From Alistipes sp. (GTDB taxonomy: Bacteria > Bacillota > Clostridia > Oscillospirales > Ruminococcaceae): a stretch of DNA of 64,000 nt. Positions 1 through 64,000 of this stretch are shown piece after piece. Numbering within the stretch: the stretch's first letter is position 1; every line of letters begins with the position of its first letter. Both the position numbers and the translations under genes were made by a program. Under the pieces are notes generated by a model. The model was given only the letters and a program-made list of their open reading frames with translations, was not told where the DNA came from and did no database searches. Location of the stretch: contig JAMPAJ010000001.1 in assembly GCA_023667265.1 (NCBI GenBank), positions 1,417,151-1,481,150 of the forward strand, given 5' to 3'.

Positions 1-18
1 GTTTATAAACTCATTCAT
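1..18 (-). CDS. possible start of next operon gene (partial)
   Basis: An ATG at 18 opens a frame reading MNEFIN to the window edge. An AAGGAG follows the ispA stop, and a hairpin at 29-46 would bring it closer to this ATG. In many Clostridia dxs follows xseA-xseB-ispA, so the first codons of dxs are possible, but six codons cannot show it. Confidence 0.2.
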
Positions 19-28
19 TTTATACTAA

Positions 29-46
29 GCGGAGAGAGTTCTCCGC
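29..46 (-). other. 7-bp hairpin after ispA
   Basis: A perfect inverted repeat GCGGAGA/TCTCCGC with a 4-nt loop sits directly downstream of the ispA stop. No U-run follows on the minus strand, so it does not look like an intrinsic terminator. It may be a processing or translation-spacing hairpin between ispA and the next gene. Confidence 0.3.
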
Positions 47-54
47 AGCTCCTT

Positions 55-945
55 TTATTTTTTGCGGTTCAGCAGAACACAGGTAAGCTCTCTGAGAAAT
101 TCGTTATTCGGAATTGCGTCAAGCCACTCAAGAGCCTCCGATGTCGCCTTATCCGCAAATTCCTGTGCCTTTTCAACTCCGAAAAGCGTCACGAACGTAG
201 TCTTGTTCTGAGCCTCGTCGCTGCCCACAGGCTTTCCAAGCTCCTCAGTCGTGCTGGTTACGTCCAGAATGTCGTCAATGACCTGGAATGCAAAGCCGAG
301 TCTCATTCCATACTCCGCAGCAGCCCTGATAGTCTCATTTTCAGCATCTGCACAGATAGCGCCCATTACGCAGGAAACAGCGATAAGCTGACCCGTCTTG
401 CAGCGGTACATATTCCGCAGGTTGTCCTCGTCAACGTCCGTCCGCTTCTCGTTCTCCATGTCGATCATCTGACCGCCTATCATACCGTCTCTGCCGACGG
501 AATTGGCAAGAACTGAAATAATAAGCACCTTCTGCTCCGCCGTAAGCGTTTCGGTATCGGCAATTATCTCGAATGGCAGAACTGCCAGGGCGTCTCCGGC
601 GAGAATAGCCGTTGCCTCGTCAAAATGCTTGTGGCAGGAGGGCTTTCCTCTGCGGAAATCGTCGTCGTCCATAGCCGGAAGATCGTCGTGAATAAGTGAA
701 AATGTGTGAACCATCTCGATCGCGCAGGCGGGAGCGGAGGATATCTCCATTTCTCCGCCAAGAGCCTCGCAAAAGGCGTGAACGAGAACTGGTCTGATAC
801 GCTTTCCGCCCACGTTCAGGGAATAATTCATTGCATCTATAAGTCTCATCTGAGGTCTGTTTTCGTGGCTGTAGTTATTATACTGTTTCAGACCTCTTTC
901 CGTAAAATCAACATACCGTCTCAGGGTTTCCTCAAAATTGATCAT
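55..945 (-). CDS. ispA: Polyprenyl (farnesyl-type) diphosphate synthase
   Basis: Cytosolic prenyltransferase that condenses isopentenyl diphosphate with allylic diphosphates, feeding isoprenoid and undecaprenyl-phosphate synthesis. The 296 residues match the usual family length. The first Asp-rich motif DDLPAMDDDD is at 87-96 and the second, DDILD, at 224-228. The Gly-Lys-Arg substrate motif is at 47-49. The ATG is preceded by a strong GGAGG lying inside the end of xseB, with a 14-nt overlap, so the two genes are translationally coupled. The order xseA-xseB-ispA is common in Firmicutes and supports the call. Confidence 0.95.
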   Translation of the reverse strand: MINFEETLRRYVDFTERGLKQYNNYSHENRPQMRLIDAMNYSLNVGGKRIRPVLVHAFCEALGGEMEISSAPACAIEMVHTFSLIHDDLPAMDDDDFRRGKPSCHKHFDEATAILAGDALAVLPFEIIADTETLTAEQKVLIISVLANSVGRDGMIGGQMIDMENEKRTDVDEDNLRNMYRCKTGQLIAVSCVMGAICADAENETIRAAAEYGMRLGFAFQVIDDILDVTSTTEELGKPVGSDEAQNKTTFVTLFGVEKAQEFADKATSEALEWLDAIPNNEFLRELTCVLLNRKK

Positions 946-1138
946 TGCTTTTTTCCTCCGTTATTTTTATACGTGCCTGGTCAAGCTGATTTTTGCAAAC
1001 CGACGAAAGCTTAACGCCCTCGCCGTAGAGATCAACTGCCTTTTCCAGAGATACATCGCCTCTTTCAAGTTCTGCGGCAATTGCGCTCAATCGCTTCATA
1101 TTTTCCTCAAAGCCTATATTTTCATTCTGATTTTCCAA
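932..1138 (-). CDS. xseB: Exodeoxyribonuclease VII small subunit
   Basis: Small subunit of exonuclease VII, which degrades single-stranded DNA to oligonucleotides together with XseA. The 68 residues match the family length and have the expected two-helix layout: FEENMKRLSAIAAELERG, then SLEKAVDLYGEGVKL. The gene overlaps the end of xseA by 17 nt and the start of ispA by 14 nt, as expected for subunits made in fixed ratio from one mRNA. Confidence 0.95.
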   Translation of the reverse strand: MENQNENIGFEENMKRLSAIAAELERGDVSLEKAVDLYGEGVKLSSVCKNQLDQARIKITEEKSNDQF

Positions 1139-2315
1139 TTATTTTCGCCTCCGCTTCACCCTTGCCGAATTTCAGCCGGACTGTGTCACCCTGGGAAATA
1201 TCTCCGGCATTCCGCACAAGGCTGTTATTTTTATATACCAAGGAATATCCTCTTCCAAGAATTTTCAACGGACTAAGTCCGTCAAGCTTCACAGCAGCAG
1301 CAGCAAGCCGCGATTCGCTGCGCTCCACACAGCTGTTTACGGCTGAATCCAGCCGCCTGTCGATGCTCTCCAGCTTTTCGGACATGATATTGAGCCGATT
1401 TTCCGGAGATTGTGCCGTAAGCCGTGACATGACCGCCGAGAACATAGCCGATTTTCTATCTATGACCGCAGAAAATCCTTTTTCACAGCGTCTTATCATA
1501 TCATCGGTTTTCGCTGATATAACGCTTATATCAGGCGCTGCAAGCTCAGCCGCAGCCGACGGCGTAGGCGCTCTCATATCGGCTGCAAGATCTGTAATGG
1601 TGTGATCCACCTCATGTCCCACGGCGGAAATAACCGGCACTTTACAGCCGTAAACAGCCCTGGCGACCGCCTCCGTATTAAAGGCGCTGAGATCCTCCGA
1701 GGATCCGCCGCCGCGTCCCACTATGACAACATCGCATCCGGCATTTTCAGCCTTGAGTATGCCCCGGCATATGGACTTGGGCGCATTCTCACCCTGAACC
1801 AGAGCATCCGCCGCATATACCTCACATAAGGGATAACGCCTTGTCAGGACATTTATAATATCCCTCACAGCCGCACCGCTAAGAGAGGTAACAACTCCTA
1901 TCTTCCGCGGCATTTCCGGAATACGCCGCTTGTGCTCTTCTGAAAAAACACCCTCGGCGGCAAGCTTCTTTTTAAGCTGCTCCAGCGCAACGCTTTCCTT
2001 GCCTGCGCCTTCGGGAATAATATCGTTGACATAAAGCTGATACGCTCCGTCACGCTCAAAAACGGAGATACTTCCGGAAGCTATTACCTCCATGCCGTCC
2101 TCCGGCTCAAATTTCAGCCTTGACGCGGCAGAGGCGAACATAACGGCTTTAAGACCGCTTTCCTTGTCTTTAAGGGTAAAATAGCAATGTCCGCTTTTGT
2201 AGTGGCAGACGAAATTGGAAATTTCGCCCTTTACCATGATACCCCGCAAAAGCCTGTCGCCTTTCAGCTTCGAGCCGATATATCTATTGACCTGTGAAAC
2301 CGTTATCACCGGCAT
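1122..2315 (-). CDS. xseA: Exodeoxyribonuclease VII large subunit
   Basis: Catalytic subunit of exonuclease VII. The 397-residue protein has an N-terminal OB-fold (about 1-100, ITVSQVNRYI onward), the central catalytic domain with the conserved segment GRGGGSSEDLSAFN and the H-E-V-D-H-T sequence, and a Lys/Arg-rich helical C-terminal part. An upstream in-frame GTG (2324) is possible, but AGAGG at 8-nt spacing selects the ATG at 2315. The gene begins just inside the end of the TsaD-like gene. Confidence 0.95.
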   Translation of the reverse strand: MPVITVSQVNRYIGSKLKGDRLLRGIMVKGEISNFVCHYKSGHCYFTLKDKESGLKAVMFASAASRLKFEPEDGMEVIASGSISVFERDGAYQLYVNDIIPEGAGKESVALEQLKKKLAAEGVFSEEHKRRIPEMPRKIGVVTSLSGAAVRDIINVLTRRYPLCEVYAADALVQGENAPKSICRGILKAENAGCDVVIVGRGGGSSEDLSAFNTEAVARAVYGCKVPVISAVGHEVDHTITDLAADMRAPTPSAAAELAAPDISVISAKTDDMIRRCEKGFSAVIDRKSAMFSAVMSRLTAQSPENRLNIMSEKLESIDRRLDSAVNSCVERSESRLAAAAVKLDGLSPLKILGRGYSLVYKNNSLVRNAGDISQGDTVRLKFGKGEAEAKIIGKSE

Positions 2316-2320
2316 TATCT

Positions 2321-3265
2321 TCACCTCTGACTATACTTTAAATATCCGTATATAGCTATTCCGGCGGCATTGTCGCAGGAATAGCAGGGCTCTGCAAAAT
2401 GCGCCTGTCCGAATTTTGCTGTTATCATATCCCTGATAAGCCTGTCCGACATTACGCCTCCGGCGAATACCAGCGGCAGGCTGCCATGCTTCTCAACGGC
2501 ATATTCCGTCATTGCAAGGATCGTCTCTCCTATGAAATCAAGACAATACGCGGCAATATTCTCCGGTTTTTCACCGTTTTCAAGCATCCTGGCGCACCTG
2601 TTCTCAACTCCGGAAAGACAGCAGCTTCCGTTTTTCAGCGTGGGCTTCACTTTAAAATGCCTGTCCGCCCTGACCGCCAGCTTTTCCAGCTCGATACCGC
2701 AGGGAAATTTCAGCCCAAGCATCAGCCCGACCCTGTCCACAGCCTGTCCTGCATTAAGGTCGAGCGATGTGGCTATTTCCTCGATATTCAGCACATTTTC
2801 ACTATCCGGAACACACAGCAGACAGTCGGTCGTTCCGCCGCTTACGTGAAATGCTATAAACGGCTCGCCGACAAGCTCCAGGCAGTTCGCCGAATAAAGA
2901 GCCGCCAGGATATGACCCACCTGATGTGAAGTCGTGTAAAGCGGAATATGCTCCAGAGCGGCATAGGAACGCGCAAGACCCTCGCCGCAGAGAAAGCATG
3001 GCATATACGAGCCGGCTATATTTCTCGGACGTGCGGAGGCGGCGACAGCGGAAAACCCTCTCTCCGTCCGTTCCTGAGCAAGAAGCTCTATCATCTCCGG
3101 AAGCTGAACAGTGTGATGAAAAACGGCGTCGCTCTGCCGGAGTCCCAGTACGCCTTCCTTTACCGGAAGCAGCTTCTTCTGCTGGATGATCCGATTCTCC
3201 TCGCTGATATAAACAGCCGCAGAGGTAGTATAATTGCTGGTGTCGATACCCAGAAACTCAGGCAT
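2321..3265 (-). CDS. TsaD-like (Kae1/M22 fold) paralogue
   Basis: A 314-residue ASKHA-fold protein related to TsaD, the enzyme that makes the threonylcarbamoyl group of t6A37 in tRNA. It starts GIDTSNYTTS, has HHTVQLP and SHQVGHILAALYS where TsaD has its metal-binding histidines, and ends with GGVMSDRLIRDM and DNAAGIAIYG. The canonical pattern around the first histidines and several glycine turns are changed, so this is probably not the housekeeping TsaD. Such paralogues occur between xseA and nusB in Clostridia and are often annotated peptidase M22. Peptidase activity is not supported by the sequence, and the substrate is unknown. Confidence 0.75.
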   Translation of the reverse strand: MPEFLGIDTSNYTTSAAVYISEENRIIQQKKLLPVKEGVLGLRQSDAVFHHTVQLPEMIELLAQERTERGFSAVAASARPRNIAGSYMPCFLCGEGLARSYAALEHIPLYTTSHQVGHILAALYSANCLELVGEPFIAFHVSGGTTDCLLCVPDSENVLNIEEIATSLDLNAGQAVDRVGLMLGLKFPCGIELEKLAVRADRHFKVKPTLKNGSCCLSGVENRCARMLENGEKPENIAAYCLDFIGETILAMTEYAVEKHGSLPLVFAGGVMSDRLIRDMITAKFGQAHFAEPCYSCDNAAGIAIYGYLKYSQR

Positions 3266-3683
3266 TTTCCTCAGTCTCCCTATTGCCGTCCAGACGCTCC
3301 CGGGAGAATTTGCCGAGAACCCCGTTTATAAAAGAGGCGTCCTCCTTGTACGTATAGGTATTAGCAAGCTTTATAGCCTCGCTTATCGCCGCATTTGCCG
3401 GAGTTTTATCGTCATAAAGGCACTCATATACTGCAAGCCTCAGAATAGCATGATTTATCTTCGGCATTCTCGAAAGCTTCCGCGACTTGCTGTAGCCCTC
3501 GATAATGCTGTCGATCTCCTCGCTGTGCTCAAGCGCGCCGTCAACAAGCTTTCTTACCTCGTCATTTACGTTTATCTCCTCGATCTCCTCGGCAATATCG
3601 TATAATTCCTCAATATCATCTCCGCGCAGAAGCTGCTCAAAAATCAGCTTGAATGCACTGTCTCTTATTTCACTTCTTGTCAT
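3258..3683 (-). CDS. nusB: Transcription antitermination factor NusB
   Basis: RNA-binding helical protein of the rRNA antitermination complex, where it pairs with NusE (S10) on boxA. The 141 residues fit the family. Family features include the N-terminal TRSEIRDSAFKLIFEQLL, the central IINHAILR-like segment KINHAILRLAVYECLY, and the TPANAAISEAIKLANTY block that ends in FINGVLGKF. The gene overlaps both neighbours by a few bases, so it is part of the asp23-nusB-tsaD-like-xse-ispA operon. Confidence 0.95.
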   Translation of the reverse strand: MTRSEIRDSAFKLIFEQLLRGDDIEELYDIAEEIEEINVNDEVRKLVDGALEHSEEIDSIIEGYSKSRKLSRMPKINHAILRLAVYECLYDDKTPANAAISEAIKLANTYTYKEDASFINGVLGKFSRERLDGNRETEENA

Positions 3684-4053
3684 TTTTTCTCTCCTGTATC
3701 TTAGAACCTGAATTTATATTTTCAAAAACTACGCCGCAGACCTTGACGTTAACTCTTGCCACGGCTACCCCTGTCATAGACTGAATACTGTCCTTGACGG
3801 CGGTCTGCACCTGCTGAGCCACCTGAACAACTCTGAAGCCGCTTTTTATCCTGATTTTTATATCAATTGCCGCGACATCCTCAACCATTGTAACGGTTAT
3901 AGGGCCGTTTCTTCTGAGCTTCGTCATTTTGCTTACTTCGCCGCTCAGCCCTGCCACACCGCTTACGTCAAGAGCTGCAAGCCTTGCGACAGTTATGATA
4001 ACGTCCTCAGAAATTTTCAGAGCTGCCGCTGCGTTTCCTTTCACATCGTCCAT
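3670..4053 (-). CDS. Asp23/Gls24 family protein
   Basis: A 127-residue member of the Asp23/Gls24 family (alkaline-shock, envelope-stress proteins, DUF322). The family pattern is visible: KISEDVIITVARLAALDVSGV at the start, the central VTMVEDVAAIDIKIRIKSG strand region, and the VAQQVQTAVKDSIQSMTG helix before V-A-R-V-N-V. No signal peptide or membrane segment is present. In Clostridia it commonly precedes nusB. It is the first gene of the operon and has a GGGAGG ribosome site. Its promoter is in the repeat at 4140-4168. Confidence 0.9.
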   Translation of the reverse strand: MDDVKGNAAAALKISEDVIITVARLAALDVSGVAGLSGEVSKMTKLRRNGPITVTMVEDVAAIDIKIRIKSGFRVVQVAQQVQTAVKDSIQSMTGVAVARVNVKVCGVVFENINSGSKIQERKNDKK

Positions 4054-4139
4054 TTCTTAACCTCCCTGAGAGCCTGTTCACCCATATCTCCCCGGCAAAT
4101 TCAGGAACACCGTACAGACTCTGATATATACATAGTTAT

Positions 4140-4168
4140 ATTATATCATATAATCTGGAAAATTGCAA
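4140..4168 (-). promoter_or_regulatory. asp23-nusB operon promoter
   Basis: On the minus strand TTGCAA (4163-4168) and TATAAT (4140-4145) are separated by exactly 17 nt. This gives a leader of roughly 80 nt before the asp23 ATG. The promoter is the gene-proximal end of a tandemly duplicated repeat (4141-4290). Confidence 0.75.
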
Positions 4169-4290
4169 CCCACGCGGAAATAAATTTCAATTTAAAATTA
4201 TTATAGCGCGAACTCGCCGGCGGAGACACTCTGCTTATATCATATAATCTGGAAAATTGTAACACACACGGAAAGAAATTTCATGCAAAT
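4141..4290. repeat. Promoter-carrying repeat, family 1, locus 1
   Basis: One full unit (4141-4234) and the first ~55 bases of a second (from 4235) repeat with a 94-nt period. Each unit starts TTATATCATATAATCTGG and continues with AAAATTGYAACMCACRCGGAAA. The full unit ends in GCCGGCGGAG. The second unit carries a copy of the promoter (minus strand TTACAA at 4257-4262, 17 nt, TATAAG at 4234-4239). The same repeat occurs at 22947-23131 and in decayed form at 34187-34270. Confidence 0.85.
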
Positions 4291-4415
4291 CAAATTTTAA
4301 GATATATTTGTTTAAACCTTCTATATGTAAGGACACGGCATGCCGTGTCCCTACCAAAAAATGTATGTTTTAATTTGTCTGAAAAAATGATTACTAAGGA
4401 AAATTCTCCCTTAAA

Positions 4416-4575
4416 GGCAATACCGCACGAAGATTGCGAGTCAGATGCATAGTCAGATTGCATAAAAGCGATGCAGGCATACTGCCGTATGTCAAGGAGA
4501 TTTTGTGCAATATGACGTAAAATATGCAAGCAGGTGGCGTGTAAAGTCGTCAGACGTGCTTCATGCGGCGTTGCC
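4416..4575. mobile_element. Foldback MITE-like element, copy A
   Basis: A 160-bp non-coding element with 17-bp terminal inverted repeats (GGCAATACCGCACGAAG at the left, complement of the right end, 14 of 17 matching). It is flanked by a perfect 4-bp direct repeat TAAA (4412-4415 and 4576-4579), the mark of transposition. The interior folds back on itself: ATTGCATAAAA pairs with TTTTGTGCAAT around a GGCATAC/GTATGTC hairpin. It lies 6 bp after the spoIIIAH stop. Copy B is at 57871-58042. The rest of 4054-4580 holds the family-1 repeat and AT-rich sequence without a gene. Confidence 0.85.
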
Positions 4576-4580
4576 TAAAG

Positions 4581-5150
4581 TTACTTCACCTCAAAGATCC
4601 GTATATTTTCTGCGGACACGTTTGTTTCCCCAAGGATTATTTCCTTTACAGCAGCCGCCTGCGCCTTATCAAGACCCTCCGTCTTTATCACAAGCTTTGC
4701 CGTTTCTCCGTCAAGATAGGCAACACAGTCGTCAAAGCCCTGAGCTTTTACGAGAGATTCAATTGTTCCCTCCGCCTCGATAAGCTTCGAGACCTCCACC
4801 GCGTCAAGTGCGTTTACGACCATTTCGTCCTCTGTAACGTCGCCTCCGCCGATGATTGACTGCAAGGTCTGCACCGCCTCGTCACGATTATTCATCTTAT
4901 CAAGGCGAGCCTGAGCAAAATAATCCGCCGCCGCAGAAACGCTGCCGTCAGCCTCCGCGTTGACAAATTCCGTTTCCCCATAATTTATCATATCACCTGT
5001 TTCCGCTGTTTCGATCGTCTGATCTCTCTTCGCACTTCCGTCTTTTTTCGGGGCTGCCGCATAATTTATGTAAACCGCCGCTCCAAGCATAAGTGTAAGA
5101 CAGGTCATAATTATCTGTTTTTTTCCGATTATCATTGTAGGCTTTTTCAT
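4581..5150 (-). CDS. spoIIIAH: Stage III sporulation protein AH
   Basis: Mother-cell membrane protein of the SpoIIIA-SpoIIQ channel that joins mother cell and forespore during engulfment. The 189-residue protein has one N-terminal membrane segment (about 10-30) and a Ser/Thr/Glu linker. The extracytoplasmic YscJ/FliF-like ring-forming domain follows in the second half and contains IIGGGDVTEDEMVVNALDA. It is the last gene of the eight-gene operon, and a MITE-like element lies immediately downstream. Confidence 0.92.
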   Translation of the reverse strand: MKKPTMIIGKKQIIMTCLTLMLGAAVYINYAAAPKKDGSAKRDQTIETAETGDMINYGETEFVNAEADGSVSAAADYFAQARLDKMNNRDEAVQTLQSIIGGGDVTEDEMVVNALDAVEVSKLIEAEGTIESLVKAQGFDDCVAYLDGETAKLVIKTEGLDKAQAAAVKEIILGETNVSAENIRIFEVK

Positions 5151-5161
5151 AGCTTTGCTCC

Positions 5162-5692
5162 TTAACTCATTGTTGTCACAAATATATTCATTGTTGGTAT
5201 TCCGAGTGCGGCAGACGCAGCCTTATACATACGCTCTGCAACTGCCGGATCTCCTCCGCCCTGGCAAAGAATTACCGCACCGATTATCTCCGGCGTTTCC
5301 ACCTTCTCGATCAGCGGTGTCCGATCGCTCCCGCTGCCGACTATGACATATTTCTCCTCCTCCTCACGCTTGTTATCAGAACTGCTGACTTTTCCCTCTG
5401 CAGCATAGACATATCGCTGCCCTGTTCCGACGGTTATGCAGACCTCCACATTTCCGGCGCCTTCCACCTTTTCCAGAAGCTCCTCCAGCCGCTTTTCCGT
5501 TTCACGGCGATACTGCTCCCCAAGGCTAAGCTGTCCGGCGGCGTCGGATATTACGGCTGCTTCCTCCTCCTTTTCTTCACCCGGTAAGAATGATGAAAGG
5601 AGTATCAGCAGCAGTCCTACACAGCCAAGTATCACTATGGCGGCGGTCCTGTTTCGTTTCAGCAGCTCAAAGCAATTCTTCGCCGATACCAT
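5162..5692 (-). CDS. spoIIIAG: Stage III sporulation protein AG
   Basis: Ring-forming component of the SpoIIIA-SpoIIQ feeding channel. The 176-residue protein has one membrane segment at about 17-38 (AAIVILGCVGLLLILL), an acidic/polar linker and a C-terminal ring-building domain with VEGAGNVEVCITV and VETPEIIGAVILCQGGGDP, which are typical of SpoIIIAG. It overlaps the end of spoIIIAF by 26 nt and is followed after 11 nt by spoIIIAH. Confidence 0.92.
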   Translation of the reverse strand: MVSAKNCFELLKRNRTAAIVILGCVGLLLILLSSFLPGEEKEEEAAVISDAAGQLSLGEQYRRETEKRLEELLEKVEGAGNVEVCITVGTGQRYVYAAEGKVSSSDNKREEEEKYVIVGSGSDRTPLIEKVETPEIIGAVILCQGGGDPAVAERMYKAASAALGIPTMNIFVTTMS

Positions 5693-6137
5693 TGACTACC
5701 TCCGTTTCTGTTCCAAGACTTGCCTTTATGATCTCTGAGGCAGCCTGAAAATCTCCCGAGATCACCGTCACCCTGTTAATAAATATGCTGCCGTCAGCTG
5801 AAATATTAACCTCCGCCTCAATTTTTTCGCAGCTTATCCCGGCTGCTTCGACCTGCTGCTGCAGCACAAGACAGATATTAGACGCAGTCCGGGCTTCAAT
5901 CGCCTCTTCGTACAGGCTCTCATATTCACCGGCTTTATATTCGTACACCGATATTTCCGGAAGTTCAAATGCCGAGCATCCTCTCATGAAAACCGCCGCC
6001 ATTACAGCTGCCAGAAGCAGATCCATTATTATCATGACCTGATTTCTCAGTCTTGTCGGCGAGGTGATGTTCCCCATCACGCACCGTACGGCCGAGATCG
6101 CGCATACTGCTCCGACAGCGGCTTTTATCTCATCCAT
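5667..6137 (-). CDS. spoIIIAF: Stage III sporulation protein AF
   Basis: A 156-residue membrane protein of the spoIIIA operon. Hydrophobic stretches lie near residues 5-20 and 33-50 (IIMDLLLAAVMAAVFM), followed by a soluble domain with an ISADGSIFINRVTVISG strand pair. Identification rests on position between AE and AG, size and two-helix topology, since the family is weakly conserved. It is transcribed with its neighbours. Confidence 0.88.
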   Translation of the reverse strand: MDEIKAAVGAVCAISAVRCVMGNITSPTRLRNQVMIIMDLLLAAVMAAVFMRGCSAFELPEISVYEYKAGEYESLYEEAIEARTASNICLVLQQQVEAAGISCEKIEAEVNISADGSIFINRVTVISGDFQAASEIIKASLGTETEVVNGIGEELL

Positions 6138-6141
6138 GTCA

Positions 6142-7248
6142 TCATCCTCCCATTGCGCTTATAAGAATTGCTGAGCAAAGCACAAAAATGACCGAATAGC
6201 ACACCAGTATGCACTGTGCAATTGCAAGCCCGCTGTCGATGCTTTTCATAAGCCGTCTCAGAGACTCTGCCGAAAAGATCTCTGCCGCCGCGATACCTGT
6301 CCACATGACAAAACGATACAGAAGAACCTCGATTATCATAGGCAGCAGCAAAATGATTATTCCGCTTATCCCGACTGCGCCGACAGCTCCTCCGATGACC
6401 TGAAAACTGCCCTTAACCGTTGAATATGCGTCCGATACCGCGCTGCCAACTATTGGCACAAAGTTTCCCACAAGCATTTTTGCCGTTTTAGCCGCTGCGC
6501 CGTCCGCTTTTGAGCCTATAGTGCATTTAAGTGAAACGAACCCGGTGAAAAGCGTCATTGCGACCGATATTCCCCACGTTATAACCTTTTTCAGCAGATT
6601 GACAAGGCTGTCAAGTGAAAGATTCGGAAAAATGCTGCCGGTTATTCCAAGAGCCGCTGCTGCGCCTAATATCGGCATAAACCAGCTCTCTGCCAGCTTT
6701 ACTATAAGCTCTGAAGCTCCGAGCATCATTACATGATAGATCCCAGCCGTGGTGATACTTCCGCTTGTTACGGCGATCCCAGTGAAGAAAGGCACGAATA
6801 CCAGGATAAAGCCTCCGGTCGTGTGTATCAGGCTGAGAATTTCGCTGTACACCGCCATTATCCTTGGCAGAATAACCGCCACTGCCGCCATAACGCATAC
6901 CATCGAATATACGTCCCCGGAGGTGTTGCCGTGAAAATTCCCCGCAGAGGAGATCACTGCGCACAGCACGATCACCATGAAAATGACCGCCAGTAAACGC
7001 ACCGGCTCTCCAAGACGATCTGTGAGCCTCTCTGTTACCTTAGCAAGCAGGCTATCAAGAGAAAGCCTCTCCGCGTCCTGCAAGCTCAGATCAAGGCTGA
7101 ATCCGGACATTATATTTTCAACATTTTCCGTTATTTCCTCAATGCTGTCATTATACTCGTCAGCACAGGCAGAAATCGGCGACAAACAGAGGAAAACCGC
7201 GGCTATCACGAGAATGGCGGCTGCTATTTTCTTTAAAGACTGCTCCAT
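6142..7248 (-). CDS. spoIIIAE: Stage III sporulation protein AE
   Basis: Polytopic membrane protein of the SpoIIIA channel. Taking the ATG at 7248, which has GGAG 5 nt upstream, gives 368 residues with a signal-like N-terminus (AAAILVIAAVFLCLSPISACA) and about seven further hydrophobic segments. Conserved family stretches include FVPFFTGIAVTSGS and GNFVPIVGSAVSDAYSTVKGS. An in-frame extension upstream of 7248 overlaps spoIIIAD further and was rejected. Confidence 0.94.
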   Translation of the reverse strand: MEQSLKKIAAAILVIAAVFLCLSPISACADEYNDSIEEITENVENIMSGFSLDLSLQDAERLSLDSLLAKVTERLTDRLGEPVRLLAVIFMVIVLCAVISSAGNFHGNTSGDVYSMVCVMAAVAVILPRIMAVYSEILSLIHTTGGFILVFVPFFTGIAVTSGSITTAGIYHVMMLGASELIVKLAESWFMPILGAAAALGITGSIFPNLSLDSLVNLLKKVITWGISVAMTLFTGFVSLKCTIGSKADGAAAKTAKMLVGNFVPIVGSAVSDAYSTVKGSFQVIGGAVGAVGISGIIILLLPMIIEVLLYRFVMWTGIAAAEIFSAESLRRLMKSIDSGLAIAQCILVCYSVIFVLCSAILISAMGG

Positions 7249-7622
7249 ATTTGCTCCATAATTGATCTTATCAGCGGCACTGACATGAGCGAAAGGCACG
7301 ATTTTCCCCATATTTCCGCTGCCGAGGCTATTGCCAGTTCTCCACAGTCACGGCAAAGCTCGCAGGTTATGTGTGTTATCAGGCTCACGGCTGCCGCCTT
7401 GAAAATAAGCGACAAATAGCTGTCCGAAAGTCCGGAATCAGCGAAAATCTCCCGAATATCCGACAGCAGCGGCGACAGTACGGCAGCCGCACTTCCCAGC
7501 ACTAAAACACAGGCGGCAATGGAGAGCATCATATACTGCTCCCGGCAGTGCTGACGAAGCACAACAGCCAGAACTGACGCACATATGCAAAATGCCGCCG
7601 TTGAGATACAGCTGTCTACCAT
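7233..7622 (-). CDS. spoIIIAD: Stage III sporulation protein AD
   Basis: A 129-residue protein with about four membrane segments. The family segment LSDSYLSLIFKAAAVSLIT is followed by CELCRDCGELAIASAAEIWGK, which is typical of SpoIIIAD. It belongs to the membrane core of the mother-cell-to-forespore channel and overlaps spoIIIAC by 7 nt and spoIIIAE by 16 nt. Confidence 0.93.
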   Translation of the reverse strand: MVDSCISTAAFCICASVLAVVLRQHCREQYMMLSIAACVLVLGSAAAVLSPLLSDIREIFADSGLSDSYLSLIFKAAAVSLITHITCELCRDCGELAIASAAEIWGKSCLSLMSVPLIRSIMEQIWSSL

Positions 7623-7813
7623 AGACCGAATACCGTTTTGACTGTATCGAAAAGTCCGCCTATCTCCTGCACAATTATGAGAAGGACTACGATAAGCCCG
7701 GCAAGCGTCGTCATCATCGCCTGTTCCTCCCTTTCCGCGCGCTTCAGTACAAGGTTCAGAACAGCCACAATTATTCCGATGCCGGCAATTTTAAAAATCA
7801 GATCTATTTCCAT
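7616..7813 (-). CDS. spoIIIAC: Stage III sporulation protein AC
   Basis: A 65-residue protein with two membrane helices: IDLIFKIAGIGIIVAVLNLVL, then AGLIVVLLIIVQEIGGLF. Length and sequence fit SpoIIIAC. The ATG at 7813 (MEIDLIFK) is used because an upstream in-frame extension overlaps spoIIIAB and has no family resemblance. It lies between AB and AD, as in all complete spoIIIA operons. Confidence 0.93.
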   Translation of the reverse strand: MEIDLIFKIAGIGIIVAVLNLVLKRAEREEQAMMTTLAGLIVVLLIIVQEIGGLFDTVKTVFGLW

Positions 7814-7823
7814 CCAGTCACCC

Positions 7824-8330
7824 CTAAATCGCCAGTATTCCTGCCATAACGCCGAAAAGCAGACCTGCCGACGTGTAAAGCTTTCCCTTTTTTGCAAGCA
7901 GGTCATTCTGCATATTCCTCAGCCGCTCGGCTTCGCGCTCAAGAGCTTTTATGGAATTAAGCTGACTTTCCTTGTCTCCGGAACCTAAAATTCTCCCCAG
8001 CTCCGTCAGCACCTCCTTTTCAGATTCCGCCAGCTCACGGCTTTCTTGAACAGCGGAGTTCCAGCGGCTGTGGAAATTTTCGCCGGCTGTATAGCTGTCC
8101 GGCAGTTCTGATATGAAGCTTACATCGTGCAGAATATTCTCGCATTTTATGCGCCGGCAGACAGTGTAGACATCGTCCTCGCGGCTGCCGACCCAATAGC
8201 CGACACTGCCCAGAAGATGCTGGATATCCGAAAGCCGCCTGCATCCGCGGCGAAGCTTGTCTGCCATTGCACCGCCTATGATTCCCCCAACCGCAGTGAA
8301 AATCACCGCTGCCGCCAGTCTAAGTCCCAT
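7824..8330 (-). CDS. spoIIIAB: Stage III sporulation protein AB
   Basis: A 168-residue membrane protein with N- and C-terminal hydrophobic segments (LRLAAAVIFTAVGGIIGG and LYTSAGLLFGVMAGILAI) flanking a helical domain that resembles type II secretion F-domain proteins. The conserved SELPDSYTAGENFHSRW and LGRILGSGDKESQ are visible. The start at 8330 (MGLRLA) gives an 11-nt overlap with spoIIIAA. A longer frame would run deep into that gene. Confidence 0.93.
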   Translation of the reverse strand: MGLRLAAAVIFTAVGGIIGGAMADKLRRGCRRLSDIQHLLGSVGYWVGSREDDVYTVCRRIKCENILHDVSFISELPDSYTAGENFHSRWNSAVQESRELAESEKEVLTELGRILGSGDKESQLNSIKALEREAERLRNMQNDLLAKKGKLYTSAGLLFGVMAGILAI

Positions 8331-9237
8331 TTTCAAGCCTCCGTATCTCTCGTATGTGTCCAGGATCAGCCGCACCTGACAGCATGACCGCATAGCCAAA
8401 AGCCCCTGAGCCAAGAAGATCTCTCATGAACTCCCGACGCAATATACCTTCCAGTTCTTCACCGTGAGTTGTTGCGCAGAATTTTACGCCGCTGCCGACA
8501 CCCTTGAGAATAGCCTTTGCGTCAGCGTCGGTGGATATCTCGTCGCAGAAAATATAGTCCGGCGAAAGTGCCCGGATCGCAGAAATTATCCCTTTTTCCC
8601 TGGTGCAGCCGCAGATAACATCGGTCAGCACGCCGATGTCGTTTTCAACGCTACCGGAATGAACAGAGGCTATTTCATTTCTTTCGTCGACAAGGACAGT
8701 TTTTCGCCGATTCCCTGTAAGGCGGCATAGATCCCGGAGCAGCGTCGTCTTTCCGGAGTTTACCGCACCGCATATCAACACACCGGCATTTTCGCTGTTT
8801 ATAAGCCGGAAAATTTCCCCTCCGCAGTCAAAAACACACCTGGCTATGCGGAAATTCACCCCTGTAACGTCCGTCAGACTTCCGGAATCGTTGTAGCATC
8901 CGGAAAGTCCTGCGCGAATACCTCCTTTCAGCGTGAAGTATCCTTCCCGGAGCTGCTGCGTACAGCTATGCAATGAATAGTGCGCCAGGGACTCTACAGA
9001 ATCGTACAGCTCTCGTGCCGTGACTCTGACAACATCGCAGTTCTGCCATGCCGCCGTCATTCCAAAGCTTGTCAGGAACATGGTCTTTCCGGGAAAGATC
9101 AGCGCTGCCGGGCGGCCCGCATGAAGCCGTATCTCCGTCAGTCCGGAAAGCTCCATGGGCGAGAGATTACGCATCAGACGGCGTATCCTCTCGGGTAGGT
9201 AATTGTTTATGGTTGTCATGCTTGTCTCTTCCGTCAT
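8320..9237 (-). CDS. spoIIIAA: Stage III sporulation protein AA (secretion-type ATPase)
   Basis: Cytoplasmic ATPase related to type II/IV secretion ATPases, required for the SpoIIIA channel. The 305-residue protein has a Walker A segment ICGAVNSGKTTLLRDL, a Walker B region SPDYIFCDEIST, and the family hallmark VDERNEIAS between them. An in-frame GTG lies 6 nt upstream, but the AGGAGG is adjacent to that GTG and correctly spaced (7 nt) for the ATG at 9237. It is the first gene of the operon. Confidence 0.95.
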   Translation of the reverse strand: MTEETSMTTINNYLPERIRRLMRNLSPMELSGLTEIRLHAGRPAALIFPGKTMFLTSFGMTAAWQNCDVVRVTARELYDSVESLAHYSLHSCTQQLREGYFTLKGGIRAGLSGCYNDSGSLTDVTGVNFRIARCVFDCGGEIFRLINSENAGVLICGAVNSGKTTLLRDLCRLTGNRRKTVLVDERNEIASVHSGSVENDIGVLTDVICGCTREKGIISAIRALSPDYIFCDEISTDADAKAILKGVGSGVKFCATTHGEELEGILRREFMRDLLGSGAFGYAVMLSGAADPGHIREIRRLENGT

Positions 9238-9254
9238 TTTCACTCCTCCTTTTG

Positions 9255-9285
9255 TAAATCATATTCAAAGAGGGTGACAAATATG
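9255..9285 (-). promoter_or_regulatory. possible sporulation promoter of spoIIIA
   Basis: On the minus strand CATATTT is followed after about 15 nt by ATATGATT, a partial match to a sigma-E style -35/-10 pair. No sigma-A style promoter is seen in the short gap upstream of spoIIIAA. The match is weak and relies on the known sigma-E control of this operon in Bacillus. Confidence 0.3.
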
Positions 9286-9293
9286 AAAGGGCA

Positions 9294-9322
9294 TAAAAAA
9301 ACAGCCCACCGAAGTGAGCTGT
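9294..9322 (-). terminator. Terminator of the sugar ABC operon
   Basis: On the minus strand the stem ACAGCTCAC/GTGGGCTGT (one G-U pair) closes a TTCG tetraloop and is followed by seven Ts. It lies 12 nt after the permease stop and separates this operon from spoIIIAA downstream. Confidence 0.9.
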
Positions 9323-9333
9323 AATTTTTTGAA

Positions 9334-10230
9334 TTATTCCTTTACACCACCAAGTGCAACACCGGCAATGATGAATCTTGAAAGGAAAACGTAAGCAATG
9401 ATGATAGGAACGATGGAGAGAGCGATAGCAAGATAGATACCGCCGTAGTCCTTGATCTTATCAGATGCCTGAAGTCCTGCAACCATCATAGGAAGTGTCT
9501 TCTTGTCCAGATCAACGTTGATGAGGATCATGTTAGGTGTATAGTAGTTGTTCCAGCTTGCAATGAAAGCGAAGATCGCCTGTACAGCGATAGCCGGCTT
9601 CATCATGGGAATAGCGATAGAAACAAATGTTCTGAACTCGCCGCATCCGTCAATACGAGCAGCCTCAACAATGTCCAGAGGGAAGGATGACTTCATATAC
9701 GAACGCATGAAGTATACTACCGCCGGAGCCGCAACCGCAGGTATGATAAGGGGCCAGTATGTATTTGTAAGGTGAATATCGCTCATGAATGATACGAAAC
9801 CAGCAGACGTAACCTGAACAGGAACCATCATTACAAGGAGGATAATTGAGTAGGAAACCTCTTTAAGCTTGAAGTCGTAAACATGACAGCCATATGCAGT
9901 CATAGCTGAGAAGAACACTGTCAGAACTGTACAGCAGCAAGTAATGAAAATACTATTCTTATAGCCGTGAAGTGCATTATAAACAGCCTTAAGCTCGGCA
10001 GTATCAGTGAGATACTTCATATTCTTTACAATATTTGTACCGGGAATAAGACTCAGACTATTTGCAATATCCGCATGAGAACGTGTTGCATTTACGATCA
10101 GGATATAAATCGGAATCAGACAGATAAGAGTCAGGAAAACAAACCAGATAAACAGGATAGTTGACTTGATCTTAATTTTGGCTGAATAATTGCTCTTAGG
10201 TTCTCCATATACGTTGTCCATTTTGCTCAT
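9334..10230 (-). CDS. Carbohydrate ABC transporter permease (MalG type)
   Basis: Inner-membrane permease of a CUT1 sugar importer. The 298-residue protein has six predicted membrane segments, starting with STILFIWFVFLTLICLIPIYI, and the cytoplasmic EAA loop EAARIDGCGEFRTFVSIAIP, which contacts the ATPase. It overlaps the other permease gene by 4 nt (ATGA). No ATPase gene is in the operon, so a shared MsmX-type ATPase encoded elsewhere is likely. The sugar cannot be read from the sequence; oligosaccharides are plausible given the nearby plant-cell-wall enzymes. Confidence 0.92.
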   Translation of the reverse strand: MSKMDNVYGEPKSNYSAKIKIKSTILFIWFVFLTLICLIPIYILIVNATRSHADIANSLSLIPGTNIVKNMKYLTDTAELKAVYNALHGYKNSIFITCCCTVLTVFFSAMTAYGCHVYDFKLKEVSYSIILLVMMVPVQVTSAGFVSFMSDIHLTNTYWPLIIPAVAAPAVVYFMRSYMKSSFPLDIVEAARIDGCGEFRTFVSIAIPMMKPAIAVQAIFAFIASWNNYYTPNMILINVDLDKKTLPMMVAGLQASDKIKDYGGIYLAIALSIVPIIIAYVFLSRFIIAGVALGGVKE

Positions 10231-11294
10231 ATTGAAAAACCTCCAAACTGCTTAGATTCCTTTTTAAGCTGCTTAGCGATCTTCTTTCTCTGCTTCTTCT
10301 TAGCGATCTCGTCCTTATCACGAGTGATATAGAGAGCGATGAGACCAAGAACAAGAGTAATGAAGAACAGAAGAACTGAAGCAGCGCCAGCGTAACCGAT
10401 CTTATTGTTGGGGCCGGTTGCGTGGAAATACTGGTAAATCATAACCGCCATAGTCTTTACATCAGGATCGGGCTGACCGCCTGCTGCGTGATACAGGAAA
10501 GGCATATCGAACATCTGGAGACCACCGATCATAGATGTGATCATTGTATAAGCCATAATAGGTGTAAGGAGGGGCAGAGTAATCTTTCTGAAAACCTGTC
10601 CGGAAGTTGCGCCGTCGATGCTTGCAGCCTCGAAAAGCGATGGGTTGATACCCTGGATACCAGACATAAGCATGATCATGGTATTACCGAACCACATCCA
10701 TGTCTGGATAAACATGATTACACCACGGCTCTGCCATACGCCATTTACGAACTTGACAGTTTCGTATGTAGTAAGACCAGTCGCTTCAACATAGTTTGAC
10801 TTAATAAGTCCTAATTTTGCTAAAATCAGGTTTACAGCGCCGGGAACACTGTCGGACTCACCCATGAGCTGGATGAAGAGAACAGCTACGGAAGCCGCTG
10901 TAATGATGTTGGGCAGGTACATAACGATCTTGAAGAAGCCCTTGCCCGGAATCTTCAGATTAGCCTCTGTGAACCATACTGCCAGTGAAAGTGATAATGC
11001 GATCTGGGGAATGAAGTTGCCTATCCAGAGGATAAACGTATTGCCCAGAGACTTAACAAATTCATCGTGAATAGCATCTTCACGGAATCCGCCGCCGAAG
11101 AGAATATGGCTGTAGTTTTCAAATCCGACGAACTCGTCGGGTTTGTTAGCATTACCCTGGAAGCTGACAATAAAAGTGTTTATAAGAGGATATAATTGGA
11201 AAAAGAAATAAACAAGAAAAAACGGCAAAATAAACAGATAGCCGTATTTTGCATAGCTGATTGACTTAATGCGTTTCTGTGCAGCTGATGCCAT
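10227..11294 (-). CDS. Carbohydrate ABC transporter permease (MalF type)
   Basis: Partner permease of the CUT1 importer. The start at 11294 (MASAAQKRI) is preceded by GAGAGGG and gives 355 residues, avoiding an unlikely 26-residue extension. A membrane segment GYLFILPFFLVYFFFQLYP follows the N-terminus. The EAA loop is EAASIDGATSGQVFRKITLP, and the C-terminus is a Lys-rich cytoplasmic tail. A long hairpin lies between this gene and the binding-protein gene. Confidence 0.92.
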   Translation of the reverse strand: MASAAQKRIKSISYAKYGYLFILPFFLVYFFFQLYPLINTFIVSFQGNANKPDEFVGFENYSHILFGGGFREDAIHDEFVKSLGNTFILWIGNFIPQIALSLSLAVWFTEANLKIPGKGFFKIVMYLPNIITAASVAVLFIQLMGESDSVPGAVNLILAKLGLIKSNYVEATGLTTYETVKFVNGVWQSRGVIMFIQTWMWFGNTMIMLMSGIQGINPSLFEAASIDGATSGQVFRKITLPLLTPIMAYTMITSMIGGLQMFDMPFLYHAAGGQPDPDVKTMAVMIYQYFHATGPNNKIGYAGAASVLLFFITLVLGLIALYITRDKDEIAKKKQRKKIAKQLKKESKQFGGFSI

Positions 11295-11358
11295 AACACA
11301 CACCCTCTCGGTTTTTGAAATGAACTCAGCGGATGAGCTGAGTATAAACAAATATACA

Positions 11359-11388
11359 CCTACGGAATACACAGAAGTATTCCGTAGG
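11359..11388 (-). other. 12-bp intergenic hairpin in sugar operon
   Basis: A perfect inverted repeat CCTACGGAATAC/GTATTCCGTAGG with a 6-nt loop lies between the binding-protein gene and the permeases. No strong U-run follows. Such hairpins commonly stabilise the upstream mRNA or attenuate, keeping the binding protein more abundant than the permeases. Confidence 0.7.
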
Positions 11389-11430
11389 GTATAATGCTAT
11401 TTAGTTATTCTGACGAATCGTTGATTGCAA

Positions 11431-12918
11431 TTATTCAATGTCGATTGTCATGATGTGTGCAGCAACATCTGTCTTGAATCTGTTAACTGTATCATCCCAA
11501 GACTTGCCGCCCATGAGGTACTCTTCCTTAACAGCTGTTACGAAGTCAGTCTTAACTGTTGCATCGTACTCTGTGATAAGACCGTTGAAGTTGATCTGCT
11601 CAACGTTGGAAGCCAGCTCTGCGAAGTAGTTCTGACCATCCTTGAAGTTGCCGGAGATATCCTGGTTAGTTACTGTGTTAGCAGCGATGATCTCATCCAT
11701 TACAGCCTTGTTGTTTACGAACTCAGGCTTGTTAACAGCGTACTCCTTCATCTGAGCGTCGTCGCCAGCAGCAGAAAGGATGAAGTCACGGCACTCGTTA
11801 CCGTTGTCTGTATCAGCGTTAGCAACGAGCCATGTACCGCCCCAGTAGAATGCCTGAGGACCCTGACATACGTTCCACTTACTATACTGGTCTCCGCCTA
11901 CGCCGCCAGCAGCATCGAGGAAGAATCCGCCGAAGCCCCATGTAGATACGAAGTAACCCATTGTTGAGCCCTGTACACCGGAAGCTGTCCACTCGTTAGA
12001 CCACTGGTCGTTCTTTGTGATACCGCCCATATCCCAGAGCTCCTTAGCTGTATCAGCGAACTCCTTGCAGAAGTCGTCGATCTGAAGCTTGTTGTCCTTA
12101 ACCCAAGGAGTTGTACGACCGCAAGCGTAAACCTGCCACATACCACCGAGAGTATCGCCGAGAGCAACTGTGCCGCTTGTAGCGTCGGAAACTGTCTTAG
12201 CAGCCTCTGTGAACTTAGCCCAGTCGCCAACCTTCTCCTGCATCTCAGCAGGTGATGTAACGCCGAGGTACTCCTCAGCAAGGTCAGCTCTGTAAGCGAA
12301 GCCGCCTGCTGCAGCCTGCCATGAAACGCCCTTCAGCTCGCCGGATGTAGACTTACCGATCTCCTTTGTGTAGCTGTAAGCGTTGGAGAAGTCAGCATCG
12401 GAAAGACCGAGCTTGGAGAGAGGAAGTGTTCTTGCATCGTCGTTGATGAACTTGAGAGCCCAGTCAGCCTCTACGAAGAATACGTCGATGTCTGTACCAT
12501 CGTTGAAACGCTGGTCATAGTTCTCAGCAGCCTCGCCGCCCTGGCAAGCCATATTCAGGAACTTAACGCCAGCAACCTCGCCGTTCTCGAGCTGCTCTGT
12601 AACCGTCTCATAGTCAAGACCCTTCCACTGAGCGATGAGCTTAGGAGCATCGTTAGCATCCCAAGCAGCAACTACGAACTCAGCGCCGCCCTGTCCAACA
12701 GAAGCGTCAACCTCGCCTGTAGAAGCTGCATCGTCGGGTGTAGAAGCATCGTCAGATGTAGAATCGTCGGGTGTGGAAGCGTCATCTGCTGTAGATGATG
12801 ACTCAGGTGTTGATGATGATGATGATGAGCTGGACTCATCCTCGCCGCATCCAACAAATGCTGTTGCAGCCATAGCAAGAGTAGCAACTAATGCTAAAGT
12901 CTTCTTAAGTGTGTTCAT
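11431..12918 (-). CDS. Extracellular solute-binding lipoprotein of sugar ABC importer
   Basis: Family-1 (MalE-like) binding protein that captures a carbohydrate at the cell surface for the two downstream permeases. The 495-residue protein has a lipoprotein signal ending in FVGC (Cys24) and an acidic Ser/Thr/Asp linker of about 45 residues. The mature domain begins around VVAAWDANDAPKLIAQWK. A strong AAGGAGG precedes the ATG. Upstream is a roughly 300-nt structured leader with its own promoter. The ligand is unknown. Confidence 0.92.
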   Translation of the reverse strand: MNTLKKTLALVATLAMAATAFVGCGEDESSSSSSSSTPESSSTADDASTPDDSTSDDASTPDDAASTGEVDASVGQGGAEFVVAAWDANDAPKLIAQWKGLDYETVTEQLENGEVAGVKFLNMACQGGEAAENYDQRFNDGTDIDVFFVEADWALKFINDDARTLPLSKLGLSDADFSNAYSYTKEIGKSTSGELKGVSWQAAAGGFAYRADLAEEYLGVTSPAEMQEKVGDWAKFTEAAKTVSDATSGTVALGDTLGGMWQVYACGRTTPWVKDNKLQIDDFCKEFADTAKELWDMGGITKNDQWSNEWTASGVQGSTMGYFVSTWGFGGFFLDAAGGVGGDQYSKWNVCQGPQAFYWGGTWLVANADTDNGNECRDFILSAAGDDAQMKEYAVNKPEFVNNKAVMDEIIAANTVTNQDISGNFKDGQNYFAELASNVEQINFNGLITEYDATVKTDFVTAVKEEYLMGGKSWDDTVNRFKTDVAAHIMTIDIE

Positions 12919-12941
12919 TGGTTTTTTCCTCCTTAAATATG

Positions 12942-12960
12942 TATTATGCCTGCAGCATAA
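12942..12960 (-). other. Hairpin before binding-protein ribosome site
   Basis: Inverted repeat ATTATGC/GCATAAT with a 5-nt loop, ending about 10 nt upstream of the AAGGAGG of the binding-protein gene. It could sequester or expose the ribosome site, or be a 5' stabiliser. Confidence 0.5.
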
Positions 12961-13277
12961 TAGTGAAAAAAGTGTGTTGACGGTCTCCTTTCGGGATCCG
13001 CCCGAGTCGACGAATGTCCTCGCCGAAGCTCATGCTTCACGTCCATTCACCGTCTTGTCCAAAGTGGACTATTACAAGACTTTCGTCTCTGTAATGCTTT
13101 GGAGCTTTGCGTCCACAGAATATATCCGACTACGGAAGTTACCGCCTGACCACAGCCCTGGCTCCGTATGCTACTCTCTCCGCAAGGCGTACCCTATATA
13201 AAGAGAGCCTTGTTGCTTTTTGGGAGCCTACCCGCTGCGTGAGTGCATACATTCCTTCGTAAACGCATTGCTTTTGT
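12961..13277 (-). ncRNA. Candidate large structured leader/non-coding RNA
   Basis: Between a strong promoter and the binding-protein gene, the minus strand has no plausible ORF but dense nested inverted repeats. GACGGT/ACCGTC encloses 13 of these: for example GAATG/CATTC and a GAAGC/GCTTC hairpin. Further 5', AUUACA-G-AGAC pairs with GUCU-UGUAAU around a GAAA tetraloop, GGAGC pairs with GCUCC across ~60 nt, and CUCUCU pairs with AGAGAG. The family was not identified. Size and compactness recall large Firmicute RNAs such as raiA, but that is a guess. It could be a cis-acting leader or a processed RNA. Confidence 0.6.
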
Positions 13278-13283
13278 ATTAAC

Positions 13284-13312
13284 ACTATAACCTATTTTCG
13301 GTCTAAAGTCAA
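13284..13312 (-). promoter_or_regulatory. Promoter of leader RNA and sugar operon
   Basis: On the minus strand TTGACT (13307-13312), 17 nt, then TATAGT (13284-13289). Transcription would start near 13277. From here to 13619 the sequence is AT-rich and shows no gene, only a small TGACAA/TTGTCA hairpin near 13491. Confidence 0.85.
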
Positions 13313-13619
13313 TGCTTTGAGCAGTTCTTTAATATTTTTTGAGCACTTAGTACATTTTCAACACGAATTTTTTGTTGGTTTTCACATATTATTTGCCCAA
13401 CTTTTCCAAAAGGTTACAAATTGGTAACTGACCATATTTGCCCCATTTTCACATATATGGCTCTGTATATTTATACCATTTCACCAAGAGTGACAAACAA
13501 TTGTCAATTTCTGACATTGGTTTTTGTGTAACATTAATATCATATTTGCCGATTTGCTGTTATTTTTCAGCTTTTTCGGCTTTTACTGCCGATTCGTGAA
13601 TCTGCACAATTTCTCTGTT

Positions 13620-15737
13620 TCAATTGAAGCTCACGGAATTTTCGGCGTATTTCATGAGAATACAGCTCGCGTCCGATGCGTCTATCCTGCCGTTGCCGTC
13701 ATAATCCGCATAATCCTCCACAGCCTTTGGCAGCGTTCCGCTGCCGCCTGTTGAAATATCTGAATAATGTACAAGAACAAAGCCTGCGTCGGAGGCGTCC
13801 ACCTTGCCATTCAGGTCAACATCACCCGGCTGGACCTCCGTTCCGGCAGAAATAAAGCTTCGTTCCGTAAAGCTTGCGAAATCCGTAGTCGCTCTTACGA
13901 CCTCCAGCCCTGTTATCTCCAGAGGCTCGGTGTACAGCTCAAAATCGCCGCCGTTAACAGAATAATAAACTGCCGAGCCGTCCTTCACTGAAAGTTCGAG
14001 CCGCTCGTTCTCCGGAACAAACCCGGTCGGCTGAGAAAAATCCACCGTATCCGCAGGATTCGCCAGCACCTTTACCGGAATATTTCCCACAGCCATGGTC
14101 AGATCGCCAAGGCTGAAGAGCTGCTTATACATATTAAAGGATTCCTCCGCCTTTTCCAGCAGATCAGTCTCATCAGGATAAATGCCGTCGAAAAGCTCGG
14201 TTTCAAGCTGATCCAAGATCGAATTTTTATCCTCATCCGAGAAAACATAGTCCAACTCTGTAACATCGCTCCAGTCGCTGCCGTCAGAGCTGTAAAAGCT
14301 CTCGCCTGCCGCCGTATACTGCCGTATCTGATCACGGCTGCTGTATACGCCAAGAGGGAACTCCTCATCCTCCATCTCCACAGCCATAGCAGCCTCCACC
14401 GGAATAACAAAGGGATCTTTCTCGTTCATCGCCCTGACAACGACCGAAAAGCTGCCCTCTGGTATCAGTACGTCCGAGCTCAAGGGAACTGTGATATACC
14501 CCGAGGTTTCGGAGGTATACGCCGTTTCTGCCGAAGCTGTTCCGGAAGTCGGATCGCCGATGTCCGTAAGCCCGGAATAAATGGTTATGCCGTATTCCGT
14601 ACCCGGAGACGTGGCGTAGATGCTGACAGCCTCCGCCTGTACAGCCTCCTCCGTATAGAAAATATTCGCCATGTAGGAAGCGCCCTGCTCATCGCCCTCG
14701 TCATATGCTGACATTGACTGGGACGGATAGTGCGTGTCATGGTGGAAATTTATGGTGTACTCCTCGTTGTCCTCCAACAGAAACGCAGTAAACTCGCATA
14801 GAGAACGGTCGTCATAGGATATCCACAGATAGCCGTTATCGAAAGAATCCTCTCCCCAGCTGTTCTTCACCAGCCACGCTCCGTCAAAATCAGCCGGCTT
14901 GACGAAATTTTCCTTTGGAAAGCTGTCGTCCCAGCCAACAATGGTAACGGAATGGCTTGCAAATCTCGGCTTTCTCTCACTTCTGCTGGAATTGAACTCG
15001 CTGGAGTAGCAATGACTGACGTCCGGCTGAAAGGACACTGCCACGCCGTATCCGCCGTAAACCAGCTCCTTCACCTTGCAGTTGACATCCTCAAGGTCGC
15101 TCCGGTCGTCCTCATAGTCGAAGAAAAGCGCGTCGGACATATGATAGTCGCTCATGTACTTTACTTCTTCAAGGGACGCAGTGCTGCCGAAGATCTTCAT
15201 ATCTCCGTACGGCATCCGGCTCTCCTTGACAGGTCCTACCCACTGCGACCATAAATTAGCCGCCATAAAGGCGTTTCCGCCCATGTTAAGTATCTCCGAA
15301 ACCTCACTGCCGCTGCGGTCTATCTGATCTGCGCCGTAATATGTAAAGAATGCCGTATGATACTCCGAAAGGTCGATCTGCGGCTGATATTTTATAAGAC
15401 TCGTCTCTGCGCTTGCCGCCGACGACTGCGCCCAGCAGGTTCCCTCGCTTCCCTGATCTTTTACCGGAGTTACGCCGTTAATATCCCGGAGGTCGAATTT
15501 ATCCGGAAGCTCCTGTTCACTGTAGTTCACTGAAACTCCGCCTATCTCCGGCATCAGCGCAATGCCCTCGCTGCCGTTCTCATCGCTGTAGCTCACATGA
15601 ACCGGCGCAAAGGAAAAGCCGCTGCTGTAGGCTTCTTTTTTTACCCCGGCTTCCCCGATCGCCGCCGAGGAATACAGAGGAAAAACTGCCGACGCCGCAA
15701 AAGCACCGGCAGCGATAAATGCTCCTGTTTTCTTCAT
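13620..15737 (-). CDS. Secreted papain-like (C1) protease with dockerin
   Basis: Secreted cysteine protease predicted to be docked onto a cellulosome. Starting at 15737 (MKKTGAFIAA) gives 705 residues with a signal peptide ending near SSAAIG. The C1 domain has Gln95, Cys101 (GSEGTCWAQSS), His262 (FASHSVTIVGW) and Asn292 (LVKNSWG). A beta-rich region resembling the lectin-like domain found behind bacterial C1 peptidases follows (about 325-470). After a linker comes a type-I-like dockerin with two Ca-binding repeats, DVDLNGKVDASDAG and DYDGNGRIDASDAS. An upstream in-frame extension lacks a signal and overlaps ydcF, so it was dropped. Confidence 0.9.
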   Translation of the reverse strand: MKKTGAFIAAGAFAASAVFPLYSSAAIGEAGVKKEAYSSGFSFAPVHVSYSDENGSEGIALMPEIGGVSVNYSEQELPDKFDLRDINGVTPVKDQGSEGTCWAQSSAASAETSLIKYQPQIDLSEYHTAFFTYYGADQIDRSGSEVSEILNMGGNAFMAANLWSQWVGPVKESRMPYGDMKIFGSTASLEEVKYMSDYHMSDALFFDYEDDRSDLEDVNCKVKELVYGGYGVAVSFQPDVSHCYSSEFNSSRSERKPRFASHSVTIVGWDDSFPKENFVKPADFDGAWLVKNSWGEDSFDNGYLWISYDDRSLCEFTAFLLEDNEEYTINFHHDTHYPSQSMSAYDEGDEQGASYMANIFYTEEAVQAEAVSIYATSPGTEYGITIYSGLTDIGDPTSGTASAETAYTSETSGYITVPLSSDVLIPEGSFSVVVRAMNEKDPFVIPVEAAMAVEMEDEEFPLGVYSSRDQIRQYTAAGESFYSSDGSDWSDVTELDYVFSDEDKNSILDQLETELFDGIYPDETDLLEKAEESFNMYKQLFSLGDLTMAVGNIPVKVLANPADTVDFSQPTGFVPENERLELSVKDGSAVYYSVNGGDFELYTEPLEITGLEVVRATTDFASFTERSFISAGTEVQPGDVDLNGKVDASDAGFVLVHYSDISTGGSGTLPKAVEDYADYDGNGRIDASDASCILMKYAENSVSFN

Positions 15738-15742
15738 TCCTG

Positions 15743-16537
15743 TCACCTGCTTCCCAAAAACGTATAGTAGGCTATACCAAGCCATTCCCGAACCCAATAG
15801 GTCGGCAGCAGCCACAATGCCGTGGAGGCTGAAATATTGTAGGCACGCAAGCCCTCCTGCCGGGCAAAAATATCTGCCCTCAGCTGGTGATAGCCGTCTG
15901 TGACTATGGTTATATCCGCCGGAAGTCCCTGCTCCTCGATAATAGCCTTTGAAAAGCGGATATTCTCCCGGGTGTCGGTAGACTTGTCCTCCATAATTAT
16001 CCGATCTTCGCTTATACCGCGGCTCACGAGGTAATTCCGCATACACAGAGCCTCGCTTATCTCCTCGTCGCTGCCCTGCCCGCCGGATACGATCACCTTT
16101 ACATCGCCGTTTTCCGCAAGGAATCCGTAAGCCGCATCAAGCCTGCGTCTCAGCATCTGGCTGGGCTGGTCGCCTCGAACCTGACAGCCGAGCACCACAA
16201 GTGTCGTATTGCCGTTTTTCGGTTTATCGTGAATTTCTTTTATCATAAAAGCTGAAATAACTGCGGCAAGAATTATTCCTGCCGCAAATATTCCGATAAC
16301 AGCTATTATAACTGCCTTTCCGATCCCTGTCTGCCACAGCTGAACCGATCGCTCATGTATATATCTTCGGAACAGCAGCGCAATACCGGCGCCCCCGGAA
16401 AACAATGCTCCGAAAACATTGCCGACGCTGACTATCCCGGCTTTCAACGGCAGCAGAAACCATATGAACAATGCAAAAAATAATATTGCTATTACCATAC
16501 TAATTCCTGTTCCCATTCTAATTCCTGTCATTTTCAT
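15743..16537 (-). CDS. YdcF/SanA-type (DUF218) membrane protein
   Basis: A 264-residue protein with three N-terminal membrane segments and a DUF218 domain. The domain begins TTLVVLGCQVRG and contains VIVSGGQGSDE, a DKSTDTREN block and ITIVTDGYHQLRA, the conserved pattern of YdcF/ElyC/SanA proteins. These act in envelope homeostasis; the biochemical activity is unsettled. It ends 5 bp before the protease start and begins 3 bp after the PHP gene, so the three may be co-transcribed. Several near-N-terminal ATGs are possible starts. Confidence 0.85.
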   Translation of the reverse strand: MKMTGIRMGTGISMVIAILFFALFIWFLLPLKAGIVSVGNVFGALFSGGAGIALLFRRYIHERSVQLWQTGIGKAVIIAVIGIFAAGIILAAVISAFMIKEIHDKPKNGNTTLVVLGCQVRGDQPSQMLRRRLDAAYGFLAENGDVKVIVSGGQGSDEEISEALCMRNYLVSRGISEDRIIMEDKSTDTRENIRFSKAIIEEQGLPADITIVTDGYHQLRADIFARQEGLRAYNISASTALWLLPTYWVREWLGIAYYTFLGSR

Positions 16538-16540
16538 ATC

Positions 16541-17377
16541 TTATCTTTTTGCCGAGGTCAGCCTTATTATCCGCTGAACATCTTCCTCCGCCGTAGTTTC
16601 GCCTCCAAGATGCGTCGGCACGCTGTTGTACAGTCCGTGGAAATCCGAGCCGCCTGTTCTGATAAGATCGTATTTTTCCGCAAGCTTTATCAATTCGCGG
16701 CGGTAATTCTCGTCAGCAGAATAGTGATTTACCTCCACGCCGTCGATTTTTCCATTGACCGCCAGTTCCTCCAGAAGAGCCATATTGTCATACTGTGCAG
16801 GATGCGCCATAACCGCCGCTCCTCCGGCAGTATGTATCAGGTCGATGACAAAATTCACCTCCGGATACTCACGTTCAACATAGCAGCAGCCTGTCTTGGG
16901 ATTAAAGAGCTCATGGTCAAGCTCGCCGTAAAACTCCAGAGCATAGCCGTAGTCGATAAGAGCGCGCATAATGTGCTGCTTGAAGATGCTTTTGGATGAG
17001 GTAGTGTGCTTCAATATGCTCTCGATAGTGATCGGGAATTTTTCCATGACCTTTACTATCATTTCTTTAGAGCAGGCCTTTCGTATTTCGCAGGATTTCT
17101 GGCACAATCCCTCAAGGCGTTCGGGCTTCCTGGGAGCATAGCAGAGAATATGCACTTTTGAATTGCGCTGCTTATCCCATGCTGAAAGCTCCACGCCGTG
17201 CAGTATCTTCACGCCCTCCCTCTGTCCGAGAACATCGGCACGTGAAAAAGACGACATCGTATCGTGGTCGGTGATCGACAGAAGCTGTACTCCCGTCCTC
17301 TTAGCCTGAGAAATAATATCCTCTATCCCGAGAGAGCCGTCCGAACATTTTGTGTGGCAATGTAAATCACAAATCAT
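16541..17377 (-). CDS. PHP-domain phosphoesterase
   Basis: A 278-residue metal-dependent hydrolase of the PHP family. The N-terminal DLHCHTKCSDG and SITDHDT motifs supply metal-binding His/Asp residues. AHPAQYDN and the C-terminal GGSDFHG are the remaining PHP motifs. The size and layout match TrpH/RNase AM-type proteins, which act on 5'-phosphorylated RNA ends or 3',5'-nucleotide bisphosphates; which applies here is unknown. AGAGG precedes the ATG at 17377, and a longer frame has no ribosome site. Confidence 0.88.
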   Translation of the reverse strand: MICDLHCHTKCSDGSLGIEDIISQAKRTGVQLLSITDHDTMSSFSRADVLGQREGVKILHGVELSAWDKQRNSKVHILCYAPRKPERLEGLCQKSCEIRKACSKEMIVKVMEKFPITIESILKHTTSSKSIFKQHIMRALIDYGYALEFYGELDHELFNPKTGCCYVEREYPEVNFVIDLIHTAGGAAVMAHPAQYDNMALLEELAVNGKIDGVEVNHYSADENYRRELIKLAEKYDLIRTGGSDFHGLYNSVPTHLGGETTAEEDVQRIIRLTSAKR

Positions 17378-17506
17378 AGTATAACCTCTTTTCACCGCAT
17401 AAAACGGCTGGAAATTTGCAGACCGGGGCTGTATTCCCCGACCATCCAAACAGTATTGACTACAACATTATACTACACAAAACCATAAAAAATACTGTCC
17501 GCCTTT

Positions 17507-17535
17507 ATTGTACCATATTTTGTGACAAAATGCAA
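17507..17535 (-). promoter_or_regulatory. Promoter upstream of PHP gene
   Basis: On the minus strand TTGCAT (17530-17535), 17 nt, then TACAAT (17507-17512), in the gap between rsmI and the PHP gene. A second -10-like TATAAT lies at 17468-17473. Confidence 0.65.
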
Positions 17536-17573
17536 GTGTTTTTGTGCACTTTCACAATTTTTTACACAAACAT

Positions 17574-18398
17574 TCATCTCAGTGCCGAGTACAGCTCGCT
17601 CTTCCTGAAGCCCGTCTCATTAGCGACAGCTTTGCAGGCGTCCGTGGGCTTTTCGCCGCTTTCTATGAGCCGGTGTACCTGCTCCAGAGCCTCTTCAAGG
17701 GTGACGCTGTCCATATCCTCCGGACTTTTCCCCTCTATGACGAGCACATACTCTCCCCTTGGCTCTCTTTCAGAGCAGCGCTGCACTGCCTCCGCCAGAG
17801 TCATACGCTGAACCTCTTCGTGAAGCTTCGTTATCTCACGGCATATAGCTATCCGACGCTCTCCGCCGAAAAAATCAGCCAGGTCTCCAAGGGTATTCCG
17901 CAATTTATGAGGCGCTTCATAAAAAATCATCACTGCGCTCTCGTTCCGAAGCAGCTCAAGACGCTCCTTGCGTTCCTTTCCCTGCACCGGAAGAAAGCCC
18001 TCAAAGGTGAATCTTCGTATCGGAAGTCCCGACAGCGCCGCCGCCGTTGCAGCCGCAGTAGGACCGGGAACAGCCCTGACCTCTATTCCACTTTCGTAGC
18101 ACATACGCACAAGGACCTCGCCCGGATCGGATATACAGGGCATACCAGCATCAGTCACAACGCCGCAGCTCTCACCGGCAAGAAGCCTGTTGATTATCCG
18201 CTGCGCCTCGGCTTTTGAGCTGTGCTGATGAAAGCTTATCAGCTCGTTTTTTATCTCGCAGCGGTTGAGCAGCTTCAATGTTACGCGCGTGTCCTCGGCA
18301 CAGATAAAATCGACCTCACGCAGCATTCTCACCTGCCGCAGGGTAATATCCTCCATATTTCCGATAGGCGTGCCTATGATATACAAAACTCCCATCAT
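17574..18398 (-). CDS. rsmI: 16S rRNA 2'-O-ribose C1402 methyltransferase
   Basis: SAM-dependent methyltransferase that 2'-O-methylates C1402 in the ribosomal decoding centre. The 274 residues match RsmI. The N-terminal LYIIGTPIGNMEDITLRQ, the AEDTRVTLKLL segment, CGVVTDAGMPCISDPG and VPGPTAAATAAALSGLP are family signatures. It overlaps the upstream methyltransferase by 4 nt. Confidence 0.95.
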   Translation of the reverse strand: MMGVLYIIGTPIGNMEDITLRQVRMLREVDFICAEDTRVTLKLLNRCEIKNELISFHQHSSKAEAQRIINRLLAGESCGVVTDAGMPCISDPGEVLVRMCYESGIEVRAVPGPTAAATAAALSGLPIRRFTFEGFLPVQGKERKERLELLRNESAVMIFYEAPHKLRNTLGDLADFFGGERRIAICREITKLHEEVQRMTLAEAVQRCSEREPRGEYVLVIEGKSPEDMDSVTLEEALEQVHRLIESGEKPTDACKAVANETGFRKSELYSALR

Positions 18399-19120
18399 TC
18401 CGCTTCCTTTCCAGTGGAATATATACGCCGAAGCTCCTCTGAAAAGCCGTCGCCGCTTCTTATTACGAGGGTCGGTTCGACTGTCATAAACGGCTTAGAG
18501 CCTTTCTTTCCCTCCACAAGGAACAGCCATGGCGCGTCCTCCGGAGTTTTTGCCGCGAAGCGAAGTCTTTTCGGCTCGATATTATGGCATTTCATGGCAT
18601 AAAGCACGTCGCTCAGCCGCTCAGGACGGTTGCAGACGCATAATCTTCCGCCGAATTTCAGCAGCTTTTCCGCTGCGGCGCACACGTCGCCGATATTGCA
18701 CATTATCTCATGCCGGGCTATGCGCTGCGCAGTGACAGCGCTCTCGAATCCGGCATTTGCAGCCTTATACGGCGGATTGCAGGTCACGAGATCAAGCTGT
18801 CCGAGAGGAGCGTTTTCCCAGAGCTCCTTCAGATCGGCGCAAACCGGAACTATCCCGCTGCCGATGCCGCTTTTCTCCATACCCATCCTGAGCTGCTCTA
18901 CAGCGCCCTCCTGTATGTCGACGGCGTATATCACCTGAGGCGGCATTGATTTCTGCATAATGAGGGGAATAATTCCGCAGCCTGTTCCCAGATCGCAGAC
19001 CTTGTCCTTTCGTCTGTATCCGCTGAAATCCGTAAGCAGAAAGGCGTCCGTTCCGAAACGGTGATCGCTGCTTGCACAGACAACTATTTTTTCCGTCAGT
19101 TTTTCAAATTTGTATTCCAT
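18395..19120 (-). CDS. tRNA1(Val) A37 N6-methyltransferase-like protein
   Basis: A 241-residue class I SAM methyltransferase with motif I VCDLGTGCGIIPL and catalytic motif IV CNPPYK, typical of N6-adenine methyltransferases. Similar proteins (TrmN6/YabB) sit directly upstream of rsmI in Firmicutes, as here. The predicted substrate is a tRNA adenine, by family inference only. Confidence 0.88.
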   Translation of the reverse strand: MEYKFEKLTEKIVVCASSDHRFGTDAFLLTDFSGYRRKDKVCDLGTGCGIIPLIMQKSMPPQVIYAVDIQEGAVEQLRMGMEKSGIGSGIVPVCADLKELWENAPLGQLDLVTCNPPYKAANAGFESAVTAQRIARHEIMCNIGDVCAAAEKLLKFGGRLCVCNRPERLSDVLYAMKCHNIEPKRLRFAAKTPEDAPWLFLVEGKKGSKPFMTVEPTLVIRSGDGFSEELRRIYSTGKEAE

Positions 19121-19127
19121 AGTTCAC

Positions 19128-20201
19128 CTACACTATAGTGCCGCCGCCGACAACAATATCTCCGTCGTAGAAAACGACTGCCTGACCGCTTGTTACGGCT
19201 CTCTGCGGCTCGTCAAATTCAACGGTATACACGCCGTTCTTACATATAAGCACTGCCGCCTGCTCCTGCTGACTGTAACGTGTTTTCGCCGTTATCCTCA
19301 TAGGCTCTGTTATCTCAGCCACCGAGATCAGGTTTACGTCCTCCGCAGTAAGACTTGTCGTATACAGCTCCTGCTCGTCGCCGATGACCACCGTATTTGA
19401 GCCGATATCCTTCCGCACCACATATGCAGGCTTGCCAAGAGAAATGCCAAGCCCTTTCCGCTGTCCTATGGTGTAGTTTATAATGCCCTTATGAGTTCCG
19501 AGAAATCTGCCGTCTGTGCCGACAAAATCGCCTTCAGCCGGTTCGATCCCTGTGAATTTCCTGATAAATTCCGCATATTTGCCGTCCGGAACGAAGCAGA
19601 TGTCCTGGCTGTCGGGCTTATCCGCATTGACAAGGCCGTATTTTTCGGCAATTTCCCGGACTTTGCTCTTATCAAGTCCGCCAAGCGGAAAAAGCGTATG
19701 GGCAAGCTGTTCCTGGGTCAGGGAATAAAGCACGTAGGTCTGGTCTTTTCTTCGGTCGGCAGGACGTTTCAGAAGATAACGCCGACGCTCCTCATCATAT
19801 TCAACGACAGCATAATGCCCGGTCGCAATATAGTCATAGTCGAGCTCGAAGGCTCTCCTGAGCATTTTGTCAAACTTGACGTGCTTGTTGCACTCTATAC
19901 AGGGATTCGGCGTACTGCCTGCAATATAGCTTTCTGCAAACTGCTTCATGACCTTTTCCCGGAAGCAGTCCTTGAAATTGAAGGTGAGATGCTCAAAACC
20001 AAGCCTGTACGCCACGCTTCTTGCGTCGAGAACGTCATTGAGCGCACAGCAGGTCTTGCTTTCCTTTTCAGCCTGCACAATATCCTCGTCTCCGAACATT
20101 TTCAGAGTAACTCCGGTAACGTCGTATCCCTGTTCACGGAGCAGCAGCGCCGCAACGGAGCTGTCAACTCCTCCGCTCATTCCTACCATAACTCTGCTCA
20201 T
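19128..20201 (-). CDS. mnmA: tRNA-specific 2-thiouridylase
   Basis: Thiolates U34 of Lys, Glu and Gln tRNAs, using sulfur relayed from a cysteine desulfurase. The 357-residue protein has the PP-loop SGGVDSS at 9-15, the catalytic Cys101 in NPCIECN and the persulfide Cys202 in SQDICFV. The C-terminal beta domain is present. The start overlaps the HAD gene by 4 nt. Confidence 0.97.
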   Translation of the reverse strand: MSRVMVGMSGGVDSSVAALLLREQGYDVTGVTLKMFGDEDIVQAEKESKTCCALNDVLDARSVAYRLGFEHLTFNFKDCFREKVMKQFAESYIAGSTPNPCIECNKHVKFDKMLRRAFELDYDYIATGHYAVVEYDEERRRYLLKRPADRRKDQTYVLYSLTQEQLAHTLFPLGGLDKSKVREIAEKYGLVNADKPDSQDICFVPDGKYAEFIRKFTGIEPAEGDFVGTDGRFLGTHKGIINYTIGQRKGLGISLGKPAYVVRKDIGSNTVVIGDEQELYTTSLTAEDVNLISVAEITEPMRITAKTRYSQQEQAAVLICKNGVYTVEFDEPQRAVTSGQAVVFYDGDIVVGGGTIV

Positions 20202-20845
20202 AGCAAATTTTTCACCTCGTCCAGTGTCATAATGTAAAAGTCAGCCAGCCGCTCCATAGCGGCTCTGTCCGCCGCGGCAGCTCTGTCATATACCGCAGCC
20301 GTGATAAAGCCTGCCTTTTTTGCAGTTTCCACGCAGTGGAGAGAATCCTCTATCACAAGAGTATCCTCCGGCTTCGTTCCGAGCAATTCTGCCGCCCTTA
20401 TGTAAATATCCGGAGAATTTTTTCCTCCCGGAAAATCCTTGTCAGTAAGCAGAAATTTAAATCCTTCCCTTATTCCGCACCGCCCCAGCACGGCCTCCGC
20501 AAGCGAATCATAGGTGACCGTCGCAACGCCGCAGGGAATATCCCGGCTGTCCAGAAACTCCAGTAATTCCGCAGCAAAGGGCTTCAACGGAATATTTTCC
20601 TCATACTCCAGACGAACAAGCTCCTCAATACGCCGTATAACATATTCCTTCGTGCAGCTGAGCCCGAACTCCCGGATAAACAGCTCCGAGGACTGGTCTA
20701 TAGTCATTTTCTTTACCCTGTCCGATATATCCTCCGGCGGATCGCTGACTCCGTTTTCACCGAGAAAACGCCTGTCCACATCGTACCAGACCTGCATGGA
20801 GTCTATAAGCGTACCGTCCAGGTCAAAAATTATACCCTTTACCAT
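20198..20845 (-). CDS. HAD-family phosphatase (beta-phosphoglucomutase-like)
   Basis: A 215-residue subfamily-I HAD hydrolase. Motif I is FDLDGTLID at the N-terminus. A four-helix cap follows, then motif II in GVATVTYDS, Lys before SPDIY (GGKNSPDIYIRA), and the terminal IEDSLHCVETAKKAG. The substrate is unknown. It is translationally coupled to mnmA (ATGA) and overlaps the C39-like gene by 7 nt. Confidence 0.88.
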   Translation of the reverse strand: MVKGIIFDLDGTLIDSMQVWYDVDRRFLGENGVSDPPEDISDRVKKMTIDQSSELFIREFGLSCTKEYVIRRIEELVRLEYEENIPLKPFAAELLEFLDSRDIPCGVATVTYDSLAEAVLGRCGIREGFKFLLTDKDFPGGKNSPDIYIRAAELLGTKPEDTLVIEDSLHCVETAKKAGFITAAVYDRAAAADRAAMERLADFYIMTLDEVKNLL

Positions 20846-21765
20846 AAATTCTCGAGCTCTTTCGGTTTATTTTCTTCCAGCCAGGTCTTCTTTTCGGAGT
20901 CGGTGGAAAAATCAACGCCTGCCGTGTCGTCATAGCCGCAGAGGATCACCGCCTGGCAGCCCATTATCTCAAAGATCCTGCCGAAACGGTCGGCGTCATA
21001 CTCAACATTTCCAACAAGAGGGTCGGCGACCATAACGACTCCCCTGCTCCTGTCATAGCCGTAGACTGTCAGACAATGCTGATAGCCGTTGAACCAGAAT
21101 TCCTCGCCGCAGCCGAGAATGAACTGGAAAGAAGCCTGGCTCTCCCGCTGATCAATGGTAGACCACACAATAACCGGTATGCCCTGCTCTATCTGGTACA
21201 TAACATCGTCCATGTTGATGCCTGTCAGGTCGAGGGCGTACCAATCCGAGCCGATGTAAGCGAAATAGTCATTAGCCGCCTTTTCAATAACGGGAGCGTT
21301 GCAGCCGAAGCCGTTGTTCGCCCTCGGGTCGCCAAGATAGGCGTCGTCCATGGAGTAATATCCGTTAAAGTCGATAGGCATAAAGGTGTCGCACATAAAC
21401 ACCTTGTCCACGTTAAATCCGTAATAATTCAGCGTCTGTGTGAGAGCGGTTATCTCGCAGCCCGTAGGCAGCTCCGGATTCTGGAGCACCGTCTCGAAGC
21501 CGGGTATCTCAGCCGTATCGGATAGAATATAGTCCAGCGGCATTTTCACGTCGACCTCAACAGGGCCGCGGATTTCTTCAGTTGGAGCTTCCGTAGGCGG
21601 CTCTGCTGCAGGCTCTTCAGTGGGCGCTTCCGTCGCGGGCTCTGTTACAGGAGCAGCTCCGGCGACGTCCGTGTTATAGCCGTCACGCTGGACTGTTCTG
21701 CCGCACGAGACCGCAGACGTCATGACCGCTGCGGCTGCTAATACTAATGTGAATTTTTTTATCAT
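20839..21765 (-). CDS. C39-like cysteine peptidase lipoprotein
   Basis: A 308-residue exported protein with a signal sequence and lipobox-like AVSC (Cys21), then a Pro/Thr/Glu repeat linker (EPATEAPTEEPAAEPPTE). The peptidase_C39_2-like domain has Cys103 in LPTGCEITALTQ, His230 in GYQHCLTVYGYD and Asp248 in VADPL, a plausible catalytic triad. Such domains occur in surface proteins of many Firmicutes, and the target is unknown. It lies in the tmcAL-mnmA operon region and overlaps the HAD gene. Confidence 0.82.
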   Translation of the reverse strand: MIKKFTLVLAAAAVMTSAVSCGRTVQRDGYNTDVAGAAPVTEPATEAPTEEPAAEPPTEAPTEEIRGPVEVDVKMPLDYILSDTAEIPGFETVLQNPELPTGCEITALTQTLNYYGFNVDKVFMCDTFMPIDFNGYYSMDDAYLGDPRANNGFGCNAPVIEKAANDYFAYIGSDWYALDLTGINMDDVMYQIEQGIPVIVWSTIDQRESQASFQFILGCGEEFWFNGYQHCLTVYGYDRSRGVVMVADPLVGNVEYDADRFGRIFEIMGCQAVILCGYDDTAGVDFSTDSEKKTWLEENKPKELENLW

Positions 21766-21769
21766 AAAA

Positions 21770-22918
21770 TTACTCCAAATCTATCTTTACTCCGAAACGA
21801 TAATCCTCTCCGGCAGGTGTGATCTCTTTTCGGGCGAGACTGTAAATATCCCCTGCGCGCGCCTCAAGCTCTGCAAAACGCTTTGCCTCCGGGCTCGTCC
21901 GGCTGAGCTTTGCAAGAGACGTGCCAACAGGTATTTTCGCGGTTTTCTTCGCAATGCCGAGAATTTCCGCTCCTCTTTTATTGAAGGCGAGAACTCTGAT
22001 ATACGGAGGCGGTATTACCGTATCCTCACGACCTATTCCGAGAACCAGCGACATTACGACTCTCTTTACCCTCGCCATAGTGCAGTTCTTCGACTTTACG
22101 CTTTCAAACAGCCCATTCAGGGACGCCGCAGGATTTCCGGAAAGCCTTTCCGCGATCGACCCTGAATCGGCGATCCCGGCTATTTCTTCAGCCGACGCGG
22201 TGCGTACCTTATAGAGAACAGCCGTCTCCAGCCGTTTCATATCTGCCGTTCCATTTCTTATTGCATCCAGGCAGATATCCGGAATATATGACTCCGCCGA
22301 CTCCGGATGCTGCCTGATATATGAAGCGCTGGCGATATTTCCTGCCGTCCCGGAGCTGTCATGAGCCGTTCCATACCGTTTTATCGTAAAGGGCTTTATG
22401 CTGCTTTTCAGCCTTTCAAGCGCGCGGATATACTCCACGGCAAGGAGATTATTTGGCTGGGAAATAATCTCCGCCGCCCCGACCTCAAGCAGGCGGCAGA
22501 GCGCCTTCGGGTAGGTGTCGCCCTGCTTTATCAGCCTGAAAAGCTCATCCGACCCGGCGGCGGCTTTTACTTTTTTTCCGGCAGCTCTCAGCTTTTCTGT
22601 GTCGCCGCACTCGCTTCCGAAGCTAAGCTCCTCAACGCATCCCAGACCGTCCAGCAGGCTGACCGCTCCGTCAGCAAAGCCCTCCGCCGAGGAAAGACAT
22701 CTCGGAACGGGAAGCTCGATAACCAGGTCAGCTCCGCATTTTACCGCAAGCCCGGCTCTTGTAAATTTATCCAGGATAGCCGGTTCGCCGCGCTGAACGA
22801 AATTTCCGCTCATAACAGCGGCAATATGCGTTGCACCGTTTTTCCGCGTTTCGGCAATATGATACAGATGTCCGTTGTGAAACGGATTGTATTCGCAGAC
22901 AATTCCGCTGATCTTCAT
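21770..22918 (-). CDS. tmcAL: tRNA(Met) cytidine acetate ligase
   Basis: Activates acetate with ATP and transfers the acetyl group to C34 of elongator tRNA-Met. The 382-residue YlbM-type protein begins GIVCEYNPFHNGHLYHI, the nucleotidyltransferase nucleotide-binding motif. It continues with the conserved AVMSGNFVQRGEPAI and ends in a helical domain. AAGGAG precedes the ATG. It is divergent from acetate kinase, a family neighbour with an obvious substrate link, and its promoter is part of the repeat at 22946-23131. Confidence 0.92.
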   Translation of the reverse strand: MKISGIVCEYNPFHNGHLYHIAETRKNGATHIAAVMSGNFVQRGEPAILDKFTRAGLAVKCGADLVIELPVPRCLSSAEGFADGAVSLLDGLGCVEELSFGSECGDTEKLRAAGKKVKAAAGSDELFRLIKQGDTYPKALCRLLEVGAAEIISQPNNLLAVEYIRALERLKSSIKPFTIKRYGTAHDSSGTAGNIASASYIRQHPESAESYIPDICLDAIRNGTADMKRLETAVLYKVRTASAEEIAGIADSGSIAERLSGNPAASLNGLFESVKSKNCTMARVKRVVMSLVLGIGREDTVIPPPYIRVLAFNKRGAEILGIAKKTAKIPVGTSLAKLSRTSPEAKRFAELEARAGDIYSLARKEITPAGEDYRFGVKIDLE

Positions 22919-22945
22919 AAAAATGCTCCTTCTGATAATATGCTT

Positions 22946-22974
22946 ATTATAACATATTCACTGCAAAATTGCAA
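22946..22974 (-). promoter_or_regulatory. tmcAL promoter
   Basis: On the minus strand TTGCAA (22969-22974), 17 nt, then TATAAT (22946-22951), with an extended TG before the -10. A second copy (CTGCAA at 23062-23067, 17 nt, TATAAG at 23039-23044) lies in the duplicated unit just upstream. Confidence 0.8.
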
Positions 22975-23131
22975 CCCACGCGGAAAAAATATTAATTGCA
23001 AATACTTATATCGCGAAATTGCCGGCGGAGGCTCTCCGCTTATAACATATTCACTGCAAAATTGCAGCCCACGCGGAAAAAATATTGATTGCAAATACTT
23101 ATTAGCGCGAAATTGCCGGCGGAGGTACTGC
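22947..23131. repeat. Promoter-carrying repeat, family 1, locus 2
   Basis: Two tandem units with a 93-nt period (22947-23039 and 23040-23131) differ at only a few bases. Each begins TTATAACATATTCACTGC and ends in GCCGGCGGAGG. The same family lies at 4141-4290 upstream of asp23, in the same orientation relative to the gene it precedes. Confidence 0.88.
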
Positions 23132-23180
23132 CCCACTACAGTATTCTTTTATTAACAATTATAAAAAAAGAAAAAAACAC

Positions 23181-23208
23181 TTGCATTTTTTTGAAAATAG
23201 TGTATAAT
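23181..23208 (+). promoter_or_regulatory. ackA promoter
   Basis: TTGCAT (23181-23186), 16 nt, then TATAAT (23203-23208), about 35 nt upstream of the ackA ATG. The ribosome site is GAAAGGA. Confidence 0.8.
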
Positions 23209-23244
23209 AGTAGAGGATATTATTTTTGAAAGGATTGTTTATCA

Positions 23245-24444
23245 ATGATTATCTTAGTTGTAAATGCAGGAAGTTCATCTCTTAAATATCAGCTCATCGA
23301 CATGGCTGATGAAAGCGTTATTGCAAAGGGAAACTGCGACCGTATCGGAATCGACGGTCATATCGCCCATAAGACTGCCGATGGAAGAGAGCTGAATCAG
23401 GACTGCACATTTCCCACTCACACAGAGGCTTTCATGAAGCTGGTCGAGACTCTTACAACAGGCGACGCAAAGGTCATCGACAGCATGGACGCTATTTCCG
23501 CTGTAGGTCACCGTATCGTACAGGGTGCTGATATTTTTGACAAGTCCGTTCTCGTAACTGACGAGATCATCGACAAGATCGACGAGCTTCGCGAGCTTGC
23601 TCCCGTACATAATCACGCTCACGCACTGGCTCTTCGTGCCTGCAAGAGCGTTATCCCGGCAAATGTTCCCCAAGTCGCAGTTTTCGATACTGCTTTCCAC
23701 CAGACTATGCCTCCGAAGGCTTATATGTTCGGTCTGCCCTACGAGGATTACGAGACGCTTCACGTAAGAAAGTACGGCTTCCACGGTACGTCCCACAGAT
23801 TCGTTTCTGCTGCTCTGGCTGAGGCTATGGGCAAGGACATCAAGGATCTGAAGATCGTTTCCTGCCACCTCGGCAACGGCTCTTCGATCACTGCTGTTGA
23901 CGGCGGAAAGTCCGTTGATACATCTATGGGCTTCACTCCCCTGGACGGCGTTGTTATGGGCACTCGTTCCGGAGCTGTTGACCCCTCTGCCGTTACATTC
24001 GTAGCCGACAAGCACGGCTTCTCTCCTGCGCAGATGAGCGATTACATGAACAAGAAGTCAGGATTCCTCGGAGTTTCCGGCGTTGGCTCTGACAACCGCG
24101 ACATCACCGACGCAGCTCAGCACGGCAACGAGAGAGCGAAGCTTGTTTCCGATATGCTGGTTTACGAGATCAAGAAGTACATCGGTTCCTACGCAGCCGC
24201 TATGAACGGTCTTGACGCTGTTCTCTTCACAGGCGGTATCGGTGAGAACGCATACGACGTTCGTGCCGCTGTCTGCGAGAACATGGAGTTCTTCGGCATC
24301 AAGCTCGACAAGGAAGTAAACGACGGTCTCCGCGGAAAACTCACAAAGATCTCTGCTGACGATTCAAAGGTTCAGGTATGGGTAGTTCCTACAAACGAGG
24401 AGCTTCTCATCGCAAGAGATACTCTTGCTCTTATTTCCGAATAA
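23245..24444 (+). CDS. ackA: Acetate kinase
   Basis: Interconverts acetyl phosphate + ADP and acetate + ATP, a main ATP-yielding step in acetogenic sugar fermentation. The 399 residues match the family. Visible signatures are the N-terminal LVVNAGSSSLKYQL, the central HHFHG-like KYGFHGTSHRFV, HLGNGSSITA and GVVMGTRSG, and C-terminal FTGGIGENA. It is followed by an intrinsic terminator and is divergent from tmcAL. Confidence 0.98.
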   Translation: MIILVVNAGSSSLKYQLIDMADESVIAKGNCDRIGIDGHIAHKTADGRELNQDCTFPTHTEAFMKLVETLTTGDAKVIDSMDAISAVGHRIVQGADIFDKSVLVTDEIIDKIDELRELAPVHNHAHALALRACKSVIPANVPQVAVFDTAFHQTMPPKAYMFGLPYEDYETLHVRKYGFHGTSHRFVSAALAEAMGKDIKDLKIVSCHLGNGSSITAVDGGKSVDTSMGFTPLDGVVMGTRSGAVDPSAVTFVADKHGFSPAQMSDYMNKKSGFLGVSGVGSDNRDITDAAQHGNERAKLVSDMLVYEIKKYIGSYAAAMNGLDAVLFTGGIGENAYDVRAAVCENMEFFGIKLDKEVNDGLRGKLTKISADDSKVQVWVVPTNEELLIARDTLALISE

Positions 24445-24464
24445 GAAAAATATACAGAAGAATT

Positions 24465-24497
24465 TTAAGGGACTGCCGGACAGTCCCTTAATTTCTC
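24465..24497 (+). terminator. ackA terminator
   Basis: An 11-bp perfect stem TTAAGGGACTG/CAGTCCCTTAA with loop CCGGA and a moderate T-rich tail. It leaves only about 18 bp before the TerB ATG, so that operon may depend partly on readthrough. Confidence 0.85.
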
Positions 24498-24515
24498 TCC
24501 GGGAGGAGGCTAAGC

Positions 24516-26021
24516 ATGGATAAACTGACTCTTGAAGCCCTTATCGACCAGCTGCTCGGCAAGCCGGATAATACTGACAGCCATGTCTATTCCGACGAGC
24601 CTGTAATCAGGCGTGCGTCAGAGATAAAAAAGCCGCCGGTGCCTGCAAAGATCAGGGAGATGAGAAGAATAGCGCATACACGCGAGGCGCACTGGAAAAC
24701 GTCTGCCTGGCTTTTCTACCAGCAGGGCACGTTTATGGCGAACTATACTGACGATTACGAATACGAACGCTTTTTTACCATGTTTATGCCCACCTACTCC
24801 GATCTTGACACGGAGCAGCTCCGGGGATATTTCACATGGCGGACAAGGTTCAGAAAGGGCGAATTATTTCCTGCTCCAACGCCTTTTTTGCAGCTTTATG
24901 CTCAGGAAATAATAAATCAGATCGGTATTTCCTCCGCCGAAGAGGGCTTTGAACGGCTTTTGCAGATTCAGCAGGAATATATGAATTATCCGTCAGTTCT
25001 GAACAAATGGATATCCGATTATGCCATATATTATCAGCTTCCGGAAGAATATCTGAACCGATGCAGAGAATTTGACAGCGACAAATATTTAATATCCATA
25101 ATGAATTGTGCCGAAACCGACGCCGATTCACTGTACGAAGCCATTTGCGCTCTGTCAGGCTATAATATTGGAAACTCAAAGTTCTGCAAGGAATATCCCC
25201 TTGAGTACAAGGAAGCGATCGTCCGCATAATACGCAGCCTGTCGCTGTTTCAGGAGAAGCATCGTAAAAAGAGCCTGTGCGAGACCCTTTTCGGCAAGAA
25301 AATCGAGATCTTCCAGAAAATGTTTGACTATGCGGTTTTCTATGAAAAAAACAAACGCCCCAGGTTTACCGTCACGGTAAATTCCGTCCGTTCATATCAA
25401 TTGAACGGAAACACTTTCTGTATCTGCAATAAGTTTGAAAACGTCAAAAGCAGCAAAAGGCTGTCTCTTATCGCCAAAGAAACGGACAGGCTTCTCCGTG
25501 AAGCCTTTAATTTCAAATCTAAGCTCAAAGCCCAGGAAATACCGAAAATTACGCTGAATCTCATCGAAAATGAGATCAACGGGATCGTTTCGGAGAGAGA
25601 ACGCGCTGCCACAGAAAAAAAGACCCGGGAAATAGCTATCGACATTTCCAAGCTTTCAAAGATACGCTCCGACGCCGATATTGTCCGCGACAGGCTTATC
25701 GTCGAGGAGGAAGAGGATATTTTCCCCGAGCCGGCTGCCGAAATTTATGAAGAGGCTCCGGAGGAAACCGAGACTGAGACAAACATCTGTCTGCTTACTG
25801 CTGAGGAAAACGGCTTTTTGCAGACTCTTCTGTCAGGTTCGGATATCAAAGCGTATTCCGCAGGAAAGGGCGTCCTGACATCTGTTTTAGCCGACGGGAT
25901 AAACGAAAAGCTTTTTGATATTTTCGCCGACAATGTAATTGATTTCGACGGCGACTGTCCTGTCATTTTAGAGGACTATTCTGACGATGTAAAGAAAATG
26001 TATGAGAACGGAGAATTATGA
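24516..26021 (+). CDS. TerB-N/TerB-C domain protein
   Basis: A 501-residue cytoplasmic protein and first gene of a coupled three-gene module. Residues about 58-240 match the TerB-N pattern (HWKTSAWLFYQQGTFMANY, PTYSDLDTEQLRGYFTWR). The region from about 415 (TAEENGFLQTLL to the end) resembles TerB-C, with a charged linker between. These domains were described in tellurite-resistance-linked and DNA-processing gene neighbourhoods; a catalytic role is not known. GGAGGAGG precedes the ATG. The stop overlaps the next gene by 4 nt. Probably the scaffold or sensor of the module. Confidence 0.8.
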   Translation: MDKLTLEALIDQLLGKPDNTDSHVYSDEPVIRRASEIKKPPVPAKIREMRRIAHTREAHWKTSAWLFYQQGTFMANYTDDYEYERFFTMFMPTYSDLDTEQLRGYFTWRTRFRKGELFPAPTPFLQLYAQEIINQIGISSAEEGFERLLQIQQEYMNYPSVLNKWISDYAIYYQLPEEYLNRCREFDSDKYLISIMNCAETDADSLYEAICALSGYNIGNSKFCKEYPLEYKEAIVRIIRSLSLFQEKHRKKSLCETLFGKKIEIFQKMFDYAVFYEKNKRPRFTVTVNSVRSYQLNGNTFCICNKFENVKSSKRLSLIAKETDRLLREAFNFKSKLKAQEIPKITLNLIENEINGIVSERERAATEKKTREIAIDISKLSKIRSDADIVRDRLIVEEEEDIFPEPAAEIYEEAPEETETETNICLLTAEENGFLQTLLSGSDIKAYSAGKGVLTSVLADGINEKLFDIFADNVIDFDGDCPVILEDYSDDVKKMYENGEL

Positions 26022-27355
26022 TGCCTGAGAATAAACAAGTTAAGATACCTAAAAGAATAGCCTCGGCTGTTGTAAATTCGCTGAAAGGCGGCGTTGTGCC
26101 CAGGATCGGTCTGCCATATATTACCGTCGGCAGAAAAGCCGAAATAGACGCTCTGCTCCACGACGTTGACATTATCCAGGAGGGCGGAGCTGCTTTCCGG
26201 TTCATCGTCGGACAGTACGGAAGCGGAAAAAGCTTTCTCCTGCAAACAATACGCAATCACGTTATGGACAGAAATTTTGTCGTCGTGGACGCCGATCTGT
26301 CTCCGGAGCGCCGTCTCCAGGGAACAAAGGGTCAGGGACTTGCCGCATATAAGGAGCTTATCCGCAATATGTCCACAAAAACACGTCCCGACGGCGGTGC
26401 GCTGACTCTCATTCTCGACAGGTGGATAAGCAGCGTCCAGGCGGAAACAGCTGCCGAAACCGACCCTGCCTCGCCGAACTTTGAAAAAGCTGTGGAGCGG
26501 AAAATTTACCAGGTCATTTCCGCCCTCAACGAAATGGTGCACGGCTTCGATTTCGCAAAGCTTCTGACCCTCTATTACCGTGCAAGCATGAACGGCGACG
26601 ACGAGACAAAGGCTAAGGCGGTAAAATGGTTCAGAGGAGAATATGCCACGAAAACCGAGGCAAAGGCTGAACTGGGCGTAAATATCATCATTACCGACGA
26701 CGACTGGTATGAATATCTGAAAATTTTCGCTGTTTTCCTGAAACGCGCAGGCTACAGCGGACTGCTGATACTCATTGACGAGCTGGTCAACATCTATAAA
26801 ATTCCCAACGCCATTACACGGCAGTATAATTATGAGAAGATCCTCACCATGTACAACGATACTCTCCAGGGAAAAGCCGGATATATGGGCATTATCATGG
26901 GCGGCACGCCTCAGTGTATCGAGGACACCCGCCGGGGCGTCTACAGCTACGAGGCTCTCCGCTCACGTCTGACCGAAGGACGCATAGCGCGTGAAAACAG
27001 AGAGGGTATACGCGATATGCTCGCGCCTGTAATACGCCTTGTGCCTCTTACTAACGAGGAGCTTGTTGTACTTACGGAAAAGCTTGCTGAAATCCACGCT
27101 GGACTTTTCGGATATGAAAGAAGGATCAGCCAGGAGGAAAATATCGGCTTTATCCGCGCGGAGCTCGGCAGAGTCGGCGCAGACAGCCATATCACGCCAC
27201 GAGAGGTAATACGCGACTATATCGAGCTGCTTGATATGATATACCAGAACCCCGGCATAAGCATCAGCGAGCTTATCACTCCGGAGGCTGTAGGCTCTCT
27301 GTCTCCGGAATCAGCCGGAAGCGGCGACGACTTATTTGCGGAGTTTGAAATATGA
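26018..27355 (+). CDS. BrxD-like P-loop ATPase (DUF2791)
   Basis: A 445-residue ATPase resembling BrxD of type 2 BREX systems. Walker A is GQYGSGKS at 65-72 and Walker B LLILIDE at 249-255. The family stretches AYKELIRNMSTKTRP and GGTPQCIEDTRRGVYSYEALRSRL are present. It is coupled by 4-nt overlaps to the TerB-type gene and the helicase. Inference: it couples ATP hydrolysis to loading or regulating the helicase on DNA. No pglX methylase, pglZ or brxC is present in the window, so this is not a full BREX locus. Confidence 0.8.
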   Translation: MMPENKQVKIPKRIASAVVNSLKGGVVPRIGLPYITVGRKAEIDALLHDVDIIQEGGAAFRFIVGQYGSGKSFLLQTIRNHVMDRNFVVVDADLSPERRLQGTKGQGLAAYKELIRNMSTKTRPDGGALTLILDRWISSVQAETAAETDPASPNFEKAVERKIYQVISALNEMVHGFDFAKLLTLYYRASMNGDDETKAKAVKWFRGEYATKTEAKAELGVNIIITDDDWYEYLKIFAVFLKRAGYSGLLILIDELVNIYKIPNAITRQYNYEKILTMYNDTLQGKAGYMGIIMGGTPQCIEDTRRGVYSYEALRSRLTEGRIARENREGIRDMLAPVIRLVPLTNEELVVLTEKLAEIHAGLFGYERRISQEENIGFIRAELGRVGADSHITPREVIRDYIELLDMIYQNPGISISELITPEAVGSLSPESAGSGDDLFAEFEI

Positions 27356-29610
27356 ACACATTTGACCGCTACGCGCCGTTTATCCAGGACTTCATCTACC
27401 AGAACAACTGGGAATCCCTAAGAGGCGTTCAGGCTGCGGCTGCCGACGTTATCTTCAACTCCGATGATAACCTGCTGCTTTCCGCGTCGACAGCGTCGGG
27501 AAAGACCGAGGCGGCATTTTTTCCCATTCTGACGCTTTTTTCCGAAGATCCGCCGGGATCGGTGGGAGCGTTGTACATCGGGCCGCTTAAAGCCCTGATA
27601 AACGACCAGTTCTACCGACTTACGGAGCTGTGCGAGGAGGCGGATATCCCCGTCTGGCACTGGCACGGCGACGCAGCACAATCCCACAAAAGCCGTATGC
27701 TGAAAAATCCCTCCGGTATCCTACAGATCACTCCGGAATCCCTTGAGGCTATGCTGCTTCGGAAAAATGCGCTTATTCCGAAGCTTTTCGGAGATCTGCG
27801 GTTTGTCGTTATTGACGAGGTGCACTCTCTTATGCGCGGAGACCGGGGCGGACAGACGCTTTGCCTTATAGAGCGGCTGTCACGGCTTGCAGGCGTAAAT
27901 CCGCGGAGAATAGGACTTTCAGCCACTATCGGCGACCTTGAAGCCACAGGACGTTTTCTCTCCGCAGGCACGGGCAGGAGAACTGCAATTCCCAAAATCA
28001 CCGAAAAAGGCGCAAAATGGCGGCTTTCCATGGAGCATTTTTACATTTCACAGGAAAATAACCCGGAAGAAAGCGACAGCGGCAGTCCTGCGCTGCCTGT
28101 TCTGGACGAAAAAACCGATACCGCTCCTAAAAATGCAGATGCCGGGCTTGGATATATTTTTGAGCACACAAGAGGCAAAAAATGCCTCGTTTTTGTCAAT
28201 TCCCGCGAGGACTGCGAGGCGGTGACGACTACCCTGCGCTCCTACTGCGAGGCTAATAACGAGCCGGACAGATTTCTTATCCACCATGGCAACCTTTCTG
28301 CATCATACCGCGAAACTGCCGAGGATATAATGAAAGACGAAAGCATCAACATGACGACCTGCACAACCGCTACTCTCGAGCTGGGGATCGACATCGGCAG
28401 GCTGGAACGCGCATTTCAGATAGACGCGCCATTCACGGTCTCCTCATTCCTCCAGCGTATGGGTCGGACAGGCCGCCGGGAGCTTCCCCCGGAAATGTGG
28501 TTCGTCATAAGGGAGGAGCTTCCGGAGCCCCGTTCTATGCTGCCGGAGACTATTCCCTGGAAGCTGCTGCAAGCCATTGCCCTCATACAGATCTATCTGG
28601 AAGAACGCTGGGTCGAGCCGCCAAGGCTGGACAGACTGCCGTATTCCCTGCTATACCACCAGACTATGAGCACCCTTGCGTCCTGCGGAGAAATGACGCC
28701 GGCTGAGCTGGCGAAAAGGGTTCTTACTCTCAATATCTTCCACCGTATCTCCCAGGAGGATCTCAGGATACTGCTGCGTCATCTTCTTGAGACCGACCAT
28801 ATCCAGCGGACGGACGAGGGCGGAATTATCGTTGGAATAACCGGAGAAAGAGTTATCAACAGCTTTAAATTCTACGCCGTTTTCCAGGAGAACGACGAGT
28901 ACACAGTCCGCAGCGAATCCCAGGAGCTGGGCACGATCGTAAGTCCGCCGCCTGTCGGAGAGAAGATCGCCATTGCAGGTCACGTATGGCTTGTCGAGGA
29001 GATAGACCACAAGCGGCATCTGGTCTACTGCACGCTTATTAAGGGAAAAGTTCCTGCATATTTCGGGGACTGCCCGGGGGATATCAATACCAGGATCTTA
29101 CGTCGTATGAGGCAGGTTCTCACAGAAAGCAGAAGCTATCCGTATCTTATGAAAAACGCCGTTCTGCGGCTGGAAAATGCCCGTAATTCGGCGCGCAGCT
29201 CCGGAGCTGCGGTCTCGCCGCTTATCTGCCTGGGCGGAAATATGTGGGTTCTCTTTCCCTGGCTCGGCACTTACGCATTTTTGGCAATGGAGCGTTTCTT
29301 AAAGCTGCGGTGCGGCGAAAGGCTCGGAATAAAGGGGCTCGACTCCGCGCGTCCGTACTATATCAACTTCAAAATGAAGGCTGCTCCGGCGGAATTTTTC
29401 GCAGTTCTGGCAGATGAAGCGGCTAAGGAATTTGACCCTCTTGCACTTGTATATCCCGGTGAAGTGCCGGTTTTTGAGAAATACGACCAGTATCTGCCGG
29501 AGGAGCTTATAAAAAAAGGCTTCGCTTACGGCGTGCTGGACATTGCAGGAATGAAGGCCCGGGTATATGAGATGTGCCGGGAATTTGAAGAGGGCGCGGT
29601 TTTGTCCTGA
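27352..29610 (+). CDS. BrxHI/Lhr-like DEAD/DEAH helicase
   Basis: A 752-residue superfamily 2 helicase. Motif I is ASTASGKTEAAF (about 45-56), motif II VIDEVHSL, motif III GLSATIGD, and motif VI QRMGRTGRR. A C-terminal Lhr-like extension follows. Size and partner gene fit BrxHI of BREX type 2 neighbourhoods. The gene overlaps the ATPase by 4 nt and ends in a strong terminator, closing the module. Translocation on DNA is expected by family; the target is unknown. Confidence 0.85.
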   Translation: MNTFDRYAPFIQDFIYQNNWESLRGVQAAAADVIFNSDDNLLLSASTASGKTEAAFFPILTLFSEDPPGSVGALYIGPLKALINDQFYRLTELCEEADIPVWHWHGDAAQSHKSRMLKNPSGILQITPESLEAMLLRKNALIPKLFGDLRFVVIDEVHSLMRGDRGGQTLCLIERLSRLAGVNPRRIGLSATIGDLEATGRFLSAGTGRRTAIPKITEKGAKWRLSMEHFYISQENNPEESDSGSPALPVLDEKTDTAPKNADAGLGYIFEHTRGKKCLVFVNSREDCEAVTTTLRSYCEANNEPDRFLIHHGNLSASYRETAEDIMKDESINMTTCTTATLELGIDIGRLERAFQIDAPFTVSSFLQRMGRTGRRELPPEMWFVIREELPEPRSMLPETIPWKLLQAIALIQIYLEERWVEPPRLDRLPYSLLYHQTMSTLASCGEMTPAELAKRVLTLNIFHRISQEDLRILLRHLLETDHIQRTDEGGIIVGITGERVINSFKFYAVFQENDEYTVRSESQELGTIVSPPPVGEKIAIAGHVWLVEEIDHKRHLVYCTLIKGKVPAYFGDCPGDINTRILRRMRQVLTESRSYPYLMKNAVLRLENARNSARSSGAAVSPLICLGGNMWVLFPWLGTYAFLAMERFLKLRCGERLGIKGLDSARPYYINFKMKAAPAEFFAVLADEAAKEFDPLALVYPGEVPVFEKYDQYLPEELIKKGFAYGVLDIAGMKARVYEMCREFEEGAVLS

Positions 29611-29629
29611 ATTTTGAGGATGGATATAA

Positions 29630-29664
29630 AAAATAGACAAGGAAAAATTATCCTTGTCTATTTT
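29630..29664. terminator. Bidirectional terminator
   Basis: A 14-bp perfect stem AAAATAGACAAGGA/TCCTTGTCTATTTT with a 7-nt loop, T-rich on both sides. It ends the TerB-ATPase-helicase operon (plus) and can also serve dpaB (minus). Confidence 0.92.
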
Positions 29665-29726
29665 TATAAGTTGTTTATTTTAAATTATAAGCTTTTGATC
29701 ACAGAATATAAGTCCGGAACAGACTA

Positions 29727-30320
29727 TCAATCATAAATGATAGGTCGAAGCTGGACACCCTCCAGCGCCGCCGCGGCAGCCTCTGGTATCATCTCAAACT
29801 GCGCAACAAGAGACGCCGGCTTTTTCTCGATATCGTCCTGGAGCATCGGCACAAAATAATAATTCTTGCGGTTGAAAAGCTCTCCAATATTTTTTGCCGA
29901 GCCAAGAAGAGAATCGTTGCTTGCTATGGCGAGAACGACCGGCTTTCCGCTGCGCAAATGTGATTTTACAGCCATTGTTGCAGCAGTATCGGTTATACCG
30001 TTAGCCAGCTTCGCAGCCGTATTTGAGGTACACGGCGCAACGACTAAAATATCGGTCATATTCTTAGGCCCGATAGGCTCTGCGCCGTTTATGTCGGTTA
30101 TGACTCTGCTGCCGCTCAGCTCCTCCAGCTTGCACAGGTTTTCAACATCTGTGCCGAAACGTGTTGATAACCCTGCCGCGGTCTCCGACATAACAGGCAC
30201 GATCTCCGCGCCCAGCTCACGAAGCCGCTGAACCTGCCGGAAGCAGCGGTCGAATGTGCAGAACGAACCGGTCATAACAAAGCCTATGCGTTTTCCTTTC
30301 AGACTGTCAAGCTCAGGCAT
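29727..30320 (-). CDS. dpaB: Dipicolinate synthase subunit B
   Basis: Flavoprotein subunit (SpoVFB) of the enzyme that makes dipicolinic acid in the mother cell for spore heat resistance. The protein begins KRIGFVMTGSFCTFD and has VVAPCTSNTAAKLANGITDTA, the flavoprotein-fold signature of the family. An in-frame TTG upstream overlaps the ribosome site; AAAGGAG at 8-nt spacing selects ATG 30320, giving 197 residues. The start overlaps dpaA by 8 nt. Confidence 0.95.
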   Translation of the reverse strand: MPELDSLKGKRIGFVMTGSFCTFDRCFRQVQRLRELGAEIVPVMSETAAGLSTRFGTDVENLCKLEELSGSRVITDINGAEPIGPKNMTDILVVAPCTSNTAAKLANGITDTAATMAVKSHLRSGKPVVLAIASNDSLLGSAKNIGELFNRKNYYFVPMLQDDIEKKPASLVAQFEMIPEAAAAALEGVQLRPIIYD

Positions 30321-31176
30321 GGCAGACACTCCTTTCTTCAAGAATGTTTATTATCGCCTCTCCGACATATTTTCCGGCAGTCACCGGCGCGGATTTTCCG
30401 GGGATACCCAGTGCCCAGAGCACCTTTTTTCCCTGTATAGAGGCGGCGTTCATGTCAAAGCCTCCGGGACGTGAGGCGAGATCAATAAAAAGTGCGTCCC
30501 AGGAGAACAGCTCCAGCCTTTTTTCGTCAAATATCAACTCGGGAACAGTGTTGAAAACAAGCCCGAAGCTGCCGTCCATATCCTTGGTGTATACGGAGCT
30601 TATTCCGAGAATACGTGATTTTGCAGCTCCGGAGGAATTGCGGACGGCGGCTGTCACATCAGCGCCGAAGCCTTTCAGTATCTCCGCAAGAGCTGTTCCG
30701 ATACGCCCAAGACCGACTATAAGCACAGGCAGACCGTTAAGCGTCACCGGAAGATTCTCCAGGGCAAGCTTCACAGCGCCTTCCGCTGTCGGGATAGCGT
30801 TGTTCAGCGCAAGCTCCTCCCGGCTCATGTAATCGACTATGTCGCTGCCTGGGAAATAATCATTAAGGCGGCTGTCGGCTCTGCCGGTAAATATGATCGC
30901 TTCTTTTTTCAGCATTGGTATTATTTCCCCGATCATCAGAGGATTTCTGCTGCATGGGGTATTTACGCCTCCCTCGTCGTTAAAAGGCGGAACCGGCAGA
31001 ACGAGCGCATCGTATATTTCCCGCTGCTCCGGAGCGGCAATGCCGAAATGATGCTTATACGGCAGAAAATCACTGTCAAAGCCAAGAATATCGCTTTTAT
31101 ATTTTTCGGCAAGCTTATCTGCGCAGTATATCTGCCGAAGATCTCCTCCGGCTGTAAGTATTCTCAATTTATCCAT
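30313..31176 (-). CDS. dpaA: Dipicolinate synthase subunit A
   Basis: Dehydrogenase-like subunit (SpoVFA) of dipicolinate synthase. The 287-residue protein has the family N-terminus with LPVPPFNDEGGVNTP and a Rossmann motif LIVGLGRIGTALAEIL, followed by IDLASRPGGFD. It is coupled to dpaB. The minus-strand upstream sequence contains CATATAATG, resembling a sigma-K/E -10, which would fit mother-cell expression, though no clear -35 is visible. Confidence 0.95.
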   Translation of the reverse strand: MDKLRILTAGGDLRQIYCADKLAEKYKSDILGFDSDFLPYKHHFGIAAPEQREIYDALVLPVPPFNDEGGVNTPCSRNPLMIGEIIPMLKKEAIIFTGRADSRLNDYFPGSDIVDYMSREELALNNAIPTAEGAVKLALENLPVTLNGLPVLIVGLGRIGTALAEILKGFGADVTAAVRNSSGAAKSRILGISSVYTKDMDGSFGLVFNTVPELIFDEKRLELFSWDALFIDLASRPGGFDMNAASIQGKKVLWALGIPGKSAPVTAGKYVGEAIINILEERSVCHA

Positions 31177-31253
31177 AGTTGACTCCTATCTGTTTTTTCT
31201 TCATTATATGGCGGAATCAAAAAAATGGCTACTATTTTATATATTGAAATTTA

Positions 31254-31282
31254 TTGACTTTTTTACGGAATAGTGGTAGAAT
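31254..31282 (+). promoter_or_regulatory. GH74 gene promoter
   Basis: TTGACT (31254-31259), 17 nt, then TAGAAT (31277-31282). The leader to the ATG is about 65 nt, AT-rich, with a TTAACTAATTGTTAA inverted repeat at its centre that could be an operator. Confidence 0.8.
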
Positions 31283-31356
31283 AGTATCAGAGAATATTAT
31301 TTAACTAATTGTTAAATAAATATAAATTGATTAAGAAAACAGGAGGAAAATTGCAA

Positions 31357-34008
31357 ATGAATTTACTGAAAAAGACCACTGCCGGCGTTCTTGCCCTCTG
31401 CCTCGGCGCTGTTTGTGCGGCACAGACAAACAGTCTACCGATGCTGAACCAGGCTGCGGCGGCAAACATTGAGGACTCTATGAAATGGGAGCCTGTCAAA
31501 ATAGGCGGCGCAGGCTTCGTTTCCGGCATTGTTACAGGTCAGAAGGAAATGTATCTTCGTACAGACGTAGGCGGCGCGTACAAATGGAACTATGAGACCT
31601 CGGAATGGGAGCAGCTTCTCGGATTTATCAACGAGGCTGACCGCGGACTTCTCTCCGTAAAGGGTATCGCTGTCGACCCCACTGACGACGACACAGCCTA
31701 CTTCCTCTGCGGCTGCGCTTACTTCTCCGATGCGAGAACGGTTATTTTCAAGACGACCGACGGCGGTAAGACCTTTACTCAGTCCGACGTTACCGAGCAT
31801 ATACAGATACACGGCAACGGCGACGGACGTCAGTGTATCGAGCCTATCGCTATCGACCCCGACGACCCGGACACTATTTATGCCGGAGGCGACGTTACTG
31901 CCGGCAAATCCGCGCTTATCAAGTCAACAGACGGCGGTAAGACCTGGAATCCCGTTATAGGCTACGATGATCTGGGACTCTTCTCCGGCGAGTTGAAATA
32001 TCCTACATGGACAGAGCATATGGTAAGATGCACTGAGCCTTCCAAGGAATACAACGCTCAGAACGGTATCGGCTGTATCTATATTTACGACGGTAAGGTT
32101 TATGTCGGTACTTCCGTAACAGGACAGGCAAATATCCATGTTGCAGATGTCAAGGACGACAAATTTGAGGTTCTCACAGAAGATCTTCCGACAGCAAATT
32201 ACCCCTGCTCTATCACTGACGACGGAAACGGCAATATCTTCTTCACCTACATCGCAGGTCTTGCATTTTCCGGAAGCTCCGGCGGTGCGTATAAGTATAA
32301 CACAAAGACAGGCGAAGTGACCTGCTTTGACGAGCTGAAAAATGCTATAGGAATGATCGAGGCTGACAAGGACGACCCCAATAAGCTGCTGGCGAGAACC
32401 TGCGGTCTGTGGTCAGATCAGTGGTACGAGGAAAAGTGGACTGAAAACTCTATCGCCTGGGGCGACTACTTCTTCCGTTCGACAGACGGCGGCGAGACAT
32501 GGCAGAATATTACTCCCGGTCAGGGCGAAACCATATATGACGCCGACGGTTCGCACAAGGTTTTCGTTTCGCTTCCTATGGATACCAACGGCTATGACTG
32601 GATATACGGCAAGGCTTGCCACTGGGGCAGCGGTATCGTCATTGACCCGAGAGATCCCGAAAGAATACTTATGACTTCCGGTAACGGCGTATTTGCCTGC
32701 GACAACGTCTGGGACGAATTAGGCGTTCAGTTCTACTTCCAGCCCGACGGTGTTGAGGAGGTAGTTGCTCTCGACTTCACCAGCGTTCCCGGAGGTGCAA
32801 ATTACTCCGCTATCGGCGACTACGACGGCTATATCCACACCGACATCAACGAGATCGGCGAGCAGTACAGCCCTAATATCGGTTCGACATCAGCTATCGC
32901 ATACTGTCCCCAGAATCCGGACGTTATGGTTCGCTGCTCCGAGCACGAAAAAGGCGCTCTCTACAGCATGGACGCCGGAAAGACCTGGACTGAAATGGCA
33001 AATCCCGGCTGTCAGGGCGGTAAGGCTGCAATTGCTAAGATCGACGACGACACCTACAGAATTTTCCGTTCGGACAACGGTGGAAAAGTAGTTTACTCTG
33101 ATAACTTCGGCGGTTCATGGAACGACTGCTCCGGAATCCCGTCACAGTACGGCTCAAAGACTACATTTGTAATGTCCGAACCCAGCGATGCAAATATTGT
33201 TTACGCATACGCGACTTACTATAATTCCTCATGGGGATATTCCAAGCCTGCGCCCACCGAAGAGGACGCACAGTATATATTCTGCGTCAGCACAGACGGA
33301 GGAAAGACGTTCACCTCGACAAATGTTTGTATGTACGACCAGTGCGATACGGCAGGACGGCTTGCTTATCTCGGCGAGGGCGAGCTTGCACTGGGCGCGG
33401 GCTGGTACGGTATGTACCGCGCATCTGTAAAGGACGGCAAGGCAACGATCACTAAACTGGACAGCGTGTACTACTGCAAAACGGCTGGCTACGGCGCACC
33501 GGAAAAGGCTGGCGGACTGAATACGCTTTATATTTACGGCAGGCCCTCTGAAAGCGATGCCGAGGGTATATACCGCTCTACAGACGGCGGCGAGACCTGG
33601 GACTGCATCAACACCAATATGCTCTACGGAGGCACAGGAAACGGAAACTTCCTTGTCGGCGATATGAATGAGTTCGGTAGGGTATATATGTCAACGGTCG
33701 GCGCAGGTATTGTCTGCGGTCATCTTGACGATGGTTCGGAGCCTGCTACAAAGCCTACAACACAGCCCAGCTCAGGCAAAGAGGAGATCTTATACGGAGA
33801 TGCGAATTGTGACGGCATTGTTGATATTTCAGATGCAACTATAATTCTCCAGTATATCGGAAACAGCGACAAGTATAAGCTTTCAGCCGCCGGAGCTGTA
33901 AATGCTGACTGCTTCGATCCCGGCAGCGGAATCACTGCACTTGATGCTCTGGCAGTTCAGAAGCTTGACGCGAAGGTGCTTTCAAAGCTTCCGGAAATGT
34001 CTGAATAA
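31357..34008 (+). CDS. GH74-type xyloglucanase with dockerin
   Basis: Secreted glycoside hydrolase predicted to cleave xyloglucan or related beta-glucans. The 883-residue protein has a signal peptide (KKTTAGVLALCLGAVCAAQ) and a tandem beta-propeller with several STDGGKTW-type repeats. Likely catalytic aspartates are in YLRTDVGGAYKW and VIDPRDPERILMTSGNGVF. After a short Thr/Ser linker, a C-terminal dockerin has DANCDGIVDISDAT and a more divergent second repeat. AGGAGG 10 nt upstream supports the ATG at 31357; a longer frame adds a Lys-rich tail before the signal. Confidence 0.93.
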   Translation: MNLLKKTTAGVLALCLGAVCAAQTNSLPMLNQAAAANIEDSMKWEPVKIGGAGFVSGIVTGQKEMYLRTDVGGAYKWNYETSEWEQLLGFINEADRGLLSVKGIAVDPTDDDTAYFLCGCAYFSDARTVIFKTTDGGKTFTQSDVTEHIQIHGNGDGRQCIEPIAIDPDDPDTIYAGGDVTAGKSALIKSTDGGKTWNPVIGYDDLGLFSGELKYPTWTEHMVRCTEPSKEYNAQNGIGCIYIYDGKVYVGTSVTGQANIHVADVKDDKFEVLTEDLPTANYPCSITDDGNGNIFFTYIAGLAFSGSSGGAYKYNTKTGEVTCFDELKNAIGMIEADKDDPNKLLARTCGLWSDQWYEEKWTENSIAWGDYFFRSTDGGETWQNITPGQGETIYDADGSHKVFVSLPMDTNGYDWIYGKACHWGSGIVIDPRDPERILMTSGNGVFACDNVWDELGVQFYFQPDGVEEVVALDFTSVPGGANYSAIGDYDGYIHTDINEIGEQYSPNIGSTSAIAYCPQNPDVMVRCSEHEKGALYSMDAGKTWTEMANPGCQGGKAAIAKIDDDTYRIFRSDNGGKVVYSDNFGGSWNDCSGIPSQYGSKTTFVMSEPSDANIVYAYATYYNSSWGYSKPAPTEEDAQYIFCVSTDGGKTFTSTNVCMYDQCDTAGRLAYLGEGELALGAGWYGMYRASVKDGKATITKLDSVYYCKTAGYGAPEKAGGLNTLYIYGRPSESDAEGIYRSTDGGETWDCINTNMLYGGTGNGNFLVGDMNEFGRVYMSTVGAGIVCGHLDDGSEPATKPTTQPSSGKEEILYGDANCDGIVDISDATIILQYIGNSDKYKLSAAGAVNADCFDPGSGITALDALAVQKLDAKVLSKLPEMSE

Positions 34009-34036
34009 ACACTGAATATTGAGTCAAACGACTAAA

Positions 34037-34080
34037 AAATCGGGCTCTCCAGGAAAAATTAAACCTGGAAAGCCCGATTT
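34037..34080 (+). terminator. GH74 terminator
   Basis: A stem of 17 nt per arm (AAATCGGGCT-C-TCCAGG with its complement, one mismatch) with a 10-nt loop. The following tail is only moderately T-rich. Confidence 0.8.
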
Positions 34081-34112
34081 ACTCTATATAATGCTTTTCT
34101 ACTGCAAACCGG

Positions 34113-34157
34113 AAAATTCAGGAGACGCTCTCTCTTGCAGAGCGTCCCCTGAATTTT
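34113..34157. terminator. Second convergent terminator
   Basis: Stem AAAATTCAGG-GACGCTCT with its complement, loop CTCTTGC, followed by TTTTTAATTT on the plus strand. It backs up the GH74 terminator and may stop minus-strand transcription from the P-type ATPase gene. Confidence 0.8.
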
Positions 34158-34186
34158 TAATTTATATCTCTTGCAATGAGATTTTT

Positions 34187-34270
34187 CGTTTATAAAGCAC
34201 GCGGAATATTTTCAGTAGCTGTTAAATCAGCGAGTCTTGCTCGCGGCTACGTGAATTGCCAGCGGGGGCT
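34187..34270. repeat. Decayed copy of repeat family 1
   Basis: The segment starts CACGCGGAATATTTT and ends AATTGCCAGCGGGGGCTC followed by ACCGC, matching both conserved ends of the repeats at 4141 and 22947. The middle is diverged and the TTGCAA/TATAAT promoter end is missing. A small CCAAAGG/CCTTTGG hairpin follows near 34283. No gene lies in 34009-34324. Confidence 0.5.
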
Positions 34271-34324
34271 CACCGCCTCTGCCAAAGGAGCACCGCCCCT
34301 TTGGAATCCCAATGTTAATTATTC

Positions 34325-36715
34325 TCACTGATAATCTTTATTTTTCACCGTAAAGAAATTACGTATACCCTCGATCAGTATCGTCAGGTAACGAAGCGTC
34401 GGCTCGGCAATGATCGCGAAATTCACGCAAAGAAGAATACACTGTACCGACATTCCCGACACGCTGAAAAATCCGCCAAGGAATACCATGCTCAGAGTCA
34501 GCGAAATACCGCATATAGCCCAGATCCCCCATTTTATCGTGTTCATAGGCTTGCTGATGCGGAATACTATCATCATTCCTACCACGCTGAGGAGAATTGT
34601 GGACGCAGTTGAAATATCCGCCTGACTGGAATTGAAAATGCTGCCGAAGAATATCATAGCCGCCACTATTATTGCATCGGTCAGTCCAGCCGGAAGAGCC
34701 TTCAGCATAATATTGGTCATAAACTTGCCTTTTATAAGCTCCTTATTCGGTATCTGAGAAAGACAAAGTCCCGGCAAACCTATGGTAAACACGCTTACAA
34801 GCGAAATGTGCGCCGGCTTCAGAGGATACGTTATGCCGAATATCAGCGTTATAACGGACATGAGGAGTGAAAATATGTTCTTCACAAGGAAAAGACTTCC
34901 CGAACGCTCCAGGTTGTTGACGACCTTTCTTCCCTCCATTACAACGTTTGGCATCTTGGAAAAATCCGATTCCAGCAGAACAAGCTGTGAAGCCTGTGCC
35001 GCCGCGTCGCTTCCGGAAGCCATCGCAACAGAGCAGTCAGCCTCTTTCAAGGCAAGAACATCGTTTACGCCGTCTCCTGTCATGGCAACGGTTCTTCCGG
35101 CTTTTTTCATAGCACGGACAAATTTCCGCTTCTGCTCGGGAGTTACGCGTCCAAAAACCGTATAATGCAGCACAGCCGCTTCTATCGCGGCGTCGCTTTC
35201 AAGCGTAGACGCGTCAATATATTTTTCAGCGCCAGAGATACCTGCGCGCCGCGCCACCTCGGAAACAGTAAGAGGATTGTCGCCGGAAATAACCTTGATC
35301 TCCACGCCCTGCTCTGCAAAAAATTTAAATGTATCCGGTGCGCTCCGGCGTATGGGATTTGACAGAATAACAAAAGCCAGCGGCTCGGTTTTCCCGGTAA
35401 GACCTTTTCCGTCGGGTACGCCGTCGTATCTGCCGAATACAAGCACGCGGCAGCCTTGCCGGCTATAAGAGGATATGAGCTTTTCATGATCCGCAGCGGA
35501 ATCGCCGAGAAGAAATTCCGGCGCGCCCATAACATATGCTCCGCTTTCAAGGGTGGTGCTGCTGTATTTGAACTCCGAGGAAAAGCCGGTCAAAGCCACA
35601 ACGCGCGCTCCCGTCGGATTGTGAAAATAACTTTTTACAGCAAGCATAGTTGCGTTGTCAGCCGACTGTGCCGATGCAAAATCGCTAATAAGCGAAATCA
35701 CAGTCTCCTCCGACAATCCGCCGACCGTCTCAAAGCCGGAAACGCTCATTTTTCCTTCGGTTATAGTTCCGGTTTTGTCCACACACAGCGTGTCCACACG
35801 GGCAAGAGTCTCGATGCACTTCATATCGTGAACGAGAACCTTTCGTGTTGCAAGGCGGAGCGTGCTTATCGCAAGGGTAGTGCTGGCGAGGAGGAAAAGT
35901 CCCTCGGGGATCATTCCGATAATTGCAGCGACCATGCCCTGGATACTGCTGCTTACGCCGTTGTGCTCGAAGAAATGCTGCTGACAGTAGAGGGCAATTC
36001 CTATCGGGATAATGATTATTCCCGTCATTTTGACTATCCTGTTCAGCGAGCGTATCATCTCCGACTGCTCGCCCTTTTTCGTTTTTTTAGCCTGAATAGT
36101 AAGCCGGGAGATGTAGGAATCAGCTCCGACCTTTTGCAGCCTTGCACGGCACGAGCCGGAAACGATAAAGCTGCCCGACATAAGGCTGTCTCCGGGATTT
36201 TTGATTATTTCGTCAGCCTCGCCTGTCAGCAGGGATTCATTAACAGACACAATGCCGTCTATGACCTCGGCATCCGCGCTTATCTGATCGCCTGCGCGGA
36301 AAATGGCAATATCGTCAAGAACCACATCCTTTGAGGGCACAGCGATCTCGCAGCCGTCCCTGATAACCTTTGTGGAAGGCTGGTTCATGACCGAAAGCTT
36401 GTCCAGAACGCGCTTTGAACGGAGCTCCTGGATAATACCAATGAGAGTGTTCGCCACGATGATCGGCATAAATGTAATATCACGGTATGTTCCGGCGTAA
36501 ATTATAAGTCCGCCAAGGATGAGGAAAATGAAGTTGAAGTAGGTAAATGTATTGTCCCGGACGATCTCCCCGACTGATTTTGAGGGCGGCTTCGGGGGAC
36601 GGTTGTCAAGTCCGGCAGCCTTGCGCTGGTGAACCTGCTCCGCCGTCAGACCAAGCTCCGGCGAAGCGTTCACACGCGGCGGAGACGGCAATTTTTGTAT
36701 GGCAATTTTATTCAT
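34325..36715 (-). CDS. Cation-transporting P-type ATPase (CtpE-like)
   Basis: A 796-residue membrane pump. The phosphorylation motif is CVDKTGTITEG, the actuator motif LLTGEADE, and the hinge MTGDGVNDVLALKEAD. The membrane motif PEGL (GMIPEGLFLL) and about ten hydrophobic segments resemble the CtpE group, implicated in Ca2+ transport in mycobacteria. The ion cannot be fixed from sequence alone. An in-frame TTG precedes the ATG at 36715. It lies between the two dockerin enzymes but on the opposite strand. Confidence 0.88.
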   Translation of the reverse strand: MNKIAIQKLPSPPRVNASPELGLTAEQVHQRKAAGLDNRPPKPPSKSVGEIVRDNTFTYFNFIFLILGGLIIYAGTYRDITFMPIIVANTLIGIIQELRSKRVLDKLSVMNQPSTKVIRDGCEIAVPSKDVVLDDIAIFRAGDQISADAEVIDGIVSVNESLLTGEADEIIKNPGDSLMSGSFIVSGSCRARLQKVGADSYISRLTIQAKKTKKGEQSEMIRSLNRIVKMTGIIIIPIGIALYCQQHFFEHNGVSSSIQGMVAAIIGMIPEGLFLLASTTLAISTLRLATRKVLVHDMKCIETLARVDTLCVDKTGTITEGKMSVSGFETVGGLSEETVISLISDFASAQSADNATMLAVKSYFHNPTGARVVALTGFSSEFKYSSTTLESGAYVMGAPEFLLGDSAADHEKLISSYSRQGCRVLVFGRYDGVPDGKGLTGKTEPLAFVILSNPIRRSAPDTFKFFAEQGVEIKVISGDNPLTVSEVARRAGISGAEKYIDASTLESDAAIEAAVLHYTVFGRVTPEQKRKFVRAMKKAGRTVAMTGDGVNDVLALKEADCSVAMASGSDAAAQASQLVLLESDFSKMPNVVMEGRKVVNNLERSGSLFLVKNIFSLLMSVITLIFGITYPLKPAHISLVSVFTIGLPGLCLSQIPNKELIKGKFMTNIMLKALPAGLTDAIIVAAMIFFGSIFNSSQADISTASTILLSVVGMMIVFRISKPMNTIKWGIWAICGISLTLSMVFLGGFFSVSGMSVQCILLCVNFAIIAEPTLRYLTILIEGIRNFFTVKNKDYQ

Positions 36716-36749
36716 CAAACAAACTCGCTTTCAAAGTTACTATAAATAT

Positions 36750-36778
36750 ATTATACCATTTTTAATATGCAATTTCAA
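36750..36778 (-). promoter_or_regulatory. P-type ATPase promoter
   Basis: On the minus strand TTGAAA (36773-36778), 17 nt, then TATAAT (36750-36755), about 35 nt from the ATG. Further upstream, two short direct repeats occur: CAATTTCAACAATT at 36770 and 36827, and TTCCCTGGC at 36798 and 36869. Confidence 0.75.
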
Positions 36779-36957
36779 CAATTTTCGCCATATTATTTTC
36801 CCTGGCAGTTCTGTTGATGATTTGTACAATTTCAACAATTATACAATTTGTATTATCAATTTGTATTATTCCCTGGCGTATCGGTCAACACCAGCCTTGT
36901 TCCGCGATATTTCAAGAAAGTATATAAAATGAATATATAGTCTTATACACTTTGTCA

Positions 36958-36974
36958 TATACAAGTTGTATATT
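36958..36974. promoter_or_regulatory. 17-bp perfect palindrome, possible operator
   Basis: ATATACAA-G-TTGTATAT in the 528-bp gap between the P-type ATPase and the GH9 gene. It has the symmetry of a dimeric regulator site, but no regulator gene is adjacent. Confidence 0.4.
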
Positions 36975-37149
36975 TTATGGTATATCATTTATCTTAATCA
37001 GTATTCATCAGAAAAGCGTTAACTGAATATTCACATTCGACAACTATATTACAGCCTGTTATAGCAAAGTTGCACAAATTAATTTTCTGCCTTTAGGTCT
37101 AACTGCCGAAATTACCACTTTAGCAATTTTGTACATATTTAGTTAACAT

Positions 37150-37177
37150 TTGCTGGTGAAAAATATGTTAATATAGA
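37150..37177 (+). promoter_or_regulatory. Probable GH9 promoter
   Basis: TTGCTG (37150-37155), 16 nt, then TATAGA (37172-37177). A 12-bp palindrome lies just downstream at 37192-37203, where a bound repressor would block initiation or escape. Confidence 0.5.
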
Positions 37178-37191
37178 TATAGAGATAAATT

Positions 37192-37203
37192 GCCTTGCAA
37201 GGC
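37192..37203. promoter_or_regulatory. 12-bp palindrome GCCTTGCAAGGC
   Basis: A perfect self-complementary sequence at about +8 to +19 of the predicted GH9 transcript. It could be a repressor operator or a short 5' mRNA hairpin. Confidence 0.45.
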
Positions 37204-37243
37204 AAAACAGGAACGGAAATACTATTGAAAAGAGTTGAGATCT

Positions 37244-39592
37244 ATGAATAAGTTCAGAAAATTATCGGCACGTATCACCTCGCTGGTTTCCTCAGCAGTT
37301 ATGGCTGTTGGCGCAGTAAGCGTGTCCCCGGCGGCAAATTTGACCGTAAACGCAGCCGGAGGCGGTGACGACTACGCAAAGCTGCTCCAGTATTCGCTCT
37401 ACTTCTACGATGCAAACTACTGCGGTCCGGACACCGGAGAGCGCTCGCGTCTCACCTGGCGTGACGACTGCCACACAAGCGACGGCGTGACCGGCGGCTT
37501 TCACGATGCCGGAGACCACGTAAAATTTGGACTTCCTGCCGGATATACCGCCTCACAGCTGGGATGGAGCTACTACGAATTTTCCGATGCCTACAATGAG
37601 ACCGGTCAGGCAAGCCATCTCCAGGAGATCACCGACCATTTCGCTGAATTTTTTAAGGCTTCCGCCACTCTAAGCGGCGATACCGTTACAAATTTCGTAT
37701 ATCAGGTAGGCGACGGCAATGCAGATCATGCCTACTGGCGCGCTCCAGAAGTTGATACCGATCTCAGCACACGTACAGTTCTGAGCACCTCCTCCGGCGC
37801 AAGCGATATTGCTGCTGAATATGCCGCAGCCCTCGCGCTCAATTACATCAATTTCAAGAATGAGGACGACCTGAAATACGCGAAGGCTCTCTACGCATAT
37901 TCCGTAAAAACAAACACGATCACCGGAGCTCCCGGCTTCTACGAATCCACCAGCCTTAACGACGACCAGGCATGGGCTGCCGGATGGCTCTATCTCGCCA
38001 CAAAGGATAGCTACTACAAAGAGCAGTGTACAGCAAAGCGTCCCGAGGTCTATTGGTTCAACAGCTGGGATAACAACGCTCTTTCGGCTAACTGCGTTTA
38101 CGGCTATGTCACCGGAGACTGGAGCAAGGCTGATAACTATCTGAAAGGACAGTGCCGCAGCTCCGACTACCTCTTCGCAGACGCCTGGGGAAGTGCGCGT
38201 TACAACGCTCAGATCCAGTTCTGCGCGCTTGCTGTTTCACGTCATACAAACTCCAATTACAACGCCTGGGCTAAGGGACAGATGGACTACCTCATCGGAA
38301 ACAAGGGCGTAGGCTCTGCATCACCTGTATGCTTTGTTGTTGGATTCGCGGACAACGCCGCTAAATATCCGCACCACAGAGGCGCGTCAGGCTTCAGCAG
38401 CAGTTCGCAGTTCAACGCGTCCAACGGCTCCTACAGCAGCAGCGGACACGTTCTCCCCGGCGCTCTTGTGGGCGGTCCTACAGACGCTAACGGTTCATAT
38501 GTTGACTCCGTTCAGGATTACCAGGCAAACGAAGTTGCCCTCGACTACAACGCCGGTCTTGTCGGCGCGGCTGCCGGTCTCTATGCGGCTTACCATACCG
38601 GCTCTGTCGTTCCTGTTTCGGAAATTCCCGGCGTCAAGTCAGACGTTAACGACTCCGAGCCTGTCATAACAACGCCCGCGGTCACAACTCCTTCCGGCTC
38701 GGACGATCCCATTGTTACTACGGTTGCTCCTGTTGTAGTTACGCCAGGTGTGCGGAAGCTTAACGTCAACACAGAACACTCCCTGGGCGGAAGCGACCAG
38801 TTTGAAAGATGGTACTGGTTTGAATTCGGACTTGGCGCAAATGAATATGTCAACAAAGTAGAGGTTGAACTCGAAGCTTCAAGCGGCAGTATTGGTCAGT
38901 GGCAGGGTGCGTTCGCTGTAAGCACATACGATTCAGACTGGGTTCAGACCGATTCCATGAGCGGCAATTTCGGCAGCACCGGAACTGTTGCCTGGGAGAT
39001 CCCCGAGAAAACCAGTCGGAATATCAATTATGACTCGTCGATGCTCAACTTCGGAACATGGTGGTGTGAGTCTCAGAATTTCAAGGTTAAATCTGTAACT
39101 CTTTACACTACCGCAGAGGAAGAGGTGACAACGACTGCGCCTCCGGCAACTGCCAGACCCACGACAACTACTACCACTACAACCAAGCCTACGACAACTA
39201 CCACAACTACGACTACAACCACAACTACTACGACTACAACCACAACTACTACGACCACAACCACCACAACTACTACGACGACAACTACTACCACAACTAA
39301 GCCTACAACGACAGCTACAACTGTCACCACGACCGTAACTACTAAACCTGTTACTTCGGCAACCAAGCCTGTTACTACTGCTAAGCCTGTAACAACGGCT
39401 GCTGCTCCGGAAACAGTCGAAGGCGACGTCAACAGCGACGGAGTTGTCGATATCGCCGACATCGTTGCCATGAGCAGACACCTGCTCGGACACGGCGGCA
39501 TTGACCAGGAAGCGGCTGACCTCGACGGCAGCGGCAGAGTCGATGTTTACGATCTCGTCCTCATGAGAAGACTTCTCATCTCGAAACTGTAA
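37244..39592 (+). CDS. GH9 cellulase with C-terminal module and dockerin
   Basis: Secreted family-9 endoglucanase predicted to attach to a cellulosome. Using ATG 37244 (MNKFRK; an upstream TTG is less likely) gives 782 residues. The GH9 domain has FHDAGDHVKFGLP (base aspartates), YPHHRGASG and NEVALDYNAGLVG, with the catalytic Glu. A beta-sandwich module (about 500-620) that looks like a carbohydrate-binding domain follows. A poly-Thr linker then leads to a dockerin, DVNSDGVVDIADIV and DLDGSGRVDVYDLV. A terminator follows. Confidence 0.95.
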   Translation: MNKFRKLSARITSLVSSAVMAVGAVSVSPAANLTVNAAGGGDDYAKLLQYSLYFYDANYCGPDTGERSRLTWRDDCHTSDGVTGGFHDAGDHVKFGLPAGYTASQLGWSYYEFSDAYNETGQASHLQEITDHFAEFFKASATLSGDTVTNFVYQVGDGNADHAYWRAPEVDTDLSTRTVLSTSSGASDIAAEYAAALALNYINFKNEDDLKYAKALYAYSVKTNTITGAPGFYESTSLNDDQAWAAGWLYLATKDSYYKEQCTAKRPEVYWFNSWDNNALSANCVYGYVTGDWSKADNYLKGQCRSSDYLFADAWGSARYNAQIQFCALAVSRHTNSNYNAWAKGQMDYLIGNKGVGSASPVCFVVGFADNAAKYPHHRGASGFSSSSQFNASNGSYSSSGHVLPGALVGGPTDANGSYVDSVQDYQANEVALDYNAGLVGAAAGLYAAYHTGSVVPVSEIPGVKSDVNDSEPVITTPAVTTPSGSDDPIVTTVAPVVVTPGVRKLNVNTEHSLGGSDQFERWYWFEFGLGANEYVNKVEVELEASSGSIGQWQGAFAVSTYDSDWVQTDSMSGNFGSTGTVAWEIPEKTSRNINYDSSMLNFGTWWCESQNFKVKSVTLYTTAEEEVTTTAPPATARPTTTTTTTTKPTTTTTTTTTTTTTTTTTTTTTTTTTTTTTTTTTTTTKPTTTATTVTTTVTTKPVTSATKPVTTAKPVTTAAAPETVEGDVNSDGVVDIADIVAMSRHLLGHGGIDQEAADLDGSGRVDVYDLVLMRRLLISKL
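39136..39332 (+). repeat. ACN-triplet repeat coding poly-Thr linker
   Basis: About 65 codons are nearly all Thr, using mixed ACA/ACT/ACC/ACG, with a few Lys-Pro breaks. Synonymous mixing shows selection for the amino acid rather than simple DNA slippage alone. The antisense strand reads as a spurious Val-rich ORF. Confidence 0.9.
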
Positions 39593-39597
39593 AACAC

Positions 39598-39633
39598 AAA
39601 CCGCACAGAGTCCCAGGACTTTGTGCGGTTTTT
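39598..39633 (+). terminator. GH9 terminator
   Basis: Stem AAACCGCACA-AGTCC type (AAACCGCACAGAGTCC with GGACTTTGTGCGGTTT) followed by TTTTTC, directly after the GH9 stop. Confidence 0.9.
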
Positions 39634-39679
39634 CTTGACATAAATAATGAATTGTGATAAAATTAAATAGGTGATGTAT

Positions 39680-40261
39680 ATGAAAATTATTTTAGCCTCG
39701 GCTTCACCGAGACGGCGCGAGCTGATGAAGCTTATCACAGAGAATTTTACCGCTGTTTCCGTAGATGCGGACGAGACGCTGCCCGAGGATCTGGGCGCGG
39801 CAGGAATTGAAGGGGCTGCGGAATATCTGGCTGATATTAAAGCTGCAAAAGCGCACGAGCTTTATCCCGGCGATCTGGTCATCGGCTGCGATACGACCGT
39901 AGTGTGCGGAGAAAAAATTCTCGGCAAGCCCAAAGACAAGTCTCAGGCGCGGGAGTATCTGCATATGCTTTCCGACTGCCGTCACACGGTATATACCGGC
40001 TGCTGTATACGATACGGAAAGGAAAAGTATTCGTTTTCCGTCGGCACGGATGTTTTTTTCAACAGTCTCACCGACGAGGAGATCGAGACCTATATCTCCA
40101 CCGACGAGCCTTACGATAAAGCCGGCGGATACGGCATACAGAGCAGAGGCGCGCTTTTTATCAGCATGATCTCCGGGGACTTTTACAACGTTGTAGGACT
40201 TCCCGTCTCAAAGCTGAATCAGGTTTTGAAAAAAATTATGAAGGAGAATGACCTAATATGA
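39680..40261 (+). CDS. maf: Maf-family nucleoside triphosphate pyrophosphatase
   Basis: Hydrolyses non-canonical or modified NTPs (dTTP/UTP/m5UTP class) to monophosphates. AGGTG 6 nt upstream selects ATG 39680 and gives 193 residues. It begins ILASASPRRRELMKLI and contains VSVDADE, CDTTVVCGEKILGKPKD and DKAGGYGIQSRGALFI, the Maf signature set. The stop overlaps the DUF1015 gene start by 4 nt. Confidence 0.95.
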   Translation: MKIILASASPRRRELMKLITENFTAVSVDADETLPEDLGAAGIEGAAEYLADIKAAKAHELYPGDLVIGCDTTVVCGEKILGKPKDKSQAREYLHMLSDCRHTVYTGCCIRYGKEKYSFSVGTDVFFNSLTDEEIETYISTDEPYDKAGGYGIQSRGALFISMISGDFYNVVGLPVSKLNQVLKKIMKENDLI

Positions 40262-41517
40262 ATTCAACTGCTTTTCACAACGGAAATATTCTTATTCCCA
40301 ACGAAAATATTGACATGAAAAAATGGGCTGTTATCGCCTGCGATCAGTACACCAGCGAGCCGGAATACTGGGACGCTGTAAAGTCTCAGGTCGGAGACGC
40401 GCCCTCGGCTCTTGACCTTATCCTGCCGGAGATATATCTGGAGGACGACGATGTTGGGCAGCGTATCGGCAGCATACACGAAAAAATGAAAAAAGCCCTT
40501 GACGACGGCGTTTTCACAGAGTACAAGGACGCTATGGTATACGTTGAGCGCGTCCAGAGCAACGGCATTGTGCGCAAGGGAATCATCGGCGTTATCGACC
40601 TCGAGAAATACGATTTCTCAAAGGGCAGCAGCTCTGAGGTGCGTGCAACAGAGGCTACTGTTATCGAGCGTATCCCTCCGCGTATCAAGGTTCGCCAGGG
40701 TGCGCCGCTGGAATTGCCTCACATTATGATACTCATTGACGACCCGGAGGAAACCGTTATCGAGACTGTCGATAAGACCGCTGCAAAGAAGCTTTATGAT
40801 ACTGAGCTTATGCAGAATGGCGGCAGCATCAGCGGCTATCTGCTTGACGAAGCTGCACAGGAAAAGATCGACGCTGCACTTTCCGCTCTTGCCGAACCAG
40901 CGGCTTTCAACGCGAAATACGGTCTGACGGACTCTCCGGTACTTCTCTATGCTATGGGCGACGGCAACCACTCTCTCGCTACGGCAAAGGAGTTCTACGA
41001 GCAGCTTAAAATAAATAACCCCGACAAGGACATGACAGCTCACCCGGCAAGATACGCTCTGGCGGAAATTGTGAACCTTCACAGCGAAGCCCTGAAGTTT
41101 GAGGCTATTTATCGCCTTGTTTACGACATTGACAACGACGGACTTATTGCAGGTCTGACTGAGACGCTCGGTCTTTCAGAGGAACCGGCTGAACAGTGGG
41201 TGGACATTGTCTGCGGCGGCAGCGAGAAGAAGCTCTACATCCACAAGCCTACGTCGAACCTGTCCGTAGGCTCGCTGCAAGGCTATCTGGACGGCTATAT
41301 CAAGGCAAACGGCGGCAAGATTGACTACATTCACGGAATCGAAAATGTTAAGAGCCTTGCTGAGAAGCACAGCGGAATTGCATTTATTCTTCCTGATATG
41401 GACAAGAGCCAGCTCTTCCCCACAGTTATCAAGGACGGTGCGCTGCCCAGAAAGACTTTCTCTATGGGTCATGCTGACGACAAGAGATTTTATATTGAAG
41501 CAAGAAATATTCTTTAA
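40258..41517 (+). CDS. DUF1015 family protein
   Basis: A 419-residue cytoplasmic protein of the DUF1015 family, common in anaerobes. Recognisable segments are the N-terminal WAVIACDQYTSEPEYWD, RIPPRIKVRQGAPLELPHI, and the central AMGDGNHSLATAKEFYEQL, which looks ligand-binding. The family function is not established; distant similarity to ParB/SerK-type kinases has been proposed for related folds. It is coupled to maf by a 4-nt overlap. Confidence 0.85.
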   Translation: MNSTAFHNGNILIPNENIDMKKWAVIACDQYTSEPEYWDAVKSQVGDAPSALDLILPEIYLEDDDVGQRIGSIHEKMKKALDDGVFTEYKDAMVYVERVQSNGIVRKGIIGVIDLEKYDFSKGSSSEVRATEATVIERIPPRIKVRQGAPLELPHIMILIDDPEETVIETVDKTAAKKLYDTELMQNGGSISGYLLDEAAQEKIDAALSALAEPAAFNAKYGLTDSPVLLYAMGDGNHSLATAKEFYEQLKINNPDKDMTAHPARYALAEIVNLHSEALKFEAIYRLVYDIDNDGLIAGLTETLGLSEEPAEQWVDIVCGGSEKKLYIHKPTSNLSVGSLQGYLDGYIKANGGKIDYIHGIENVKSLAEKHSGIAFILPDMDKSQLFPTVIKDGALPRKTFSMGHADDKRFYIEARNIL

Positions 41518-41547
41518 GCAATACCGCACAAAGAATGTGCGGTGTTG
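41518..41547 (+). repeat. Solo end hairpin of foldback element
   Basis: CAATACCGCACA pairs with TGTGCGGTGTTG across a 5-nt loop, right after the DUF1015 stop. Its sequence GCAATACCGCACAAAG matches the left terminal repeat of the elements at 4416 and 57871. It may be an internally deleted remnant that now acts as an intergenic hairpin. Confidence 0.6.
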
Positions 41548-41563
41548 ATATTGGAGGGATAAT

Positions 41564-42433
41564 ATGAAATACGGTCTTGTTATGGAGGGCGGCGCAATGC
41601 GCGGACTTTTTACCGCCGGCGTTACAGATGTCCTTATGGAAAACGGAATTGAATTTGACAGCGCAGTCGGCGTTTCCGCAGGCGCTTGCTTCGGATGCAA
41701 CTATAAATCACGGCAGCGCGGCAGAGCTATACGATATAATCTTCGCTTCTGCCGTGATCACAGGTATTGCAGCGTCCGCTCGCTTATTCTAACCGGAAAT
41801 ATGTTCGGAGCGGAGTTCTGCTACCACACCATTCCCGATAAGCTTGACCTTTTCGATTACGACGCTTTCACCAATAATCCTATGGATTTCTTCCTGGTCG
41901 CCACGGATGTTGAGACCGGAAAGCCTGTTTACTTCCGCATGAAAAATGCCGATAGAAACGAGCTGGAGTGGATGCGCGCCTCGGCGTCTATGCCATTTGC
42001 CAGCCGTATTGTCAGGCTTAACGGCAGAAAGCTCCTTGACGGCGGCATTTCCGACTCTGTTCCTCTTGGATTTATGGAGCGTCAAGGCTGTGAAAAAAAC
42101 GTCGTTATCCTCACCCAGCCACGCGACTATGTAAAAAAGCCCGGTAAAATTAATACCGCAATAAAGCTATTCTACAGAAAATATCCCGATTTTGTAAACG
42201 CGTGCGAATCGCGGCACAAAATGTACAATGAAGAGCTGGAGCACGTCCGCGCCGCCGAGGCTGCCGGAAGAGCATTTGTCATAGCTCCTCCGGAAAAGCT
42301 GCCTATAGGTCATATCGAGCATGACCCGGACAAGCTTCTCGAGATCTACCGTACAGGCAGAAAAACGGCTCTTTTACAGCTCGACAGCCTGCTCTCTTTT
42401 ATGAACACACAGCCTCATTCTTCAGGATCTTAA
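41564..42433 (+). CDS. Patatin-like phospholipase
   Basis: A 289-residue serine hydrolase with a Ser-Asp dyad. The oxyanion loop is EGGAMRG, the nucleophile elbow GVSAG, and the Asp motif DGGISD. It resembles the RssA/YchK-like bacterial patatins, which hydrolyse phospholipids or acyl esters. GGAGGG precedes the ATG. Its 3' end overlaps the convergent clpC gene by 35 bp. Confidence 0.92.
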   Translation: MKYGLVMEGGAMRGLFTAGVTDVLMENGIEFDSAVGVSAGACFGCNYKSRQRGRAIRYNLRFCRDHRYCSVRSLILTGNMFGAEFCYHTIPDKLDLFDYDAFTNNPMDFFLVATDVETGKPVYFRMKNADRNELEWMRASASMPFASRIVRLNGRKLLDGGISDSVPLGFMERQGCEKNVVILTQPRDYVKKPGKINTAIKLFYRKYPDFVNACESRHKMYNEELEHVRAAEAAGRAFVIAPPEKLPIGHIEHDPDKLLEIYRTGRKTALLQLDSLLSFMNTQPHSSGS

Positions 42434-44741
42434 TACTGCCGTTTATCGCCTCCAGGCTCACTGATTCACCTCTTTGAAGCTGGGAGGCGATCATCATTTT
42501 CGCCAGACGATTTTCTACAAGCTCGGTTATACGCCGTTTCACCGACCGCGCACCGTATCTGGAAACATCCTTTGCGGCAGCGACGGTCTCCACCACGTCA
42601 TCGCCGTAATTTATACCAATACCAAGACTCTCCGCCCTGCCCCTGAGCTCCCGGAGAGCCTTGTCGCTTATTTTCAGGATATCCGCCCTTTTCAGACTCC
42701 GGAACGTGATTATCTCATCTATTCTTCCGGTAAATTCCGTAGTGAAGGTCTCCCGTACCGCCTCCTCCGTTCTGCTGTCAGCCGTCTTTTCAGAGCTGCC
42801 GAATCCGGGAATACGATGATTTTTCTCGCCTGCGCCAACATTTGAAGTCATGATAATGATAGCGTTTCTGAAGCTGACCTTTCGCATGGAGGAATCCGTC
42901 AGCGTACCGTAATCCAGAATTTGCAGCATGATGTTCAGCACCTCTCTGTCCGCCTTTTCGATCTCGTCGAATAGCACCAGTGAATACGGATTCCGCCGTA
43001 TCCTGTCGCAGAGGCTGCCGTTCTTGTCGTCGTAGCCTGCATATCCGGGAGGCGCACCGATAAGCTTCGATACGGCGTGCTTCTCCATATACTCGGACAT
43101 ATCCACGCGGACAAGATTCCTCTCCGAGCCGTAAAGCTGCTCTGCAAGCGCCCGTGCAAGCTCTGTTTTTCCAACTCCCGACGGCCCGGCAAAAAGAAAT
43201 GAAACTATAGGCTTGTTCATTTCTCGCAATCCCGAACGAGCCCGGAACACCGCCTCAGTTACCTTCTTAACCGCCTCGTCGTGACCGATAACACGCTCCG
43301 AAAGCTTCCGCTCCAGCTCTTTGAGCTGTAATTTGTCTTCTGACGTAATTTTCCCCACAGGAATACCAGTTTTCGCCGAGACAACCTCGGTCAAGTCCTC
43401 CGCCGTAAGAACCGGAGGCTCGGATTCCCCGATAATTCTGCTCAGACCCTTCAGGCTGAATCTGCTGCCGCCAAGCTCCAGATATTCCGTATCGGTCTTG
43501 ACTTTTCTGGCGCTGCACCGTATTTTTGCCCTCGCACAGGCTTCGTCCAGAACGTCAATAGCTTTGTCCGGAAGAAAACGTTCATTGATATATCGGACTG
43601 CCAGCTTCACCGAAAGCTCTATCATCTCGTCAGAAATTTCAATGCCATGATAATTTTCATAGCGGCTTTTCAGTCCGCGTATGATATCCACACTGGCAGA
43701 GCTGTCCGGCTCGCTGACCTGTACAGGCTGAAAACGCCGTTCGAGAGCCGCATCCTTCTCAAATGTCCCGGCATACTCCTCGAATGTAGTTGCGCCGATG
43801 ATTTGCAGCTCTCCCCTGGCGAGCCTCGGTTTCATGATGTTTGCAGCATCCATCGCGCCCTCCGCCGCACCTGCCCCGACTATGGTGTGTATTTCATCAA
43901 TAAAAAGAATAATATTTCCGGCATTTGCAGCCTCGTCCATACAAGCCTTGACGCGCTCCTCGAAATCTCCGCGGTATTTTGCTCCAGACAGCATAGCAGC
44001 GAAATCAAGAGCAAAAATGTATTTGTTTCTCAGACTGTCCGGCACAAGACCGCGTACAAAGAGTTCTGCAACGCCCTCCACGATCGCAGTTTTTCCCACG
44101 CCTGCTTCTCCGATAAGGCAGGGATTATTCTTGTTCCGGCGAACCAGAATTTGCAGCACTCTCTCGACCTCCGCTCGTCTGCCGATAAGAGGGTCGTTTT
44201 TCTTTACCAGAGCTATATCCGTCATATTTCTGCCATAGCGGAAGAGATTCGGCATATGGCTCATTTTCGGCTTTACAGCTTCGTATAGTTCCTCATGGAG
44301 CTTTCCCGACGATACGCCGTCAAGACCGCCGCATATTACTGAAAGACTTCCGCCGGCATTTCTGATAACAGTGCATGCGCTGCACGAAGGCTCCTTTATC
44401 ATAGCCGCAAGAATATGCTCCGCAGAGGCAAGCTTTCTTTTATCCTCTGAGGCGATAGAATATGCACTGTCAAGAATACGTTTCAGAGCCGTTGTAAGAT
44501 AACGCATTGTCAGCACAGTTGTATTCCCCTGACCCACAAGCTGGATTACGGCAGCCCGCAGTTCGTCATAGGCAACTCCGCTGCCTATCAATATCTCCGC
44601 AGCCTGGGTTCTTCCGTCCCTTGCGATAGCAAGAAGCATATGCTCGCTTCCGACATAGGTATGCCCCAGCTCCGAGGCGATCTCCACAGCCTCTTCTATA
44701 AGTGAAGCTGTTCGTCTTGTAAAGTGTTCACTGTTTATCAT
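42399..44741 (-). CDS. clpC: ClpC-type AAA+ unfoldase
   Basis: Two-ring unfoldase that feeds ClpP. The 780-residue protein has an N-terminal double Clp-N domain (about 1-145), AAA1 with Walker A LIGEAGVGKTAI and Walker B ILFIDEIHT, and AAA2 with FAGPSGVGKTELA and LVLFDEIEKAD. A C-terminal D2-small domain follows. The segment between AAA1 and AAA2 is only about 35 residues, so the coiled-coil M domain of Bacillus ClpC seems to be missing. No ctsR/mcsAB genes are adjacent. Confidence 0.9.
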   Translation of the reverse strand: MINSEHFTRRTASLIEEAVEIASELGHTYVGSEHMLLAIARDGRTQAAEILIGSGVAYDELRAAVIQLVGQGNTTVLTMRYLTTALKRILDSAYSIASEDKRKLASAEHILAAMIKEPSCSACTVIRNAGGSLSVICGGLDGVSSGKLHEELYEAVKPKMSHMPNLFRYGRNMTDIALVKKNDPLIGRRAEVERVLQILVRRNKNNPCLIGEAGVGKTAIVEGVAELFVRGLVPDSLRNKYIFALDFAAMLSGAKYRGDFEERVKACMDEAANAGNIILFIDEIHTIVGAGAAEGAMDAANIMKPRLARGELQIIGATTFEEYAGTFEKDAALERRFQPVQVSEPDSSASVDIIRGLKSRYENYHGIEISDEMIELSVKLAVRYINERFLPDKAIDVLDEACARAKIRCSARKVKTDTEYLELGGSRFSLKGLSRIIGESEPPVLTAEDLTEVVSAKTGIPVGKITSEDKLQLKELERKLSERVIGHDEAVKKVTEAVFRARSGLREMNKPIVSFLFAGPSGVGKTELARALAEQLYGSERNLVRVDMSEYMEKHAVSKLIGAPPGYAGYDDKNGSLCDRIRRNPYSLVLFDEIEKADREVLNIMLQILDYGTLTDSSMRKVSFRNAIIIMTSNVGAGEKNHRIPGFGSSEKTADSRTEEAVRETFTTEFTGRIDEIITFRSLKRADILKISDKALRELRGRAESLGIGINYGDDVVETVAAAKDVSRYGARSVKRRITELVENRLAKMMIASQLQRGESVSLEAINGSIKILKNEAVCS

Positions 44742-44849
44742 ACTGTCTCCTCCTTCTTTCCGTATGGCAGTACCGTGAAAGCTGCCATGTTAATATTATG
44801 CCACTTACTTCCTGCGATAACAGTCGAAAAAAATTTTCTCAGGAATTTT

Positions 44850-44878
44850 TTGTAACAAAATTTTTTCTATGTCATAAT
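44850..44878 (+). promoter_or_regulatory. Promoter of Cys-rich peptide gene
   Basis: TTGTAA (44850-44855), 17 nt, then CATAAT (44873-44878), upstream of an AAGGAG and the small ORF at 44935. Confidence 0.6.
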
Positions 44879-44934
44879 ATGGAGTATGAAACGCAAATGA
44901 AGCGGTTCAAATACATCTCAAAGGAGACATTATT

Positions 44935-45087
44935 ATGTGTAACTCTTGTTTTGGCGGCAGCAACTGCACCTGGATCATCCTCCTCATCCTCATCTTCCTG
45001 GCATTCTCCAACTGCGGCAGCAATAACAACAGCTGCGGCTGCGGAAGCACGAGAGACAGTGACTGCGGCTGTGGCTGCGGATGCTGA
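44935..45087 (+). CDS. Small Cys-rich membrane peptide (50 aa)
   Basis: An unrecognised 50-residue protein, MCNSCFGGSNC then the membrane helix TWIILLILIFLAF, then a Gly/Asn/Cys tail ending CGCGCGC. Ten cysteines are present. AAAGGAG lies 8 nt before the ATG, a promoter precedes it, and an intrinsic terminator follows within 16 nt, so this is a complete monocistronic gene. The topology resembles small YjcZ-like sporulation peptides, but the cysteine clusters differ. Possible roles are metal or redox binding at the membrane or spore coat; none is shown. Confidence 0.7.
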   Translation: MCNSCFGGSNCTWIILLILIFLAFSNCGSNNNSCGCGSTRDSDCGCGCGC

Positions 45088-45102
45088 TCCTGCGCTAAAG
45101 AA

Positions 45103-45126
45103 AAAGGGGCTTGAAAAAGCCCCTTT
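45103..45126. terminator. Bidirectional terminator, Cys-rich peptide and clpX
   Basis: Stem AAAGGGGCTT/AAGCCCCTTT with a 4-nt loop. It lies between the peptide stop (plus) and the clpX stop (minus) and serves both. Confidence 0.85.
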
Positions 45127-45132
45127 ACATAT

Positions 45133-46407
45133 TTATCCGATAACTCTGTTTTTGCTGTCCAAAAGCACCGGCTGACTGTCGCCGGTAACACATTCCCTGG
45201 TTATAACCACCTGAGTAATGCTGGGATCAGAAGGTACAACATACATAGATCTCATAAGGATACCCTCAAGGATCGAACGCAGACCTCTTGCTCCGGTTTT
45301 CTGCTTGATAGCCTTCTTTGCAATTTCCATAAGCGCGTCATCGTCGATCTCCAGCTCAACACCGTCATACCTGAACAGCTTCTTGTACTGCTTCATCAAC
45401 GCATTCTTCGGCTCTGTCAAAATTCGCATCAACGATTCCTCGTCAAGCTCCTCGAGAACAGAAATTACCGGGAGACGTCCGACAAACTCCGGAACCATTC
45501 CGAATTTCACTAGATCCTTCGGGATGACCTGCTTGAAGATATTATTCTTCTCCTCCCGGACAGCCTTCACCTCGCCGCCGAAGCCGATAGGAGACTTACC
45601 GATACGATTCTGGATGAGACGCTCGAGACCGTCAAATGCGCCGCCGCAGATAAACAGGATATTTCTCGTATCTATCTGGAGAACCTCCTGATTCGGGTGC
45701 TTTCTGCCTCCCTGCGGAGGTACGTTTGAAACCGTGCCTTCGATTATTTTCAGGAGAGCCTGCTGTACGCCCTCTCCGCTTACATCGCGGGTAAGCGAGG
45801 TATTTTCAGACTTTCTTGCGATTTTATCAATTTCATCAATATAGATGATGCCCTTTTCAGCCGCCTTGATGTCGTAATCCGCAGCCTGGATAAGGCGCAG
45901 GAGGACATTCTCAACGTCGTCGCCGACATAACCGGCTTCTGTGACCGTAGTAGCGTCGGCAATGGCAAAGGGCACGTTCAGCAGCTTTGCAAGAGTCTGC
46001 GCCAGAAACGTCTTGCCGACGCCTGTAGGTCCGAGAAGAAGAACGTTGCTCTTCTGCAGCTCAACGCCGTCGCCGCCCTTGGATTCGCCCTTTTCCTGAC
46101 TTATGATACGCTTATAGTGATTGTAAACGGCAACTGCAAGCGAGATCTTCGCCTCGTCCTGACCAATAACGTATTCGTCAAGATACGCCTTGATCTCAGC
46201 CGGCTTCATCAGGTTCATCTCTGAAAGATTACCTGTTTTTCCGCTTTCAGCGCTTTTTTTCTGTGCCTTGGTAACTTCCGGACCGAAAAGCATCTCATAG
46301 CAATACACAACGCACTCGTCGCAGATATTTGAATTTCCGGCGGAGAACATACTATTTACCTTGTTCTCGCCTTTTCCGCAAAAGCTGCATGACTTAAATC
46401 CTGCCAT
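45133..46407 (-). CDS. clpX: ATP-dependent Clp protease ATPase subunit ClpX
   Basis: Unfoldase that delivers tagged proteins to ClpP. The 424-residue protein has the N-terminal zinc-binding domain (SCSFCGKG with CDECVVYC), Walker [17 protein letters not shown], Walker [14 protein letters not shown], sensor and pore segments, and the IGF-type ClpP loop PIGFGGEV. It lies 8 bp downstream of clpP and follows tig, the standard tig-clpP-clpX order. Confidence 0.98.
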
Positions 46408-46415
46408 GGTAAAAC

Positions 46416-47003
46416 CTACCTTTTCTCTATTACCTTGTCGATGAGACCATATTCCATCGCCTGCTGCGCCGTCATATAATTATCACGCTCCGTATCAGCT
46501 TCAACCTGCTCCAGAGGCTTTCCCGTATTAAGGGCAAGAAGCTCGTTCATCTTCTGACGTGTTCTCAGCAGGTGGTCGGAGTGGATCTTGATATCCGTAC
46601 ACTGACCGCTGAGTCCGCCTGAGATCAGGGGCTGATGAATCATGATCTCGCTGTTCGGAAGCGCAAAACGCTTGCCCTTTGCACCTGCTGCAAGGAGAAA
46701 TGCGCCCATAGACGCAGCCATTCCTATACAGATCGTTGAAACGTCGCACTTGATGTACTGCATCGTGTCATAAATAGCCATTCCCGAAGTTATAGAGCCT
46801 CCGGGGCTGTTGATATACAGCGAAATGTCCTTTTCAGTATCCTGGCTTTCGAGGAAGAGAAGCTGTGCCACAACAAGGCTTGCGGTGGTGTCGTTTACCT
46901 GATCCGAAAGCATGATTATTCTGTCATTGAGAAGACGTGAGAAAATATCGTAGGATCTCTCTCCTCTGCCCGTTTGTTCAACTACATAAGGTATAAAGCT
47001 CAT
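46416..47003 (-). CDS. clpP: ATP-dependent Clp protease proteolytic subunit
   Basis: Serine protease of the Clp degradation machine. Catalytic Ser is in [11 protein letters not shown], His in IMIHQPL and Asp in TERDNYM. AAAGGG at 8-nt spacing fits ATG 47003 ([19 protein letters not shown]), giving 195 residues as in the family. In-frame upstream ATGs would add a non-conserved Arg-rich tail. Confidence 0.97.
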
Positions 47004-47053
47004 ATTCATCGCCCTTTCTATATGTCGAAAAATGTATCTTTGTGTATTTAAAG

Positions 47054-47081
47054 CTATTGCCCCGCAAAAACGGGACAATAG
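47054..47081 (-). other. Intergenic hairpin between tig and clpP
   Basis: CTATTGCCCCG/CGGGACAATAG type stem around a 6-nt loop, without a strong U-tail, in the 95-bp tig-clpP gap. Likely an mRNA processing or attenuation point rather than a full terminator. Confidence 0.55.
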
Positions 47082-47098
47082 TTTCGTTGTATATTTGA

Positions 47099-48397
47099 TT
47101 ATTCTGCTGCCTCTTCGGAGTTGTCAACAACTGCTGACTCCAGAACGAGGTCGAGAGCCTTCTGAACCTGCATATCCTTCTTGTAAGTCTCAACATCAAC
47201 GAATCTCTTTACAGTGTCAACGTCCATATTGTTAGCTGCTGCGATCTCACCGAGACCGTCGTTCAGCTCGTCCTCAGTGATCTCAAACGCCTCGATATCA
47301 GCAATTCTCTCGAGAGCAAGTCTGAGCTTTACCTCACCCTCAGCGCGGTCTCTGTAAGTATCTCTGATAGACATCTCGTCCATACCTGTGTACTGGCAGT
47401 ACAGCTTCAGGCTCATACCCTGCTGCTGGAGCTGACGGTCGAAGCTGCTCATAAGCTGGTCGATCCTCTGCTCATACATACAGTTGGGGATAGGAGAATC
47501 CACCTTATCAATAACAGCCTGGAGAACAGCGTTCTCGAAAGCGCTGTCAGCCTGCTTAACAGCAGCGTCCTCAAGCTTAGCCCTGATGTCTGCCTTATAC
47601 TCGTCAACTGTCTCAAACTCTGTAGCGTCCTTTACCAGATCGTCGTCGATCTCGGGAAGCTCCTCATAGCTGATAGCCTTCAGCTTTGTCTTGAAAGTAG
47701 CCTCCTTGCCTGCGTAATCCTCCATCTGGTAGTTCTCGGGGAATGTTACAACAACGTCGAACTCGTCGCCGATATTGTGACCGCAGATCTGATCCTCGAA
47801 ACCAGGGATGAATTGACCGCTGCCGAGCTTAAGAGGATGATCCTCGCCCTTGCCGCCTTCAAATGCCTCGTCGCCGAAGAAGCCCTCGAAGTCGATGATG
47901 ACCTCATCGTCCATCTGAGCAGCTCTGTCGTCAACAGAAACGATACGTGCGTTCTTCTTTCTGATAATGTCGATCTGCTTCTGAACATCCTCGTCAGTGA
48001 TCTCTGAAACCTTCTTGGCAGCCTTTACGCCCTTGTAATCAGCGATCTCGATAACGGGCTTTGTAATGCAGACAGCCTTCAGCTCAACGCCTGTAGCCTT
48101 GTCCACGGAAGTAACCTCAACGCTGGGTCTGTCAACAAGCTCGATGCCTGTCTCAGCGATAGCCTTGTCAAGCTCCGGTCCCAGGAGGGAATTGATAGCG
48201 CCCTCGTAGAATGCGCCCTCGCCGAACTCTCTCTCAGCAAGCTTTCTCGGAACCTTGCCCTTACGGAAGCCCTTTATCTGGATATTCTTCTTCTGGCGCT
48301 GATACTCGTTTTCAACAGCAGCCTCAAAAGCCTCTGCATCAATAGTGATGACAAGCTCTGTTGTGTTTACATCTGTTTTGTTTGATGACTTTAACAT
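47099..48397 (-). CDS. tig: Trigger factor
   Basis: Ribosome-bound chaperone and prolyl isomerase. The 432-residue protein has the ribosome-binding signature [17 protein letters not shown], the FKBP-like domain starting [20 protein letters not shown], and a helical C-terminal chaperone domain. It heads the tig-clpP-clpX series with its own promoter and GGAGG. Confidence 0.97.
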
Positions 48398-48459
48398 AAT
48401 GATCCTCCATTAATATATTAATGATGCTGTTAATACACCTGAATTATAATACTTGAAAT

Positions 48460-48488
48460 ATTATACCACATTCTGGAATTTTTTTCAA
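48460..48488 (-). promoter_or_regulatory. tig promoter
   Basis: On the minus strand TTGAAA (48483-48488), 17 nt, then TATAAT (48460-48465) preceded by TGTGG. Confidence 0.85.
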
Positions 48489-48533
48489 TCAGTTTCTATA
48501 ACGCCGCCGGTCACTTCTCTGATTTTAACATTT

Positions 48534-49226
48534 TCACATAACTTTTTCGGGTTTAAACTGTATATAATCACCTGAAATAAGATGGAAGTTTATATCGTCA
48601 TAAGTATTCGTCACGCATAGTCCGTGAGCCGAACGGCCGTGTACATGACCGTAATAACATTCTCTGATCTTGTATCTGTACAGTATTTCAAGAATGTCGT
48701 AGTTGAAATTTGAGCCAAAAATCGGCGGATAGTGCATGAAAACGATAGGTTCGAGCCCTGCATCCACCGCAGACCTTATCGAGGCTTCGAGACGCTGTAC
48801 CTCACGGCGAAGCACCTTTTCGTCCTGGGTCTCGCCGGGCATATTCACCCAGCCCCGAGTGCCGCATATGCCGTAGTTTTCGTAGGCATAGTGGTTGTTG
48901 TGGAGTATTTTTATTGTGTCGAAGCCCTCGGCTGCCAGAAAATCCTCCATTTTCTTCATGGTCATCCACCAGTAGTCGTGGTTGCCCTTCAGGACGATCT
49001 TCTGCCCCGGAAGCTCGTTTATAAACCGAAAATCAGGCACAGCCTGCTGCAGGCTCATGCCCCAGGAAATATCGCCGGCAAGCACTACAGTATCCTCCGG
49101 CTTAACGATCTCAAGCCAGTTTTTCTCAATTTTCTCCTGATAATCGTCCCAGCCCGCAAATATGCTCATGGTCTTAGACGGATCGCTGAAACACAGATGC
49201 AGGTCTCCAATTACATAAAGCGACAT
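48534..49226 (-). CDS. Calcineurin-like metallophosphoesterase
   Basis: A 230-residue hydrolase with the metallophosphoesterase motifs in order: VIGDLHL, VVLAGDISWG, LKGNHDYWW, FMHYPP and YYGHVHGRS. The close match of the whole sequence to a conserved clostridial phosphohydrolase group is clear, but the substrate is unknown. It starts 7 bp after the thrC stop, so it is probably the last gene of the thrC operon. Confidence 0.88.
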   Translation of the reverse strand: MSLYVIGDLHLCFSDPSKTMSIFAGWDDYQEKIEKNWLEIVKPEDTVVLAGDISWGMSLQQAVPDFRFINELPGQKIVLKGNHDYWWMTMKKMEDFLAAEGFDTIKILHNNHYAYENYGICGTRGWVNMPGETQDEKVLRREVQRLEASIRSAVDAGLEPIVFMHYPPIFGSNFNYDILEILYRYKIRECYYGHVHGRSAHGLCVTNTYDDINFHLISGDYIQFKPEKVM

Positions 49227-49233
49227 AAATCTG

Positions 49234-50727
49234 TTAAATTCCCAGCTTGCTGAGAACGTAAGCCTCCTGCTCCGACTTGTCTATAACGTCGCAGAAACGC
49301 TCGGGCTTATTTTTCAGATCTGCAAGAGCTGCCGGAACAGGAATATCCGAAAGCTCGGCGATCCTGTCGACCTTTGCATACTCGTCCAAATCGGACTTTC
49401 CGCCCTCCAGAGCCTCCAGAACAGCCTCGCTGAACTTATAGGGGCTTGCTGTCGAAGCAATGACTGTCTTGGTGGTATCGCCTGTGGCAGCCTTATAATC
49501 GTTATAAACCTTTACTGCAACTGCCGTATGAGTGTCGCAGGTGTAGGAATATTTCTCATAAATGTCGTGGATCGTAGCCTTTGTCTGATCGTCATCGCAG
49601 AATCCGGCACAGAACTCCTCGTTGAGCTTTGCCTTTACATCGTCGCTTACCTCATATTTTCCCTCTGCGGAAAGCTTGCCGAACCACTCCCTGATAACAG
49701 CGTCGTTCCTGTCGGTCATGAGATACAGCAGTCTTTCGAGATTACTGGAAATGAGAATATCCATCGAGGGCGAAACTGTTGCGTAGAACTGTCTGTTTCT
49801 GTCGTAAACGCCAGTGTTGATGAAGTCTGTCAGCACGTTGTTTATATTTGAAGCGCAGATAAGCTTGTTCACGGGAACACCCATGTGCTTAGCGTAGTAA
49901 GCGGCAAGGATATTGCCGAAATTACCGGTGGGAACAACAATATTTATCTTCTCGCCAAGCTCGATCTCCTCGCTCTTTACAAGCTCTGCGTAAGCTGAAA
50001 CGTAGTACACGACCTGCGGAACGAGACGTCCCCAGTTGATCGAATTTGCGCTGGAGAAAACCATTCCCTTGTCGTCGAGAGCAGTCTTTACGTCCTCGTC
50101 GGTGAAAATAGCCTTAACGCCGTTCTGGCAGTCGTCAAAGTTGCCTTTGATAGCGCATACTCCGACGTTTTCGCCCTCCTGAGTTTTCATCTGACGCTTC
50201 TGCATCGAGCTTACGCCGTCCTCGGGATAGAACACCATGATAGATGTGCCGGGAACGTCCTTGAAGCCCTCGAGAGCAGCCTTTCCGGTGTCGCCGGAGG
50301 TCGCAACGAGAATTACGATCTTCTTGCCAAGGTCTATTTTCTTAGCCGATGTTGTCAGGAAATAGGGAAGGATCTGGAGAGCCATGTCCTTGAACGCGCA
50401 GGTAGGACCGTGCCAGAGCTCCAGCATATATGTACCGTCAAAGAGGTGAGCGATCTCGGCAATGCTCTCCGTCTCGAAATTTTTTACAGAATAGGCATTG
50501 TCAGTGCAGTAATGAATCTCCGTCTCAGTAAAATCCGTCAGGAATTTTGAAAAGACGAAAGCAGCTCTGTCAGCGTACTTCATCTCGCCAACTGCCTTGA
50601 TCTCGTCAAGCGTGATCGCAGGTATCTCCTCGGGAACAAAAAGTCCGCCCTCCGCAGAAATTCCCTGAGTTATAGCTTCTGCGCTGCTGACCTTAACTTC
50701 ACTGTTTCTTGTACTGTTGTAAAACAT
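49234..50727 (-). CDS. thrC: Threonine synthase
   Basis: PLP enzyme that converts O-phosphohomoserine to threonine. The 497-residue protein is of the longer form, with an N-terminal FYNSTRNSEVKVSSAEAI, the Lys-bearing ELWHGPTCAFKDMALQ and the phosphate loop VPTGNFGNILAAYYAK. A conserved ATSGDTGKAALEGF segment follows the Lys motif. Confidence 0.97.
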   Translation of the reverse strand: MFYNSTRNSEVKVSSAEAITQGISAEGGLFVPEEIPAITLDEIKAVGEMKYADRAAFVFSKFLTDFTETEIHYCTDNAYSVKNFETESIAEIAHLFDGTYMLELWHGPTCAFKDMALQILPYFLTTSAKKIDLGKKIVILVATSGDTGKAALEGFKDVPGTSIMVFYPEDGVSSMQKRQMKTQEGENVGVCAIKGNFDDCQNGVKAIFTDEDVKTALDDKGMVFSSANSINWGRLVPQVVYYVSAYAELVKSEEIELGEKINIVVPTGNFGNILAAYYAKHMGVPVNKLICASNINNVLTDFINTGVYDRNRQFYATVSPSMDILISSNLERLLYLMTDRNDAVIREWFGKLSAEGKYEVSDDVKAKLNEEFCAGFCDDDQTKATIHDIYEKYSYTCDTHTAVAVKVYNDYKAATGDTTKTVIASTASPYKFSEAVLEALEGGKSDLDEYAKVDRIAELSDIPVPAALADLKNKPERFCDVIDKSEQEAYVLSKLGI

Positions 50728-50738
50728 AGAATCACCCT

Positions 50739-51122
50739 TTAAATTTTAAATTCTGTTGTATCGTAAGCGTTTTGTATATAATCAATGCTCAGCACTCTGC
50801 TGCCGCTGATTATCACCTGTGCAATATCGAAACGCGGCTGCAAACCGGTTGGATTTTTGATACAGAAATCCACCGCAGTTTTTATGATAAGCCCCTTTTT
50901 CCGCTTGTTTACAGCCTCGAAGCCGCTCACCATGCTGTCCGGCTTCCGCGTTTTTACTTCTACGAATGCGATGAAATCGTTGTTTACGGCTATAATGTCG
51001 ATCTCGCCGCCCCTTATCCGGTAGTTTCTTGCCGCAATTTCATAGCCCTGCTTTATAAGATAGCTGCAAACCGCGTCCTCGCCGAAAAAGCCGATCTCAG
51101 TTCTGCTGTTCAACTGCGTCAC
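50739..51122 (-). CDS. YraN-family (UPF0102) protein
   Basis: A predicted endonuclease-like protein of about 127 residues with the restriction-endonuclease-like core: IGFFGEDAVCSYL, RNYRIRGGEIDIIAV and FVEVKTRK, the latter two holding the E-D...E-x-K set. The frame extends further upstream, but a GTG at 51122 best fits the family length and leaves a 26-nt overlap with rnhB. The start is uncertain because the ribosome site is weak. Function unproven. Confidence 0.85.
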   Translation of the reverse strand: MTQLNSRTEIGFFGEDAVCSYLIKQGYEIAARNYRIRGGEIDIIAVNNDFIAFVEVKTRKPDSMVSGFEAVNKRKKGLIIKTAVDFCIKNPTGLQPRFDIAQVIISGSRVLSIDYIQNAYDTTEFKI

Positions 51123-51735
51123 CAAGTATCTTTTTAAGGAAGCTTTTTCTGTGTACCGCGCTTGCGCCGTATTTCCGCAGCATTTCGCAGTGCAGCTTCG
51201 TGCCGTAGCCCTTATGCTGCTCAAAGCAGTACTGCGGATATTTTTCCGCGATCTCCTTCATATACCTGTCACGGCTCACCTTTGCGAGCACCGACGCCGC
51301 GGCAATTGACGCTGACGTCGCGTCGCCCTTTATGACATATTGACAAGGGCAGTCCAGCTCCGGCAGCCTGTTTCCGTCGATCAGCGCAAGATCCGGCTTT
51401 ATTCCAAGCCCCTCGACCGCGCGCTTCATGGCAAGCATCGTAGCATTCAGGATATTTTCGGAGTCTATCTCCTCCACCGTCGCCACAGCGACCGCATACG
51501 CCTTCGCCTTTTCCTTTATCTCGTCAAAGAGCAGCTCACGGCGTTTTTCCGAAATCTTCTTGCTGTCGTTGAGATAGTCGATAAGCGTGCCGTCCTCTAA
51601 AATTACGGCGGCGGCGTAAACATCTCCTGCAAGAGGTCCTCTTCCAGCCTCGTCAACTCCGCAGATTACGGGATATCGGCTCCGCAGCTCAGAATCGTAG
51701 TCGAAAAGCTCCTTATGAAGAATTATTCTCGACAT
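51097..51735 (-). CDS. rnhB: Ribonuclease HII
   Basis: Removes misincorporated ribonucleotides and RNA from RNA-DNA hybrids. The 212-residue protein has ICGVDEAGRGPLAGDVYAAA, with the catalytic Asp-Glu, plus LIDGNRLP and the C-terminal HKGYGTKLH motif. It starts 2 bp after rbgA. Confidence 0.97.
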   Translation of the reverse strand: MSRIILHKELFDYDSELRSRYPVICGVDEAGRGPLAGDVYAAAVILEDGTLIDYLNDSKKISEKRRELLFDEIKEKAKAYAVAVATVEEIDSENILNATMLAMKRAVEGLGIKPDLALIDGNRLPELDCPCQYVIKGDATSASIAAASVLAKVSRDRYMKEIAEKYPQYCFEQHKGYGTKLHCEMLRKYGASAVHRKSFLKKILGDAVEQQN

Positions 51736-51737
51736 AG

Positions 51738-52619
51738 CTATTCCCTCACAGGCGGCATTTCCAGAGTTACGCGCCCGAGCTTTCCGCTGCGAAATTCGTC
51801 AAGAACGGTTATTGCAGCTCTTTCATAGTTTATCTCACCGCCGGAGATCACCATGCCGCGCTTTCTGCCCACAGCCTCCAGCAGCTCAAGTCCGCTCTCT
51901 CCGCCTTTAAGCTCAAGACGGTAGCGTTCCGCAAGCGCCTGGGGATAGCTTTCTGCAAGATGGGAAAGCAGCTTCATTGCAAGAGTCTCGACATCCAGGA
52001 TATCGTCGCTTATTGCCCCGGTGAAAGCAAGACGTACAGCAGCCGTCTGATCCTCAAACTTCGGCCAGAGCACGCCTGGCATATCGAGAAGCTCCGTATT
52101 GTCCTTGAGCTTTACCCACTGCTTGACCCTTGTAACTCCGGGTCTGTCCTCGACCTTGGCACGCTTTCCGCCTGCAAGACGATTTATCAGCGAGCTTTTG
52201 CCCACATTCGGTATGCCCAGTATCATCAGCCGCACAGGCGCACCTGTCATTCCGCTTCTTTCGCGCTTTTCCATAAGCTCTTTAAGAACCGTAGATCTCA
52301 GCGTCGGAAGCAGCTTATTTATGCCCTTTCCCGACTTGCAGTCAACGGCAAGAGCAGTCACATTGTCCTTTTTAAAATAATTTATCCAGACTCCCGTGGC
52401 ATTTGCGTCTGCCAGGTCGCACTTATTAAGCAGGACTATCCGCGGCTTCGACGCCGTCATTTTGTCCATTTCAGGATTCCGGCTGCTCAGCGGGGTACGC
52501 GCGTCGATGATCTCCACTACCGCGTCCACCAGCTTCAGGTTGGCGGCTATGGCACGTCTCGTCTTAGCCATATGCCCCGGAAACCACTGGATAACCTTCA
52601 TATCTATGTTATTTTCCAA
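51738..52619 (-). CDS. rbgA: Ribosome biogenesis GTPase
   Basis: YlqF/RbgA GTPase that acts late in 50S subunit assembly. The G motifs are circularly permuted: NKCD (about 65) comes before GIPNVGKSSLINRL and DMPGVLWP. The N-terminal IQWFPGHMAKTRRA is the family mark. AGGAG 6 nt upstream selects a TTG start at 52619 (293 aa). The ATG six codons later has no ribosome site. Confidence 0.95.
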   Translation of the reverse strand: MENNIDMKVIQWFPGHMAKTRRAIAANLKLVDAVVEIIDARTPLSSRNPEMDKMTASKPRIVLLNKCDLADANATGVWINYFKKDNVTALAVDCKSGKGINKLLPTLRSTVLKELMEKRERSGMTGAPVRLMILGIPNVGKSSLINRLAGGKRAKVEDRPGVTRVKQWVKLKDNTELLDMPGVLWPKFEDQTAAVRLAFTGAISDDILDVETLAMKLLSHLAESYPQALAERYRLELKGGESGLELLEAVGRKRGMVISGGEINYERAAITVLDEFRSGKLGRVTLEMPPVRE

Positions 52620-52634
52620 ATTATTCTCCTGCCT

Positions 52635-53231
52635 TTATTCTGGAATATCAATAGTCGGAAACAGCCTCAGCAGCACCTTGCCGACTATGCAGTCCACCGG
52701 AACAAGCCCTATATCACCGGAACGGCTGTCCTTCGACACCGATCGGTTATCGCCCATTACGAAAACGCAGTCCTCGGGAATGACAATAGGATAGCTGCCC
52801 GTAAATCCGCCCTCATCCAGATGCGTCAGTCCAAGCTCAAGATACGGCTCACGGACTCTTTCGCCGTCCACGTATACCACGCCGGCAGCAAAGTCTATAT
52901 CCAGCTTCTGACCCTCCACGGCAATGATCCGCTTCACAATACACTGTCCCGTGCCCTTTTTCTCCAGCATAGAGCCTTCCTCGCCGGGCACTACCTTCCT
53001 GTCGCTGTTCAGCACTACTATGTCGCCCTGCTCAGGCTCATTATAGAACATTCTGATGATGACCTTGTCGCCGTCGGCCAGGGTATTCAGCATTGAATCG
53101 CCTCTTACCGCCGCAATACCCAACACGTATGTGAACAGGAGCAGAACTATGAACATCGTTATGATGAGCATTTCAATGAACTCGGTCACAGAACTGAGAA
53201 TTCTTCTGCCAAGTCCTTTTCTTCCGCTCAT
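52635..53231 (-). CDS. lepB: Signal peptidase I (second copy)
   Basis: Type I signal peptidase with a single N-terminal membrane anchor (about 18-40). The catalytic Ser lies in RGDSMLNTL and Lys in CIVKRIIAVEG. The C-terminal GDNRSVSKDSR block is conserved. The 198-residue size fits short Gram-positive SipS forms. It lies 3 bp downstream of a longer paralogue. Confidence 0.95.
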   Translation of the reverse strand: MSGRKGLGRRILSSVTEFIEMLIITMFIVLLLFTYVLGIAAVRGDSMLNTLADGDKVIIRMFYNEPEQGDIVVLNSDRKVVPGEEGSMLEKKGTGQCIVKRIIAVEGQKLDIDFAAGVVYVDGERVREPYLELGLTHLDEGGFTGSYPIVIPEDCVFVMGDNRSVSKDSRSGDIGLVPVDCIVGKVLLRLFPTIDIPE

Positions 53232-53234
53232 GTC

Positions 53235-53966
53235 TTAACCCTTGTAGGAATCAGTGAGAATTTCAAACTCGCTGAGCGGCGCATATTTGATTATCGCCTT
53301 TCCGTAGATCTGATCCTTCTTTATTAGTCCGACGCTTGCCGCACGGCTGTCTGTAGAATGATTTCTGTTGTCTCCCATTACGAAGTAATAGCCCTCGGGA
53401 ATGGTTATGGGATACTGAGCGTCAAATCCGCCAAGTCCCTCTGTTGTAGAATTCGGAGCGATGTACGGCTCGTCGAGCACCTTTCCGTCAACGATGACCT
53501 TACCGTCTCTTATATCCACGGTCTGTCCGCCGACAGCGATGACCCTCTTGATGATACATTCGTTGAGAGAGGGTCTGCCTTCAGGAACATAGGGATCTCC
53601 ATTCTCGTCCAGAAGATAGTTCTTGTCCTTGTTGATAACAAGAATATCACCGTAATCAATACCGAAATAAATCGTCGTCATAAACACCTTATCGGTCGGA
53701 TCAGTGTTGTTATTTACGCTTTTATTAAGAGTCGGCACCATTGATCTGCCCACAATATTCACCGGGTGAAGGATGTAGGTAAATATCAGCATGATAGCAA
53801 ACACGGTTATAATAGTTGATTCAACTATGTCGACCAGATCCCGGGTAAACTTATCTTTTTTCTTTTCAGCCTCTTTTTCCTTTGCTGACTCATCGGAGCT
53901 TACGGACTCCTCCTCCGCTTCTGCTTCCAGCTCTTCATTTTCAGCGATCTCTTTATTCTCGTCCAT
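53235..53966 (-). CDS. lepB: Signal peptidase I (first copy)
   Basis: A 243-residue type I signal peptidase. A cytoplasmic, highly acidic N-terminal extension of about 40 residues (DENKEIAENEELEAEAEEE) precedes the membrane anchor. The catalytic Ser is in VGRSMVPTL, Lys in IIKRVIAVGGQ, and GDNRNHSTDSR follows. It is tandem with the second copy. The order rplS-lepB-rbgA-rnhB-yraN is typical of Firmicutes. Confidence 0.95.
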   Translation of the reverse strand: MDENKEIAENEELEAEAEEESVSSDESAKEKEAEKKKDKFTRDLVDIVESTIITVFAIMLIFTYILHPVNIVGRSMVPTLNKSVNNNTDPTDKVFMTTIYFGIDYGDILVINKDKNYLLDENGDPYVPEGRPSLNECIIKRVIAVGGQTVDIRDGKVIVDGKVLDEPYIAPNSTTEGLGGFDAQYPITIPEGYYFVMGDNRNHSTDSRAASVGLIKKDQIYGKAIIKYAPLSEFEILTDSYKG

Positions 53967-54174
53967 TTCTTACCTCACTGTTTCTATCGGCGCTGCGACC
54001 GCAGACGCAAATTCAAAAAAATAGCAAAAAAGGGACATTCATGTCCCCGGAAATTTTTGCAGCAGCGGACAGACCTTACTGCGATCAGGCGGTGTTTTAT
54101 CATATGCCCGACACACGGACACGCATCACACGCCATAATCTCCGCATCCGGTCCGCCCCGTCTGCACCGCATTT

Positions 54175-54519
54175 TTAGCGGATCTGCTCCTTAACCTTAG
54201 CAGCCTTGCCGACTCTGTCTCTGAGGTAGTACAGCTTAGCTCTGCGAACCTTACCGTATCTTACGACCTCGACCTTGTCAACAACAGGTGAGTGGAGAGG
54301 GAAAACTCTCTCGATACCGCAGCCGTGAGCAACACGTCTTACAGTAAATGTCTCGCTGATGCCGCCGTGCTTCTTAGCAATAACAGTACCCTCGAAAACC
54401 TGAATACGGCTCTTGTCGCCTTCCTTGATACGTACATGAACCTTGATAGTGTCACCTACGTTGAACTGGGGAACGTTTTCCTTCATGCTTGATTCGCTGA
54501 TTAACTTGAGTGCATCCAT
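54175..54519 (-). CDS. rplS: 50S ribosomal protein L19
   Basis: The 114-residue protein matches L19: [53 protein letters not shown] and a C-terminal basic [16 protein letters not shown] precedes the ATG. A ~180-nt leader with multiple hairpins lies upstream. Confidence 0.98.
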
Positions 54520-54700
54520 TTTAATTTCCTCCTGAATTTCCGAACATTCTTGACCGCCCGAGGAGATCGGTTCAGCATACCGACTGCATCGGGAAAATTA
54601 TGTGCCGCCTTGACGGCTGTAACGGACAGCGGACTGCTCGATTTAATGTCTTTCGGCATTAACCCTCATCTGCAAAACGCAGACGGATTACAAATGCTCA
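54520..54700 (-). ncRNA. rplS leader with multiple hairpins
   Basis: Between promoter and L19 the minus strand can form at least five small hairpins: TCTGC/GCAGA, TTAATG/CATTAA, GCCG/CGGC, CCGA/TCGG and a second CCGA/TCGG near the gene. Autoregulatory L19 leaders are known in Bacillus-group bacteria. Whether this one belongs to that family was not tested. Confidence 0.5.
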
Positions 54701-54703
54701 ATT

Positions 54704-54732
54704 ATTATAACATACTTTGAAGAAAAAAGCAA
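54704..54732 (-). promoter_or_regulatory. rplS promoter
   Basis: On the minus strand TTGCTT (54727-54732), 17 nt, then TATAAT (54704-54709) with extended TG. Confidence 0.85.
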
Positions 54733-54738
54733 GTCTTT

Positions 54739-55401
54739 TTAAGAAAATTTTTCATTATTTTCACACAAAATTCCAAGACGGCGGATATTCCGGGCTTCAA
54801 AGGGAATATCCGAGGCATTTTTCAGCGCGTCGAAAAACAGAGTCGGGTTGTAATTCGTCTGAGTTCCGGCAGGAAGCCGCATTTTCATATCGACGGAAGC
54901 TCCGTTGAGCTGACATGACAGCACCTCCATATCCGGCTTTATGTCGACTGTTTTAATGCCCTTTTTCGTCTTTTTCTCCACGCATATCTCCGGAGCGGCA
55001 AGCAGCTCCTGCACAGCGCAGTGAAGCTCCTCTGCCCTGTCCGAAGCCAATGAGAAGCAAAATTCGGCTCTGGCGATCGCGGTTATCTTCTTAACCTGCG
55101 GTGCAACGGAGACTATCCTCATACCCTCGGGCATAACGGCATTAAGCCTGTCACGTATTTCCTCCGCCGGCATTCCGTCGTCTGTGATGTTGAAATCCAT
55201 TATTTCACAGCTGCTCTCAAATCCCAGCGACAAGGCAAGCGCGAAGCTGTAATACGGATGCGGATTGAAGCCCTCCGTATACCATACCGGAAGCTTTGAA
55301 CGTCTGAAAATCCTCAGCATACAGCGGTTCAGGTCAAGGTGAGAAATATATTTCGCCCTGCCTGTCTTTTCAAATACAGCTCTCAGTCTTTGCAAAAACA
55401 T
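54739..55401 (-). CDS. Radical-SAM-associated protein (DUF2344, TIGR03936)
   Basis: A 220-residue protein of the DUF2344 family, with YISHLDLNRCMLRIFRRS and the conserved EGFNPHPYYSFALALSLG. It regularly follows or is fused to a B12-binding radical SAM enzyme, and here it overlaps that gene by 19 nt. The exact role is not known; an RNA-related modification has been suggested from its neighbourhood near ribosomal genes. Confidence 0.9.
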   Translation of the reverse strand: MFLQRLRAVFEKTGRAKYISHLDLNRCMLRIFRRSKLPVWYTEGFNPHPYYSFALALSLGFESSCEIMDFNITDDGMPAEEIRDRLNAVMPEGMRIVSVAPQVKKITAIARAEFCFSLASDRAEELHCAVQELLAAPEICVEKKTKKGIKTVDIKPDMEVLSCQLNGASVDMKMRLPAGTQTNYNPTLFFDALKNASDIPFEARNIRRLGILCENNEKFS

Positions 55402-57233
55402 TCCCTCCCAACTGCCTTATTTACGCCGCAGCCGGAGCATCTCTGCCGGCAGTTCGGCGTTGTGACGGACTTATGCGCCGTCTTGTTCTCGCGGATATAA
55501 AATTCCTTTGAAACTAAATAATCCAGGTAATCCCAGGGCAGTATCTCGTCAAACTCAAACCGCCTGTTCGCATAAAAGCCCGGATCTACGCCGCATTCCT
55601 CAAAGGCTTCTATCCACGTATCAAACTTATAATGCTCGCTCCAGCTGTCGAACTTGCAGCCCTTTTTCCAAGCGGCATATATCACCTTGCAGAGCCGCCT
55701 GTCGCCTTTCGCGAGAACGGCTTCAAGCAGGCTGACGTTTGGGTCGTGGTAGCTTACCTTTATTTTCTTCGACTTGACTGAATCCAGCAGCAGCTTCTGC
55801 TTGCGCTCGATCTCAGCCCGGGTGTCCTGGGGCTCGAACTGGAAGGGCGTGAAGGGCTTAGGCACGAACGTCGCGCAGCTTACGGAGATCTGCGGACTTC
55901 TGCCCTTAGGACGATTTTCCGTTGCGTAATACAGGTCAAGTATACGCTGCGCAAGCTCGGCAATGCCGATAATATCCTCGTCAGTTTCTGTGGGAAGTCC
56001 CATCATGAAGTACAGCTTAACGCTGCTGTAGCCGCCTGCAAAGGCAATCCTACAGGTGCTCATTATCTCCTCCTCGCTGACGTTCTTGTTTATAACGTCG
56101 CGAAGCCGCTGAGTTCCGGCTTCCGCCGCAAAGGTCAGTCCGCTTTTCCGCACTTTTTTTATTTTCTCCAGCAGAGACTCCGAAAAATTGTCCACACGTA
56201 AAGACGGCAGGGAGAGATTTATGCGCTCCCCCGCCGTATAGTCAATAAGCTTCGTCAGCATATCGTCGATCTCAGAGTGGTCACTGGTGCTGAGGGAGGC
56301 AAGGGAGACCTCGTCATATCCGGTATTTTCGCAAAGGCATTTTGTCTCGCTGTAGATCGTGTCGGGAGTTTTTTCCCGGAAAGGACGGTAAATAAAGCCC
56401 GCCTGGCAGAAACGGCAGCCTCGTATGCAGCCTCTCAGCACCTCTACCGACACACGGTCGTGGACGATCTCGGTAAACGGAACTACAAAATTCTCCGGAT
56501 AGAATACCTTGTCGAAATCCTTGATTATACGCTTTTTTATGGTCGCAGGCGCGTTTTCTGTCACATTGAGCCTGCTTACAGTACCATCCTCATTGTAGTC
56601 GAAGCTGTACAGGGACGGAACATAAATTCCCTCGATCTGAGCCGCCTTGACCAGAAATTCCCTGCGGCTTGCACCCTGCTTTTTCATTTCATTGTAAAGA
56701 TCGAGCAGTTCGAGATTGACCTCCTCGCCCTCCCCCAGAATGAAAAGGTCGAAAAAGTCCGCAAGAGGCTCAGGATTGCAGACGCACGGCCCTCCCGCAA
56801 CAACTATCTGCGTCAGCTCGGGCGTTCTGTCCTTTGCCAGAACAGGTATTCCGGCAAGGTCAAGCATATTCAGCACGTTTGTGTATGACAGCTCGTACTG
56901 CATGGTAAAGCCGATGAAATCGAAATCCCTGATAGGGTCAAGAGATTCCAGGGCGTACAGCGGAATGTCATTCTCTCGCATGATCTTCTCAAAATCAATA
57001 TCCGGAGCAAAGCACCGCTCGCACCAGTAATTCTCACGCTGATTCGTCAGTGAATAAAGAATTTTCATGCCTATGTGGGACATTCCTATATCATATGTAT
57101 CAGGAAAGCAGAATGCAAAACGCACGTCCACCTTGGACTTGTCCTTGATAATGCTGCCCACCTCTCCGCCAATATAGCGCGAGGGCTTCTGCACCTCCAG
57201 AAGATGCTTTTCTATTTTATCTTTCAGATTCAT
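55383..57233 (-). CDS. B12-binding-domain radical SAM protein (TIGR03960)
   Basis: A 616-residue enzyme with an N-terminal B12-binding-like region (FCFPDTYDIGMSHIGMKILY). The radical SAM cluster motif is RGCIRGCRFCQAG (C-x3-C-x2-C). The C-terminal part ends with a Cys-rich tail, CRQRCSGCGVNK. Such proteins pair with the DUF2344 protein, as seen here; the substrate is unknown. It overlaps the cytidine deaminase start by 4 nt. Confidence 0.92.
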   Translation of the reverse strand: MNLKDKIEKHLLEVQKPSRYIGGEVGSIIKDKSKVDVRFAFCFPDTYDIGMSHIGMKILYSLTNQRENYWCERCFAPDIDFEKIMRENDIPLYALESLDPIRDFDFIGFTMQYELSYTNVLNMLDLAGIPVLAKDRTPELTQIVVAGGPCVCNPEPLADFFDLFILGEGEEVNLELLDLYNEMKKQGASRREFLVKAAQIEGIYVPSLYSFDYNEDGTVSRLNVTENAPATIKKRIIKDFDKVFYPENFVVPFTEIVHDRVSVEVLRGCIRGCRFCQAGFIYRPFREKTPDTIYSETKCLCENTGYDEVSLASLSTSDHSEIDDMLTKLIDYTAGERINLSLPSLRVDNFSESLLEKIKKVRKSGLTFAAEAGTQRLRDVINKNVSEEEIMSTCRIAFAGGYSSVKLYFMMGLPTETDEDIIGIAELAQRILDLYYATENRPKGRSPQISVSCATFVPKPFTPFQFEPQDTRAEIERKQKLLLDSVKSKKIKVSYHDPNVSLLEAVLAKGDRRLCKVIYAAWKKGCKFDSWSEHYKFDTWIEAFEECGVDPGFYANRRFEFDEILPWDYLDYLVSKEFYIRENKTAHKSVTTPNCRQRCSGCGVNKAVGRECFCKD

Positions 57234-57640
57234 TTCAAATTCTCCTTGGTAAAGCCTATAGGCATGAGATCCGACAGCTTATGCACACCGTCGGCTACTA
57301 TGACCGGGAAATCGCCGCTGCAAAACTCTCCGAGCACCTGGAGACAGGCTCCGCAGGGGCAGCATGGCTTTGAAAAATCATTAACGGCGCTTCCGGCAAC
57401 GGCAATTGCGGCAAATTCTCTCACGCCCTCGGAAACAGCCTTGAAAACAGCCGTACGCTCGGCGCATACGGTCAAGGAATAGGACGAATTTTCAATGTTA
57501 CAGCCTGTGTAAACACGTCCGTCCGCAGAAAGAAGCGCCGCACCGACATGAAATCCCGAATAGTCTGAATACGCTCTTCCGGACGCTGTCACAGCAGCCT
57601 TAAACAGCTCGTCATACAGCCTTTCACTCATTTCTGCCAC
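57230..57640 (-). CDS. cdd: Cytidine deaminase
   Basis: Salvage enzyme that deaminates cytidine and deoxycytidine. The 136-residue protein has FHVGAALLS, the zinc/catalytic [12 protein letters not shown] (C-A-E) and the PCGACLQVL zinc pair. Length is as for small tetrameric forms. It overlaps the DUF896 gene by 17 nt. Confidence 0.96.
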
Positions 57641-57839
57641 CGCCGCTTCTGACCTTAGTCTTTTTTCCGTCGGGAGTCATTATATATGTATTTTCGAGAG
57701 TTGCCGCAAGATTTCCCGTAACAGCTCTTCTGTATTCGTTCCGCAGCTCGGTCTGTTCAGCTTTTTCAGCCTCCGTCAGCCCGATCGTCTTTGATTTTCT
57801 CGCAAGCTCGTTTATCCTGTCGATTTTTTTCTGTTCCAT
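57624..57839 (-). CDS. DUF896 (YnzC/YneR-type) small protein
   Basis: A 71-residue protein. The DUF896 signature is [22 protein letters not shown] followed by LRNEYR and a TPDGKK segment. Family members are small helical proteins of unclear role, one of them in the Bacillus SOS region. It is the first gene of the operon leading to cdd and the radical SAM genes. A foldback element lies immediately upstream. Confidence 0.85.
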
Positions 57840-57870
57840 TTCACACCTCCGGAATCGGATTTTCGTTTAT

Positions 57871-58042
57871 GGCAACACCGCACAAAGATTGTGCGGCAGA
57901 TGCGCAGTCGAATTTTTCGTCAGGTTGCATAAAAACGACGCAGACATACTGTCGTATGTCAAGGAGTTTTTGTGTAAGATGACGGAAAATTCGCAAGCAG
58001 ATGACGTGCAAAGTCGTCAGACGTGCTTTGTGCGGTGTTGCC
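57871..58042. mobile_element. Foldback MITE-like element, copy B
   Basis: A 172-bp element with perfect 17-bp terminal inverted repeats (GGCAACACCGCACAAAG) and perfect 4-bp direct repeats TTAT outside (57867-57870 and 58043-58046). The inside is a nested imperfect hairpin: TCGAATTTTTCGTCA with its partner near 57985, AAAAAC with GTTTTT, and a central GACATAC-TGTC-GTATGTC. No ORF is encoded. Its right end forms the last codons of the gene at 58017. Confidence 0.92.
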
Positions 58043-58490
58043 TTATATACTTATCAAGTATTTCTGCCGCTGTCCGCACAAATTTAATACATGGTCTTAC
58101 CTTGTAATACTGCTCTGTACGCTGCTCCGGCACGGGGTCGGTATTCACTTTCAGGTTTTTCAGCAGTTCCATGCAGCAGATAGTTCCGTGTATCTCCTTA
58201 AATTCGCCGGCAAGCTGCTGGATACGACGGTAATGCTCTGTCTTTTCTTCGATGTCGTTCCTGGAGCTGTAGCCGTAAAGCATCCCGGCAACCATGAACA
58301 TAGCCGAACAAGTACCGCAGGTCTGCCGCAGTCTGCCCATTCCTCCGCCGAATGACGAGGAAAGACGCAATGCAGCTTCATAGTCCATTCCGGTCACATC
58401 GGAAAACGCGGCAAATACCGCCTGCGCACAGTTTCGCCCCTCGGCAAAAAGACGGCAAGCCTCCTCGGCATGGTCAAATTTATCGTTCAC
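58017..58490 (-). CDS. C_GCAxxG_C_C family redox-type protein
   Basis: A 157-residue protein of the C_GCAxxG_C_C family, with NCAQAVFAAFSD, SFGGGMGRLRQTCGT and a later CC pair. Members are predicted metal- or redox-cofactor proteins of unknown substrate. It is separated by 1 nt from comF. The C-terminal residues QHRTKHV and the stop are supplied by the inserted element copy B, so the original C-terminus may have been altered. Confidence 0.85.
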   Translation of the reverse strand: MNDKFDHAEEACRLFAEGRNCAQAVFAAFSDVTGMDYEAALRLSSSFGGGMGRLRQTCGTCSAMFMVAGMLYGYSSRNDIEEKTEHYRRIQQLAGEFKEIHGTICCMELLKNLKVNTDPVPEQRTEQYYKVRPCIKFVRTAAEILDKYIRQHRTKHV

Positions 58491-59185
58491 TATACCTCAC
58501 CTCTTACGCTGTAGTTTTCCGGCGTTTTACAGCAGCAAGCACAGGAGATCCGCCCTGCTCCGCTTATTTTCAGTACGCGTGAGACCTCGCGCAGAGTGCT
58601 GCCTGTCGTACATACGTCGTCCAGCAAAATTATATTTCTGCCCCGGATAATATCTCCGTCTATCACCGTGAAGGCGTCCCTGAGATTAATTTCACGTTCC
58701 TGGCGGTTCAGATCCTTCTGCTCGGCAGTTTTTCTTGTTTTCACAACAATATCGCTGCGAACAGGGATATCGAGCTCTCGCCCAAGCTCCTTCGCAACAA
58801 GCTCAGCCTGATTGCAGCCGCGCCGTCTCCGGTCGCTTTTGTGCATCGGCACAGGAATTATCATATCCGGCTTTATCATAGGTATCACCGGTCTTATCAG
58901 CTCGCCAAGCGCCTTTCCGAAGGCGTATGGCGCGTTGCCGCAGACACCTTGTTTCATAAGCACCACGGCGGGCTTGATCTCGTTATTATATTCATATGCA
59001 GCAAAGAAATCGTCGGCGTCTGCTAAAGAAAAGCTGTCTTTCCAGACCGTCAGTCTGCTCCTGCATCCACCGCAGAAGCCCTCCTCCCGGGAAATAAATT
59101 CTCCGCAGACCGGACACCGCACGGGATATATAAGGTCGGCGGCGAAGCGCAGCAGCTTCGTCAGAAGTACATGAACAGCTGGCAC
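58490..59185 (-). CDS. comF: ComF-family phosphoribosyltransferase-like protein
   Basis: A 231-residue ComF-type protein. The N-terminal zinc motif is CPVCGEF with CGGC. The basic RRRGCNQAELVAKELG and the PRPP-binding LLDDVCTTGSTLRE are conserved. ComF acts in DNA uptake in Bacillus; in other bacteria its role is less clear. The GTG start at 59185 overlaps the methyltransferase gene and has a weak ribosome site. Confidence 0.9.
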   Translation of the reverse strand: MPAVHVLLTKLLRFAADLIYPVRCPVCGEFISREEGFCGGCRSRLTVWKDSFSLADADDFFAAYEYNNEIKPAVVLMKQGVCGNAPYAFGKALGELIRPVIPMIKPDMIIPVPMHKSDRRRRGCNQAELVAKELGRELDIPVRSDIVVKTRKTAEQKDLNRQEREINLRDAFTVIDGDIIRGRNIILLDDVCTTGSTLREVSRVLKISGAGRISCACCCKTPENYSVRGEV

Positions 59186-60276
59186 TTCATCATTCCGTTA
59201 TACAGCTTTCTGCGGCGTTTCGCCTCTGCGCCGAAAAACTGCTCGAACTGCTCGTGAGGCGATATAATATAGCTCTGCCTGTTTCCGCCGTGACCGAGAA
59301 CACGTCCCATCTGCCGATAGATATTCTCAGCCTCACGCAGCTCCAGAAGCCGCTCGCCGTAGGGAGGATTGCAGATGACCGTTGAATCCTCCGGCTGCAC
59401 AAACCTGGTTATATCCGCCTGTTCGATTTTCAGTCTGGATTTTATTCCGGCTTTATGAGCGTTATCCAAAGTCAGGGCAACGGCATCGTCGTCGATATCA
59501 AAGCCTATTCCGCGGAACGAAGCCGTTCTGTCCACGCCGTCAATGGCGCGCTTACGCTCCTCCTGCCAGATGCGGCTGTCCAGAGAAGCCCATTTTTCCG
59601 CTGCAAAACGCCTGTTTATACCAACCGGTATCTTCAGAGCCTTTAAAGCAGCCTCGATAAGAATTGTACCGCTTCCGCAGAACGGATCGCAGACGATCGA
59701 CTCCGGACGAACTCTTGCAAGGTCGACGATACCTGCCGCGAGAGTCTCTTTTATGGGCGCAGCGTTGGAATTTCTCCTGTAGCCGCGCTTGTGAAGTCCC
59801 ACGCCGCTTGTGTCCAGATAGATCGTCACCACGTCCTTTAAAATGCTGAATTGTATCTGAACCGCAGGACCTGTTTCGCTGAACCAGCTTACGCCGTATT
59901 TCGATTTCAGCCGCTCAACTGCCGCTTTCTTTATTATAGACTGGCAGTCCGGAACGCTGTGAAGCGCTGAATTAAGGGAATAGCCCTTGACCGGAAATGC
60001 GTCGTCGATACCGATAAAACGCTCCAGCTCGATAGAACGCACGCCCTGAAAGAGATCCTCAAAGGTCTCGGCGCGGAACTCCATAAGCTCAATAAGCACG
60101 CGCTCCGCCGTAGACAGGCAGATATTTGCCCTTGCCATGATATTTTCATCGCCGTCAAAGCTTATCTTTCCGTCGCTTACTCTCAGGTTCGTTCCGCCGA
60201 TTTTTGTAATTTCATATTTCAGCACGCTTTCCAGCCCGAAATGGCATGGACAGCAAAGTCTCAATTTCTCACTCAT
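59161..60276 (-). CDS. THUMP-domain RNA methyltransferase (RlmL/YpsC-like)
   Basis: A 371-residue rRNA guanine-N2 methyltransferase of the RlmL/YpsC group. The N-terminal THUMP region (about 1-155) is followed by the SAM domain, with VCDPFCGSGTILIEAA and the catalytic ICNPPYGERL. By family it methylates G2445-type positions in 23S rRNA; the exact base is inferred, not shown. Confidence 0.93.
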   Translation of the reverse strand: MSEKLRLCCPCHFGLESVLKYEITKIGGTNLRVSDGKISFDGDENIMARANICLSTAERVLIELMEFRAETFEDLFQGVRSIELERFIGIDDAFPVKGYSLNSALHSVPDCQSIIKKAAVERLKSKYGVSWFSETGPAVQIQFSILKDVVTIYLDTSGVGLHKRGYRRNSNAAPIKETLAAGIVDLARVRPESIVCDPFCGSGTILIEAALKALKIPVGINRRFAAEKWASLDSRIWQEERKRAIDGVDRTASFRGIGFDIDDDAVALTLDNAHKAGIKSRLKIEQADITRFVQPEDSTVICNPPYGERLLELREAENIYRQMGRVLGHGGNRQSYIISPHEQFEQFFGAEAKRRRKLYNGMMKCQLFMYF

Positions 60277-60360
60277 TTTCTTCTCCTGAAGCTTTATTCT
60301 GAAAAGAGGTCAGACGAAAGCCTCTCCAGTCTGTTTCATCTGACCTTTTTTACTAATTGA

Positions 60361-62877
60361 TTATTCCCATGTTCCGTAGTCAATGCCGCCCGGGTCTCCC
60401 AAGCCGCCGCCTGTGCCCGGATCTTCATATCCGCCGCCGGTTCCGGGGTCAACTGTGCCAGGGTCGTAAGTTCCGCCGCCTGTTACGGGGTCTTCAACGC
60501 CTGTGCCGGGGTCGGTCGCTCCGCCTGTTCCCGGATCCGCGGCGCCGTTGGGATCAGCGCTTGCGTTCGGCTCTGAACCGGGTGCGGGAGCAACATAGTG
60601 ATTGCCGTCGCATATAGGCGCAAAGCTTGACTTCCAGTAGCCTACCGAGCCTCTGGGACAATATTCTCCGGCAACAAGTCCTGTTGTCGCGCACATCGGA
60701 GCTTCTACGACCGACTCGACAGGGTCGAAATCATAGCCTGTATCGGGATACATGGTATTTGCGTATTCGCCGATTATATTATACCAGACCTGCGCGGATT
60801 TAAGGCTTGACGGAAGCATCATATCGTCGCCGTAGCCCTGATATCCGATAGTCACGCCGCTTGCGAAGTCTCTCGTCATACCTACGAATGCAAGGTCGTT
60901 CCAGTTCTCTGTAGTACCTGTCTTGCCCACAACTACCTTGTTTGAAAGCCTTGCGGCAGTACCTGTACCGTTTTCAACGACATTCTTAATGAGACGATTC
61001 ATTACCCACGCGCCCTCGGCAGACACCGCCTCACGGGAGATATTTGAATTATCGACCAGAATCTGGTGATTTGCGTCCTCTATTTTCGAGATCACGTGAG
61101 CCTTGTTGTAAACTCCCTTGTTTCCGTAGGGCAGGTATGCGTTTACCAGATTTTGCAGAGTTACGCCGTATGTCAGCGAGCCGAGAGCAAGAGGCGAATA
61201 ATCTTCGTCAGGTTCATCAAGCATCAGTCCGAGAGTCTCCGTGCTGAACTTGAATACCTCGTGAGGCGTAAACATATCTACCAGCTGAGCCGGAACGGTA
61301 TTGTAGGACTGCTGCAAATAATAGTAGACCTTATTCTGCGAACCGTCGCCCCGTACTCTTCCGTAGTTGAAAGGCCAGGGATTTCCTTCATCGTCCTTGA
61401 TATGATCCAGAGGGCTGTTATTGAAGGTCGAGCCCCAGTGTATCTGCTCATTTTCAATGCCGTAGCCGTAGGTAGCGACCGGCTTTATAGTTGAACCGAC
61501 AGCTCTCGGCTCATTGTTTGCGTAGCTTGTTCCGAGTGAGCCGACCTTTTCGCCCCAGTTGCCCACCGTACAGAGGACTGAGCCGTCATAGCCAAGCGCA
61601 GTAAAGGCGATGTGAGGATATACCTCGTCAGCCTCGCCATCATCGTCAAGATCGACCCATTTCCGCACCCAGTTCGGGTCGCAGAGAGTGCCCAGATCAA
61701 GCATTCTGTTCTCAACATACGTCTGCATTTTCGGGTCGATAGTGGAATATATCCTGTAGCCGCCCCTGTTTATCCTGTTGATGGCGTCCTGCTGGTCGCA
61801 GTTGTACATCTCCATAACATAGGCTGCCGCCTCGAACATCAATGCGTCCATTTCCCATGTGTACGCAGTCTGTTCCTCCTTCATCTGCTGGAGATCGACC
61901 TCCGGGTGGAGCTTCTTGTACTCAGGCGAATCAGTGAAAACTATTTTCTCGTCAAGCGCCGCCTGGTACTCGTCATATGTCAGAGCGCCGTTCTTGTACA
62001 TCTGCCAGAGCACATATTCCTGACGCGTTCTGTTATTTGCGTGTCCGTCAACGATCAGATTGTCGTCCTCATCGTATGTCTCGACGAAAGGTCCATAATA
62101 CTCCGGACTCTGCGGGATAGCCGCAAGTACAGCCGCCTCCGCAGCGGTCAGATCCTCCACGTTTTTTCCGAAATAGTCATTTGCGGCGACCTGGATACCG
62201 TTTCTTGGTCCGCCGAAGCCGATATAGTTCAGATACTCCTCCAATATCTCGTCCTTGGAGTAGGTCTTTTCCAGCTGCATAGCCGAGAAGATCTCGCGTA
62301 TCTTACGCTGAGGAGTCTGCTCAGTATCGCCCGTCAGGTTCTTGATAAGCTGCTGGGTGATAGTCGATCCGCCCTGCTGGGTATCATAGAAATGCAGGAA
62401 CATATTCAGAAAAGCTGAAAATGTACGCTTATAGTCAACGCCGTCGTGAAGATAAAAACGCTCATCCTCCGCGCAGGTAAATGCGTTGCGGACGTGCTGT
62501 GGTATTCTGTCGATAGAAACGGGGATACGCTGGACGTCAGTCTTTACGTGTTTCAGGACTACAAGCTGTTCCTCTCCGTTTTCGTCAATTTCCGTGCCGT
62601 AGAAATAAGTATCGCTTCCCGATTCAAGCTCCGCAAGAGTGATAGTGGAGGAATCGTCCATGAAGTCAAGCACGTAGACCGTAAGCGCCGTGGCAACAAT
62701 AGTTCCTGTAATGATCATAACAATGAACAACGACAGCAGCGTCGTGGCGATGACCATGAAAAAACGCTTGATAAAGAGAAGGATCTTGCTTTTTTTCTTT
62801 TTCTTCTTTGGCTGTCTTTCGCCGCTGCCGGCAGTTTCAACGGATCTTTTTCCGTCGTCAAGCATTGATTTTGACAT
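60361..62877 (-). CDS. Class A penicillin-binding protein (PBP1A-type)
   Basis: Bifunctional peptidoglycan synthase of 838 residues. A cytoplasmic Lys-rich stretch and one membrane helix precede the GT51 glycosyltransferase domain, with EDERFYLHDGVD and STITQQLIKNL. The transpeptidase domain has SxxK (GSTIKPVATYG), SYN and GKTGTTENW. The C-terminus is a Gly/Asp/Pro/Thr low-complexity tail (DPGTGG repeats). Starting at 62877 (MSKSMLDDGKR) removes 74 codons that only translate the foldback element upstream. Confidence 0.93.
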   Translation of the reverse strand: MSKSMLDDGKRSVETAGSGERQPKKKKKKSKILLFIKRFFMVIATTLLSLFIVMIITGTIVATALTVYVLDFMDDSSTITLAELESGSDTYFYGTEIDENGEEQLVVLKHVKTDVQRIPVSIDRIPQHVRNAFTCAEDERFYLHDGVDYKRTFSAFLNMFLHFYDTQQGGSTITQQLIKNLTGDTEQTPQRKIREIFSAMQLEKTYSKDEILEEYLNYIGFGGPRNGIQVAANDYFGKNVEDLTAAEAAVLAAIPQSPEYYGPFVETYDEDDNLIVDGHANNRTRQEYVLWQMYKNGALTYDEYQAALDEKIVFTDSPEYKKLHPEVDLQQMKEEQTAYTWEMDALMFEAAAYVMEMYNCDQQDAINRINRGGYRIYSTIDPKMQTYVENRMLDLGTLCDPNWVRKWVDLDDDGEADEVYPHIAFTALGYDGSVLCTVGNWGEKVGSLGTSYANNEPRAVGSTIKPVATYGYGIENEQIHWGSTFNNSPLDHIKDDEGNPWPFNYGRVRGDGSQNKVYYYLQQSYNTVPAQLVDMFTPHEVFKFSTETLGLMLDEPDEDYSPLALGSLTYGVTLQNLVNAYLPYGNKGVYNKAHVISKIEDANHQILVDNSNISREAVSAEGAWVMNRLIKNVVENGTGTAARLSNKVVVGKTGTTENWNDLAFVGMTRDFASGVTIGYQGYGDDMMLPSSLKSAQVWYNIIGEYANTMYPDTGYDFDPVESVVEAPMCATTGLVAGEYCPRGSVGYWKSSFAPICDGNHYVAPAPGSEPNASADPNGAADPGTGGATDPGTGVEDPVTGGGTYDPGTVDPGTGGGYEDPGTGGGLGDPGGIDYGTWE

Positions 62878-62887
62878 TATGTTATTC

Positions 62888-63068
62888 CCGGAGCATATAT
62901 ACTTGCCTCTATTGCAAACTATCCAGTAATGCTGACAGAAAATCCGTCTGTCTGCGTCATCCTCCTCACCATACGACAGTATGCTTTCGTCGTCTTCCTT
63001 GACATACGAATTTTCTGTCAGCATCCTTTGGACATTTTGCAATAGAGCCAAGTATAACAGTGCTCCGG
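62888..63068 (-). mobile_element. Foldback element C in the PBP leader
   Basis: A 181-bp inverted-repeat element between promoter and PBP gene. Outer arms CCGGAGCA...CTCTATTGCAAA match each other over about 31 bp with few changes. An inner 13-bp arm GCTGACAGAAAAT pairs with ATTTTCTGTCAGC. The centre shares CATACGACAGTATG and CTTGACATACG with elements A and B, but the ends differ. In the transcript it would form a very long hairpin. Confidence 0.75.
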
Positions 63069-63104
63069 AATCTCCTTTCCTCAGAGTATAAAGATACACT
63101 ATAC

Positions 63105-63133
63105 ATTATACCACATTTTTTTTATTTTGTTAA
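63105..63133 (-). promoter_or_regulatory. PBP promoter
   Basis: On the minus strand TTAACA (63128-63133), 17 nt, then TATAAT (63105-63110) with the TGTGG extension also seen at tig. The leader to the start codon is about 220 nt and includes element C. Confidence 0.8.
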
Positions 63134-63239
63134 GGGCTTGGACGATTTTTTTCTGTTTTTTTATAATTTTTATGAATTTTGTATATTTTATCGGAACAGA
63201 GCAATAATAATTGTAAATTTTCGGCAAAGGAATACAGCT

Positions 63240-63578
63240 ATGATAAAATCAATTGACAAACGCATATACCTGATGATAATGACCGCAATTACGATTTCCG
63301 GGTTTATTATCATCTGCACCCTCGGGCAATCGCTCCACCGCCGCAGACTGGAGGCGAAGATTTCCGAAATTCCCCAGGAAATGCCGGCTGCTGTATGCAC
63401 CGTTAAGGAGTACAACGGCAGGATCGGCGTATTCAAGGGAGAAAGCGGCGTACCTTACCACGTAATAGATTACGATGTAAAGCTCCTCTCCGACTATGAC
63501 CGCGAGCAGCTCCGGGAAGGGCTGATCATCGAATCAGACCGGGAGCTTCAGCAGCTTATCGAGGATATCGCGACCTGA
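63240..63578 (+). CDS. BofC C-terminal-domain-like protein
   Basis: A 112-residue single-pass membrane protein. A helix (IMTAITISGFIIICTLG) is followed by an outside domain with VKEYNGRIGVFKGESGVPYHVIDYDVKLLSDYDREQL in the pattern of BofC-C. BofC regulates the SigK-processing protease SpoIVB in Bacillus; this shorter clostridial form has only the C-terminal part, so the role is inferred. AAAGGA 8 nt upstream supports ATG 63240 over longer in-frame starts. Confidence 0.7.
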   Translation: MIKSIDKRIYLMIMTAITISGFIIICTLGQSLHRRRLEAKISEIPQEMPAAVCTVKEYNGRIGVFKGESGVPYHVIDYDVKLLSDYDREQLREGLIIESDRELQQLIEDIAT

Positions 63579-64000
63579 TCAGCCTTTTTTCCTGTGCTTT
63601 TTCTTTTTGCGGACGGAGAAACCGAAGCTTCCGATTTTTTCGCCCAAAGCGAAATATTCGCCGTGGGCATAGGCTGCAAGTCCGCATTTTTGCAGATCAA
63701 GCCTTCCGCTTCCGTCGATGTATTTCTCGTCCACGTCAACGCCCACTATCTCCGCCAGGAACATTGTATGGCTGCCCAGGAGCTTTTCCTCCGTAACGCG
63801 GCATTCAAGGCTAACCGGACACTCCTCTATGAGCGGCGCTGAAACCTTTTCCGCCGGAGTGAAATGGAATCCGCAGACCTCCGCCTTATTCGTGTCCCGT
63901 CCGCTTTTTACGCCGCAGAAATCAGTTTGCCGAACCATTGCGGCAGTGGTAAGATTGATAACAAACTCGCCGCTTTCTTTTATAATATTATGAGAAAATC
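63579..64000 (-). CDS. Flavin reductase-family protein (partial)
   Basis: The 3' part of a flavoredoxin/flavin-reductase-like gene; the frame stays open to the window edge and the 5' end is outside. The upstream residues SGEFVINLTTAAMVRQTDFCGVK and the segment KVSAPLIEECPVSLECRV fit the FMN-binding split-barrel family. Later residues include SHTMFLAEIVGVDVD and a Lys-rich tail. The ATG at 63938 is internal, not the start. Its stop abuts the BofC-like stop (convergent). Confidence 0.8.
   Translation of the reverse strand, partial: FSHNIIKESGEFVINLTTAAMVRQTDFCGVKSGRDTNKAEVCGFHFTPAEKVSAPLIEECPVSLECRVTEEKLLGSHTMFLAEIVGVDVDEKYIDGSGRLDLQKCGLAAYAHGEYFALGEKIGSFGFSVRKKKKHRKKG

Follow-up and report, generated by a model that had tools for sequence, protein, structure and literature searches.

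A probable Shango anti-phage operon with a TerB-less SngA in a relative of rumen Ruminococcus

Two described systems that resemble the locus presented here serve as background. In BREX type 2 the genes for BrxD and BrxHI are neighbours, PglZ being a core BREX gene. The other system is Shango (SngABC), the finding of which in Escherichia coli is reportedly that of Millman et al. in 2022. In Pseudomonas aeruginosa PA14 the operon encodes an ATPase and a helicase alongside a TerB-like protein, and in strain PAO1 it lowers plating 10–100-fold for many phages, though not for all; the same system was found earlier in E. coli by other workers (available portion of PMC10250203, and its reference 22). 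The TerB domain (PF05099) is among the features listed for Shango in the accessible part of PMC10952713, while SngC has been assigned to a defence clade of superfamily 2 (SF2) helicases together with BrxHI, DruE and DpdJ (PMC12278908, excerpt). The searchable literature, which is largely non-subscription, yielded no paper on the mechanism of Shango, and the word does not occur in the available main text of one rumen survey (PMC11834463).

We present here an analysis of three adjacent genes, sngABC, located in a 64,000-nucleotide stretch of DNA (the window) from a relative of rumen Ruminococcus (Table 1). With a probability of roughly 85% these genes form a Shango anti-phage operon, which makes them another copy of an already named system. 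Homologues of SngA, SngB and SngC lie next to each other in that order, and the P-loop of SngB and the SF2 motifs of SngC, as tested for Shango membership, are intact.

Table 1. The sngABC operon and its surroundings; positions are those of the window.
Feature	Position	Strand	Description	Evidence
ackA	23245-24444	+	acetate kinase (housekeeping), left border	TIGR00016 9e-150
ackA terminator hairpin	24465-24491	+	between ackA and sngA	consensus scan and RNA fold
sngA	24516-26021	+	501 aa; TerB_N at residues 34-232, TerB_C at 363-493, without TerB (PF05099)	PADLOC SngA 6.9e-70; Pfam; AlphaFold2 mean pLDDT 88.5
sngB	26018-27355	+	445 aa; BrxC/BrxD-family ATPase	PADLOC SngB 1.7e-188 versus BrxD 2.4e-46; PF10923 (BrxC_BrxD) 1.7e-169
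sngC	27352-29610	+	752 aa; superfamily 2 helicase	PADLOC SngC 7.2e-278 versus BrxHI 2.6e-120; DEAD and Helicase_C (Pfam)
Hairpin 3' of sngC	29629-29665	+	AT-rich, symmetric; probable terminator	inverted repeat; RNA fold
dpaB and dpaA	29727-31176	-	dipicolinate synthase subunits; right neighbours, within the stretch absent from three relatives	profile matches
P-type ATPase gene	34325-36718	-	adjoins ackA in three relatives	product 74-78% identical to those encoded next to ackA in G065, G049 and G087

The three ORFs of the initial annotation were confirmed on the plus strand, together with their 4-nucleotide overlaps (26018–26021 for sngA/sngB and 27352–27355 for sngB/sngC). Pfam agrees with the domains first assigned to them (TerB_N/TerB_C, BrxC_BrxD, and DEAD plus Helicase_C), and the strong shared terminator is borne out by the hairpin after the sngC stop codon, for which RNA folding gave -18.3 kcal/mol and a z-score of -5.9, equalled by 0 of 200 shuffles. 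This hairpin is absent from the output of the consensus terminator scan because its T run sits within the stem; that scan returned 11 terminator-like sites versus 10.1 in shuffled sequences, i.e. no enrichment. The start of sngA is 71 nt from the end of ackA, the 3' hairpin of which has a z-score of -4.7. A sigma-70 promoter scan gave no site within the ackA–sngA gap. The overlap of sngB and sngC is not general across the genus: it occurs in only two of 40 genus loci (the window and G018), 20 of the 40 having a gap of approximately 9–12 nt and the remainder differing again. The SngB P-loop, GQYGSGKS, comprises residues 65–72, and an acidic box, LIDE, residues 252–255, both taken from the alignment. 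SngC contains the motifs TASGKT, DEVH, SAT and QRMGRTGRR, the residues of which vary little or not at all across 26 sequences. Pfam recognised no nuclease domain in SngA, SngB or SngC.

The similarity of the second and third genes to the BrxD–BrxHI pair, already remarked upon in the initial annotation, reflects homology, as seen in the profile matches. This homology is what would favour a reduced BREX type 2 locus, that is, a BrxD–BrxHI pair remaining once PglZ, BrxC and the methylase had been lost. We regard such an origin as most improbable, and it is disfavoured by both the profile scores and the missing PglZ. The Shango profiles outscore those of BREX by hundreds of bits, SngB giving 625.2 bits with the PADLOC Shango model versus 156.8 with BrxD, and SngC 922.2 versus 400.8 with BrxHI; SngA matched no BREX model in PADLOC. 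The NCBI equivalog model for BrxD scores SngB at 158.8 bits, under its cut-off of 350. The absence of PglZ noted earlier extends to the whole genome (0 matches; genome completeness 96.3%), neither a BREX methylase nor BrxC was found among the neighbouring genes scanned, and the three sng genes travel together within the genus. The earlier placing of the triplet among TerB-N/C neighbourhoods of unsettled function requires correction, the exact trio having already been named Shango, with profile models and plaque assays. Phage defence, formerly put forward as plausible, is strengthened by the same identification, homologues having been assayed in published work.

Pfam finds TerB_N and TerB_C alone in SngA, and thus not the TerB domain listed for Shango. 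We read this as a domain variant rather than as exclusion from the system, because the PADLOC SngA model still spans residues 21–496 of 501 and TerB is a listed feature, not the definition. None of 64 SngA proteins from the Bacillota contains TerB according to Pfam. The 64 are the 55 members of alignment A2, eight longer or dropped proteins outside it, and the SngA of Paenibacillus; they were assigned to the phylum by record title (the window by genus), and two duplicates of A2 genomes were not counted. Alignment A2 (470–640 aa) consists of the window protein and 54 relatives out of 63 prepared, the other nine having been dropped by hand; all 55 proteins possess TerB_N and TerB_C, with none having TerB at E 0.01. 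TerB is present in all four SngA proteins scanned from Pseudoalteromonas, Phaeobacter, Halocatena and Klebsiella. The window genome contains no TerB domain at E 0.001. It is possible that a diverged TerB lies below the reach of Pfam in the Bacillota proteins.

In the AlphaFold2 model the C-terminal domain of SngA is winged-helix-like, and the TerB_N part is large and helical. No PDB or viral structure matched this model at E 0.001 or better, which does not in itself establish a new fold. At the sequence level SngA gave a single weak 43-residue hit in the PDB (a DUF1931 protein, 0.0082) and SngB gave no hit. The structure model of SngC (pLDDT 59) was too poor for use. The window SngA and the 810-aa SngA of Pseudoalteromonas are linked by profile only, the best BLASTP E value of 0.014 being unconvincing.

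SngA is also by far the most divergent of the three proteins. From 125 loci, 71 complete ones were retained (SngA 450–560 aa, SngB >400 aa, SngC 700–820 aa), of which 54 were left after removal of near-copies. Mean identity among these is 41% for SngA versus 77% for SngB and 79% for SngC, SngA being the lowest in 1431 of 1431 pairs. Comparison with G018 gave dN/dS values of 0.215 for sngA, 0.051 for sngB, 0.049 for sngC and 0.034 for ackA, the dN of sngA being about six times that of its partners. The pattern is one of weaker constraint or mixed selection, and falls short of proving positive selection. Some islands within SngA remain conserved, for example at residues 102–115, 376–398 and 451–492, and 18 columns are invariant in 55 sequences.

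Within the genus the triplet is an accessory locus, but its three genes stay together. SngA, SngB and SngC are present in 41, 42 and 42 of 100 genus genomes, respectively (E 1e-15, 0.001 and 1e-80), these being the same genomes, and none was found in the other 58 at these cut-offs. The sole mismatch is G037, where SngB starts 470 bases from the beginning of its contig, and SngA may have been truncated. The co-occurrence of SngA and SngC with SngB, tested within the genus, gave Fisher values of 2e-27 and 4e-29 for the 100 genomes, relatedness being ignored. In G028 SngA is on a separate contig from SngB–SngC, and in G032 and G005 SngC is separated from SngA–SngB; in all three genomes SngB is internal to its contig, and genes other than the expected partner occupy the partner position. 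The trio is therefore retained together even where the operon is broken, and assembly error may account for the splits.

When genomes are sorted by the identity of their AckA to that of the window, SngB is carried by 4 of 29 at ≥91% (the window counted), 37 of 56 at 85–90%, and 0 of 4 lower. Of the 90 genomes in which AckA was hit, 89 enter this comparison, G095 (two fragments) being excluded. Shango is thus frequent in one section of the genus but seldom found in the section to which the window belongs. In the family, 56 of 396 genomes have SngB at E 0.001, including two weak hits and some fragments. Among 14 named control genomes, a single one (Deinobacterium chartae) matched SngB and three, all archaea, matched SngC, while SngA had no match; since the controls match single genes, one gene is weaker evidence than the trio. 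SngB relatives occur in 681 plasmid records at E 1e-40, 540 of them predicted to be conjugative, and in no phage record at E 1e-10. Five of the six plasmid loci opened contain the whole trio, the other being a Klebsiella record without the full set.

The insertion point had been placed between ackA and dpaAB. Acetate kinase on the left, dpaB/dpaA-like genes on the right and the accessory nature of the position all stand, but dpaAB itself is part of the stretch missing in three relatives. DpaA was found in 88 of 100 genus genomes. We compared the window with the ackA loci of 15 Shango-less relatives and of G018. In three of the 15 (G065, G049 and G087; AckA 94–95% identical) ackA is directly beside the P-type ATPase gene, so that positions 24445–34324, with sngABC, dpaBA and a BNR-repeat protein, are extra in the window relative to these three; G065 and G049 additionally carry genes matching positions 39671–44741. 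The other 12 have different genes, or the contig end, beside ackA. The extra segment may have been gained together or stepwise. In most loci the left flank of ackA is conserved and the right flank variable.

G018 has sngABC at the same place as the window, its contig stopping soon after sngC. The shared site suggests one gain before the split of the two, but dS between them is higher for the sng genes (0.82–1.18) than for ackA (0.53), which leaves room for separate or exchanged histories. Forty SngB loci were fetched, G006 and G037 (SngB at contig ends) being left out. In 12 of these ackA is within the fetched stretch, in several orientations, and G005 adds an ackA fragment at a contig edge. 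A second, common gene neighbourhood is seen in 12 rows of the SngB tree, which includes 38 of the 40 loci and an outgroup (L100 and L102 are missing since SngB was read short). The ackA-site label, set by hand, requires five changes on this tree, of which at least three are forced, and the tree may thus reflect several separate placements at ackA, or gains plus losses. Two loci on short contigs, L092 and L101, labelled 'other' inside the main ackA group, may belong to that group.

No direct repeats frame the insert, no tRNA was found in the window, and no integrase was detected among the neighbouring genes scanned, a subset of those in the window. PADLOC revealed no clear defence neighbour among ten further window proteins, the sole match being a ClpC-like ATPase to the PDC-M37B and DolB models via its ATPase domain. 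Also encoded in the window is a dockerin-bearing GH9 enzyme. The possibility of a defence hotspot beside ackA was examined on the flanks of 40 loci with ackA through 106 cluster representatives, 79 of which were hand-picked for PADLOC; at 1e-10 nine families were matched, mad3 by two proteins and the others by one each. The one flank protein traced is a 945-aa mad3-like protein in G025, and six suspected flank proteins of L112 had no PADLOC match. One of the 40 loci, L059, does hold Shango, which had been missed by the gene caller.

Two further explanations concern what such a complex does in its host. The trio could be a domesticated DNA-maintenance complex whose main work is the processing or repair of the host cell's DNA, for instance at stalled forks, with phage defence as a side effect. 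This is unlikely in our estimation, in spite of the high frequency of the trio among genomes with AckA 85–90% identical (37/56), the gene neighbourhood common to 12 loci, the retention of all three genes despite contig splits, and the strong purifying selection on sngB and sngC (dN/dS 0.05, in the one pair tested). SngC also matches the model for a ligase-associated DNA-damage helicase, at 193.8 bits, far under the cut-off of 850. A maintenance role accords poorly with the absence of the trio from 58 of 100 genus genomes, and from 25 of the 29 whose AckA reaches 91% identity (the window counted), with the presence of SngB relatives on conjugative plasmids, with the fast change of SngA, and with the direct anti-phage tests of homologues in the available portion of PMC10250203. 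Those same phage tests weigh against the notion that the natural target of the complex is incoming plasmid or conjugative DNA, an explanation which is compatible with the Shango reading and to which we likewise assign a low probability. The lack of a recognised nuclease domain is in its favour, as is the contrast between phage records, none of which has a relative at E 1e-10, and plasmids, many of which do and from which rivals could be excluded.

If the triplet is indeed a Shango operon, SngA would contact DNA and be the recogniser of invading or replicating phage DNA, or of a phage protein on that DNA, and would be under changing selection. SngA would recruit both partners: SngB, an AAA+ ATPase, would serve as an ATP switch or loader, while SngC would be the SF2 translocase that is loaded onto DNA and stops phage replication or packaging. 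As the trio has no recognised nuclease domain, translocation or remodelling is favoured over cutting. This division of labour is offered tentatively, the odds being somewhat against it in its details. Judging from sequence, TerB seems not to be needed for the defence role in the Bacillota, since the SngA proteins examined there are without it. A bolder proposal, possible though rather doubtful, is that the Shango of the Bacillota does without TerB: its SngA, made up of TerB_N and a winged-helix-like TerB_C, would be a recogniser that can be exchanged or adapts quickly, mounted on a conserved SngB–SngC motor, and would alone set the phage range. If this is true, TerB, which has been regarded as the hallmark of these systems, would be dispensable.

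With the triplet identified as Shango, the lead offered by its TerB-N protein is closed. The system itself is already known; what is added here is the asymmetry of SngA, the TerB-less form in the Bacillota, and the all-or-none retention. The fast SngA, its lack of TerB in the Bacillota and the retention of the trio though unlinked also provide handles on the mechanism of Shango.

Of the known systems, the TerB proteins of the Ter stress response share with the window SngA the domains TerB_N and TerB_C, found on either side of TerB in longer SngA proteins; they differ from it in TerB itself, absent from SngA and from the window genome at E 0.001. The BrxD–BrxHI pair of BREX type 2 is likewise a homologous ATPase and SF2 helicase encoded side by side, but the window genome has no PglZ match, the BREX profile scores are weaker, and SngA is the partner instead. 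Compared with Shango, the window SngA is short (501 aa) and without PF05099, which the four proteobacterial and archaeal SngA proteins scanned carry, and SngB is approximately 39–44% identical to the proteobacterial and archaeal plasmid copies. The likeness to Shango of P. aeruginosa PA14 and E. coli, established via the PADLOC profile models, lies in the three gene families, their order, their coupling and their accessory nature, and the models cover most of all three proteins.

In the window genome the dpaBA genes adjoin sngABC, the Shango anti-phage operon. DpaA was found in 88 of the 100 genomes of the genus, and dpaBA is absent from that site in the three Shango-less relatives in which ackA adjoins a P-type ATPase gene. 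Two further proteins of the window gave dockerin matches. The dockerin of the GH9 enzyme is clear, and that of the BNR-repeat protein, which we take to be GH74-like, falls below the Pfam cut-off; the pair points to a host that produces cellulosomes. Besides a mad3-like protein, the ackA flanks of relatives yielded single PADLOC matches to dCTPase, PDC-M42C, RT-Protease_XI, MzaA, PbeA and mad2.

Coordinates of features in the window and in an ackA flank
Feature	Location	Remarks
dpaBA	window 29727-31176	
BNR-repeat protein	window 31309-34008	dockerin match below the Pfam cut-off
GH9 enzyme	window 37235-39592	clear dockerin
mad3-like protein (945 aa)	L130:3165-6002 (genome G025)	ackA flank; C-terminal part matches PADLOC mad3 (4.2e-103)

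When the predicted SngA model was searched against viral protein models (BFVD), a short protein of Siphoviridae sp. ctCsv15 named "TerB-C domain (Fragment)" (A0A8S5LZC6) appeared low in the list, with an E value of 1.7 and a TM score of 0.73 across its 43 residues. A phage-borne TerB_C piece could be relevant to Shango or to counter-defence.

Among relatives of the window, loci L091 and L093 (genomes G080 and G071) hold a small extra gene between sngB and sngC, the product of which clusters with an ArsC-family protein of locus L067. Certain copies look broken, since sngA is in two pieces in G046 (contig C205) and sngC has a single in-frame stop in G031 (contig C66). In the assemblies of three genomes the complete trio is present with its genes divided over two contigs, namely C6 and C32 in G028, C8 and C35 in G032, and C30 and C135 in G005. 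Retention of all three genes despite such a split is unusual for a compact defence operon.
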